Position numbers and translations under genes: made by a program
Notes under the pieces: generated by a model
What the model saw: only the letters and a program-made list of their open reading frames with translations
Told to the model about the DNA's origin: nothing
Database searches by the model: none
Assembly (NCBI GenBank): GCA_003142475.1
Contig: PLMK01000039.1
Location: 6,351-49,194, forward strand
Reading direction: 5' to 3'
Length of the DNA: 42,844 bases
Origin: Ignavibacteriota bacterium
GTDB taxonomy: Bacteria > Bacteroidota > Ignavibacteria > UBA10030
In this document: positions 1-42,844 of the stretch, piece after piece
How positions within the stretch are numbered: position 1 is the stretch's first letter
Layout: each line of letters begins with the position of its first letter

Positions 1-26
1 GCCTCAACAAGTTTCAACTTATCCAT
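1..26 (-). CDS. rplS: 50S ribosomal protein L19, N-terminal fragment (cut by window edge)
   Basis: An ATG at 26-24 opens a frame reading MDKLKLVE to the left edge. A GGAGTG ribosome-binding sequence lies 8 bases upstream. L19 normally follows trmD in the rpsP-rimM-trmD-rplS operon, and the first residues suit an L19 N-terminus. Only eight full codons are visible, so the call rests mainly on gene order. The gap to the trmD stop is 52 bases and shows no terminator. Confidence 0.6.
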
Positions 27-78
27 TGGTATTTCACTCCACTAAATCAAGTTACTGTGTATTAATCTTCAATTATTT

Positions 79-756
79 TTATGAAACAAAACTATCGCCA
101 CGCAAACGTTTCGTTCTTTGTTCACGCTGCTCCTGACGCCAGCGGTCTATTTCCTTGTGATCTCCTGAAAGCAAGACTTCCGGAACAGTCAACCCGCGAA
201 ATTCCGCTGGCCGTGTGAATTGTTGACATCCAAGCAAATCATCTTGAAACGAATCCGTCAATGCGGATTCACCATCGTTCAACACACCTGGAATGAGCCG
301 TATAACCGCATCCACCACAACTGCCGCAGCCAACTCACCGCCGGTTAATACATAATCACCGATAGAAATCTCACGCGTGACTAACATATCACGAACTCGC
401 TGATCGATGCCTTTGTAATGTCCGCATAGCATCATCAAATTATTTTTCAGTGAAAGTTTTGTTGCGACCTTTTGCGTAAGCACTTCGCCATCTGCTGACA
501 GAAAAACAATTTCATCGTATTTGCGTTGCGCTTTTAACTCTTCCACACATTCAAAGAACGGTTCCGGCTTCAATACCATTCCCGCACCGCCTCCATAAGG
601 CGTGTCGTCAATAGTATGATGCTTGTCGTGCGCGTAAGCACGAAGATCGTGAACCACGATCTCTACAATTTCTTTTTCCTGTGCCCGTTTCAGGATACTT
701 TCTTGAAGCGGACTTTCTAACAACTTCGGTAATCCAGTGATGATATCGATTCGCAT
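79..756 (-). CDS. trmD: tRNA (guanine-N1-)-methyltransferase TrmD
   Basis: TrmD uses S-adenosylmethionine to methylate N1 of G37 next to the anticodon, which prevents +1 frameshifting. The 225-residue protein has the usual length. The N-terminus (MRIDIITGLP), the glycine-rich YGGGAGM segment and the SPOUT-knot motifs LCGHYKGIDQR and ISIGDYVLTGGELA are all present. The C-terminal QQFTRPAEFRG segment belongs to the tRNA-binding part. Its ATG overlaps the rimM stop by one base (TGATG), which indicates translational coupling. It is the second-last visible gene of the ffh-rpsP-khpA-rimM-trmD-rplS series. Confidence 0.97.
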   Translation of the reverse strand: MRIDIITGLPKLLESPLQESILKRAQEKEIVEIVVHDLRAYAHDKHHTIDDTPYGGGAGMVLKPEPFFECVEELKAQRKYDEIVFLSADGEVLTQKVATKLSLKNNLMMLCGHYKGIDQRVRDMLVTREISIGDYVLTGGELAAAVVVDAVIRLIPGVLNDGESALTDSFQDDLLGCQQFTRPAEFRGLTVPEVLLSGDHKEIDRWRQEQREQRTKRLRGDSFVS

Positions 757-1262
757 CAGTCAAGCAGTCCATCTAAAGCGTTAATAGTGATGCGTTTATT
801 TTCTACATCCACCTGCCGGATAATCGCCTTGACTGCCGGAATTAAAATTTCCTTTGCACCTTTTTTAACAACCCACAAATCATTCATTTGAAGTGAAAGC
901 AAATCCGTTACCACCCCAACATTCACTTGTTTTTCTGTTACAACTTCGCATCCGATTACATCATCTACGAAGTAACTTCCATTATGAAGCTTAACAGCAT
1001 CTTCTTTTGGAATAAAAAGATATAAGTCCTTTAATTTTTCCGCTTCCTCAATTGTTTCGATACCATCAAAGTCAAGCACTACCTGTTTTGCATCAATTCT
1101 TACCTTCAGAATCTTCTTCAATTCTACGTTCACTACATCATGTCCAAGCCACACAGCCGACAGATTCATAAATCTCTGTTTGTCGTATGTCAACGGTGAA
1201 ATTTTCACTTCACCCCGAGTGCCAATCGGTTTAGAAATTCTTCCGATCGCAATTAAATCCAT
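756..1262 (-). CDS. rimM: 16S rRNA processing protein RimM
   Basis: RimM is a 30S assembly factor that binds ribosomal protein S19 and helps mature the head of the small subunit. The 168-residue length is normal. The N-terminal barrel begins IGRISKPIGTRGEVKI, the family signature. The C-terminal half (from about residue 95) has the PRC-barrel pattern, including VGVVTDLLSL, WVVKKG and LIPAV. The stop overlaps the trmD start, and khpA lies 54 bases upstream. Confidence 0.95.
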   Translation of the reverse strand: MDLIAIGRISKPIGTRGEVKISPLTYDKQRFMNLSAVWLGHDVVNVELKKILKVRIDAKQVVLDFDGIETIEEAEKLKDLYLFIPKEDAVKLHNGSYFVDDVIGCEVVTEKQVNVGVVTDLLSLQMNDLWVVKKGAKEILIPAVKAIIRQVDVENKRITINALDGLLD

Positions 1263-1316
1263 ACAAATTCTTTAATTCCAATCCCGAGAGTCAATGACTG
1301 GAAAACGGAGGATAAT

Positions 1317-1547
1317 TTATCCTATAATATCCAGTACCGCTCGCTTACCTTCTTTTGCAGCAACTGCTTTTAAAAGCACACGCAGAGAAGTTGCCGTTTG
1401 TCCATGTCTGCCAATAATCTTCCCAATATCTCCTTCTGCTACTTTGAGCTTGAAGATTTGATTATTTTCTTTCTCTTCAAACTCAACGACAATGCTTTCT
1501 GGACGATCCACCAGATGCTTCACAATAAACTCCAGAAATTCCTTCAT
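1317..1547 (-). CDS. khpA: KH-domain RNA-binding protein KhpA
   Basis: A single type-II KH domain of 76 residues fills the protein. The RNA-binding GxxG loop is visible in GDIGKIIGRHGQTA, followed by LRVLLKAVAAKEGKRAVLDI. KhpA proteins bind RNA, often as a partner of KhpB, and affect cell division and small-RNA function in the species studied. The place between rpsP and rimM is the standard one. Start: ATG at 1547 preceded by GGGGGTGGAGCG, a good SD. Confidence 0.93.
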   Translation of the reverse strand: MKEFLEFIVKHLVDRPESIVVEFEEKENNQIFKLKVAEGDIGKIIGRHGQTATSLRVLLKAVAAKEGKRAVLDIIG

Positions 1548-1640
1548 CGCTCCACCCCCGCGTAAGATAATGGCTATGTTAATACAACGACGGATTCTTT
1601 TCCCCGTTCAACTCACAACCATCTCAACTGTGGAAACCGT

Positions 1641-1665
1641 GTTAGTACTCTACCGCTGCACTAAC
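1641..1665 (-). other. Hairpin in the 261-base khpA-rpsP gap
   Basis: In an otherwise tight operon, 261 bases separate rpsP from khpA and hold no gene. On the transcribed strand, GTTAGTGC and GTACTAAC can form an 8-bp stem with one G-U pair and a 9-base loop. A further GATCAA/TTGATC pair encloses a small hairpin nearer rpsP (about 1760-1806). No U-tract follows the 1641 stem, so it is not a standard terminator. It could be an RNA-processing site, a regulatory leader for khpA or a small RNA. The function is unknown. Confidence 0.35.
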
Positions 1666-1808
1666 TGTGGATTATTGAACTGCTAAAAATAATTTCAATA
1701 TCCATTCGATAAAAAACATCAAGTGTCTTCTGCTATCTAGTTGAACCGTCTTAAACTAAAGGATCAAGCGCTTTGACACACTGGCAGAGTTAATACTCTT
1801 TGATCGCC

Positions 1809-2249
1809 TTATACGGTAGCAACAGGGGTTTCAACAGCAGCTGGAGCAGAAACTTCTACTGGAGGTGCCGCTGCTTTTTTCTTTCGCTCTGAACGCCGCG
1901 CTTTCCGATCTGCTTCATGTTTTGGTTTGTCAACCTGAAGCATCTGCCATCGTTCCATTACGCTCTTCACTGTTGCCTCATCTTTACCTTGTCGTGTAAG
2001 CGTCCAGTGTAGCCAGAAACCGGTCCGTCTCAGCAACGACCGCACTGTATCAGTGGGCTGTGCGCCTTGCTTAAGCCAGTATTCTATTCGCGGTTCTTTT
2101 AACACTAAGGTGATGGGGTTAGTGTGCGGATCGTACTGACCGAGAGCTTCAAGGTATCCACCATCACGAGGAGAACGGGTATCCGTTGCAACCAACTTGT
2201 AAATAGGATGCTGCTTCTTCCCTTCTCTTCGCATTCGAATTTTTACCAA
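1809..2249 (-). CDS. rpsP: 30S ribosomal protein S16
   Basis: S16 is a small-subunit protein needed for 30S assembly. The start is TTG (2249), chosen because VKIRMRREGKKQHPIYKLV matches the family N-terminus and a GAGGAG SD lies eight bases upstream. The canonical S16 core fills about residues 1-85 (YLEALGQYDPHT, IEYWLKQGAQPTDTVRSLL). The rest, to residue 146, is an extension absent from short forms such as that of E. coli: first a helical stretch (KDEATVKSVMERW), then a Lys/Arg-rich and Ala/Pro/Val-rich tail. Such tails occur in several FCB lineages. It lies 60 bases after ffh. Confidence 0.95.
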   Translation of the reverse strand: MVKIRMRREGKKQHPIYKLVATDTRSPRDGGYLEALGQYDPHTNPITLVLKEPRIEYWLKQGAQPTDTVRSLLRRTGFWLHWTLTRQGKDEATVKSVMERWQMLQVDKPKHEADRKARRSERKKKAAAPPVEVSAPAAVETPVATV

Positions 2250-2309
2250 TGTTCTTACTCCTCTGTTTAACTTGATTCTTTTACTAAAATAGTTGTTTTA
2301 CATTCTTCA

Positions 2310-3638
2310 TTAATTCATTGGGAATTGCATACCGCGCATTGCACGGCGCATATTTCCTTTGCTGAATCGTTTCATCATCCGCTGCATTTCATCGAATTGT
2401 TTCAGCAGACGATTAACATCTTGCACTGTTGTGCCACTGCCTAACGCAATACGCCGTCTCCGATTTCCATTTATGATGGATGGACGCACACGCTCTTCTG
2501 CCGTCATCGATTGAATGATCGCTTCTACGCGCATCAGACTCTTTTCATCAACCGTGGCGTTTGTAGGAAGTTTATTCATTCCCGGTATCATACTCATCAT
2601 TTGATCCAAGGAGCCCATCTTTTTAATTTCACGAAGTTGGTCCAGAAAATCTTCGAATGTGAATTGTGACTTCCGAAGTTTTTCCTCTAACTTGACAGCT
2701 TTCGCTTCATCAAAATGTTCCTGCGCCTTTTCGACGAGTGTTACAATATCGCCCATACCAAGAATACGAGAAGCAATACGATCAGGATAAAACGGCTCCA
2801 AAGCATCCAGTTTTTCTCCAACGCCAATAAATTTTATCGGCTTCTGGACCACAACACGAATCGAAAGTGCAGCGCCGCCACGACTATCACCATCAAGTTT
2901 TGTCAGAACAACACCATCGAAATTCAGCCGCTCGTGAAATGCTTTCGCCGTATTGACAGCATCCTGTCCGGTCATGGCATCAACCACAAACAAAATTTCA
3001 TGCGGCTGTGCTTTATCGCGCACTGCTTCGACTTCTTTCATCATTTCTTCATCGACGTGCAGGCGTCCTGCAGTATCAATGATAACTGTATCGCGAACGT
3101 TTTTGCGCGCAAAATTGATAGCATTTTCAGCAATCTTTACTGCACCTGATCCGCGTTCAGCATACACAGGAATCTGAAGTTGCTGCCCCAGCATCTCCAA
3201 TTGATCGATTGCCGCAGGCCGATGAACATCTGCTGCAACAAGCAATGGAAATCGTCCTTTGCTCTTCAAATGGTTCGCCAACTTTGCAGAGAATGTTGTT
3301 TTTCCTGATCCCTGCAATCCAGCCACCAGAATAACTGTCGGCGGAGCTTGGGCTGTTGCAATATCTGTTTTTGATTCACCAAGCAGCTTCACCATCTCTT
3401 CATGAATAATTTTGATGATAAGCTGGCCCGGAGTAATACTCGTAAGCACTTCCTGCCCTACAGCTCTTTTCTGGACATCTTCGATGAACTGCTTCGTAAC
3501 CTTATAATTTACATCTGCATCAAGCAGCGCTCTACGCACTTCACGTAAGGATTCCTCAATATTTTGAGGTGTTATCTTTCCTTGTCCGCGAAGTTTCTTA
3601 AAAGCTGTTTCCAGCTTCTGGGTAAGACTTTCGAACAT
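2310..3638 (-). CDS. ffh: Signal recognition particle protein Ffh (SRP54)
   Basis: Ffh is the GTPase of the signal recognition particle, which directs ribosomes making membrane proteins to FtsY and SecYEG. The 442 residues contain the N-terminal helical bundle (1-90), the G domain and the methionine-rich M domain. In the G domain, G1 is GLQGSGKTTFSAKLA, G3 is DTAGRLHVDEEM and G4 is TKLDGDSRGGAALS. The M domain (from about 320) includes SMIPGMNKLP, RRRRIALGSGTTVQDVNRLLKQF and a Met/Arg-rich end. It is the first gene after the promoter at 3732-3760. Confidence 0.98.
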   Translation of the reverse strand: MFESLTQKLETAFKKLRGQGKITPQNIEESLREVRRALLDADVNYKVTKQFIEDVQKRAVGQEVLTSITPGQLIIKIIHEEMVKLLGESKTDIATAQAPPTVILVAGLQGSGKTTFSAKLANHLKSKGRFPLLVAADVHRPAAIDQLEMLGQQLQIPVYAERGSGAVKIAENAINFARKNVRDTVIIDTAGRLHVDEEMMKEVEAVRDKAQPHEILFVVDAMTGQDAVNTAKAFHERLNFDGVVLTKLDGDSRGGAALSIRVVVQKPIKFIGVGEKLDALEPFYPDRIASRILGMGDIVTLVEKAQEHFDEAKAVKLEEKLRKSQFTFEDFLDQLREIKKMGSLDQMMSMIPGMNKLPTNATVDEKSLMRVEAIIQSMTAEERVRPSIINGNRRRRIALGSGTTVQDVNRLLKQFDEMQRMMKRFSKGNMRRAMRGMQFPMN

Positions 3639-3731
3639 TCACTTTCCTGAGCCAATTGTACAATAAAATTTCTTTCGTCTTAGCATTAAAATGCCACTAG
3701 AGCCAAAAGCTTCTACGACTTTTCTAACTAA

Positions 3732-3760
3732 AAAATAGCGAAAAAATGGCAGGCAATCAA
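3732..3760 (-). promoter_or_regulatory. Promoter for ffh-rpsP-khpA-rimM-trmD
   Basis: On the minus strand a -35 box TTGATT (3760-3755) and a -10 box TATTTT (3737-3732) are separated by exactly 17 bases. The spacer ends CATTTTTTCGC, resembling the spacers of the tgt and GH13 promoters in this window. The ffh ATG is about 95 bases downstream. Confidence 0.6.
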
Positions 3761-3767
3761 GAAGTTA

Positions 3768-3793
3768 TTTTGTGGATTTTCATTTCCACAAAA
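3768..3793. repeat. Perfect 9-bp inverted repeat upstream of the ffh promoter
   Basis: TTTTGTGGA and TCCACAAAA flank an 8-base loop. The repeat lies just upstream of the ffh -35 box and 48 bases after the stop of the GspE-like gene. Neither strand has a U-tract after the stem, so it is not a typical terminator. It could be an operator or the 3' end of the upstream transcript. Confidence 0.4.
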
Positions 3794-3841
3794 GGAGACA
3801 TAAAACCATTTCTCGTGAAGAAATTTTGATTTTTGTACGCT

Positions 3842-5131
3842 TTAACCAAGCACCCGTGTAATTTCCTGTAAAGTCGTTATACCAGTGAGTGCCTTACGAA
3901 TCGCATCTTGCCTGATAGCTTGAAAGCCGAAATTGGCAGCTTCTGCCCGCATAGTCAGGATTGATTCTTTTTGAAAGATCATATCTCGTAACGCCGGACT
4001 AATTGTGACAATTTCACTAATGGCAACTCGACCTTTATAGCCAGTGCCCAGGCAATTCGGACAGCCGCGGCCGCGGAACAACTTGAGATCAGATGATTCC
4101 ATAGGGGCACCAACCATTTGAAGTTCTTCAGACGAAAGCTGGTATTCTTCTTTACAATTAGGACAAATTTTTCGAATTAAAAGCTGATAAACAATTCCAA
4201 CAACCGTTGAAGCGAGCCAATATGCCGGCACACCAAGATTGAGTAGACGGTGAATTGCTCCAATCGCATCGTCAGCAAGCATGGTACTGAGCACAAGATT
4301 ACCCGTAAGTGCGGCTTCGCCGGCAACAATACCGGTTTCTGCATCGCGAATTTCACCAATCATTATAATGTTTGGATTTTGTCGAAGAATCGCTCTGAGT
4401 GCATCAATGAAGTTGAATGATTTATCAGGAGGTAAATGCACCTGGCTTGCATACGGCAAGCGGTACTCAACCGGATCTTCAACAGTGATTACGCATTTTT
4501 CAGGACTCGCCACATGATTCACAGCGGCATAAACCGTCGTTGATTTACCGCTTCCTGATGGCCCTGTGACTAACAACAATCCTCGAGGACTGCGAAGCAA
4601 TGCTCTTAGTCGTTCAAGATTTTCTTTGCTGAATCCGAGTTCTTCAATTCTGGAGATACTTGCAGTCTTACGCAGCAATCGAACCAAACATCGTTCGCCT
4701 GAAAGTACAGGAATCACATTGACACGAAAATCAAGCGCTTCATTTCCGTACACTGCCGAGTAACGTCCCTCTTGAGGTTTCTTTTTTTCAAATTGATTTA
4801 GCGTTGCTCTTGATTTGAGCACACTAATTATCGGATCGTTCATATCAGGCGGGAGAGAAAGCAAACGTTTGAGCGTTCCTTCATGCCCTAAACGAATTTG
4901 CATTTCTCCTTCAATCGGTTCGAAATGGATGTCATTCGCACCGCTTTGAATGGCTCGGATTAAAATTTCCTCAACAATTTGATCCGCGGATGGAAGTTTC
5001 CCTTGACGGAACATATCTCTGATTTTATCTTTCGAGAGCGACTTGGCATCGATCTGTTCCAGCGAGATACGTTGTGGCCCTTGTCCAGCTAATGGGCGCA
5101 GTTGATTTGGTTGTTGCGGTGTAATTGCCAT
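3842..5131 (-). CDS. GspE/PilB-family secretion ATPase with degenerate His box
   Basis: It belongs to the hexameric ATPases that power type II secretion and type IV pilus assembly. The 429 residues lack the long N1 domain of full-length GspE/PilB. Visible motifs are Walker A GPSGSGKST (190-198), the Asp box ITVEDPVEY, Walker B NIIMIGEIRD (254-263) and a CxxC...CxxC zinc site (C323, C326, C357, C360). The usual TGH...LHTND His box reads TGNLVLSTMLADDA (276-289), so both histidines are replaced (N278, L285). No pilin, GspF or GspD genes adjoin it. It could be an orphan assembly ATPase or a regulatory paralogue. The start ATG has a GGAGAAGAG SD. Confidence 0.85.
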   Translation of the reverse strand: MAITPQQPNQLRPLAGQGPQRISLEQIDAKSLSKDKIRDMFRQGKLPSADQIVEEILIRAIQSGANDIHFEPIEGEMQIRLGHEGTLKRLLSLPPDMNDPIISVLKSRATLNQFEKKKPQEGRYSAVYGNEALDFRVNVIPVLSGERCLVRLLRKTASISRIEELGFSKENLERLRALLRSPRGLLLVTGPSGSGKSTTVYAAVNHVASPEKCVITVEDPVEYRLPYASQVHLPPDKSFNFIDALRAILRQNPNIIMIGEIRDAETGIVAGEAALTGNLVLSTMLADDAIGAIHRLLNLGVPAYWLASTVVGIVYQLLIRKICPNCKEEYQLSSEELQMVGAPMESSDLKLFRGRGCPNCLGTGYKGRVAISEIVTISPALRDMIFQKESILTMRAEAANFGFQAIRQDAIRKALTGITTLQEITRVLG

Positions 5132-5174
5132 AACTCTTCTCCGTCGAAGCGATGGCTCAATGAACTTATCGGAT

Positions 5175-5202
5175 TAAATACTGCTAAATTCTCCACAAGC
5201 AA
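5175..5202 (-). promoter_or_regulatory. Possible promoter of the GspE-like gene
   Basis: On the minus strand TTGCTT (5202-5197) and TATTTA (5180-5175) are 16 bases apart, about 45 bases before the ATG. The match is moderate. It would separate this gene from the atp operon. Confidence 0.35.
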
Positions 5203-5231
5203 CCGTTCACTTTATCATTCACGCGAACGGT
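5202..5231 (-). other. Hairpin after the atp operon
   Basis: ACCGTTC and GAACGGT form a 7-bp stem starting 14 bases after the atpG stop. No U-tract follows, so it may be an RNA-stabilising 3' structure rather than an intrinsic terminator. Confidence 0.35.
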
Positions 5232-5245
5232 AAAACGAAAAATCT

Positions 5246-6145
5246 TTAACTTGCTTTTTTAAGCGCCTCTGCCCCGCTGACGATTTCAACCAACGCTGTC
5301 GTGATACTTGCCTGCCGTGCCTTGTTATAAGACAACGTCAGATCACTGATCAGTTCTTTGGCATTCTCAGTTGCATTGTTCATTGCCGTCATCCGTGCAC
5401 CTTCTTCAGCAGTGCTGGATTCAAGCAAAACATGCCACATAAGGAAATTTAAATGCTTCGGCAGCAGCACATTAATAATTTCATTGCTCGATGGTTCATA
5501 GATATAATCCACCTGAGCGAGTGTGTGGATATCTTTTGTCTTCTGAATTTGTTCTGGAGGAATCGGTAAGACCTGTTCAACAACAACCCGCTGATGAATA
5601 ACGGATTTAAACTCGTTATAGATGACTTCTACCTTATCAAATTCACCTTTTAGGTAATCGTCCGTCAATTGCTGAATGATTGTTCTTGCATGACCGATAT
5701 GAAGATTACCAAATAAACCGATATGCTTAGCATAAAGGTTGTAATTTTTCTTCAAGAAGAAGTCGGTTGCTTTTTTCCCAACCGTAACAATACGAACTCC
5801 GTTGGGCTCCTTTAAAAGATTTGAATAATGAGTATTCAAATGATCAACAGCAGCTTTGATAATATTGCCGTTGAAAGCTCCACACATTCCTCGGTCACCT
5901 GAAACTACAACCAGTACAACTCGTTTAACTTCCCTTTCAAGCAATAACGGATGGATAGAGGGATCGACTTTTATAACAAGATGTCTAAGCAGTTCGTTCA
6001 TCTTACGGGCATAAGGACGTGCTGAAATAAGCGCTTCCTGCGCATGGCGCAGCTTTACAGCAGCGACCATTTTCATGGCTTTAGTAATTTTCTGCGTGCT
6101 CGTTACACTCGTTACACGGCGCCGGATTTCTCGAAGCGTTGCCAT
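5246..6145 (-). CDS. atpG: ATP synthase F1 gamma subunit
   Basis: Gamma is the central rotor shaft that couples the c-ring to the catalytic hexamer. Family features in the 299 residues are the N-terminal coiled-coil helix (MATLREIRRRVTSVTSTQKITKAMKMVAA), VVVSGDRGMCGAFN in the Rossmann-like middle, and the C-terminal helix with EEGARMTAMNNATENA followed by LTLSYNKARQASITTALVEI. It lies 3 bases after atpA and is the last gene of the cluster. The beta and epsilon genes that often follow are absent. Confidence 0.97.
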   Translation of the reverse strand: MATLREIRRRVTSVTSTQKITKAMKMVAAVKLRHAQEALISARPYARKMNELLRHLVIKVDPSIHPLLLEREVKRVVLVVVSGDRGMCGAFNGNIIKAAVDHLNTHYSNLLKEPNGVRIVTVGKKATDFFLKKNYNLYAKHIGLFGNLHIGHARTIIQQLTDDYLKGEFDKVEVIYNEFKSVIHQRVVVEQVLPIPPEQIQKTKDIHTLAQVDYIYEPSSNEIINVLLPKHLNFLMWHVLLESSTAEEGARMTAMNNATENAKELISDLTLSYNKARQASITTALVEIVSGAEALKKAS

Positions 6146-6148
6146 GGA

Positions 6149-7702
6149 TTACTTTATCGTCTCTTTAAATTTCTGGACAAATTCTTTCGCGATATTATGA
6201 AGATTCGCTTCAAGATCTTTGGAGAGTTCTTTTGTCTCGGCAATAGCATCGAGTACATTCGAATATCTCATTTCCATCATTTCGAGAAACTCTTTTTCAA
6301 ATCGCTGTACTTCTGTCAATGATAACTCGTCCAAATATCCATTTGTGCCGGTGAATATACTCGCCACCTGTTTTTCAACAGGCATAGGAATGTATTGATC
6401 TTGCTTGAGCAATTCCACAAGGTGTGATCCTCGACGTAATGTTTGCTGCGTTGATTTATCAAGATCTGACCCGAACTTTGCAAACGCTTCCAACTCGCGA
6501 TATTGAGCAAGATCCATGCGTAAACGTCCCGCTACTTGCTTCATCGCTTTGATTTGCGCGTTGCCACCGACACGCGATACCGAAATACCAACATTGATAG
6601 CTGGTCGAACGCCAGCATTAAACAAATTGGGCTCAAGATAAATCTGACCATCAGTGATTGAGATAACGTTTGTCGGAATGTAGGCTGAAACGTCGCCCGC
6701 CTGCGTTTCAATGATCGGCAATGCAGTAAGACTTCCACCACCGAGCTCATCATTAAGCTTTGATGCTCGCTCTAATAACCGTGAGTGCAGATAGAATACA
6801 TCGCCAGGATATGCTTCACGTCCCGGAGGTCTGCGCAAAAGTAACGACATTTGGCGATACGCTTGTGCATGCTTTGATAGGTCATCGTAGATCACAAGTG
6901 CATGACGACTGGAATCGCGAAAATATTCTCCCAGCGTGGCACCCGCATATGGGGCGATGTATTGCAACGGTGCAGAATCGCTTGCCGATGCATGAATCAC
7001 TGCTGTGTATTCCATCGCACCATTTTCTTCTAGTGTTGCTACTACCTGCGCAACTGTCGATCCTTTTTGACCGATAGCAACATAAATGCAATAGACAGGC
7101 TTGATGCCTTCTTTCTTTGCCTTTTCCGTATGTGTATATTTTTGATTGATAATTGTATCAATCGCAATTGCAGTTTTTCCAGTCTGACGATCACCGATAA
7201 TGAGTTCTCGCTGCCCACGTCCAATTGGAATCATGCCGTCCACCGGTTTGAGACCGGTCTGAAGCGGTTCTTTTACGGGACTTCGAGCAATTACGCCAAG
7301 TGCTTTACGTTCCAACGGAAGAAATTTATTTGTCTTGATTGGTCCCTTCCCGTCAAGAGGTTGTCCAAGCGGTGTCATCACGCGGCCAAGCATTTGCTCA
7401 CCCACGGGCATAGACGCAACACGGCCTGTTCGTTTCACCGTATCGCCTTCCTTGATATGGGAAGTCTCACCAAAGATCACGCATCCGACATTATCTTCTT
7501 CGAGATTTAATGCCATACCGAACACATTGCCAGGGAACTCTACCAACTCACTTGCCATGACTTTTGAAAGACCGTAAACACGTGCGATGCCATCACCTAT
7601 CTGCAAAATAGTGCCAACATCATACACATCTACTTCTTTTTCAAAACCGGAAAGCTGCTTCCGTAATATTGCCGATACTTCATCAGGTCGTACTTCTGCC
7701 AT
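6149..7702 (-). CDS. atpA: ATP synthase F1 alpha subunit
   Basis: Alpha forms the non-catalytic nucleotide-binding positions of the alpha3beta3 hexamer. The 517-residue length is typical. Motifs include the P-loop GDRQTGKT (170-177), [45 protein letters not shown] and the signature [17 protein letters not shown]. The glutamine in GDRQTGKT distinguishes alpha from catalytic beta, which carries GGAGVGKT. It sits between atpH and atpG. Confidence 0.98.
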
Positions 7703-7783
7703 TTTCTTCCTCTATGTACTTCCAGCACGCATGCGGCTGGATGATATTGAACAAATATGTCATAACCATTATTAAGTCGAATG

Positions 7784-8335
7784 TTATGACACGATCAATT
7801 CCTCCGCAAAACGTTTGCGGAGAAGTTCAAGCTGCTGCTTTACACTACCATCGAACACTGTATCTCCGATACGAGCAATAAAGCCGCCGATCAGTTGTTT
7901 ATCTAAACTTTTGTCGATTTGTACTTTCTTTTTCGAGTATTCTTCAAATCGTTGTTTAAGCTGCTCCGTCTGCTGTTGTGATAATTCCACAGCTGTTTTA
8001 ACGTCGACATGAACCATACCTAACATTTCATCCTGCAATCGGAAAAAAGCTTCGATGACACTCGGAAGAGCATCTTCTCGTCCTTTTTCAATGAGCAGAA
8101 TCAAAAAATGAAATGTAAGTTGTTGAACCGACGATCCGAAAGTCGCTTTAAATACCTCTTGTTTCTTCTCCTTCTTGATGACAGGACTTTTTAAGAAACG
8201 TTGGAACTCGTGCGACTCTTTAATGATATGCTGAATGACAGTGAGGTCATCGCTTACGTTTTTGAGTATATGCAATTCTTCAGCCGTGGTTATTAAAGCT
8301 TCAGCATATCGATTTGCTATTCGCAGATTTGTCAT
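7784..8335 (-). CDS. atpH: ATP synthase F1 delta subunit
   Basis: Delta (OSCP) joins the peripheral stalk to the top of F1. The 183 residues begin with the expected RIANRYAEALITTAEE helix. They end with the conserved IDKSLDKQLIGGFIARIGDTVFDGSVKQQLELLRKRF, where GG(F)xxRIGDxVxDGSV is the family signature. atpF is 6 bases upstream and atpA 81 bases downstream. Confidence 0.95.
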   Translation of the reverse strand: MTNLRIANRYAEALITTAEELHILKNVSDDLTVIQHIIKESHEFQRFLKSPVIKKEKKQEVFKATFGSSVQQLTFHFLILLIEKGREDALPSVIEAFFRLQDEMLGMVHVDVKTAVELSQQQTEQLKQRFEEYSKKKVQIDKSLDKQLIGGFIARIGDTVFDGSVKQQLELLRKRFAEELIVS

Positions 8336-8341
8336 TGTCCG

Positions 8342-8836
8342 TCAGTTCTTTGGAAGTTTATTGATGACAGAATCCGTAAGCTTTTTCTGCTTGTTCTCGT
8401 CTAATGTCTCTTCCAGAATTTTTTCTGTCGCCTTAATAGCAAGGTCAGCAACTTCAGAACGAAGCTGTAACTTTGCAGCTTCAACATTGCGCTGAATTTC
8501 TTCCGCCGCTTGTTTCAATTCATGTTGTGCCTGTTGTTTTGCTTTTACCACAATTTCATCTTTAATTTTTTCAGCGAACGCCCTGCCTTCGCGAATCATT
8601 TTTTGATATTCTTCTTCTACACGGGCAAGATTTTTTTCATTCTGCTTCATCATCTCTGCCGTTTCCGTCCGGGCGCGGTCTGCTTGTTCTAAAGCGGTCC
8701 GAATTTGACCTTCACGGTCTCCAAGCATTTTCAGGATCGGGTTCCAAGCGTACTTTGCCAACACGATCAGCAAAACAAGAAAGGAGATAATCGTCCAGAC
8801 AATAAGCCCCGGATTAGTATCAAATAGTAATTCCAT
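8342..8836 (-). CDS. atpF: ATP synthase Fo subunit b
   Basis: Subunit b is the peripheral stalk. One N-terminal membrane helix (about residues 10-27, GLIVWTIISFLVLLIVLAKY) precedes a long charged helix, rich in Glu, Lys, Gln and Ala, that would form the stalk coiled coil. WNPILKMLGDREGQIRTALEQADRARTE is typical of the family. Length 164 is normal. Only one b-type gene is present, which suggests a homodimeric stalk. Confidence 0.96.
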   Translation of the reverse strand: MELLFDTNPGLIVWTIISFLVLLIVLAKYAWNPILKMLGDREGQIRTALEQADRARTETAEMMKQNEKNLARVEEEYQKMIREGRAFAEKIKDEIVVKAKQQAQHELKQAAEEIQRNVEAAKLQLRSEVADLAIKATEKILEETLDENKQKKLTDSVINKLPKN

Positions 8837-8855
8837 GGATCAATGTTCCTTCAGT

Positions 8856-9083
8856 CTACTTTAATGCAAGAAGAATGCAAATCGCAAGTGCAAAAAAGGT
8901 TGCACCTTCGATAAGTGCTGCGGCAATCAACATCGATACACGAACTTCCGCAGCAACTTCCGGCTGGCGTCCACTAGCTTCCATTGCGGCGGCGGCAAGT
9001 TTACCGATACCGAACGCTGCTCCCAATATAACGATTCCAGCTCCAAATCCTGCGGCGAGATATGCTATTGCATTTGGTTCCAT
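8856..9083 (-). CDS. atpE: ATP synthase Fo subunit c
   Basis: This 75-residue proteolipid has two membrane helices joined by the polar loop SGRQPE, whose RQP contacts F1. The ion-carrying carboxylate is E59 in ALIEGATFFA. The Na+-type signature (Gln in helix 1 with Glu-Ser in helix 2) is absent, so proton coupling is inferred. K28 in GIGKLA lies inside helix 1; Lys or Arg here is, as I recall, common in Bacteroidota-type c subunits. An AGGAGGA SD precedes the ATG. Confidence 0.96.
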   Translation of the reverse strand: MEPNAIAYLAAGFGAGIVILGAAFGIGKLAAAAMEASGRQPEVAAEVRVSMLIAAALIEGATFFALAICILLALK

Positions 9084-9134
9084 TGAATAATCCTCCTAAT
9101 GATTTTTATTGTGTGTGTAAAATGATCTTGTTTT

Positions 9135-10052
9135 TTAATGAGTGTGACTTTCTTCATGATTTTCTACTTGCATACCTAATCCCATAAACAACGAAGTCAG
9201 CATTGTGAAAACGTATGCTTGTAAGAAGGCGACAAATAGTTCCAGCATATAAATTCCAACAACAAACAACAATGGCACAGGCGCCACAACAAATGAACGA
9301 AACATAAAAATCAAACCAAAAAGCGAAAGAATTACAATATGTCCACCGGTCATATTCGCAAATAGACGCATACACAATGCAAATGGCTTTGTGAATAAAC
9401 CAAGAATTTCAATTGGAATCATGATGAGCCAAAGGAACCAAGGCGCTCCACCTGTTAAGTGAGCAAAATAATGTTTGAGACCTTGAGCCTTTATGGCAGA
9501 AATTTGGATCATGAAGAATGCGATAATTGCAAGTCCAGCTGTAACCATAATATTGCCAGTAGCAGTTGCACCATAAGGCACTAACCCAGATAAATTCATA
9601 ATAAGAATATAGAAAAATGTCGTAAGCAGATACGGCATATACTTGAGTCCTGCTGGTCCCATATTCGGTAGAACCACTTCGTCCCGGAGGAAAACGATAA
9701 TCAATTCTATCAAGTTCACAAACCCTCGCGGAACAAGACTCTTCTTGTATGATCGCGCTACATACACAGATGCGATAAAAAGTAAAATGCCGCCAACAAG
9801 AAGGAAAAAAACATGTTTGGTAATAGAAAGATCCAATGTAAAACCGCCAATACGCACCGGTGCAAACTGAGGCAGCGCAAGATGAATAAATGGTAATTCA
9901 ACACTGTTCGAGTTTTTCATATGCTCCAGCAAGTGCATGAAGTTAAATCCTTCGCCATGCCCGCCAGAAGCATGTACAGCTGCAATTGTATCTACAACTG
10001 TATGAGCAGTGTGTTGGAGCGTATCAGCTACTAATGAAGATTCGAAGATCAA
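9135..10052 (-). CDS. atpB: ATP synthase Fo subunit a
   Basis: Subunit a forms the ion half-channels. The essential arginine is in FALCMRLFANMTGGHIVI. About five to six hydrophobic helices follow a long histidine-rich N-terminal region (HASGGHGEGFNFMHLLEHM), giving 305 residues against 271 in E. coli. The start is TTG at 10052, placed by an AGGA-type SD nine bases upstream and by the lack of a nearby ATG. GLVPYGATATGNIMVTAGLA is also a family motif. Confidence 0.95.
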   Translation of the reverse strand: MIFESSLVADTLQHTAHTVVDTIAAVHASGGHGEGFNFMHLLEHMKNSNSVELPFIHLALPQFAPVRIGGFTLDLSITKHVFFLLVGGILLFIASVYVARSYKKSLVPRGFVNLIELIIVFLRDEVVLPNMGPAGLKYMPYLLTTFFYILIMNLSGLVPYGATATGNIMVTAGLAIIAFFMIQISAIKAQGLKHYFAHLTGGAPWFLWLIMIPIEILGLFTKPFALCMRLFANMTGGHIVILSLFGLIFMFRSFVVAPVPLLFVVGIYMLELFVAFLQAYVFTMLTSLFMGLGMQVENHEESHTH

Positions 10053-10063
10053 CGATTTCTATC

Positions 10064-10477
10064 CTATTTTTTTGAGGTGACTCTTTTCTGAAGATAAAAA
10101 ATCTCCAGAACTAAATTCATGACATAGAAAAAAAGCAACGACAACATCAACGAGGCAGAATGAAAATGGTACAATCGAATGAGGACCAGCAACACGCCCC
10201 ACATTAACATTAACCGAACAACCATTCCGCCCAATACATATTTCAAGAAAGTAGTATGCGATCGTTCATACGAAATTTCAATCGCCGCATACCCGAGCAA
10301 TAAATTGATTAAACTCATCACGCCGCCAGCAATAATACCGTGTATTACCTCCGTTGTTGCAAATTCAGAAATCGGATAGTATGTCAATAAAGCAGCGCCT
10401 GCAAAACAAAAAATTACCAGTCGCAAAAACGACCAATCAATTTTCACGCTTGTTCTTCGCTCGTTGTTTCTCTTCAT
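10064..10477 (-). CDS. AtpI/UncI-like membrane protein of the ATP synthase cluster
   Basis: It has 137 residues with four hydrophobic helices and a basic C-terminus. The position between atpZ and atpB is that of AtpI (UncI), a c-ring assembly factor or Mg/Ca uptake partner in the species studied. Sequence similarity to AtpI is weak by eye, so the name rests on position and topology. The ATG at 10477 gives a 41-base overlap with atpZ. A GTG at 10447 would give an 11-base overlap and is equally plausible, since neither has a strong SD. Confidence 0.7.
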   Translation of the reverse strand: MKRNNERRTSVKIDWSFLRLVIFCFAGAALLTYYPISEFATTEVIHGIIAGGVMSLINLLLGYAAIEISYERSHTTFLKYVLGGMVVRLMLMWGVLLVLIRLYHFHSASLMLSLLFFYVMNLVLEIFYLQKRVTSKK

Positions 10478-10733
10478 CAGCTGTTATTGATGCTACCGTC
10501 TTAAAGAACTTTATAAACCCGCCGGTACTTCCTACTACAACACCTACAAGTTTTCCGATCGGTGCAATGTCAAATTTTTTATCAATCCAATGACCAAGTA
10601 AAAGAAAAAATACTACTGCCGCAGCAAGTTGGAACCCCATTGTCAGGAACGGCGTAAAATTTCGAGAGAAGCTTGGTACATTCTCTTTTTTGTGTTCTGT
10701 ATTCGTTTGCCGATTTGGAGATTCAGAGTCCAT
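10437..10733 (-). CDS. atpZ: AtpZ/AtpI-family F0F1-ATPase accessory protein
   Basis: This is a 98-residue protein with two membrane helices. The pattern GFQLAAAVVFFLLLGHWIDKKF followed by GKLVGVVVGSTGGFIKFFK is the AtpZ family signature (putative Mg2+/Ca2+ channel partner of AtpI). It is the first atp gene after bactofilin, with a purine-rich GGGGGCA SD. Its 3' end overlaps the next gene, so the two are probably translated together. Confidence 0.85.
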   Translation of the reverse strand: MDSESPNRQTNTEHKKENVPSFSRNFTPFLTMGFQLAAAVVFFLLLGHWIDKKFDIAPIGKLVGVVVGSTGGFIKFFKTVASITADEEKQRAKNKREN

Positions 10734-10766
10734 TTTGTGCCCCCTGTTCTCCGCACTTATTCCAAA

Positions 10767-11132
10767 TTAATGCTTCACTTCGTACATTGGAACTTTTTCG
10801 GTCATTGAAACTTTGCCATCAAAGATCGATCCCTCGTCAATAATAAGACGAAGGGCTCTTATATCGCCACGGACAACCGATTTTCCTTCGAGTACAATTT
10901 TCTCTGTAGCGCTGATAGTGCCGCGTACTTTTCCGCCAACAGTAACATTCTTTGCTGTAACATTTCCTTCAATCTCACCGGTTAATCCTATTGAAAGTGA
11001 CTCGGTTGCCGTTACATCGCCAATCAACTTTCCGTCAACGCGTACATTTCCTTGACTTCGAATTTTTCCATCGACAACCGTTCCAGCGCCGATGATATTC
11101 ATTTCTTTAATAGGATCAAATTTTGTAGACAC
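10767..11132 (-). CDS. Bactofilin (polymer-forming cytoskeletal protein)
   Basis: Bactofilins are beta-helical proteins that polymerise without nucleotide and recruit cell-wall enzymes. The 121 residues show the regular right-handed beta-helix pattern: repeated hydrophobic-G units such as VDGKIRSQGNVRVDGKLIGDV and GNVTAKNVTVGGKVRGTI. The start is GTG, with AAGGTGA four bases upstream. It lies 13 bases after an M23 peptidase. This pairing is known elsewhere, for example CcmA with Csd1 in Helicobacter and BacA with LmdC in Hyphomonas. Confidence 0.93.
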   Translation of the reverse strand: MSTKFDPIKEMNIIGAGTVVDGKIRSQGNVRVDGKLIGDVTATESLSIGLTGEIEGNVTAKNVTVGGKVRGTISATEKIVLEGKSVVRGDIRALRLIIDEGSIFDGKVSMTEKVPMYEVKH

Positions 11133-11145
11133 TTGTCACCTTATG

Positions 11146-12045
11146 TTAGAGGTAAAAATTTATCATATAAATAGATGGATCGACTGGAACTCCATCTTTC
11201 CAAATCTCAAAATGTAGATGCGGACCTGAGCTCGTTGTTCCAGAGTTGCCAAGCGTTGCAATCGGCTCGCCGCGATGCACAAACGAACCTGACGATTTCA
11301 ACAACGATTGATTGTGTTTGTAAAAGCTCATAAAACCGCTCGCATGAGAAATAATTACGATATAGCCATCATCGTAGGTCCAACCAGAAAAAACGATATT
11401 TCCATCTGCTGCTGAAACAATTAAATTACCCGTTTTTCCAGCAATATCCAAACCGAAATGATTGTGTTCTGGTTCAAATCCTCTCGTCATGTATCCTTCT
11501 GTCGGGAGGATCGCTGGGAATGAAACCGCAATTCTTGTATCTGTTTCAAGCTTCATTGGTCGTGTATATATCACTTGCTGCTCTGGATTCATTATGGGCT
11601 GAACTTTCGCAGCCACCTGTTCTGCTCTGCCCACCTTACTCTTTTCTATTTCAGCAGTACGAGGTGTAGTTTTTACAATTCCGGAATCGGACATCGTCAC
11701 ATTTTCACCCATTGCTCGCCGAAGCTTGATGTTGTAGGTTCGCAATTCGACAAGTTGTTCCATTAAACTTGTCATTCGCTGATTTAGCGAAATCAATTCT
11801 TTGCTATATTTATTTTCGAGTCTTGGGTTTGAAAATTGGAAGATCTCACCTACTGGAGTATAAGTGAGAATGAGAATTGCGAGCACAGCTGCCATCATTG
11901 CAAATGTTATTAATCCCGTTACAAATTGCCAAGGAGCAAACCGAAAGTTTTTCGCTTTTCTTGTATCTTCATCCGGCACCAAAACAATGGTGAAACGGTT
12001 CTTTTTTGATCTATGGTGCTGACTCTCTGCCGCCAAAAGCTTCAA
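11146..12045 (-). CDS. M23/LytM peptidoglycan endopeptidase, membrane anchored
   Basis: This is a predicted zinc endopeptidase cutting peptide cross-links in the periplasm. The 299 residues comprise a basic cytoplasmic N-terminus (1-38), a membrane helix (about 40-62), a coiled-coil stretch (about 75-115), a linker and the LytM domain (about 180-299). The zinc ligands are visible as H196-x3-D200 and H276-x-H278 (GPHLHFE), so it should be active. The start is TTG at 12045. The promoter at 12078-12105 precedes it, and bactofilin follows, suggesting that bactofilin localises the enzyme. Confidence 0.92.
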   Translation of the reverse strand: MKLLAAESQHHRSKKNRFTIVLVPDEDTRKAKNFRFAPWQFVTGLITFAMMAAVLAILILTYTPVGEIFQFSNPRLENKYSKELISLNQRMTSLMEQLVELRTYNIKLRRAMGENVTMSDSGIVKTTPRTAEIEKSKVGRAEQVAAKVQPIMNPEQQVIYTRPMKLETDTRIAVSFPAILPTEGYMTRGFEPEHNHFGLDIAGKTGNLIVSAADGNIVFSGWTYDDGYIVIISHASGFMSFYKHNQSLLKSSGSFVHRGEPIATLGNSGTTSSGPHLHFEIWKDGVPVDPSIYMINFYL

Positions 12046-12077
12046 CCTTTACTTCAATGTGATTCAATTGCGAGTAA

Positions 12078-12105
12078 AGTATAACAAAAAAAGGCCAAAA
12101 GTCAA
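12078..12105 (-). promoter_or_regulatory. Promoter of the M23-bactofilin-atp operon
   Basis: On the minus strand TTGACT (12105-12100) and TATACT (12083-12078) are separated by 16 bases. The -35 box is 13 bases from that of the divergent plus-strand promoter. No other clear promoter was found before atpG, so it may drive the whole series. Confidence 0.65.
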
Positions 12106-12118
12106 AATTTTCTTCGGC

Positions 12119-12147
12119 TTGACTTACCCACCAATTTTGCGTACCTT
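12119..12147 (+). promoter_or_regulatory. Promoter of the zinc-ribbon gene and rpsU
   Basis: TTGACT (12119-12124) and TACCTT (12142-12147) are 17 bases apart. The spacer ends CCAATTTTGCG, the T-rich style seen at other promoters here. The ATG is about 90 bases downstream. Confidence 0.6.
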
Positions 12148-12236
12148 TTTTAAAGCAGTTGGCGTACTCCTGTATCATTATATCCTGAATTAGCCAATCT
12201 GAAGTAGTGCCCAAGAAGATTTTATAGGGAACAAAT

Positions 12237-12653
12237 ATGGCAAAGACAAAATATATTATGCATCAATGTGCATACTGCCGACGGGAAACAAAAATGGAAT
12301 TTGTTGGCAGTCAACCAACCGAGAATAACGACGCTGAGACAGTAAAAATGTGGTATCGATGTGGCAAGTGTAAACAGACAGCTTTGTTAACTCTTTCTCT
12401 TGCCAGTCAGACGAAGAAGAAGGGTCAAGTTGTTGCTATTGAACGCGAACAATGCACTTCGTATTCCAAAGAAAAAACATTCACAGTCGGTGAACAGATT
12501 TATCACTCGGATTTTGACGACATGGGAAGAGTCGTTCGAAAAGATAAAATGTCGAATGGAGTTCATTCTATCGTTGTCGCTTTCGAGAAACTTGGTGAAC
12601 GGAAGCTGTTAGAAAATATTGCAGAAGAAGTAATTGAGAACGAAGCTGTATAA
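12237..12653 (+). CDS. Zinc-ribbon protein with C-terminal Tudor/SH3-like barrel
   Basis: This 138-residue protein of unknown function has two parts. The N-terminal half has two CxxC knuckles (C11/C14 in CAYC, C42/C45 in CGKC), a probable zinc ribbon. The C-terminal part (about 80-125) has TFTVGEQIYHSDFDDMGRVV and SIVVAFEKLGERKLLEN. This resembles the SH3/Tudor-like barrel at the C-terminus of UvrD/PcrA helicases and CarD-like RNA-polymerase-binding modules. A nucleic-acid or RNA-polymerase role is inferred, not shown. The ATG has an AGGGA SD. The gene is probably co-transcribed with rpsU, 32 bases downstream. Confidence 0.75.
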   Translation: MAKTKYIMHQCAYCRRETKMEFVGSQPTENNDAETVKMWYRCGKCKQTALLTLSLASQTKKKGQVVAIEREQCTSYSKEKTFTVGEQIYHSDFDDMGRVVRKDKMSNGVHSIVVAFEKLGERKLLENIAEEVIENEAV

Positions 12654-12671
12654 AAAATGTAATCTTGAACG

Positions 12672-12682
12672 AAGGAGGTGAT
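12672..12682 (+). promoter_or_regulatory. Extreme Shine-Dalgarno sequence of rpsU
   Basis: AAGGAGGTGAT is an 11-base perfect complement to the standard bacterial 16S 3' end. The core GGAGG lies seven bases before TTG at 12686. This decides the rpsU start, against an upstream in-frame TTG at 12665 that would place the SD inside the gene. Confidence 0.85.
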
Positions 12683-12685
12683 TTC

Positions 12686-12880
12686 TTGGTCGGCATTCTT
12701 ATAGGTGAGAATGAACCCATCGACCGCGCGTTACGCCGGTTTAAAAAGAAGTACGAACGATCGGGCATTCTAAAAGAAGTGAAGAAGCGTGCATTTTTCA
12801 CGAAACCTTCGGTCAAGAAACGTATGAAGCAGGCAAAAGCAATTCGTCGGACTATACGTGCGGCGTCAGAAGAACTTTAA
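12686..12880 (+). CDS. rpsU: 30S ribosomal protein bS21
   Basis: bS21 is a small basic protein beside the anti-Shine-Dalgarno region of 16S rRNA that takes part in initiation. The 64 residues, starting TTG-GTC-GGC, read VGILIGENEPIDRALRRFKKKYERSGILKEVKKR, matching the family from its first residues, and end in basic helices. The TTG start is paired with an extremely strong SD. In Bacteroidia, strong rpsU SDs are linked to bS21-dependent autoregulation; the same could apply here. A terminator follows 22 bases after the stop. Confidence 0.95.
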   Translation: MVGILIGENEPIDRALRRFKKKYERSGILKEVKKRAFFTKPSVKKRMKQAKAIRRTIRAASEEL

Positions 12881-12902
12881 ACCTCTAAACATATTTACTA
12901 CG

Positions 12903-12935
12903 AAGCCCCTTCAGTTAATATTGGAGGGGCTTTGT
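12903..12935 (+). terminator. Intrinsic terminator after rpsU
   Basis: AAGCCCCT (12903-12910) pairs with AGGGGCTT (12925-12932) in an 8-bp GC-rich stem with a 14-base loop, ending in TTT. It ends the only plus-strand transcription unit of the window. Confidence 0.8.
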
Positions 12936-12994
12936 GCGTTTTGGAATAGACTCTATCTTCAAACCATTCGAATAAATCCATTAACTAACCGCCC

Positions 12995-13507
12995 TTAGTG
13001 TCGTTGTGCAACTTCCAAGAGCTGTTGAATGGTTTGAAAATCAGCAGAACGCTGTGAATGCACTACAACCCAATGATTATCACGACGCTCAAAAATAAAT
13101 GTCGTTGGTAGGTATTCATCCATAAGTACTCCGTTTAGTGCGTACTTTTGACGCAAGATAAAAAAAGCATATGCTCCGTCGCCATAAACTTTAACGCTCA
13201 CACTTTCTATCCGGTTATCATAATCTTTAATTCCAGGCAATGCATGGCGTAATCGTGATTTTGTAGAATCGATTGGCTCGCTCGTTCCCCAGTAGGTCAC
13301 ATAATAAACATCCTTATCAAAGAAATTATCCATTAAGCTGTCGGTGTTAATGGAAGCACCGTTATATGCTCGTTTGAGCGCTTGATGAAAATCAGTAATC
13401 TCATGCTCAATTATTGCAGCATCTTCAGATATAGAAATATTTATTTTCTTTTTATCTGAGACACAGGATACTAACATTAACAATAAGAACAACGGAAAAA
13501 TTTTCAT
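12995..13507 (-). CDS. Small lipoprotein with NTF2/SnoaL-like fold
   Basis: The protein of about 170 residues starts MKIFPLFLLLMLVSC, a lipoprotein signal with lipobox LVSC. The rest resembles DUF4440/SnoaL-type NTF2-like domains: an initial helix (IIEHEITDFHQALKRAYNGAS), FFDKDVYYVTYWG, and strands such as VSVKVYGDGAYAFFILRQKYAL, then TTFIFERRDNHWVVVHSQRS. Such domains bind small ligands or act as simple enzymes; no activity can be assigned. An in-frame ATG four codons earlier (13519) is an alternative start. It lies downstream of the aldo/keto reductase. Confidence 0.7.
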   Translation of the reverse strand: MKIFPLFLLLMLVSCVSDKKKINISISEDAAIIEHEITDFHQALKRAYNGASINTDSLMDNFFDKDVYYVTYWGTSEPIDSTKSRLRHALPGIKDYDNRIESVSVKVYGDGAYAFFILRQKYALNGVLMDEYLPTTFIFERRDNHWVVVHSQRSADFQTIQQLLEVAQRH

Positions 13508-13593
13508 CGCTGATTCCATCTTTCAATTAAGAAATAGTGAGCGACATGCTATACGCAGTGTTCGCTATGCAATTTTATAGTAAACGCATTTCA

Positions 13594-14562
13594 TTATCGA
13601 TAGAAATCTCGTTCCCATTTATGATTGTGCAATTCAGCAATAAGAGATTCACTTAATTTTCTTCCATCAGAAAGCATGCAGTTTGCTTCAACATTTTTAA
13701 TGCTGCGCATTCCCGGAATGACAGTAGAAACTGCGGGATGGTGCAAACAAAATCGAAGAGCAAGCTCGGGTAATTTTGCAGCTTCCTTACCGAGAAGTTT
13801 CTTTAGTGCATCAGCATGCTCGACAACTTGTTGTTTCCGATTGTCTCGAAAATAAGTGTTACGAAAATCGCCTTCGGGAAATTTTGTGTTCATATTAATA
13901 TTTCCTGACAATCCACCTTCATCTAATGGCACGCGCACAATAATGCCTATTTTATTTTTCTGGCACAGTGGAAAGAGATTATTCTCTGGTGTCTGATCAA
14001 AAATATTGTAGATAACTTGAAACGAATCAACTAATCCGGTTGCAGCAACTTTTAGAGCATTATCCGGCTCGTGATTATTAAGGGACATTCCGAAAAAACG
14101 TATTTTCCCTTGTTCCTTCAATTGGGCAACTGCATCCTGCCATTCGGTATCTATTACCCAAGCGTCATCCCACACGTGAAATTGCTGAACGTCAATAGTA
14201 TCAACGCCAAGGTTCTTCAAACTCATTTCAGTGCATTTAATAATGTAATCAAAAGGAAATGTATCATGCAGGGCTGTTCCCGGCAGTGCAGGCCATTTGC
14301 GATTTTTTGGTGGAACCTTCGATGTAACATATATCCGTTCCTTCTGTTCTTTGATCACCTTGCCGACTAAGTTTTCGGAATGCCCGTCGCCATACACTAA
14401 TGCCGTGTCGATAAAATTCAAACCGAGATCGATTGCACGATGTAAAGCATGAAGTGATTCATCATCTTTCGAACCCTGCCACATCGCACCGCCAATTCCC
14501 CATGCTCCATAGCCAATTTCTGATATTTTAATTCCTGTTTTCCCTAAGGCTCTGTATTCCAT
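13594..14562 (-). CDS. Aldo/keto reductase
   Basis: This is an NADPH-dependent carbonyl reductase of the (beta/alpha)8 superfamily, 322 residues. The catalytic tetrad appears intact: D52, Y57 (FIDTALVYGDGHSE), K82 (VTSKVPP) and the histidine in DVQQFHVWDD. The N-terminus MEYRALGKTGIKISEIGYGAWGIGG is typical of the YajO/Tas-like branch, and the late AVSTVIPGMRSIKNVEAN segment belongs to the cofactor site. The substrate is unknown. It is 17 bases from a small hypothetical gene and may share a transcript with it and the thioredoxin-like gene. Confidence 0.93.
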   Translation of the reverse strand: MEYRALGKTGIKISEIGYGAWGIGGAMWQGSKDDESLHALHRAIDLGLNFIDTALVYGDGHSENLVGKVIKEQKERIYVTSKVPPKNRKWPALPGTALHDTFPFDYIIKCTEMSLKNLGVDTIDVQQFHVWDDAWVIDTEWQDAVAQLKEQGKIRFFGMSLNNHEPDNALKVAATGLVDSFQVIYNIFDQTPENNLFPLCQKNKIGIIVRVPLDEGGLSGNINMNTKFPEGDFRNTYFRDNRKQQVVEHADALKKLLGKEAAKLPELALRFCLHHPAVSTVIPGMRSIKNVEANCMLSDGRKLSESLIAELHNHKWERDFYR

Positions 14563-14579
14563 GTGTTTTTTCTTCCTAA

Positions 14580-14810
14580 TTATTTTCCATCTTTTAGTTT
14601 ATTCCATGCATCTTCAAGATCTTGTTTAGAGTGCTTCGGAAAAAACTTTACATGCAGTTGTTTCAATTTCGTCATTGTTAGTGAATCAAGTTCTTCGTCG
14701 TCACGGTCCCGTTTTACCATCATCTCAAAAGCTCGCCGCTCGTCCGCACTCATTTTCATAACAACTGATTTTAGCTTCTGAATCATTTTGCGCTGTTCCA
14801 CTGATGTCAT
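14580..14810 (-). CDS. Short charged hypothetical protein
   Basis: I do not recognise this 76-residue protein. It is highly charged and predicted helical (MSADERRAFEMMVKRDRDDEELDSLTMTKLKQL), with no signal peptide or membrane helix. The ATG at 14810 is preferred because GAGAGG lies six bases upstream; a longer GTG start (14846) would overlap the upstream gene. It is 23 bases after the thioredoxin-like gene and 17 before the aldo/keto reductase, so probably in one operon. Confidence 0.6.
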   Translation of the reverse strand: MTSVEQRKMIQKLKSVVMKMSADERRAFEMMVKRDRDDEELDSLTMTKLKQLHVKFFPKHSKQDLEDAWNKLKDGK

Positions 14811-14833
14811 ATTTGCCTCTCGAAGATTAAAAC

Positions 14834-15334
14834 TTATTTTGCCCACTTTTTTAAGAAGTTAAATACTTTTTTCTTATCATGCCCTTTAATAGGATAATTC
14901 TTTGGATACTCTAATTCTCCTGTATCTTGTGAATGTAACAACTTACCGTTTTTATCCAGCACGAAGAGGTGCGGGTACCCAGCTACCTCAGGATAATTGG
15001 ATAAAAAATTTTGATTTTTATTCTCATCACTCACATTAATCTTAACAACAACATAATGCTTGTTCAAATACTCTGCAAGATCTTTGTTTTGAAGAAATAG
15101 ACTATCGAGGCGATGACACCAGATGCACCATTCACCGCCAACATCAAGAAGAATACGTTTGTGATTATTTTTCGCCTGACTGACGGCATCCTGTATGTCT
15201 TTCTTGGCATCACGCATCGGGTCAAACTTCTGGTTTTGTTCAGAAGTTGCTCTTGTGGAGTCAGCGGGTTGTTTGGCAAATGATGGAATAAACAAGAAGA
15301 TTAATGCAAGTATGAAAAGAAATAATGTTTTCAT
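14834..15334 (-). CDS. Exported thioredoxin-like protein
   Basis: The 166 residues start with a signal peptide (MKTLFLFILALIFLFIPSFA, cut after residue 20). A thioredoxin fold follows, with the redox pair C70/C73 in GGEWCIWCHRLDSLF, and VAGYPHLFVLDKNGKLL carrying the cis-proline loop. The WCxWCH pattern fits the Thioredoxin_7/DUF255-like group rather than classical TrxA. It probably acts as a periplasmic thiol reductase or disulfide carrier. An AAGGGA SD precedes the ATG. It lies downstream of tRNA-Leu with no visible terminator between them. Confidence 0.88.
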   Translation of the reverse strand: MKTLFLFILALIFLFIPSFAKQPADSTRATSEQNQKFDPMRDAKKDIQDAVSQAKNNHKRILLDVGGEWCIWCHRLDSLFLQNKDLAEYLNKHYVVVKINVSDENKNQNFLSNYPEVAGYPHLFVLDKNGKLLHSQDTGELEYPKNYPIKGHDKKKVFNFLKKWAK

Positions 15335-15434
15335 AGATGTCCCTTGTGATGGTTAAATAGATTTATATGGAAGAAACCAACGAATGATCTTGATTGATGA
15401 CTAAGCAGGAACTGGATTTGATATTTGTAATTTG

Positions 15435-15520
15435 TGCCGAGAGCGGGACTCGAACCCGCACGCCCTTTGCAGGACACAGGATTTTAAGTCCTGTGCGTCT
15501 ACCAATTCCGCCATCCCGGC
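15435..15520 (-). tRNA. tRNA-Leu (anticodon TAA)
   Basis: This is an 86-base tRNA with a 7-bp acceptor stem (GCCGGGA/TCTCGGC), A73 and anticodon TAA in the CTTAAAA loop. The long variable arm (TGTCCTGCAAAGGGCG) and the T-arm GGTTCGAGTCC are also present. CCA is not encoded. Confidence 0.97.
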
Positions 15521-15591
15521 AAAATCAATGCAAAAGAAAAAAAATCGCATTGTACAAAAATTTTTATCTTTTGACTTTTTCCTTTTTATTG

Positions 15592-15663
15592 AGGCGCCGA
15601 ACGGATTCGAACCGTTGCATAAAGGTTTTGCAGACCTCTCCCTTACCACTTGGGTACGGCGCC
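15592..15663 (-). tRNA. tRNA-Cys (anticodon GCA)
   Basis: This 72-base tRNA has a perfect acceptor stem (GGCGCCG/CGGCGCC), anticodon GCA in CTGCAAA, T-arm GGTTCGAATCC and discriminator U73, an identity element for cysteine. CCA is not encoded. It is 71 bases from tRNA-Leu. Confidence 0.97.
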
Positions 15664-15734
15664 AAACACATTTTCAAAGTTCAATTTGATAACTTAATTT
15701 TCAATAAAATTCGAATCACCAAATCACTCAGAAT

Positions 15735-15772
15735 AAAAACCCCGCTGACCGGTGGGATAAATGGCAGCGGGG
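15735..15772 (-). terminator. Intrinsic terminator between tRNA-Gly and tRNA-Cys
   Basis: On the minus strand CCCCGCTG and CAGCGGGG form an 8-bp GC-rich stem followed by TTTTT. It should end the tRNA-Gly transcript and separate it from tRNA-Cys/tRNA-Leu. No clear promoter was found for tRNA-Cys. Confidence 0.8.
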
Positions 15773-15878
15773 CAAATTCTTAGATAAGATTTCTCCTGAT
15801 GTCTCTTAAAGCCGCAAAGCAATGAAATCTTCCAGTTTCGTCAAGAGTGTCTCTGATTGCTGTGCATTCTAGAGACAG

Positions 15879-15951
15879 AGCGGGAAACGGGGCTCGGACC
15901 CGCGACCTCAACCTTGGCAAGGTTGCGCTCTACCAACTGAGCTATTCCCGC
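15879..15951 (-). tRNA. tRNA-Gly (anticodon GCC)
   Basis: This 73-base tRNA has acceptor stem GCGGGAA/TTCCCGC, D-arm AGCTCAGTTGGTAGAGC, anticodon GCC in TTGCCAA, T-arm GGTCCGAGCCC and U73. A promoter lies just upstream (15964-15992). Confidence 0.97.
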
Positions 15952-15963
15952 ATTAGCTTTACT

Positions 15964-15992
15964 AATATACCAAAAACGTCCACACTCCGCAA
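15964..15992 (-). promoter_or_regulatory. Promoter of tRNA-Gly
   Basis: On the minus strand TTGCGG (15992-15987) and TATATT (15969-15964) are 17 bases apart. The -10 box is 12 bases before the mature tRNA 5' end, so the leader would be very short. The spacer ends GTTTTTGG. Confidence 0.65.
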
Positions 15993-16054
15993 GAGTTTTT
16001 TCTCATTGATTTTTTCTACACTAATAAAAAGAAAGGCAAATCATTGAACACCAA

Positions 16055-16579
16055 CTATATATTTTTAATTCTTTTTCCGATAAATACTAAATCAGAATAT
16101 GAAACTGCAACTATTGCAGCACGCTTAATATCGAATTCCGTGGCGAGTACTTTCAGCAGCTTTTGCGCTTGTAATTTTCCATACCTCACTATTACTTCAA
16201 ATTCAATAAACGTTCCAAGTCCGCGCACTTCATCAATATGAATACGGGCATTTTTATAGAGATAAAGTCTGCGTTTCTTTTCCACCACTACCTTTTGTCC
16301 AAATGCAGTCGTACAAAGTTCGTTTGTCAGCTTCGCATCTAAAACAGGAAGCACGAAGTAATCGGAGTATCGGCTTCCTTTTTTATTCACACGATTGTAA
16401 AAGATTAGTTCTGCAGAACGGTTGTTAATGATTCGGAGCTTAAGCCGTCCACAAGAAACCTTGTAGTAAATATCACGCTGTTGTAAAATGCCTTTCCCTT
16501 GTGCATTGAGGCGGTGCGCAATACGATCTGCCTCTGACACCGATGAGATACGCGATTTCAGTTCCAAATTCTGTGGCAT
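16055..16579 (-). CDS. CYTH-domain protein (CyaB-like/triphosphate tunnel metalloenzyme)
   Basis: The 174 residues start with NLELKSRISS, the CYTH entry motif (variant of ExExK). The alternating basic and acidic strands of an eight-stranded tunnel follow: YYKVSCGRLKLRI, VVEKKRRLYLYKNARIHIDEV and GTFIEFEVIV. Members hydrolyse triphosphates or act as class IV adenylate cyclases, so a cyclase claim would go too far. CyaB-like proteins of this branch are widespread with unproven function. It lies alone between greA and the tRNA-Gly promoter. Confidence 0.85.
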   Translation of the reverse strand: MPQNLELKSRISSVSEADRIAHRLNAQGKGILQQRDIYYKVSCGRLKLRIINNRSAELIFYNRVNKKGSRYSDYFVLPVLDAKLTNELCTTAFGQKVVVEKKRRLYLYKNARIHIDEVRGLGTFIEFEVIVRYGKLQAQKLLKVLATEFDIKRAAIVAVSYSDLVFIGKRIKNI

Positions 16580-16672
16580 AATTTAATTTACACAAACATT
16601 GAAGAACTAACGTAAATAGCAATCAGAGAATTTACGCGAATACATGGCATCATTTTTCGCTATATAAATCTT

Positions 16673-17158
16673 CTATCGACCAATTTCAATAATCTTATAC
16701 TCTAGCATGCCAGCAGGCACTTTGATTTTTACGGTCTCGCCCGTTTTTTTCCCAAGCAATCCACTACCTATTGGCGAGGTAACGGAGATTTTATTCTTCT
16801 CAAAGTCGGCTTCTTCAGGTGCAACAAGCCGGTACTCAATAGTTTGTTTTGTCCGCTGATCCTGAATTTTAACAAGCGAGAGAATATATACTTTATCAGT
16901 CTGCAAATTTTTAGTATCAATGATTTGCGTACGCGAAAGTGTTTCCTCTAATTTAGCTATTCGGAGTTCGAGGTGCTGTTGTGCTTCTTTTGCGGCATCG
17001 TACTCCGCGTTTTCACTCAAGTCTCCATACCCGCGCGCCTCAGCAATCTTTGCCGCCATATCTGCACGACCAATCGTTTTCATTTCTCGCAGCTCATGCT
17101 CAAGCTCTGTGAGTTTCTCACGTGTTAAATATACTTTGCCGTTATTATTTTCTCCCAT
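16673..17158 (-). CDS. greA: Transcription elongation factor GreA
   Basis: GreA rescues backtracked RNA polymerase by stimulating transcript cleavage through its secondary channel. The 161 residues include the N-terminal coiled coil with the acidic tip in ARGYGDLSENAEYDAAKE and the C-terminal FKBP-like domain ending in SPIGSGLLGKKTGETVKIKVPAG. Length and motifs are standard. A GGAAG SD precedes the ATG at 17158. Two tandem terminators lie immediately upstream, the nearer about 20 bases from the start codon. Confidence 0.96.
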   Translation of the reverse strand: MGENNNGKVYLTREKLTELEHELREMKTIGRADMAAKIAEARGYGDLSENAEYDAAKEAQQHLELRIAKLEETLSRTQIIDTKNLQTDKVYILSLVKIQDQRTKQTIEYRLVAPEEADFEKNKISVTSPIGSGLLGKKTGETVKIKVPAGMLEYKIIEIGR

Positions 17159-17176
17159 ATCAACTTCCTTCGACCG

Positions 17177-17210
17177 AAAAAAATCCCTTCAGCCAAACGT
17201 ATCTGAAGGG
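17177..17210 (-). terminator. Intrinsic terminator just upstream of greA
   Basis: On the minus strand CCCTTCAG and CTGAAGGG form an 8-bp stem with a 10-base loop, followed by A and seven Ts. It is the second of two tandem terminators after ribBA and lies in what would be the greA leader. Confidence 0.8.
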
Positions 17211-17217
17211 CAAGTGC

Positions 17218-17252
17218 AAAAATAAAAGCCATCATCTTCTAGGATGGTGGCT
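17218..17252 (-). terminator. Intrinsic terminator after ribBA
   Basis: On the minus strand AGCCACCATC pairs with GATGATGGCT (one mismatch) around a 6-base loop, followed by TTTATTTTT. It lies 60 bases after the ribBA stop and is the first of a tandem pair. Confidence 0.75.
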
Positions 17253-17312
17253 GTGCTATTCTAAAATCAAAGTATGAGATTAATTAGATAGACGCAAGAA
17301 TAATTTTACTTT

Positions 17313-18554
17313 CTAATTCTTCTTCCCTTTAACTGAATTTTTGGGTTCTATTAAAATTAAATGACCAAGTTTATCGCGTTTAGTTTTTAGGTACCGTTCA
17401 TTGTATAGATTTGGATTAATCTCCAACGGTACGCGCTCTATAATTTCTAATCCATATCCGGTCAGCCCAATAATTTTTTTGGGATTGTTCGTAAGCAAGC
17501 GCATCTTCCCGACACCGAGATCGCGAAGAATCTGCGCTCCGATTCCATAATCTCGCAGGTCTGCGCGGAAGCCAAGTTTTTCATTCGCCTCAACTGTGTC
17601 GAGGCCATCATCCTGCAGACTGTACGCTTTAAGTTTATTTGACAACCCGATACCACGTCCTTCTTGTCGCATATAGAGAACAATGCCGCATCCTTCTTTT
17701 TCTATCAGCTCCATTGAAGCAACCAATTGTGCATTACAATCACATCTAAGCGAACCGAAGACATCACCTGTCAAACATTCAGAGTGAACACGCACGAGTG
17801 TTGGAATCTCCGGAGAAATTTTTCCCTTCACCAATGCAATATGCTCTTTGTTGTCTGTCTGGCTTTTATAAAGATTAATGCGAAACTTCCCATACTTCGA
17901 CGGCAGATTGGTTGAGACTACGCGTTGGACAAGTTTGTCACGCCGTATTCTGTATTCAATCAGCGCCCGTACGGTGATAATTTTTAAATTGAATTTTTCG
18001 GCAATTTTCAACAATTGCGGAACACGTGCCATTGTGCCATCTTCAGCAAGAATTTCGCACAGAACTCCAACCGGAATTAAACCAGAAAGTTTACAGAGAT
18101 CCACAACCGCTTCTGTATGTCCGGCGCGGCGTAACACACCGCCCTCCATCGCACGTAACGGAAAAATATGCCCAGGCCTAGCAAAATCCTGCGCTTGAGC
18201 TTTCGGATCAGTGAGTGCACTTACTGTCACAGATCGATCCCCTACGGATACACCAGTGGTTGTTCCATGCAGATAATCGATTGAAACAGTGAATGGTGTC
18301 TCATGAAGTGAGGTATTCGCTTCCACCATCAGATCAAGGTTCAATTCCTTTGCACGCTCTGTTGTAAGCGGTGCGCAAACAACTCCACGCCCCTCCTTCA
18401 CGAAGAAATTGATCGCTTCTGGAGTTACCTTCTCTGCTGCAAGAACAAAGTCCCCTTCATTTTCACGATCTTCATCGTCTACAACAATTAAGATTTTTCC
18501 ATTCCGGAAATCTTCAATCGCTTCTTCAATCGTATGGAATTGTTCTTCTGCCAT
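17313..18554 (-). CDS. ribBA: Bifunctional DHBP synthase / GTP cyclohydrolase II
   Basis: The protein supplies both precursors of riboflavin. Residues 1-205 are the RibB part, making 3,4-dihydroxy-2-butanone 4-phosphate from ribulose 5-phosphate, with [11 protein letters not shown] and the GHTEAVVDL active-site strand. Residues about 210-400 are GTP cyclohydrolase II, with [24 protein letters not shown] carrying the zinc cysteines and [12 protein letters not shown] at the active site. Both halves look intact in 413 residues. It is the last gene of tgt-yajC-ribBA, 11 bases after yajC. No FMN riboswitch was seen. Confidence 0.97.
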
Positions 18555-18565
18555 TTGTTTTTCGG

Positions 18566-18895
18566 TTATTTTATTTCCGGTACAGAGTCCGAAATAATTG
18601 TGGCAATAGCGCTCCGGTCTAATTTCACTTTTATCTTATCAGCTATCTCAACGAGCACAGTCTTCTCATCCAATCCGGCAACTGTGCCATACATACCGCC
18701 TGAGGTGATAACTTTGTCACCTTTCTTCATGCTTTCAATAAGCTTCTGGCGTTCTTTAGTACGTTTCTGCTGTGGGCGAATAATCATAAAATAGAAAATC
18801 AGAATAATGGAGCCGAAAAGTATAATATTTGACATCAAGCCGGGGCCCTCCCCTTGATTCGGTTGACCCATGAGAAGTGTGAAATAATGTAGCAC
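18566..18895 (-). CDS. yajC: Preprotein translocase subunit YajC
   Basis: YajC associates with SecDF in the inner membrane. The 109 residues have one membrane helix ([24 protein letters not shown]), and the helix-end RPQQKR is the family hallmark. A small beta domain follows ([26 protein letters not shown]). The start is GTG at 18895 with an AGGAGG SD five bases upstream. The tgt-yajC pairing is common in bacteria. secD and secF, frequent neighbours elsewhere, are not here. Confidence 0.95.
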
Positions 18896-18913
18896 TGTAT
18901 CCTCCTGTTATGT

Positions 18914-20122
<1,209 letters not shown>

Positions 20123-20139
20123 TCAATTTCTTCTAACAA

Positions 20140-20168
20140 AATATAGACAGAAAATGAACGGTTGTCAA
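20140..20168 (-). promoter_or_regulatory. Strong promoter of tgt-yajC-ribBA
   Basis: On the minus strand a perfect TTGACA (20168-20163) and TATATT (20145-20140) are 17 bases apart. The spacer ends CATTTTCTGTC and the upstream flank is GTTAAACCAT. It is nearly identical to the promoter at 23323-23351. Confidence 0.8.
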
Positions 20169-20218
20169 ATGGTTTAACGACGAGGATTCTGAATCCATAA
20201 CAGTTTGAGATATTGATT

Positions 20219-21367
20219 TTACTTCTTCATCAAAATACGAATAAGATCAACATCCGGAGCATGCGACACTTTCTTTTCGAAATCGAATAAATAAATACCA
20301 AAATCCCCTTTATATTCCCAATTGCAATACGCAATATGGTTCTCATCAAAAACCGAGATCAGATCGCGGTAGTACGACAGTCGTTCGTTCCGATTGACAT
20401 GCGGTAGACAGCCGAATTCACCGCAATACAACTGCAGGCCAAGTTCCTTTGCTCGTTTGATCGCTGGCAATAGTTCTTCAGCGAGCTTCTGTTTGTTCCA
20501 TATTTCCCTGGAGTTCTTCATCACCTGAACCAGTCCAGAATCTTTCTTTACAAATGTATTATAATCTGCATCGGCAACAACTTGTCCCGGGTAGTGCACC
20601 GGACCCTCATATCCTTTAAACTTCACCCAGTTTGCTAAGTGATGTGTAAAAAAAATGGGAGAATAAGTATGCAGGCTCAAGATGATATTAGGTTCGTGCA
20701 TGGGAATTTTCAGCTGCGGAAATGTGCCCGGCGTTTGCCACCTGTTTGAACCAATCAGTAGTACCCGCTGTGGTTCCAGTGCACGTACTACTTTCACAGC
20801 TTTCTCGATCAACTTATTCCAATCCTCTGGGTTTTCGGCAACTGGTTCATTCATCAGTTCATACGCAACCATAGAAACCGGATAGTGTTTCAAGCGTGTC
20901 GACAAATCGCTCCAGAGAAGCAGGAATGTATTCTGTGCGTTCGTGTCGGTCCAAAGGGAATTCGTACCTCCTTCGTTGACAGCATTGAAATAATGAGAGC
21001 GGATAATGTGCAAATCCACAATGGCACGCAGATTGTACTTGGCACACCAATTCAGACAGCCGGTGAGATAGGCAAAGGATTCATCAATCGGTTTTCCGGT
21101 AGTATCCCAAAGCTCGGCTTCATCAATGGGAATCCGGACATGGTCATACCCAATGCTGTCAATGAATTTGATATCCTGTTCCGTTATAAATGTTTCCTTC
21201 GGTGACCAGCCGAAGTTTTGGGAAAGCCAGTGGCTGAGATTGACGCCGCGATGAAGTTTAAAACCTGAAGGATTCATCGTACTACTCTGGCCAAAGCAGA
21301 TTGCCTGCATGACGATCAAGAATATGCCGACAATCTTTAGTTGTCGAAAAGAATAGGACTGATCCAT
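20219..21367 (-). CDS. Secreted glycoside hydrolase family 5 enzyme (cellulase-like)
   Basis: The 382 residues begin with an export signal (hydrophobic about 11-25, KIVGIFLIVMQAICFG). A (beta/alpha)8 GH5 domain follows, with acid/base E174 in ELMNEPVA and nucleophile E317 in LYCGEFGCL. Other conserved parts are RGVNLSHW, DHVRIPID, AIVDLH and SLHTYSP. It probably cleaves beta-1,4-glucan, mannan or a related polysaccharide; the substrate cannot be told. It is 82 bases downstream of the GH13 gene and may share its transcript. Confidence 0.92.
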   Translation of the reverse strand: MDQSYSFRQLKIVGIFLIVMQAICFGQSSTMNPSGFKLHRGVNLSHWLSQNFGWSPKETFITEQDIKFIDSIGYDHVRIPIDEAELWDTTGKPIDESFAYLTGCLNWCAKYNLRAIVDLHIIRSHYFNAVNEGGTNSLWTDTNAQNTFLLLWSDLSTRLKHYPVSMVAYELMNEPVAENPEDWNKLIEKAVKVVRALEPQRVLLIGSNRWQTPGTFPQLKIPMHEPNIILSLHTYSPIFFTHHLANWVKFKGYEGPVHYPGQVVADADYNTFVKKDSGLVQVMKNSREIWNKQKLAEELLPAIKRAKELGLQLYCGEFGCLPHVNRNERLSYYRDLISVFDENHIAYCNWEYKGDFGIYLFDFEKKVSHAPDVDLIRILMKK

Positions 21368-21449
21368 AAAGATGTATCCTTATAAAATTAAAACGTCGAA
21401 ATTTTTTCATGTGCTTTTGTAAATAAGAATTATATAAAATACCATTCTC

Positions 21450-23210
21450 CTACTTCACTTCATTTATTCGGAAGACGGCATAACTGACCGGATTCATTTC
21501 GATCGAAACAGAATTCTCCTTTAGCGATATAGTTCCTTCACCAGAAATCAGTTTTGGTTTCTGACTCTTATACGACAGTGCAAACGATGTGCGCACTTCC
21601 CGGTTTGCCGGATTAATAACAACCAACAACCGTTCTTTTCCTTTTGCCCGGATATATGCAAAGGGATAGGTATCTTTTTCTGCACAGACAGGCACGAATT
21701 CAGCATACGCAAGAAGTGCCGGCTCTGTGTTGTGCAGTTGAATCAACTCTTTCACTTTATTAAGCAGCGATCGTTTATCTTTTTCCTGTGCCGCAACATC
21801 AGGAGCTCCTGCTGCTGTATCCACGGCCCGGTACAATTTCTCCGGACTCACAGTTGAAAATCCTTTATTAATTCCATTAGTCCATTGCATCGGCGTCCGG
21901 TCGCCTGCACGCCCCATATAACTTCCTTCGATGTGCGGCAATCCTTCCAACTGTCTCATACCGATCTCGTCGCCGTAATACATAAAAGGTGTTCCGGGAA
22001 GCGTGAGCATGAAGGCAAAAATTACCGCTATATCTTTATCGGTTCTGCCGTTATTTTTAATTCTCACTAAATCATGATTGCCAAAGGGAACAGAAATATA
22101 TCCTTTATCCTTGCTCCCATAGTATTGATCCAGATAGAGCTTGATAAAGTTGGAAATGTTTCCCTTTCCCTCTGAATCAAAAAAGCTATGGCCGTCATGA
22201 TTCGAATTTCGTGTCTTCTCTTTTTGGAACAGATCATCGTAGCCATTGAACCAGTGGAAGAAATCGGCATTGAAGCCGCCTTTCACCGCATCTTTCGGGT
22301 AGGACCATTCCGCCACCGTGAAGGTACCCGGATATTCTTTATCGAGAAATTCGCGTACGGTCTTCCAGTATTTACTGGTTTCTGAGCCATCATCATTTTT
22401 CACCAGCGAGCCAGCCATGTCAATTCTAAAACCATCGCACCCCATATTGAGCCAGAAGCGCATAACATTTTTCATTTCTTCCTTCAATGCCATCACATCG
22501 GGATGGTTGGTGGGAAGCTGCCACGGCTGCTGCGGATCTGGATGCGCATAACCATAATTCAATGCGGGCTGATGCCAGAAGAAATTATTCATGAACATAC
22601 CGTCACGTTCGCAATAGCCCTGGATGAAGTTGCTGCGATATTTTTCCATTCCAGCAAACCACGTGCTGCCTGTCCAAACGTACCAGTTAGTGTATTTGTT
22701 CGGTTTGGGATCGCACGATGCTTTGAACCACGGGTGATCGATACTGGTATAGCTTGGGACATAATCGATGATGACATGCATCCCTCGCTTGTGTACTTCG
22801 GCAAAAAGTCGTTTCGCATCTTCATTTGTTCCGTACCGGGGCGCTACTTTATAAAAATCGGTCACGTCGTATCCGGCATCGCGGAATGGAGATTCATAGA
22901 ACGGGTTGAGCCAGATTGCACCGATGCCCAGGCTTTTTAAATAATCCAACTTCTCAATAATTCCCTGCAAGTCCCCGACTCCATCACCATTCGCATCGTA
23001 AAATGTTTGAGGATAAATTTGATAGAAGACCGCGTTATCCACCCAAGCCGGGCTTTCCGGGCGCTGAGCATTTCCGGTTATCACATAAGATGCTTTCGAG
23101 GTATTCGCTGTATCCAGTACTTGACTCTGAAGCACACTTACCGTGAGAGCGGCAAGAAGGATAACGATGTTGAGAAGAATTGTATATTTATTTATTATCA
23201 TAACATCCAT
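21450..23210 (-). CDS. Secreted glycoside hydrolase family 13 enzyme (alpha-glucosidase/amylase-like)
   Basis: The 586 residues begin with a signal segment (about 8-30). Next come AVFYQIYPQTFYDANGDGVGDLQGI, which carries the calcium-type site of oligo-1,6-glucosidase relatives, then the catalytic barrel and a C-terminal beta domain. Region II is GFRIDMA (nucleophile D264), region III VAEWSYP (acid/base E301) and region IV FGNHD (H379, D380). Region I reads DYVPSYTS (149-156) where DxVxNHTS is usual, so the calcium Asn and the -1 subsite His are Ser and Tyr. An ATG at 23201 is an alternative start with a better-placed SD-like GGATGG. Confidence 0.93.
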   Translation of the reverse strand: MDVMIINKYTILLNIVILLAALTVSVLQSQVLDTANTSKASYVITGNAQRPESPAWVDNAVFYQIYPQTFYDANGDGVGDLQGIIEKLDYLKSLGIGAIWLNPFYESPFRDAGYDVTDFYKVAPRYGTNEDAKRLFAEVHKRGMHVIIDYVPSYTSIDHPWFKASCDPKPNKYTNWYVWTGSTWFAGMEKYRSNFIQGYCERDGMFMNNFFWHQPALNYGYAHPDPQQPWQLPTNHPDVMALKEEMKNVMRFWLNMGCDGFRIDMAGSLVKNDDGSETSKYWKTVREFLDKEYPGTFTVAEWSYPKDAVKGGFNADFFHWFNGYDDLFQKEKTRNSNHDGHSFFDSEGKGNISNFIKLYLDQYYGSKDKGYISVPFGNHDLVRIKNNGRTDKDIAVIFAFMLTLPGTPFMYYGDEIGMRQLEGLPHIEGSYMGRAGDRTPMQWTNGINKGFSTVSPEKLYRAVDTAAGAPDVAAQEKDKRSLLNKVKELIQLHNTEPALLAYAEFVPVCAEKDTYPFAYIRAKGKERLLVVINPANREVRTSFALSYKSQKPKLISGEGTISLKENSVSIEMNPVSYAVFRINEVK

Positions 23211-23322
23211 CCAGATTATAGTTAATTAATATCGTTCCCAAACCCAATCAGTTTTTGCTGCCCAGTTGCCTTAACGATTCTCTATGTTCCAAGCAAGAAA
23301 TATTTTTCTAATTCTTTAAATA

Positions 23323-23351
23323 ATAATAGCCAGAAAATGGGGGGTTGTCAA
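23323..23351 (-). promoter_or_regulatory. Strong promoter of the GH13 gene
   Basis: On the minus strand a perfect TTGACA (23351-23346) and TATTAT (23328-23323) are 17 bases apart. The leader to the ATG is about 105 bases. The 237-base gap 23211-23447 otherwise shows nothing clear. Confidence 0.8.
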
Positions 23352-23447
23352 ATGATTTAACAGAGAGGTAGTGTCTCAATTTAATTTAGCTGGCTAGTGA
23401 TGTCAATCCTACAAAGCGGGATTCCTGACATTCGACAGTACATCAAA

Positions 23448-24125
23448 TTAGCGAAGAGAGGTATCAACATCCTCCATGAGCCGAATTAGATCACCGATTC
23501 CTAACCCATCGGTTCCAAAAAGAACTGATTTGCCGTTTTGTTGAGGACCAATGTTCCAAATTCGCCAAACAATGTTGGCAGCTTTTTGGTTTAAAATGTG
23601 AAATAATCCACCATGTGCAAATCCGTTTCGTACTAGCCGTGCGAAATTTATTTGCTGTGGCCAGATTTCGATAGCTTCACCATACTTTGATTTGATGTTA
23701 TCTTCTTGGGAGGAGTAATAGTTGACAAATGAAGCACCGACGATTCGACTCAAGATATGTCGATTTTCATTTGAGCTAACGGAAAAGTTCGATGGAGTAT
23801 CGTTTCCTCCCAATGAGCGATACTCGACTACATCTGGCCATCCATTCAAAGCGATGTGATGGATTATCGCTGCAGGATAGAACACAAGAAATGATCTTTT
23901 GGAGACTTCTTCTAGTGTGAACGGGAATTCAAAATCTTTTAGTGGGCGAATGTAGCTTATCCATTCTTGAAGTGTCCGCTCACTGAATTCACGAGGATTA
24001 TTGCTCGATATAGTGCAATGGAGTGTAAACATATATGAAGAAAGGGTCATCAGCATTGTAACTAAGTCGTCAAAAAATGAGTGCTGATCCCTCCAATAGC
24101 CATAGAGTTGCTGCGAATTATCCAT
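23448..24125 (-). CDS. Uncharacterised HEPN-like protein
   Basis: I do not recognise a named family. The 225 residues are mostly helical. Near the C-terminus the segment FARLVRNGFAHGG contains R166-x4-H171, the Rx4-6H catalytic pattern of HEPN RNases. It is embedded in an ARLVRNxxAHGG context like that of several HEPN-type families. There is no signal peptide or membrane helix. No nucleotidyltransferase or other antitoxin gene lies beside it, so a toxin role is speculative. It stands between the GH13 promoter region and a secreted repeat protein. No clear SD precedes the ATG. Confidence 0.55.
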   Translation of the reverse strand: MDNSQQLYGYWRDQHSFFDDLVTMLMTLSSYMFTLHCTISSNNPREFSERTLQEWISYIRPLKDFEFPFTLEEVSKRSFLVFYPAAIIHHIALNGWPDVVEYRSLGGNDTPSNFSVSSNENRHILSRIVGASFVNYYSSQEDNIKSKYGEAIEIWPQQINFARLVRNGFAHGGLFHILNQKAANIVWRIWNIGPQQNGKSVLFGTDGLGIGDLIRLMEDVDTSLR

Positions 24126-24163
24126 AGTTTATTCTTGAATCGCTCGGTTAAATTCTAATTCTT

Positions 24164-26371
24164 TCATCTAAGCAAAACAAGTTTCTTTGTTTCAGTAAAT
24201 GAGCCGACCTGCAAACGATAAAAGTAAATTCCGCTCGACATATTTACTGCATTCCATTGTTTCGAGTAACTTCCTGCCGACATTTCTTCAGAGACAATGG
24301 TTGCCACATCTCTTCCTATCAAATCAAATACTTTCAGCGATACAAACGATTTAGATGGAAGACTAAATGAAATAGTTGTTGATGGATTAAAAGGATTCGG
24401 ATAATTTTGCGACAGTGCATATCCTTTTGGAATCTCAGCATTTTCTTTTACATCTGTTAGAACTCCATACCCAATTAGTGTGATTGTATCGGGTGAAGAA
24501 GGCGCATTGCTGACAACAATTATTTTACCATTCATACCTCCAACCGGTATTGAACTAATATGGATATAAGCATTTGTAGATGCGCCAGGACTAATGATTG
24601 ACGTAGATATACTTGGTAATGGGCAGATTGACTCAAAAATGCCGTTCCAAGTTCCAGCAAAGAGATTCGTACCTGAAACAGCAAGAGACCAGACATGTTC
24701 GGTATTGACTGCAGTCCAGCTTGAGCCATTGTTTGTGGAAAGAAAAACGCCGCCCCAAGTCCCAGCAAAGAGATTCACACCTGTGACGGCAAAAGCATAG
24801 ACAAAAAGGGCATTGTCCGTTAAGCCAGCATTAATTGTACTCCAGCTTGTGCCATTGTTTGTGGAAAAAAAAACGCCGCCCCAAGTACCGACAAAGAGAT
24901 TCGTACCGGAGACTTCAAGAGCACGGACAGTACTATCCGTCAAGCCTGTATTGACCACAGTCCAGCTTGTGCCATTGTTTGTGGAAAGGAAAACGCCAGC
25001 ATCACCTCCGGCAAAGAGATTCGTGCCGGATACGGCAAGAGCACGGACCGAAGAGTATGTCAAGCCGGTATTGACTTGATTCCAGCTTGTGCCATTATCG
25101 GTGGAAAGAAAGACGCCTCCCTGTGTCCCGGCAAAGAGATTCGTACCGGAGACGGTAAGAGCACCGACATAAGTGTTCGTCAAGCCAGTATTAACTGTGC
25201 TCCAGCTTATGCCGTTATTGGTGGAAAGAAACACTCCACCGCCATCAGTCCCGGCAAAGAGATTTGTGCCGTAGACAGTAAGAGCACGGATATCAATGTT
25301 CGTCAAGCCGGTATTGACTGCTGTCCAGTTTGTGGGTCGATTTGAGAGACTAGATATTATCAAATCATTGGTACCTGTGTTGGTAATTGATACAACTGCG
25401 TCTTGAATTGTCCCTGCATTAACTGTCCCTAAGTTAATGTTTGAAAAGGAAATCCTTGCTTTGTTAGTATCAGTGCCGGTTGTATATCTATATGTCCCAG
25501 AATAATTACTTGTTCCAGCACCGTTTGTCGAACTAACACGCCAGAAATATTGCGTATTGGAATTAAACAACGGCCTCGGACGATATAATGTATCTGTAAA
25601 TGAACTATCTTTGAGAAGAGTAGTGAAAATTGGGCTCATGCTTACCTGAAGATTGTATGATGTTGCATTCTGTACATTCGACCAACGCAATACTGCGTTC
25701 ACTGGAATATTTGTTGAAGCATTGAGTGGAAATAATAGATTGGGAACAACTGGAACGAATGGTATGGTTAGAAAATTTCTTGGACTGGAATACGCTGTAG
25801 TATCTCCATTAATATATGCCCTCACTCTCCAATAATATGTTGTAGACCGATTTAACGAATCTAAAATGACAGTGGTTGAAGTTATATCAATGCTCTGCGC
25901 AATTATCTCAAAGTCTGATTGCAGTGATAGCTGCAATGTATATTTTGCCGATGACAACTCACTAGCCCAACTAAGAGTGGGCTTCAAATTTATATCAATA
26001 GCTCCAGTAGCTGGATTTGAAAGAGATGGTATATTCAACTTAGTGGTAAACATCGAATTAGCCCAACTCGATGCACCATCAGTATTTTCTGCTCTCACTC
26101 TCCAATAATATTTAGTGGACATTTGGAGAATCGATGTTGAATAAGTTGTATCTGAAATTGATTGGTTAACCACTGTCGACCCAAAGAGGTTATCTGTAGA
26201 TATTTGTATTGTATAGGCAAGAGCCAGTGGAGATTTACTCCAGAAAAAATTTACTGGACTTGTTACAGCCGTTGACCCATCTTGAGGCAAAACAATTGTG
26301 ACAGGTGAAGGTTGTGCATTCAAAATGGATCCGGTAAGCAAAAATAATACAAATAGTAGATATTTATACAT
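24164..26371 (-). CDS. Secreted T9SS-type multidomain protein with beta-propeller repeats
   Basis: The start is ATG at 26371, giving signal peptide MYKYLLFVLFLLTGSILNAQ; a longer frame to 26545 would bury it. The 735 residues hold three Fn3-like domains (about 22-112, 113-205, 206-300), each with a YxWRV strand. Next comes the first half of an ASH/HYDIN-like domain (307-343). Six repeats of about 40 residues (349-580) follow, with core SGTNLFAGTxGGVFLSTNNGTSW. The apparent second half of the ASH-like domain is 586-637 (ISPGAST...SSPDTITLIGYG). A T9SS type-A sorting domain (about 652-735) ends GIYFYRLQVGSFTETKKLVLLR. It is probably exported across the outer membrane and attached or released; the ligand is unknown. 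Confidence 0.85.
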   Translation of the reverse strand: MYKYLLFVLFLLTGSILNAQPSPVTIVLPQDGSTAVTSPVNFFWSKSPLALAYTIQISTDNLFGSTVVNQSISDTTYSTSILQMSTKYYWRVRAENTDGASSWANSMFTTKLNIPSLSNPATGAIDINLKPTLSWASELSSAKYTLQLSLQSDFEIIAQSIDITSTTVILDSLNRSTTYYWRVRAYINGDTTAYSSPRNFLTIPFVPVVPNLLFPLNASTNIPVNAVLRWSNVQNATSYNLQVSMSPIFTTLLKDSSFTDTLYRPRPLFNSNTQYFWRVSSTNGAGTSNYSGTYRYTTGTDTNKARISFSNINLGTVNAGTIQDAVVSITNTGTNDLIISSLSNRPTNWTAVNTGLTNIDIRALTVYGTNLFAGTDGGGVFLSTNNGISWSTVNTGLTNTYVGALTVSGTNLFAGTQGGVFLSTDNGTSWNQVNTGLTYSSVRALAVSGTNLFAGGDAGVFLSTNNGTSWTVVNTGLTDSTVRALEVSGTNLFVGTWGGVFFSTNNGTSWSTINAGLTDNALFVYAFAVTGVNLFAGTWGGVFLSTNNGSSWTAVNTEHVWSLAVSGTNLFAGTWNGIFESICPLPSISTSIISPGASTNAYIHISSIPVGGMNGKIIVVSNAPSSPDTITLIGYGVLTDVKENAEIPKGYALSQNYPNPFNPSTTISFSLPSKSFVSLKVFDLIGRDVATIVSEEMSAGSYSKQWNAVNMSSGIYFYRLQVGSFTETKKLVLLR
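24632..25327 (-). repeat. Six tandem beta-propeller-type repeats, conserved at DNA level
   Basis: Units of 120-126 bases, with a shorter sixth, repeat in frame. The landmark caaagagatt (plus strand) recurs at 24658, 24766, 24892, 25012, 25132 and 25255. Each unit encodes NTGLT...LxVSGTNLFAGT.GGVFLSTNNGTSW, one four-stranded blade of BNR/sortilin-like type. High nucleotide identity suggests recent internal duplication. Confidence 0.85.
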
Positions 26372-26423
26372 AGCTTTCTGCCTTCGTATCTTGAAATTGT
26401 CTTCTCGAAATGTTCCCCAATAT

Positions 26424-26466
26424 AAAGAAAGAGCCCTGGTAAGCACTTCTTTAACTACCAGAACCC
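26424..26466 (-). terminator. Probable terminator after nnr
   Basis: On the minus strand GGGTTCTGGTA pairs along all 11 bases with TACCAGGGCTC, using three G-U pairs, around a 14-base loop and followed by TTTCTTT. It lies in the 196-base gap between nnr and the T9SS protein. Confidence 0.5.
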
Positions 26467-26529
26467 TACACTTTATTTCTTTGAATTTCAAGCAGCATAA
26501 AAAGCGGCAACCATCGCTGTGCTTCTGTA

Positions 26530-26553
26530 GAAAAGGCATAGCCAAACCTTTTC
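26530..26553 (-). other. Hairpin just after the nnr stop
   Basis: GAAAAGG and CCTTTTC form a 7-bp stem with a 10-base loop, 15 bases after the nnr stop. No U-tract follows, so it is at most a weak terminator. Confidence 0.3.
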
Positions 26554-26567
26554 ATCCACACCCCCGC

Positions 26568-28121
26568 TTAAATCAATTGCATCGCGGCAGGTAAATATTC
26601 AATAAGATCATTTGCCAGGAGGCCTCGCTCTCCTAATTTCTTTGCAGCAAGGTCTCCCGATAATCCGTGGAGATACACACCTGCATAAGCGGCTTCCACA
26701 TCCGACATTCCTTGCGCCCACAAGCCGGCAATAATTCCGGAGAGCACGTCACCCGAACCTGCAGTTGCCATACCGGGATTTCCTGTCGAGTTGAGGTAAC
26801 AATTCCCTTCCTTTGATGCAGTAACAGTTGGAACACCTTTAAGCACGACCGTTGCGCCAATTTGCTTTGCTAAAACACGCGCCGCCTCTATACGATGATG
26901 TTCAACTTCGACCGATGGCAATCCTGTAAGACGCGAGAATTCTCCAACATGCGGCGTCAGAATAAATTGCGCTCGTGTTGAACGAAGCTTAGAAATCCCA
27001 TGCGCAGCGATCGCATTTAATCCATCGGCATCAACCAGCACTTTTCCGCGATACTCAAGCAGGAGTTTGAGAATTAATTGCTGTGTTTCAAGATTTTGAG
27101 ATAATCCGGGACCGAGCATCAACACATCCGCCCAGGAGAGTTTTGCGCGAATTCCATTAAGCGCGTCAAGACTTAATGTTCCATCACCCGTTGCCGGAAG
27201 TGGAAACGTCATCACTTCCGTCAGCTTGCGTGCAAGTATTGGGTAGACCGGCTCTGGTATTCCGAGCACAACTGCACCGGCACCCGCCCGCATTGCGGAA
27301 GTACTGCATAAGGCTGCCGCTCCGGTCAATCCTTTTGAACCCGCAAGCACCAGCACTTTACCGACACTGTACTTATGCGCGTGCATCGATCTCTTCGGAA
27401 TAATCCGGCGCACATCTACTTGTTCAACAAGAAAAGTGCGCATTCGTTTATCTTCTGTGATCGAGTATGGAATTCCGATATCTATACAATATACAGAACC
27501 AACCAACTCACGTCCTTGATTACAGAGCAATCCGGATTTGATAGACCCGAATGTCACCGTTATTTTGGCTCGCACTCCGTAATTCTCAACTACTCCGGTT
27601 GTTCCGTTTACACCGGAAGGAATATCCACAGCAACAATCTGCGATCCTTGATTATTCATCCAATCAATAACGTCCGCAAATGGTTTGCGGACAGAGCCAG
27701 CAAAACCGGTACCAAACATTGCGTCCACAATAATATCTGGTTTTGAAAGAGACATGAGAAGTTTTTTTGAATATCGATAAAGCTTAATTTGACGAGATGA
27801 TTTCTTAGCAAACTTTTGCAGGATTACAAAATTCTTCTTTGCATCTCCCTTCAATTCAGACGATGATGCCATCAACAGTACATTTATCATTGCGCATGAA
27901 TTTGAAAGCAGTCGTGCAATAACAAATCCATCCCCGCCATTATTTCCTTTTCCGCAAACAACAAGAATTTTTTTGGATTGAAGTGTGGGATATTGGTCCT
28001 TGATAACTTCAACAACGCCGCGCCCTGCATTCTCCATCAATAGCATTCCAGGAACGCCATATGTATTGACGGTGGTTTCATCGCACCATCGCATTTCTTC
28101 AGCTGAAACTACACGCTGCAT
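26568..28121 (-). CDS. nnr: Bifunctional NAD(P)HX epimerase / ADP-dependent NAD(P)HX dehydratase
   Basis: The enzyme repairs hydrated NADH and NADPH. Residues 1-215 form the YjeF_N epimerase domain (MLLMENAGRGVVE, VVCGKGNNGGDGFVIARLL). Residues about 230-517 form the ribokinase-like dehydratase, with VLVLAGSKGLTGAAALCS, FILTPHVGEFSRL and the catalytic GNPGMATAGSGDVLSGIIAGLWAQG. The 517-residue fusion is the usual bacterial form. It lies 21 bases after nuoN, so it may be the last gene of the nuo transcript, which fits a role in NADH quality control. Confidence 0.96.
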   Translation of the reverse strand: MQRVVSAEEMRWCDETTVNTYGVPGMLLMENAGRGVVEVIKDQYPTLQSKKILVVCGKGNNGGDGFVIARLLSNSCAMINVLLMASSSELKGDAKKNFVILQKFAKKSSRQIKLYRYSKKLLMSLSKPDIIVDAMFGTGFAGSVRKPFADVIDWMNNQGSQIVAVDIPSGVNGTTGVVENYGVRAKITVTFGSIKSGLLCNQGRELVGSVYCIDIGIPYSITEDKRMRTFLVEQVDVRRIIPKRSMHAHKYSVGKVLVLAGSKGLTGAAALCSTSAMRAGAGAVVLGIPEPVYPILARKLTEVMTFPLPATGDGTLSLDALNGIRAKLSWADVLMLGPGLSQNLETQQLILKLLLEYRGKVLVDADGLNAIAAHGISKLRSTRAQFILTPHVGEFSRLTGLPSVEVEHHRIEAARVLAKQIGATVVLKGVPTVTASKEGNCYLNSTGNPGMATAGSGDVLSGIIAGLWAQGMSDVEAAYAGVYLHGLSGDLAAKKLGERGLLANDLIEYLPAAMQLI

Positions 28122-28142
28122 AAGAAAACTCCGTCTCGTGAA

Positions 28143-29567
28143 TTAAAAGAAACGTTGAGCAACTTGAATGATGAACGAAGGAAACAGTCCAAGCACGAGC
28201 ACAGCAACTGCACATACCACCACTACCGCCAATGCCGTCCGCGATGGTTTGGATACAACATCAGCATGCCCTTCCCGGAAATACATCAATACCACAACAC
28301 GTAAATAATAATATGCAGACACAAGACTCGCAAGTACGCCGATAATCGCCAGCCATGTCATTTGTGATTTGATTGCGGCAAAGAAGACATAATACTTGCC
28401 GAAGAATCCAGCGAACGGCGGAACTCCAGCCAACGCAAACATAAAAACAGCCATAAGGAAAGCCAAGAACGGCTGCTGCCGGCTTAATCCTATGTAATCA
28501 TCGAGCAAAAGATTTTTATCATCTTTTCGTTCCACAAAACTGACGATGGCGAAAGCACCAAAATTCATCAATGTATAAGCAACAAGATAAAACATCACAC
28601 CCACTTGTCCATCGAGCGTACCGGCGGCGATACCAGAGAGCATATATCCGGCATGCGCGATGCTTGAATATGCCAGCATGCGTTTGATGTTAGTTTGTGC
28701 AATCGCGACAATGTTGCCAAGAATCATTGATGCCGCTGCAAGAAGAGCGATGAGTTCATTTACTCGTCCGCCAAGAAAATCAAATGTGCGGATGAACACG
28801 GTGATGAACGCTGCAAATGCCGCTGCCTTCACTCCTGTCGACATAAAAGCCGTCACTGTTGTCGGAGCGCCTTCGTATACATCCGGCACCCACATGTGGA
28901 ACGGTACTGCCCCCACTTTAAACGCTAACCCAATTATGAGCAGACCGGCACCGATGACAAACAAAGGATTATTCGATACAACAGCGAACAAGTTTTGAAT
29001 CATGAGAAGATTTGTTGTACCAACCGCGCCGTAGATAAGAGCAATGCCATAGAGGAGAAATCCGGTTGAGAACGCACCGAGTAGGAAGTACTTCAACGCT
29101 GCCTCATTTGCACGTTCCTTGGTACGAATGAATCCTGCCAGTACATATAAACATACCGACATTAATTCGATTCCGAGAAAAAGAATGATGAGATCATTTG
29201 CAGAAGCAATCAACATCATACCGACTGTGGTAAAAAGCAGGAGGATGTAGAATTCTCCACGATGATACTTCTGCTGTTCAAAATAATCGCGCGAAAGGAT
29301 GACTGTCATAATTGCAACAACGCAAAATAACGTACCGAAGAAATTTGCATAACCGCCGTGGCGAACCATCTCGCCAAAACTTTGTCCTTCACCAGCGAGA
29401 TTTGAAACAGCGAATAGTGCCGCTATCACCAATCCAGCTAAGCTGACGTACGAAGTTATAATCGGTTTGGTTCGGTGTGTAGCTTCCACGATCATAACCA
29501 CAAGTGCCGTCACCGTCACGATCATCATAGGTGCGTTGGAAAGGATATCACTTAAATAAATGTTCAT
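28143..29567 (-). CDS. nuoN: NADH-quinone oxidoreductase subunit N
   Basis: NuoN is one of three antiporter-like proton-pumping subunits in the complex I membrane arm. The 474 residues form about 14 membrane helices. Signatures are the Glu in helix 5 (IILFLGIELMSVCLYVLAGF), FKVGAVPFHMWVPDVYEGAPTTVTAFMSTGVKAAAF with the broken helix 7/8 and its lysines, and ANIKRMLAYSSIAHAGYML-type motifs (NIKRMLAYSSIAHAGY). It is separated from nuoM by an antiporter gene. Confidence 0.96.
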   Translation of the reverse strand: MNIYLSDILSNAPMMIVTVTALVVMIVEATHRTKPIITSYVSLAGLVIAALFAVSNLAGEGQSFGEMVRHGGYANFFGTLFCVVAIMTVILSRDYFEQQKYHRGEFYILLLFTTVGMMLIASANDLIILFLGIELMSVCLYVLAGFIRTKERANEAALKYFLLGAFSTGFLLYGIALIYGAVGTTNLLMIQNLFAVVSNNPLFVIGAGLLIIGLAFKVGAVPFHMWVPDVYEGAPTTVTAFMSTGVKAAAFAAFITVFIRTFDFLGGRVNELIALLAAASMILGNIVAIAQTNIKRMLAYSSIAHAGYMLSGIAAGTLDGQVGVMFYLVAYTLMNFGAFAIVSFVERKDDKNLLLDDYIGLSRQQPFLAFLMAVFMFALAGVPPFAGFFGKYYVFFAAIKSQMTWLAIIGVLASLVSAYYYLRVVVLMYFREGHADVVSKPSRTALAVVVVCAVAVLVLGLFPSFIIQVAQRFF

Positions 29568-29589
29568 ATCATAATTTCACAGAAAACAA

Positions 29590-31032
29590 TTACACGCGGA
29601 AAAAGAGATACCAGATACATGCAAATATTGGAATTAGAATTGGCAATGAATATTTTATAATATAACCAAAGAAACTTGGGCACTGAACTCCAGATTGTTC
29701 AGCTATTGACTTCACCATAAAATTCGGCCCATTGCCAATATATGTGATTGCGCCAAAGAACACTGCACCTATTGAAATTGCCTGCACATAGCGCCACGTT
29801 TGCGATGTAATCACCTTGGCTCCAGCTTGCAGCGGATTCGGTAAACCAGCCGCAGATGGAGTTGTCAGACCAAGCACTAGGTTCATATGCTGCACATTGT
29901 CCACATTCGCTCCGTGTAATCCGAACGCTGCTGTTAGAAAATTCAAATATGTAGGTGCATTGTCGAGTACACTTGACAATATTCCTGATCCCCAAAAATA
30001 TTGTCCCGGCGTTACAATGCCAATGCTTGCCGCATTCAATTCCAACCAGTCAAGCGCCGGAATCATCGTTGAAAAAATTCCAGCAAACAATATTGCTACT
30101 TCTTTTAGCGGTACAAAGTTAAAATTATTCTTCTCGTGAATTTCTTTCTTTGTTGTCAGGAACGAAGCAAGTGCCGCGCTCCACATAATAACTTCACGCA
30201 GCATCAATGGTGCAGGTGATTCTATGAACACCGCCGCAATAATAATGAGAAGAAATACGATGTTATGCAGTCCAGATACTTCCGGCTCGTCTATCTCAGC
30301 AGCAGCTGCTTTCTTTACCTTGATCGATTCCTTCCGAAAGTTATACACATCCATCACATAAAAGACAATCAGGATCATTCCGACCGTCATAATCCAAATG
30401 GTGGAGACACGAGTGATTATCCAGAAAAAAGGAACACCTTTTAGAAATCCAAGAAACAATGGCGGGTCGCCAATCGGCGTTAAAGCACCGCCAATGTTGC
30501 TTACGAGAAAAATAAAAAAAACAACATGATAACCCTTGATGCGGTACTTATTAATCCGTAAAAAAGGACGAATCAACAACATCGACGCACCGGTTGTGCC
30601 AAGAATATTTGCAATGACTGCGCCGGTGGCGAGCAATGCGACGTTTCCTTTCGGTGTTGATTTTCCGCGTAATCGTACATGGATTCCGCCAGATACAACG
30701 AACAACGATCCGATGAGCGATATGAAACTTATATATTCATACGATGTCAGAAAAAGCCGCGGAGTGTTGTGGAGCGAAAATGTGTAATAGAAAACGACAA
30801 CGAATCCCAGAGTGAACGCAACATGTGGATAATTTTTTTCCCACCATTGCCTGTCGATAAACGGCATAACAGCAATTGATAGGAGCAATAAAAGGAACGG
30901 TGCTATAAACCACGCGTTCACAGGTATCACTTCTACAGCTGTTAGATAATTCCCGAAAAAATTATACAACGCCATCACACCAACAGCGATAATGGCAAAT
31001 TTCCAGACAAGATTTTTAGTTTGTGATTTCAA
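29590..31032 (-). CDS. NhaD/CitMHS-type sodium:proton antiporter or carboxylate transporter
   Basis: A 480-residue polytopic protein (about 11-12 helices) of the ion transporter (IT) superfamily. The two inverted-repeat hairpin motifs are visible: SNIGGALTPIGDPPLFLGFLKG and GSGILSSVLDNAPTYLNFL. These fit the NhaD/CitMHS_2 branch often annotated as sodium:proton antiporter; citrate or another anion cannot be excluded. The TTG start (31032) directly follows the nuoM TAA with no spacing, so translation is probably coupled to nuoM. It is not a standard complex I gene. Confidence 0.8.
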   Translation of the reverse strand: MKSQTKNLVWKFAIIAVGVMALYNFFGNYLTAVEVIPVNAWFIAPFLLLLLSIAVMPFIDRQWWEKNYPHVAFTLGFVVVFYYTFSLHNTPRLFLTSYEYISFISLIGSLFVVSGGIHVRLRGKSTPKGNVALLATGAVIANILGTTGASMLLIRPFLRINKYRIKGYHVVFFIFLVSNIGGALTPIGDPPLFLGFLKGVPFFWIITRVSTIWIMTVGMILIVFYVMDVYNFRKESIKVKKAAAAEIDEPEVSGLHNIVFLLIIIAAVFIESPAPLMLREVIMWSAALASFLTTKKEIHEKNNFNFVPLKEVAILFAGIFSTMIPALDWLELNAASIGIVTPGQYFWGSGILSSVLDNAPTYLNFLTAAFGLHGANVDNVQHMNLVLGLTTPSAAGLPNPLQAGAKVITSQTWRYVQAISIGAVFFGAITYIGNGPNFMVKSIAEQSGVQCPSFFGYIIKYSLPILIPIFACIWYLFFRV

Positions 31033-32607
31033 TTATTTTTTTCCGGATTGTAATTGTACATAACCAAGGAATCGTACCTGCGATCCATGCTTCACGCTTT
31101 CCATCTGCTCGACGGTGTGTTTTACTAATTTAGCTGATTTACTAAGAAATGGTTTAGGATAAATACCAATCCACACGATAAAAAGCACAATCGGAACGAG
31201 CACGGCAATTTCTCGTTTTGTCAAATCGGTAAGATGATGTCCGCCATAAAGACCATCTTGGTGTGCAGGTCCAAACATCACTCGTTGATACATCCACAAC
31301 ATATATACAGCCGAAAATATAATACCAAGTCCAGCGATTCCGGTAAATACTCGATTATCTATCAAAGTTGATTTGAACGATCCTATCATAATCAAGAATT
31401 CACCAATGAAGCCATTCAATCCGGGTAAGCCAATAGACGAAAAGGAAATAATCATGAAAAAGGTTGCGAAGATCGGCATCAGCTTCGCTACCCCGCCATA
31501 ATCTACAATTAATCGTGTGTGTGTTCGATCGTACAGCATGCCGACAAGCAAGAAGAGTGCACCTGTCGAAAGCCCGTGGTTAACCATTTGAATGATTGCG
31601 CCTTGCAATCCTTCTTCGGTCATCGAAAATATTCCGAGCATCACAAATCCCAGGTGTGAGACAGACGAATACGCAACAAGTTTCTTGATATCGGTTTGCA
31701 CCATTGCTACTAAAGCGCCATATACGATTCCGATGACAGCGAGTGTGCACATAAGTGGTATGGCACGCAGCGATGCATCGGCAAAGAGCGGTAAGTTGAA
31801 ACGGATAAAACCGTACGTACCCATCTTCAATAATACACCGGCAAGAATAACACTGCCAGCCGTCGGTGCTTCGACGTGAGCGTCGGGTAGCCACGTATGC
31901 AGCGGCCACAGCGGCACTTTGATGGCAAAACTCAAGCCGAACGCCGCGAACATCCACATTTGCATGTTAACCGGGAGCATCGGTGCAACATGATAGAGAT
32001 CAAGCAAATCAGTCGTGAATAGCCCACCGGGAACAGTCGAAGCAAAATACCCAAGAGAAATAATCGCAACAAGCATCAACACACTACCAAACAATGTATA
32101 GAGAAAGAATTTTACAGCCGCGTAAATGCGGTTTTGTCCGCCCCAAATTCCGATAATAAAGTACATCGGTATAAGCATTGCTTCCCAAAAAATATAGAAG
32201 AGGAACAAATCGAGCGATGCAAAAACTCCGATCATCCCAACTTCCAGCAATAGCACCATCGCTGTATAATTCTTAATCTGCTGCTGAATAGAATTCCACG
32301 TACCCAAGAGTGCCAGCGGTGTCAGAAATGTTGTCAGGAGAATCAGCAAGAGCGACATCCCATCAATGCCAACATGATAGCCGATATTCAAACTGCTTAT
32401 CCAGATATTTTTTTGTTGGAATTGAAATCCAAAAATGGCTGCATCAAATCCGAAATAAAGAACGAGCGAAACAAGGAAGGTCAATGCCGTCCCTACAAAT
32501 CCAATCAGTTTGATGATTCGTTCGTTTTCTTTCGGAAGAAAGAGGACGACGATAGCAAAGATCAGCGGAAGAAATATTACTGCCGTCAAGATGAATTCAG
32601 AAATCAT
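31033..32607 (-). CDS. nuoM: NADH-quinone oxidoreductase subunit M
   Basis: NuoM is the middle antiporter-like subunit. With the ATG at 32607 it has 524 residues beginning MISEFILTAVIFLPLIFAIV, preceded by a GGGA SD; a GTG at 32646 would overlap nuoL. Signatures are FYIFWEAMLIPMYFIIGIWGG (helix-5 Glu), FAIKVPLWPLHTWLPDAHVEAPTAGSVILAGVLLKMG and DIKKLVAYSSVSHLGFVMLG. About 14 helices are predicted. It follows nuoL by 20 bases. Confidence 0.96.
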   Translation of the reverse strand: MISEFILTAVIFLPLIFAIVVLFLPKENERIIKLIGFVGTALTFLVSLVLYFGFDAAIFGFQFQQKNIWISSLNIGYHVGIDGMSLLLILLTTFLTPLALLGTWNSIQQQIKNYTAMVLLLEVGMIGVFASLDLFLFYIFWEAMLIPMYFIIGIWGGQNRIYAAVKFFLYTLFGSVLMLVAIISLGYFASTVPGGLFTTDLLDLYHVAPMLPVNMQMWMFAAFGLSFAIKVPLWPLHTWLPDAHVEAPTAGSVILAGVLLKMGTYGFIRFNLPLFADASLRAIPLMCTLAVIGIVYGALVAMVQTDIKKLVAYSSVSHLGFVMLGIFSMTEEGLQGAIIQMVNHGLSTGALFLLVGMLYDRTHTRLIVDYGGVAKLMPIFATFFMIISFSSIGLPGLNGFIGEFLIMIGSFKSTLIDNRVFTGIAGLGIIFSAVYMLWMYQRVMFGPAHQDGLYGGHHLTDLTKREIAVLVPIVLFIVWIGIYPKPFLSKSAKLVKHTVEQMESVKHGSQVRFLGYVQLQSGKK

Positions 32608-32627
32608 CACATCAATCCCATTTTTCG

Positions 32628-34556
32628 TTACCTCAATAACAGCCACGTAATCACAAAGAGAATACCCCCGATAAACACTACTGCATACGACTGCGCTATA
32701 CCAGTTTGAATTTTCCGTAGGATTTTACCAATACCGTTGATAATTTTCGCCGAGCCATTAACTGATCCATCAATCATTGTAACGTCAATTGCCTTCCAGA
32801 GTATATCATTTGATATTTTCACCGTAGGAGCGACAACCACTGCATCATATATTTCATCCACATAATATTTGTTGAGCAACGTCCGATAGATCCGAGGGTA
32901 CCGTCTCGCAAGAGACACAGCAAGTTCTGCACGCTGTAGATATATCCAACGTGCCGCATAGGTGCCGGAAACAGCGATTGCAACTGAGACAAACATCAAC
33001 AGATATTCCATCAATCCGCCAGTATGTTCACCGGAAAGCAATTTATATTGAGCCGGAGAGAAGACGGGTTCAAGCCAATTCTCGATGACGCTTGCATGCG
33101 GAATACCGACAAACCCTCCTACTATCGACAAAATAGCAAGAATAATTAGTGGCATAGTCATTGTCTTTGGTGCTTCATGCGGATGCACTCGATGAGGATC
33201 GAATCGCTTCTCGCCTTCAAATGTAAGAGTCACCAGTCGGAACATATAGAACGCCGTCATTGCTGCTCCAAATACGCCGAGTAGCCATAGTACCGGAGAC
33301 CCTTGCTCGCTGCTAAACGCCCTCCAGAGTATTTCATCTTTGCTAAAAAATCCGGCAAATGGCGGAATGCCGGCAATCGCAATCGCGCCAATGAGAAATG
33401 TTTTATACGTAACCGGTAAGTATTTTTTCAATCCGCCCATCTTTTGAATATCCTGTTCATCGTGCATTGCATGGATGACGGCACCGGAACCAAGGAAGAG
33501 GAGCGCTTTGAAAAATGCATGAGTCATCAAATGAAATATGCCAGCGCTGAATGCCGCCACACCCATTGCAAGAAACATATATCCAAGCTGGCTGATTGTG
33601 GAATACGCAAGAATCTTCTTGATATCGTTCTGCACCAATCCGATTGTCGCCGCGAAAACTGCCGTTACTGCACCTACGATTGCTATAAATTCCATCGTCA
33701 CCGGAGCAAGTGCAAAAAGAATTGAGCAGCGTGCAACCATATATACACCAGCCGTTACCATAGTTGCGGCATGTATCAATGCGCTTACCGGCGTGGGACC
33801 AGCCATGGCATCAGGCAACCAGACATACAAAGGAATCTGCGCTGATTTACCCATCGCGCCTATGAATAGCAGCATCGTAATCCATAAAGCAGTTGTGTTC
33901 CCTACCGATAGCAGCGACGCTGAGTTAAATACTGTACTGAAGTTTAAACTGCCAAATGTGGAAAAGATCAATAGCATACCGAGAATGAATCCAAAGTCGC
34001 CGACGCGATTGACGATGAATGCTTTTTTTGCTGCGTCGCCTGTGAATTTCTTTTCGTACCAAAATCCGATGAGCAAATAGGAGCAAAGCCCAACGCCTTC
34101 CCAACCGAGGAACATGAGCAGGAAATTATCAGCAAGTACAAGATTTAGCATCGCAAAGATAAAGAGGTTCATATAGGCAAAGAAACGCCAGAAGCCAGTG
34201 TCGTTATGCATATAACCGATGGAATAAATATGAATTAAAAATCCAACTCCGGTTACAATGAGCGTCATTAAAATCGATAACTGATCAATTTGATAGGCGA
34301 CATTGACGGTGAGCGAGTTTGATGAACCAGTGAATGTCGAAAGCCATGTGAATAATTCCACCGATTGCTTTCGCTGCCCCGGTTCAATACCCAACATCTG
34401 TATGAAAAGTGCTAAAGCAAGAAAGAAGGATAATCCTACCGTGCCGCTGCCGATCACACCAATGAGTTTTTTATTCTTCATCCGCGAACCGAAAAGTCCA
34501 AGAACGAGGAATCCTATGAGAGGAAAGACTATAATTAGTGGTGCGTATGAATACAT
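32628..34556 (-). CDS. nuoL: NADH-quinone oxidoreductase subunit L
   Basis: NuoL is the distal proton-pumping subunit. Its 642 residues include NFLLMFLGWEGVGLCSYLLIGFWYE, FIGAMGKSAQIPLYVWLPDAMAGPTPVSALIHAATMVTAGVYM and DIKKILAYSTISQLGYMFLA. The C-terminal part holds an amphipathic segment (about 545-615) and a last membrane helix. These match the lateral helix that separates true complex I NuoL from stand-alone Mrp antiporters. ATG at 34556 is used; an adjacent TTG (34559) would add one residue. Confidence 0.96.
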   Translation of the reverse strand: MYSYAPLIIVFPLIGFLVLGLFGSRMKNKKLIGVIGSGTVGLSFFLALALFIQMLGIEPGQRKQSVELFTWLSTFTGSSNSLTVNVAYQIDQLSILMTLIVTGVGFLIHIYSIGYMHNDTGFWRFFAYMNLFIFAMLNLVLADNFLLMFLGWEGVGLCSYLLIGFWYEKKFTGDAAKKAFIVNRVGDFGFILGMLLIFSTFGSLNFSTVFNSASLLSVGNTTALWITMLLFIGAMGKSAQIPLYVWLPDAMAGPTPVSALIHAATMVTAGVYMVARCSILFALAPVTMEFIAIVGAVTAVFAATIGLVQNDIKKILAYSTISQLGYMFLAMGVAAFSAGIFHLMTHAFFKALLFLGSGAVIHAMHDEQDIQKMGGLKKYLPVTYKTFLIGAIAIAGIPPFAGFFSKDEILWRAFSSEQGSPVLWLLGVFGAAMTAFYMFRLVTLTFEGEKRFDPHRVHPHEAPKTMTMPLIILAILSIVGGFVGIPHASVIENWLEPVFSPAQYKLLSGEHTGGLMEYLLMFVSVAIAVSGTYAARWIYLQRAELAVSLARRYPRIYRTLLNKYYVDEIYDAVVVAPTVKISNDILWKAIDVTMIDGSVNGSAKIINGIGKILRKIQTGIAQSYAVVFIGGILFVITWLLLR

Positions 34557-34594
34557 CAATTCACTTTCTACTAACTACTTTTTACTTAATAACC

Positions 34595-34897
34595 TCACCA
34601 CTTCATAATATTGATTTCATCTAAATTAATTGTTTGCTTGCGTCGGAAGAGTGCGATGACTATTGCAAGACCAACCGCCGCCTCCGCCGCCGCCAACGTC
34701 ATGACAAAGAATACGAGTACTTGGCCAGTCGCATCTCCGAAGAATGCCGAAAAAGCAACAAGAGTCAGATTGACAGAATTTAACATTAACTCGATGGACA
34801 AGAACACTATAATCGCATTTCGGCGCGTAACCACACCCATAGCACCAATGATGAACATAATAGCGCTTAAAATAAGATATGCTTGTAATGGAACCAT
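34595..34897 (-). CDS. nuoK: NADH-quinone oxidoreductase subunit K
   Basis: NuoK is a 100-residue subunit with three membrane helices (MrpC-like). The two conserved membrane glutamates are in [13 protein letters not shown] (E36) and [20 protein letters not shown] (E72). The start [24 protein letters not shown] is typical. It lies 38 bases before nuoL and 43 after nuoJ. Confidence 0.96.
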
Positions 34898-34940
34898 AAT
34901 CGATGATAAATGTTTTTATGTAAAATTATAAACGATAAAA

Positions 34941-35450
34941 CTAATCGAGTTTCTTTTTCGCAAGAACAATTGCACCGACAATCGCCGCTGTAAGTAAGAG
35001 CGATGTCACTTCGAATGGAAACAGGAAACGCGTAAAAAGCACGCGTCCGATTGCCTCTACAGTTCCTACATTCGTGGCTCGCTCCATTTCGATCGATGGT
35101 GTTCCGATTTGCATCATAAATATGTAAATCAATTCCATTAAAACGCCGAAGCCGAGACCGCCAGCCGCGACTTTCTTCCAAGTGAATCCGTCTCGCAAAA
35201 GACTCTCGTTGCCAAGATTGAGCAGCATAATTACAAAAACAAATAAAACCATAATGGCGCCTGCATACACAAGAATTTGAATGACTGCAATGAATTGAGC
35301 ATGCAAAGTCAGATAAATACCGGCAAGACAGAAGAAATTCACTATGAGATATATCGCTGAGATGATTGGATTGCGGCGCGTTACAACGAGCAATGCAGAG
35401 ATGATGCCCCCTGCTGCAAAAATATAAAACAATATTTCTTCGAGTGTCAC
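34941..35450 (-). CDS. nuoJ: NADH-quinone oxidoreductase subunit J
   Basis: NuoJ is a five-helix membrane-arm subunit. GTG at 35450 gives 169 residues beginning MTLEEILFYIFAAGGIISALLVVTRRNP, the usual N-terminus, with a GGAT SD; TTG at 35483 would add 11 residues but has no SD. The conserved third helix reads FIAVIQILVYAGAIMVLFVFVIMLL, including the Tyr-Gly/Ala pi-bulge region. It is the first nuo gene visible and follows an ABC permease by about 36 bases. nuoA to nuoI are absent. Confidence 0.93.
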   Translation of the reverse strand: MTLEEILFYIFAAGGIISALLVVTRRNPIISAIYLIVNFFCLAGIYLTLHAQFIAVIQILVYAGAIMVLFVFVIMLLNLGNESLLRDGFTWKKVAAGGLGFGVLMELIYIFMMQIGTPSIEMERATNVGTVEAIGRVLFTRFLFPFEVTSLLLTAAIVGAIVLAKKKLD

Positions 35451-35486
35451 AGATTCAATCCAATAATTTGTTTGATGAATCAAATC

Positions 35487-36734
35487 TTATTTTTCACGTA
35501 CCCAGCGGACAAGCTCAACAAATGTTGGTCGCTTCCCGTATGATAAAACTGCTACTCGGAAAATTTTCCCTGCTGCCCACATCATTACGATGGATGAAAC
35601 GATAAGAAGTGCAATAGTACTCAATATTTCCCATAAGGCCGGCATCTGCACAGAAATTCGCAAGACCATCAACGTTGGTGTAAGCAATGGAATAAAAGAC
35701 AACACTTTTATCCAAACCGAATTTGCATTTTGCATTACAGGCATGGCAATGACCATTGGAAATACAAGCAATAAACTTACATACGTTGTAATTTGCTGCG
35801 CTTCCTGCTCGGTAGTAACTGGAGAACCAGCAGCAACGAATATTGCAGAATAAAAAATATATCCCAAAACAAAATAAACAAGTGAAAGCATCAGATTCAT
35901 AGTTGTGAAGATGTTTGCCCCTGTTTTTAATGATACTGCAAAGCCAATCATACCCCAAATCAACATCTGTACAATTCCAAGTCCGCTAAGACCGAATATT
36001 TTTCCTACCATCAAATCTCGTGCAGAGCAAGATGAAAGAAGCACTTCAATAACACGATTCGTTTTTTCTTCTACAACGCTTCGAATGAGAAGCTGACCCG
36101 ACGTCATTACTAAAAAAAGCAGCATCATAATAACTATATAACCGCTAAAAAATGTCTCAAGAAAACCCGTTTCCTTTTCATCACCTTTTTCGGAAACTTT
36201 AATGGATTTTACATTAACGTCCGCAGTAATTTTTTTAATGAGCGAAGGATCCAAGCCCTGCTTCAGAATCCGGCTTTCGACGATTACTTCTTCTATTGTA
36301 CGAGAGAATCGTTCTTGAATTTTTATATTACTAACGTTCTCAGATCGATACTCAACTTTACCACTATCGAAGATAGACGAAGGAAAATAAAAATAACCTG
36401 TTATATCTCCTGCCGTCACCATTTTGTTAGCTGCCATCTTCTTTTTTTCAATAACCCCTTGTGAACTTAAATTCTTTATAACATAGTTTGGTTGACCATC
36501 CGGTAATTTGTATTTTTCGTCAAGCCTTCTGGCAAGCGGGCCAATAATGCTATCGGTTTCATCAATTATTCCAACAACAGTCGCATCTGCATCTGGGCGC
36601 GATACAAGCAGCCCCGGTAAAACACCAAACAGAATCATAATAATCGGCATAATGACAAGCGAGATAATAAACGCTTTCGACTTAATTTTTTCGCTAAATT
36701 CCCATGCTGCAACTTGGAACGCTTTGGATTTCAT
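35487..36734 (-). CDS. ABC-2 type transporter permease (NatB-like)
   Basis: This 415-residue permease has a cytoplasmic N-terminus, one early helix (AFIISLVIMPIIMILFGVLPG), a large extracytoplasmic domain (about 45-190) and five or six helices. SGQLLIRSVVEEKTNRVIEVLLSSCSARDLMVGKIFG is the hallmark of the NatB/YhaP ABC-2 group. The start ATG (36734) has an AGGAGG SD and overlaps the ATPase stop as ATGA. Relatives export sodium, lipids or drugs; the substrate is unknown. An upstream frame to 36812 lies inside the ATPase gene and is not used. Confidence 0.9.
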   Translation of the reverse strand: MKSKAFQVAAWEFSEKIKSKAFIISLVIMPIIMILFGVLPGLLVSRPDADATVVGIIDETDSIIGPLARRLDEKYKLPDGQPNYVIKNLSSQGVIEKKKMAANKMVTAGDITGYFYFPSSIFDSGKVEYRSENVSNIKIQERFSRTIEEVIVESRILKQGLDPSLIKKITADVNVKSIKVSEKGDEKETGFLETFFSGYIVIMMLLFLVMTSGQLLIRSVVEEKTNRVIEVLLSSCSARDLMVGKIFGLSGLGIVQMLIWGMIGFAVSLKTGANIFTTMNLMLSLVYFVLGYIFYSAIFVAAGSPVTTEQEAQQITTYVSLLLVFPMVIAMPVMQNANSVWIKVLSFIPLLTPTLMVLRISVQMPALWEILSTIALLIVSSIVMMWAAGKIFRVAVLSYGKRPTFVELVRWVREK

Positions 36735-37921
36735 AGACGTTCCTCCTGTGATGCTTTTGTTATGAACTCTTGTTTCACTTTTTTTTTCGTCTGGAAGAAC
36801 CGGACAGCACACAAGATTGTCACGGCAGATAAGATCCCGATTGGCATAAACTGCGGATGTATTTGACTGAAAACGAACACTGTAAAGGCAAGAGTGAGAA
36901 CACTCGCCCCAATCAAGGAAAACAATGCTTTCCGAACTCGTCCATCAAGCATCACAAGATCGTCGGTTGATTTTTGCTGCACCTGTAAAGCAGGAATTGG
37001 TTTCTCACTTGCTTGTTCAATTTTATCCGGTCCGCCAACAACATTGATAAAGATAGAATTCAATGACGGTTCGACAATCTCAAATTTTCTCAATGATAGT
37101 TTTCCATTGAGACTCGCGAGCAATTCGCTACTTCTGGAAATATCAGTAAGTTCAAGTTCAGCATAATTCTGATATATATCAGCGCGGCGGATGAAGCTAA
37201 AACTTTTCAGGAATTCACCATCGCCCTCATATTCGAGATGGATGGAGTTCGTTCCGTACTGCTTCTTAATTTCATATAATTGTCCGCTTAGCACAGGTTT
37301 CCCTTTGTTGATCAAACAAATGTTATCGCACATTTTTTCCACTTGTTCCATTTGATGCGTAGAGAAAACAATAGCGGTATTCTGCTGGCGAAGCTCAAGT
37401 AAAATATCTTTTAAGAGAATCTGGTTAACCGGATCAAGTCCTGTGAATGGCTCATCAAGAATCAAAAGTTCCGGACGGTGAAGAATGGAAAGGATAAGTT
37501 GAACCTTCTGCTGATTTCCTTTTGAAAGCTCCTCGACCTTCCGGTGACCTTCATTTTTCAGTCCAAATCGTTCCAGCCAATAATATGCCAGAGGTTTAGC
37601 TTGTTGAGCAGCATATCCCTTGAGCGATGCGAAGTATAAAATCGTGTTTATGATTTTACTCTTGCGGTACAATCCTCGTTCTTCTGGCAAGTAACCGATA
37701 CCATTCCACATTTCCTTAGTGAATGGCTTACCATTGAATGTAATTTCGCCGCTGTCTGGTTGAATGATGTTCAACACTGTACGAATAGTTGTCGTCTTGC
37801 CGGCGCCGTTGGGACCGAGTAAACCGAACAATTCGCCGCGATTTACTTCCAGCGAAACGCCATCCACTGCAACAACGTTATCGTACTCTTTTCGTAAGTT
37901 TTTAACTTTAAGCATGTTCAA
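36731..37921 (-). CDS. ABC transporter ATPase with C-terminal membrane hairpin (NatA-like)
   Basis: The ATPase domain (1-220) has Walker A GLLGPNGAGKTTTIR, signature LSKGNQQKVQL, Walker B LLILDEPFTGLDP and the H-loop STHQ. A DUF4162-type domain (about 225-300) follows. Unusually, the 396-residue protein continues with two predicted membrane helices (about 331-350 and 359-375) and a basic tail. Normal NatA-type subunits end near residue 250-310. The downstream permease overlaps by 4 bases. No frameshift or fused gene is apparent in the extension. Confidence 0.9.
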   Translation of the reverse strand: MNMLKVKNLRKEYDNVVAVDGVSLEVNRGELFGLLGPNGAGKTTTIRTVLNIIQPDSGEITFNGKPFTKEMWNGIGYLPEERGLYRKSKIINTILYFASLKGYAAQQAKPLAYYWLERFGLKNEGHRKVEELSKGNQQKVQLILSILHRPELLILDEPFTGLDPVNQILLKDILLELRQQNTAIVFSTHQMEQVEKMCDNICLINKGKPVLSGQLYEIKKQYGTNSIHLEYEGDGEFLKSFSFIRRADIYQNYAELELTDISRSSELLASLNGKLSLRKFEIVEPSLNSIFINVVGGPDKIEQASEKPIPALQVQQKSTDDLVMLDGRVRKALFSLIGASVLTLAFTVFVFSQIHPQFMPIGILSAVTILCAVRFFQTKKKVKQEFITKASQEERL

Positions 37922-37973
37922 TCATCAATAAATGTTGCATAGTGAACAATGGTAGATGGAATGCATTGTCCGT

Positions 37974-39272
37974 TTAAGGTGTATTTCGATAAATCATACG
38001 CGGGAATGGAATAGTCTCCCTCACGTGTTCTAATCCGCAAATCCAACCTACGGTACGTTCTACACCAAGTCCGAATCCGGCATGAGGCACACTGCCGAAA
38101 CGACGTAAATCAAGATACCATTCGAATGCTTCCTGCGGAAGTTTATGTTCTTTGATTCGCGCTAATAGAACATCTAAATTATCTTCGCGTTGGCTGCCGC
38201 CGATAATTTCGCCATATCCTTCCGGCGCAAGCACATCAACTGCGAGAGCAACTTTTGGGTTTTCTGGATCGCGTTTCATATAAAATGCTTTCACTTCAGA
38301 CGGATAACGATGTACCATCACCGGACGATCGAATTGCTCGGAAACAACGGTCTCATCTGTTCCACCAAGATCATTTCCCCACTCGAATGGCAATCCTTTA
38401 TCAATAAGAATTTTCACCGCTTCATCATATGTAATACGCGGCAGCGGTTTTTTTACATTCTGGAGTTTCGTAATATCACGCTCCAGCACTTTCAATTCAG
38501 GCAGACAATCTTTCAAAACACTTTGAACAATGTATTCTAAAAAATCTTCTGCCAGATCCATATCATCGTTCAAATCGTTAAAAGCAACTTCCGGTTCTAC
38601 CATCCAAAATTCTGTTAGGTGTCGGCGCGTTTTCGATTTTTCCGCACGGAATGTTGGACCAAAGCAATACACTTTTCCCATTGCCATCGCACTTGCTTCT
38701 GCATACAATTGACCCGACTGCGTGAGATATGCTTTTCCAAGATCGAAGTAATCAGTATCAAAAAGAGTTGAAGTTCCTTCGCAGGCGGCAGGAGTTAGGA
38801 TTGGCGAATCGACAAGAGTGAATCCTCGTCCATCAAAGAAATCGCGAATAGCTTTGATAATGCGGTGCCGCACGCGCATTATTGCATGCTGGCGCGTGGA
38901 GCGTAACCATAAATGGCGTCGGTCTGCTAGAAATTCGATCCCATGCTCTTTAGGAGTGATTGGATATTCCTCTGCGACCTGATAGATTTTGGGAATATCC
39001 AACAAATCCAACTCAAAGCCTCCGGGTGCGCGGTCATCTTTGCGCACTTTCCCTCTGACGGAGAAGGAAGATTCCTGTGTAAGCGTATCAAATAAATCAA
39101 AAATGCTATCTGGAACTTGCCCCTTCACCATTACACACTGCACAACTCCGGTTCCATCCCGCATCAAAAGAAAACGAACCTTACCGCTCGAACGTTTGTG
39201 AAACAGCCATCCATGAAGCTGAACTTCCTTGCCTTCATGCAAGCCTAGTTCATTAATATAAGTGCGCGCCAT
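37974..39272 (-). CDS. asnS: Asparaginyl-tRNA synthetase
   Basis: AsnRS charges tRNA-Asn. The 432 residues contain the N-terminal OB-fold anticodon-binding domain ([31 protein letters not shown]). The class II catalytic core follows, with motif 2 [25 protein letters not shown] and motif 3 [29 protein letters not shown]. Asn rather than Asp specificity is inferred from the [17 protein letters not shown] form. A direct enzyme suggests tRNA-Asn does not depend on GatCAB. The ATG has an AAGGA SD and a promoter at 39308-39336. Confidence 0.93.
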
Positions 39273-39307
39273 TGTCCTTCATTCATTTGTGATTAAAATG
39301 TTTGAAG

Positions 39308-39336
39308 AATATAGTTAACTAATCAGACTTGTTCAA
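39308..39336 (-). promoter_or_regulatory. Promoter of asnS and possibly the ABC-nuo series
   Basis: On the minus strand TTGAAC (39336-39331) and TATATT (39313-39308) are exactly 17 bases apart, about 36 bases before the asnS ATG. Confidence 0.6.
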
Positions 39337-39364
39337 ATGAAATGATGAACTGTGGGTATACAAT

Positions 39365-39607
39365 TCAGATAGGTGAATCGTGTTTATCTTTGGTTTGTTT
39401 ATTCGGAAGCTCGACAAATTTGGCATCTTTCACGTCTTTGTAATCCTCCTTCGGTTTTTGTTGTTTCTCTTGTCGAGGATTGGGTGGAGACAGATGGGAG
39501 TGTCCTATCAAGGTTTGGATAATTCTTTTTAGAAGCGTAAGCACAAAGTAAATAACAAGTGCTATAATGAAAAAGCGAACAAGAACGAATATGAATAAAC
39601 GAATCAT
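39365..39607 (-). CDS. Small membrane-anchored hypothetical protein
   Basis: This 80-residue protein has one N-terminal membrane helix (LFIFVLVRFFIIALVIYFVLTLL) and a charged, Pro/Lys-rich cytoplasmic tail ending near DVKDAKFVELPNK. Small proteins of this form (DUF4834-like) occur in FCB genomes with no known role. It starts one base after the kinase stop, so it is the last gene of the folB-folK-kinase series. Confidence 0.65.
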   Translation of the reverse strand: MIRLFIFVLVRFFIIALVIYFVLTLLKRIIQTLIGHSHLSPPNPRQEKQQKPKEDYKDVKDAKFVELPNKQTKDKHDSPI

Positions 39608-39608
39608 A

Positions 39609-40268
39609 CTACTTCTTCACAAGTGGATTATAATATTCCACTGGTGCTTTATTCGGACGGAGTATTTGCGTCAGTAGATCTTCAAAATGTTCTGGATTGT
39701 TCACGAAGTCAATATCCGTCGCTTTGACGATAAGGAGCGGTGTAGATTTGTATCGGAAAAAGAAATAATTATACGCCTCATTCAGTTCTTTTATATATTC
39801 ATCCGACATATGCTTCTCCATCTCTCGCCCGCGTTTCTTGATGTTCGTCATAAGGCGGTCATTGCTCGATTGGAGATAAATAACAAGGTCTGGCGACGGA
39901 ATCGTTTTCTCGATGGCGACTAACAAATTCTCATACAGTTTCAATTCATCATCACGCAGTGTCAGGTACGCAAAAATTTTATCCTTTTCAAAAATATAGT
40001 CGGATACGATGTGCGAATGGAAGAGATCGGCTTGGAATAATTCCTGCTGCTGCCGATACCGGCTGAGCAAGAAAAATATTTGCGTCTGAAAAGCGTAATG
40101 CTCCGGGTCTTTGTAGAAGTTTGGCAGAAAAGGATTTTCCTCAAATTTTTCCAATATCAAACGCGCGCCCAATTGGTCAGACAACATCCGAGCCAGTGTT
40201 GTTTTCCCAACGCCGATAACTCCTTCTATTGCAATGTAATGAATTTCGGAAGGAAGCTGTGCCGTCAT
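39609..40268 (-). CDS. Deoxynucleoside kinase (dGK/dAK type)
   Basis: It phosphorylates deoxynucleosides in nucleotide salvage. The 219 residues start HYIAIEGVIGVGKTTLARML (P-loop GVIGVGKTT). They continue with the substrate-site KFEENPFLPNFYKDPEHYAFQTQIFFLLSRYRQ, the DYIFEKDKIFA segment (DRS-like region) and the lid KKRGREMEKHMSDEYIKELNEAY. This fits bacterial deoxyguanosine/deoxyadenosine kinases; the exact base preference is unknown. Its ATG overlaps the folK stop (ATGA). The folK-dNK pair is common in this phylum group. Confidence 0.92.
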   Translation of the reverse strand: MTAQLPSEIHYIAIEGVIGVGKTTLARMLSDQLGARLILEKFEENPFLPNFYKDPEHYAFQTQIFFLLSRYRQQQELFQADLFHSHIVSDYIFEKDKIFAYLTLRDDELKLYENLLVAIEKTIPSPDLVIYLQSSNDRLMTNIKKRGREMEKHMSDEYIKELNEAYNYFFFRYKSTPLLIVKATDIDFVNNPEHFEDLLTQILRPNKAPVEYYNPLVKK

Positions 40269-40777
40269 ACCTTTGCCTGCAAAGACAATTGTTGAGTAGT
40301 TTTACGAACAGAACTTGTGTCCGAACAGCGTTGGAGAAGTTCATCAACGTTTAGGTGCCGCAGGGGATCTTGAAACTCAGCAGCAATTTCCTTAAGCGGT
40401 ACAAGAACAAACCGTCGGTTGGAGATTTCCGGGTGCGGTACTTGCAATGCTGTCTCATTCAACATTTCGCCGCCATAATAAAGTAAATCAAGATCAATTT
40501 CGCGCGGTCCCCAATGTTCACTATGCGTTCTGCCAATGCGATGTTCAATTTTTTTCAGTTCGCGTACAAGATCATCTGGACGCAGTATGGAGTCCAATTC
40601 AGCTACCATATTCAAAAACTTCGGTTGTTCTTTCACTCCTACCGGTTCAGTTTCATAAACCGATGAAATTTTCTTGACAGTTGTTTGATGCAAATTTCCT
40701 AACTCTGAAAGCGCTCGACACAGAAACTTTGCTCGATCACCAAGATTCGACCCTAATCCTATAAAAATTCGACTCAT
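40265..40777 (-). CDS. folK: 6-hydroxymethyl-7,8-dihydropterin pyrophosphokinase (HPPK)
   Basis: FolK transfers pyrophosphate from ATP in folate synthesis. With ATG at 40777, the 170 residues begin MSRIFIGLGSNLGDR. The signature QPKFLNMVAELDS, the ATP-site RTHSEHWGPREIDLDLLYYGG and VPHPEISNRRFVLVPLKEI follow. A TTG at 40786 gives three more residues but is too close to the GGAGG SD; for the ATG the spacing is long (12). It lies 9 bases after folB, the previous step in the pathway. Confidence 0.94.
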   Translation of the reverse strand: MSRIFIGLGSNLGDRAKFLCRALSELGNLHQTTVKKISSVYETEPVGVKEQPKFLNMVAELDSILRPDDLVRELKKIEHRIGRTHSEHWGPREIDLDLLYYGGEMLNETALQVPHPEISNRRFVLVPLKEIAAEFQDPLRHLNVDELLQRCSDTSSVRKTTQQLSLQAKV

Positions 40778-40786
40778 CTCTTTCAA

Positions 40787-41173
40787 TTACCTCCGCGTCT
40801 CAGTGAGCTCCACTTCCACATAATCAATGATACCTTTAACGGGCGCGCTAGGTTTGCGAACTTTTACCGTCACAGAATGCACTTGGGAAAAGTTTTTTAG
40901 AATACCTTTGCCAACAACACTTGCAAGGGATTCAAGCAGTAAGTGCTTCTTCTCCAGTACCAGCGTGCGAATACAATCATATACACGCTCGTAGTTGACA
41001 GTATCTTCAAGGTGATCGCTCTTTGCTCCCCGCGAAAGATCACAATGCAAATCTACATCTACCTCAAACTTACCGCCAAGGTTTTGCTCATCCAAAAGCA
41101 CACCATGGTATGCATAAAAAACCGCATTACGCAAACGAATAACACCTAAATTATTTTTCCGTTTTATCGACAT
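40787..41173 (-). CDS. folB: Dihydroneopterin aldolase
   Basis: FolB cleaves dihydroneopterin to 6-hydroxymethyl-dihydropterin, the FolK substrate. ATG at 41173 gives 128 residues, close to the usual 120. Family motifs are IRLRNAVFYAYHGVLLDEQNLGG (active-site region), DTVNYERVYDCI and LLLESLASVVGKGIL (catalytic Glu/Ser segment). The end is VTVKVRKPSAPVKGIIDYVEVEL. A longer frame from TTG at 41212 is rejected for lack of an SD. Confidence 0.93.
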   Translation of the reverse strand: MSIKRKNNLGVIRLRNAVFYAYHGVLLDEQNLGGKFEVDVDLHCDLSRGAKSDHLEDTVNYERVYDCIRTLVLEKKHLLLESLASVVGKGILKNFSQVHSVTVKVRKPSAPVKGIIDYVEVELTETRR

Positions 41174-41227
41174 AGAGTATTCTTTTAAAGGCAGATGAAT
41201 ATAGAGAACCAATGCCGGAAAGGCAAC

Positions 41228-42670
41228 TTACACTGCTCTGAATTTTTCCACGGCGCGGCGCAAACGCCGAACGACTGTTTCTTTCCCAAGCAGTTCGATC
41301 ATTTCAAATAATCCGGGACCGATAGTTCTTCCTGAAAGCGCCAGCCGTGTAGGATGGATAAGTTTCGTTGGCTTGATCTGAAGCTCTTCGGCTAATTGTC
41401 GTAAAGCTGCTTCGATGGAAGTATGGGAAAATTCCAAAAGCGCTTCAAAACGATCAGCGAGCAATTTTAATTGACTATGTGTTTCCGGCTCAAAATATTT
41501 CCTCATTTCTGCTTCTTCGATAAATTCAGGATCGCGAAAGAAATATCCGCTCATCTCAATAAAATCGTTCGGAAAACTCAGCCGCTCTTTCAATAATCCA
41601 ATTACCTTGAGAAAGTAACTTTCATCCGATATAGCAAATTGAAAATGCGGTTTGATGAGCTGTGCAAGTTCTTCGTTCGATTTAAGTTTGATATGCTGCT
41701 GATTGAGCCATTTCAATTTTTCGATATTAAAAACAGCACCGGATTTACCGACACGATCCAAAGTGAATTCTTGTACAAGCTGTTCCATAAAGAATATTTC
41801 CCGCTCGTCGCCTGGATTCCAGCCAAGGAATGCAATAAAATTCACAATCGCTTCCTTGAGATACCCCTTAGCGCGATAATCTTCTACCGCCACATCTCCT
41901 TGCCGCTTGCTGAGTTTAGATTTATCGGGATTCAATAATAATGGAAGATGCGCGAGCATCGGTACTTGCCATCTGAAATAGTTATAGAGCAAAATATGTT
42001 TTGGAACGCTCGACAGCCACTCTTCACCGCGAATAACATGCGTAATTCCCATCAGATGATCATCGACAACAACCGCTAGATGATATGTAGGGAATCCATC
42101 CGACTTGATAAGCACTTGATCGTCTATCATCTTATGAGAAATGGTCACCTTACCACGAATAACATCATCAAATGATAATTCACCTTCGAGCGGTATTTTC
42201 ATTCGGATAACACACTGCTCGCCCGCGGCAATTCGGCGTTCCGCTTCTTCGCGAGACACATTTCGGCAAAGGCGGTCATACGAAGTAGAAAGTTTCGCAG
42301 TTAATTGTTTCTGACGAACTTCCTGCAAGCGCTCGGATGTGCAAAAACAATAGTATGCTTTATCCTTGCTGATAAGTTCTTGAGCATACTTGCGGTACAA
42401 TTCTAAACGTTGAGATTGCACATACGGACCATAACCGCCATCACGGTCTAGTCCTTCGTCATAATCGACTCCAGCCCATTTTAATGTTTTAATCACATTT
42501 TCAACCGCACCTTCTACTTTGCGCGACTGATCAGTATCTTCAATGCGAAGAATGAATTTACCGCCAAAGTGTTTCGCAAATAGATAATTATAAAGTGCTG
42601 TGCGCAACCCGCCTATGTGTAAATACCCTGTAGGGCTTGGTGCAAAACGAACACGAACTTGATTTTCCAT
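41228..42670 (-). CDS. gltX: Glutamyl-tRNA synthetase
   Basis: GluRS charges tRNA-Glu. ATG at 42670 gives 480 residues beginning MENQVRVRFAPSPTGYLHIGGLRTALYNYLFAK, the class I HIGH region. The KMSKS loop is SKLSKRQGDVAVEDY. The middle has IRGEEWLSSVPKHILLYNYF, and the C-terminal anticodon-binding domain is complete (LSGRTIGPGLFEMIELLGKETVVRRL). A cysteine pair in the CP region (YYCFCTSERL) may be part of a zinc site. A TTG at 42694 would add eight residues inside the upstream terminator and is not used. Confidence 0.96.
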   Translation of the reverse strand: MENQVRVRFAPSPTGYLHIGGLRTALYNYLFAKHFGGKFILRIEDTDQSRKVEGAVENVIKTLKWAGVDYDEGLDRDGGYGPYVQSQRLELYRKYAQELISKDKAYYCFCTSERLQEVRQKQLTAKLSTSYDRLCRNVSREEAERRIAAGEQCVIRMKIPLEGELSFDDVIRGKVTISHKMIDDQVLIKSDGFPTYHLAVVVDDHLMGITHVIRGEEWLSSVPKHILLYNYFRWQVPMLAHLPLLLNPDKSKLSKRQGDVAVEDYRAKGYLKEAIVNFIAFLGWNPGDEREIFFMEQLVQEFTLDRVGKSGAVFNIEKLKWLNQQHIKLKSNEELAQLIKPHFQFAISDESYFLKVIGLLKERLSFPNDFIEMSGYFFRDPEFIEEAEMRKYFEPETHSQLKLLADRFEALLEFSHTSIEAALRQLAEELQIKPTKLIHPTRLALSGRTIGPGLFEMIELLGKETVVRRLRRAVEKFRAV

Positions 42671-42692
42671 TCTTAATAACCTGTTCTTATAC

Positions 42693-42723
42693 AAAAAAAG
42701 CGTCCCGAAGATACGAGACGCTT
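42693..42723 (-). terminator. Intrinsic terminator between tRNA-Ser and gltX
   Basis: On the minus strand AAGCGTC and GACGCTT form a 7-bp stem, extended by CG/CG after one mismatch, followed by seven Ts. It should end the tRNA-Ser transcript. The T-run ends only about 20 bases before the gltX ATG, so a gltX promoter must overlap this area or be read through it. Confidence 0.75.
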
Positions 42724-42784
42724 ATCCATCTTTCAGGACTTGCCTGTAAAGCTCTATTCCACATTTTTATAGAATACAGTTTAG

Positions 42785-42844
42785 CGGAGAGAGAGGGATT
42801 CGAACCCTCGGTACCCTTGCGGGTACACGTCCTTAGCAGGGACG
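42785..42844 (-). tRNA. tRNA-Ser (anticodon GCT), 5' part outside the window
   Basis: The 3' 60 bases are visible: anticodon arm with GCT (CTGCTAA loop), long variable arm (GTGTACCCGCAAGGGTACC), T-arm GGTTCGAATCC, acceptor strand TCTCTCC and discriminator G73. The long variable arm and GCT identify serine. CCA is not encoded. Confidence 0.93.

Follow-up and report, generated by a model that had tools for sequence, protein, structure and literature searches.

A probable NhaE-type antiporter gene between nuoM and nuoN of an Ignavibacteriota complex I cluster, at a place held by three antiporter families in related genomes

The distal membrane-arm genes of a complex I cluster in an Ignavibacteriota bacterium (assembly GCA_003142475.1, contig PLMK01000039.1) enclose a gene for a secondary transporter, and the place that it occupies, directly after nuoM, is held in same-order relatives by members of three unrelated antiporter families. 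The gene was studied within a window, i.e. the whole stretch of 42,844 nucleotides that was analysed, and its product is quite probably an Na+/H+ antiporter of the NhaE type, a member of the IT superfamily, which would be co-expressed with the distal subunits in the membrane arm of a proton-pumping complex I. According to this model, complex I would generate the proton-motive force, of which the antiporter would spend a part in moving Na+ out or, at alkaline pH, in bringing H+ in, and the placement within the operon would match the antiporter dose to the pump dose. The place after nuoM in type-A complex I clusters would then act as an antiporter slot, filled by NhaE, CPA, Mrp, or combinations of these.

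The antiporter gene (positions 29590 to 31032, minus strand, as are all cluster genes given here) encodes 480 residues from a TTG start that abuts the nuoM stop, and a 22-bp gap separates its end from nuoN. It is preceded by nuoJ (34941-35483; PF00499, 146 bits), nuoK (34595-34897; PF00420, 101 bits), nuoL (32628-34559; TIGR01974, 797 bits) and a type-A nuoM (31033-32646, stop included; TIGR01972, 631 bits), and is followed by a type-A nuoN (28143-29567; TIGR01770, 473 bits). These five identities agree in Pfam and NCBIfam, so that both the zero spacing after nuoM with nuoN close by and the embedding in a complex I membrane-arm cluster, as put forward in a preliminary description of this DNA, are borne out. 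In three congeners the gene starts at the same place, again with zero spacing after the nuoM stop (TTG in G004, ATG in G001 and G003), which supports the TTG start site, and the antiporter is present as a single copy in the window's genome at E <= 0.001. Promoter and terminator scans yielded 39 candidates against 30.5 in shuffles (sd 5.3) and 18 against 13.7 (sd 3.7), respectively; being slightly above the shuffles and on both strands, these counts argue neither for nor against separate transcription.

Upstream of nuoJ lie an ABC-2 type permease (35487-36812; PF12698, ABC2_membrane_3, 160 bits), a DrrA-like ABC ATPase (36731-37921; PF00005, ABC_tran, and PF13732, DrrA1-3_C) and a class II aminoacyl-tRNA synthetase of the D/K/N type, read as AsnS (37974-39272; PF00152, 245 bits), while nuoN is followed by the gene for the bifunctional NAD(P)HX epimerase/dehydratase NnrD (26568-28121; PF01256 and PF03853). 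The order tRNA synthetase-ABC-ABC-nuoJKLM-slot-nuoN-NnrD is conserved in relatives. The ABC pair (35487-37921) had been proposed to be NatAB-like and to form a shared ion-homeostasis unit with the antiporter: the pair is real and conserved, but the unit is not supported, since the tRNA synthetase and NnrD are likewise conserved and the neighbourhood of the pair alone therefore says little. A NatAB identity is not established by the domains of the pair (ABC2_membrane_3; ABC_tran with DrrA1-3_C) and its conserved synteny. At the other end of the cluster, the NAD(P)HX repair gene lies directly 3' of nuoN, all 35 nuoN-NnrD junctions measured in relatives being shorter than 600 bp, and beyond it the window holds a gene (24164-26545, minus strand) for a large, internally repetitive protein whose C-terminal tail, by eye, resembles a type IX sorting signal. 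Elsewhere in the window, the ATP synthase c subunit (8856-9083) shows E followed by G and lacks the Na+ motif of c subunits, which fits a proton economy.

The occupancy of the place after nuoM was surveyed in 61 genomes, namely that of the window and 60 same-order relatives. A type-A NuoM, defined as a best NuoM match of at least 58% identity at E <= 1e-90, was found in 57 of them, G006 and G014 having type B only and G026 and G051 none. An NhaE gene is present in 48 of the 61 genomes, and in 41 of the 57 it comes directly after the type-A nuoM and in the same orientation, a frequency that excludes chance placement; with a further seven genomes in the other families f17, f27 and f34, the arrangement is thus not unique to the window's genome, which was the point that the preliminary description had left to a gene-order survey. 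A nuoN was seen beyond NhaE in 33 of these 41 genomes; in the others, either the contig ends before nuoN (G022, G034, G043, G046, G055) or other genes follow NhaE (G044, G049, G052). Besides, eight genomes without any NhaE match carry another exchanger directly after nuoM, i.e. Mrp genes in seven (G002, G015, G032, G037, G042, G047, G058) and a CPA exchanger in one (G008), with nuoN downstream in G008, G015 and G058 and not within the fetched stretch of the other five. Altogether, 49 of the 57 type-A genomes have one of the three unrelated antiporter families after nuoM, and nuoN is met downstream in 36 of these 49 filled slots; the contig ends first in seven (G002, G022, G034, G043, G046, G047, G055), and in G032, G037, G042, G044, G049 and G052 the fetched stretch shows no nuoN.

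Some intervals are shared, by NhaE and Mrp genes in G023, G041 and G046, by NhaE and CPA in G010 and G016, and by NhaE and an opposite-strand CPA in G033. Pfam confirmed PF00999 for the CPA genes, and PF01899, PF03334, PF04039, PF20501 and PF00361 for representative Mrp subunits from three genomes. As to the way in which incomplete loci were scored, contig ends truncate the NhaE gene of G005 and G012, and two small frames intervene in G054; of the Mrp genes, G002, G046 and G047 show only a part, at contig ends, and G037 an interrupted set; G038, where the contig ends, and G039, where NhaE lies about 3.8 kb from nuoM with other genes between, were counted as not linked. An Ignavibacteria-like nuoLM-NhaE-nuoN-NnrD order was also noticed on a contig filed as Ectothiorhodospiraceae (L087), which is possibly misbinned. 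The presence of exchangers of unrelated kinds at the same spot suggests that pump and sodium exchanger are made together, and G002, with its Mrp genes, forms with the NhaE-bearing genome of the window a close pair, within one genus, for testing this link.

It could be argued that the nuoM-nuoN junction is a tolerant insertion point of a well expressed operon and that the antiporters travel there as passengers, a reading to which we attach a small probability. In its favour, genes for Usp, CN_hydrolase, GH8, PAP2 and PIN proteins, unrelated to antiporters, occur in a few nuoM-nuoN intervals, NhaE persists where nuo genes are absent, and empty slots exist. However, a neutral slot should not fill mainly with one function, and here three unrelated families account for 49 of 57 places. 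The Mrp marker MnhE, which was not found in the window's genome, was detected in 11 of the 61 genomes, 10 of which have it immediately behind nuoM or NhaE, G019 being the only one with MnhE elsewhere. Both markers are present in four genomes, NhaE only in 44, MnhE only in seven and neither in six, a negative association (Fisher p 8.5e-4) that is uncorrected for kinship, four of the seven MnhE-only genomes belonging to one family. The junctions inside nuoJKLM and those of type-B complex I are not used in this way either: among 60 fetched loci, the nuoM-nuoN interval exceeds 600 bp in 31 of the 37 that show both genes, as against 0/33 for ABC-ABC, 0/40 for J-K, 0/44 for K-L, 1/50 for L-M, 0/35 for N-NnrD and 8/34 for the interval between the ABC permease and nuoJ, and it is shorter than 500 bp in all 19 type-B regions, which were picked by hand. 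An antiporter slot, rather than a neutral one, is what this distribution points to.

The slot is empty, with nuoN adjoining nuoM, in 6 of the 57 type-A genomes (G009, G018, G035, G053, G059, G060), four of which carry NhaE elsewhere; in G059, two stops interrupt the alignment of the NhaE match. The copies of G035 and G059 (L064 and L068), located away from nuo genes, group with Verrucomicrobiota sequences, probably through transfer, as if the slot had first lost the function and the genome had later reacquired it. In G006, whose NuoM is of type B only, NhaE lies between the ABC permease and NnrD with no nuo genes there, and the order AsnS-NhaE-NnrD without nuo genes recurs at four loci (L148, L150, L210 and L211, from two f7 genomes, BMS3Abin04 and a Melioribacteraceae MAG), so that the antiporter can serve without linked nuo genes. 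These loci also bear on the idea that the protein is bound to the membrane arm as an accessory subunit, acting as an extra ion module. Its constant place beside nuoM, with zero spacing within the genus, would agree with such a role, but the occurrence of NhaE at sites without linked nuo genes, together with the unrelated CPA and multi-subunit Mrp systems at the same place, argues against a fixed interface, and we hold this explanation to be very improbable.

The protein itself matches PF16980 (CitMHS_2) over nearly its full length with 474 bits, against a curated cut-off of 25.7, and PF03600 (CitMHS) weakly, with 38.9 bits against 31.9; it has no match among NCBIfam models at E <= 0.001. An alignment of 14 homologues displays invariant stretches that include LTPIGDPP, LD-AP-Y and TYIGN-PN. 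Over 455 columns, the protein is 46% identical (E 2e-129) to L206 of G067, a genome that is probably Rhodothermus marinus, and L206, the sole match to it in G067 at E <= 1e-60, is taken here to be the NhaE founder protein of R. marinus. In view of this identity, the best name for the product is NhaE-type Na+/H+ antiporter, as predicted from its sequence, rather than citrate carrier, and the NhaD/CitMHS-type assignment of the preliminary description, right as to a transporter for which sodium exchange is favoured, is corrected to NhaE/CitMHS_2. Comparison with G004, of the same genus, gives a dN/dS of 0.098 for the antiporter gene, near those of NuoM (0.078) and NuoN (0.086); the gene is under purifying selection.

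Since a sequence search of solved structures gave no match up to E 1, a fold comparison was needed. The AlphaFold model, built with 14 sequences (pLDDT 82, pTM 0.85), is predicted to adopt the fold of the IT superfamily, ArsB being matched by VIA-align with Z 23.5 over 384 residues and NaDC3, Pho90, NaS1, NaDC1 and INDY with Z 15-21; Foldseek alone matched Pho90 and a TRAP transporter, and nothing else, at E <= 0.001. Carboxylate carriers (NaDC1, NaDC3, NaCT, INDY) are among these predicted fold neighbours, and Pfam calls PF16980 "putative citrate transport", which is a name and no tested function. Both facts would accommodate a carrier of carboxylates or other anions whose adjacency to nuo genes reflects substrate uptake coupled to respiration. 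We nevertheless find this improbable: the same place in relatives is taken by Mrp and CPA, known cation/proton antiporters, and the probable R. marinus homologue, at 46% identity, is presented as a Na+/H+ exchanger in the review PMC9408914, according to which it makes E. coli resistant to Na+ but not to Li+. A citrate carrier as the main reading was rejected on these two grounds. Na+/H+ exchange is the favoured predicted activity by analogy, because unrelated Na+/H+ antiporters (Mrp, CPA) occupy the place of NhaE in some relatives, and the presence of these two unrelated types there is the best evidence for it.

In a sample of 148 genomes from the wider phylum, NhaE was found in 79 at E <= 1e-60 and NuoM in 110 at E <= 1e-100. 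NhaE directly follows nuoM in 20 of the 148. Thirteen of these belong to the window's class, and the other seven to families f17, f27 and f34; these seven, G067 among them, all have the order nuoJKLM-NhaE-PCD-nuoN, PCD being identified by Pfam (PF01329) in two and by tblastn in all seven. A further 20 regions of the phylum were picked by hand for lacking NhaE beside nuoM. The interval between nuoM and nuoN is empty in 14 of them, which comprise all 12 from the window's class (L245-L256) as well as L257 and L263, and holds PCD in the other six, so that use of the slot characterises certain lineages and is no general rule. PCD lies in this interval in four regions from f26. In three of these, where it alone fills the interval, NhaE (L260) or Mrp genes (L258, L264) stand divergently beside nuoL; this flank is a second place of NhaE/Mrp alternation. 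In L257 (G064, family f18; 1500-7700), about 6 kb, including a 1492-codon frame, separate nuoL from nuoM. A conserved protein of about 120 aa is encoded between NhaE and nuoN, or NnrD, in f7, f14 and other Ignavibacteria (L209:8794-9204, minus strand; L212:8685-9056, minus strand; L101, L134, L145, L148, L150 and L210), and the four members tested have no Pfam match over the cut-off. Finally, no nuo gene was seen in the flanks fetched for the Verrucomicrobiota homologues that are among 80 named loci; these loci are the best 80 of 588 confirmed and therefore lean towards close kin.

The window's genome has two complex I gene sets, type A in the window and type B in L005, and in the latter nuoM and nuoN are adjacent, with no insert. 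Type B (here L005:2837-9186, contig C79 of G000) is found in many relatives as well, its NuoM being 46-53% identical to that of the window. In addition, NuoH, recognised by profile, is encoded with NuoG and NuoI, read from translations, on another contig of the same genome, which may complete the type-A set.

The origin of the nuo-linked NhaE was approached with 171 loci, which gave 154 rows of at least 330 aa (142 distinct); 109 rows, with the window's, were used, most contig-end loci being left out and the named loci without nuo linkage, mostly from Verrucomicrobiota, being thinned to a random 18. The resulting quick tree contains 61 linked, 40 unlinked and 8 unlabelled rows, the linked ones forming two large groups besides some scattered rows, and requires 13 changes of linkage as opposed to 31.7 in shuffles, none of 500 shuffles being as low. 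When 75 rows were constrained together, a group chosen after the tree had been viewed, the likelihood was 10.16 higher (p-AU 0.68). A single origin of the nuo-linked NhaE is possible; as the constrained tree is not worse, gain and loss, one and several origins, and replacement and loss of one out of two ancestral antiporters are indistinguishable here.

Whether complex I is tied to sodium transport has long been debated in bioenergetics, and a slot filled by unrelated Na+/H+ antiporters represents an independent evolutionary sign of such a tie. The slot could be exchangeable if the type-A complex I moved Na+ itself or needed a matched Na+ exporter, within one inherited H+/Na+ cycle, a wider proposal that we consider rather doubtful.

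An antiporter between nuoM and nuoN is reportedly already known from a single organism, R. marinus, whose nqoB operon is said to have been described by Melo and colleagues in 2005 as a series nqo10-14 in which nhaD and pcd separate nqo13 from nqo14. This is presumably the very order nuoJKLM-NhaE-PCD-nuoN of the seven genomes of f17, f27 and f34, and we take the R. marinus protein that gives Na+ resistance to be the product of the antiporter gene of that operon. The window resembles the nqoB operon in its nuoJKLM-antiporter-nuoN series on one strand, but differs from it in having no PCD between antiporter and nuoN (with the PCD query, nothing in the window reached E <= 1e-4, and the gap to nuoN is 22 bp), in being flanked by the ABC genes, the tRNA synthetase and NnrD, and in having same-order relatives with CPA or Mrp at this place, which that description is not known to include. 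At the protein level, the closest family is NhaE (TC 2.A.111; R. marinus, Neisseria meningitidis), the window's protein having 46% identity to the probable R. marinus member and a predicted IT-superfamily fold. The NhaD family of Vibrio (TC 2.A.62) belongs to the same superfamily according to PMC9408914, and the weak CitMHS match of the window's protein would be a further resemblance, but this review sets the R. marinus protein apart in a family of its own. The Mrp (CPA3) operon differs in being multi-subunit and homologous to complex I subunits, and the window's genome lacks its marker MnhE, but Mrp genes occupy the same place in 10 relatives. PMC4607728 reports Na+/H+ antiport activity for R. 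marinus and E. coli particles, and PMC3534657 lists a second M. roseus cluster in which ndhN is separated from ndhJKLM by two loci, a gap that NhaE and the small protein of about 120 aa would fit. The portions of the open-access literature consulted (PMC5492636, PMC7599335, PMC6243061, PMC10373932, PMC5703873, PMC6143742, PMC9568556, PMC4943939, PMC4607728 and PMC3534657) contain no precedent for antiporters between nuoM and nuoN, and an antiporter slot with alternating families, as distinct from the arrangement of a single organism, seems to be new.
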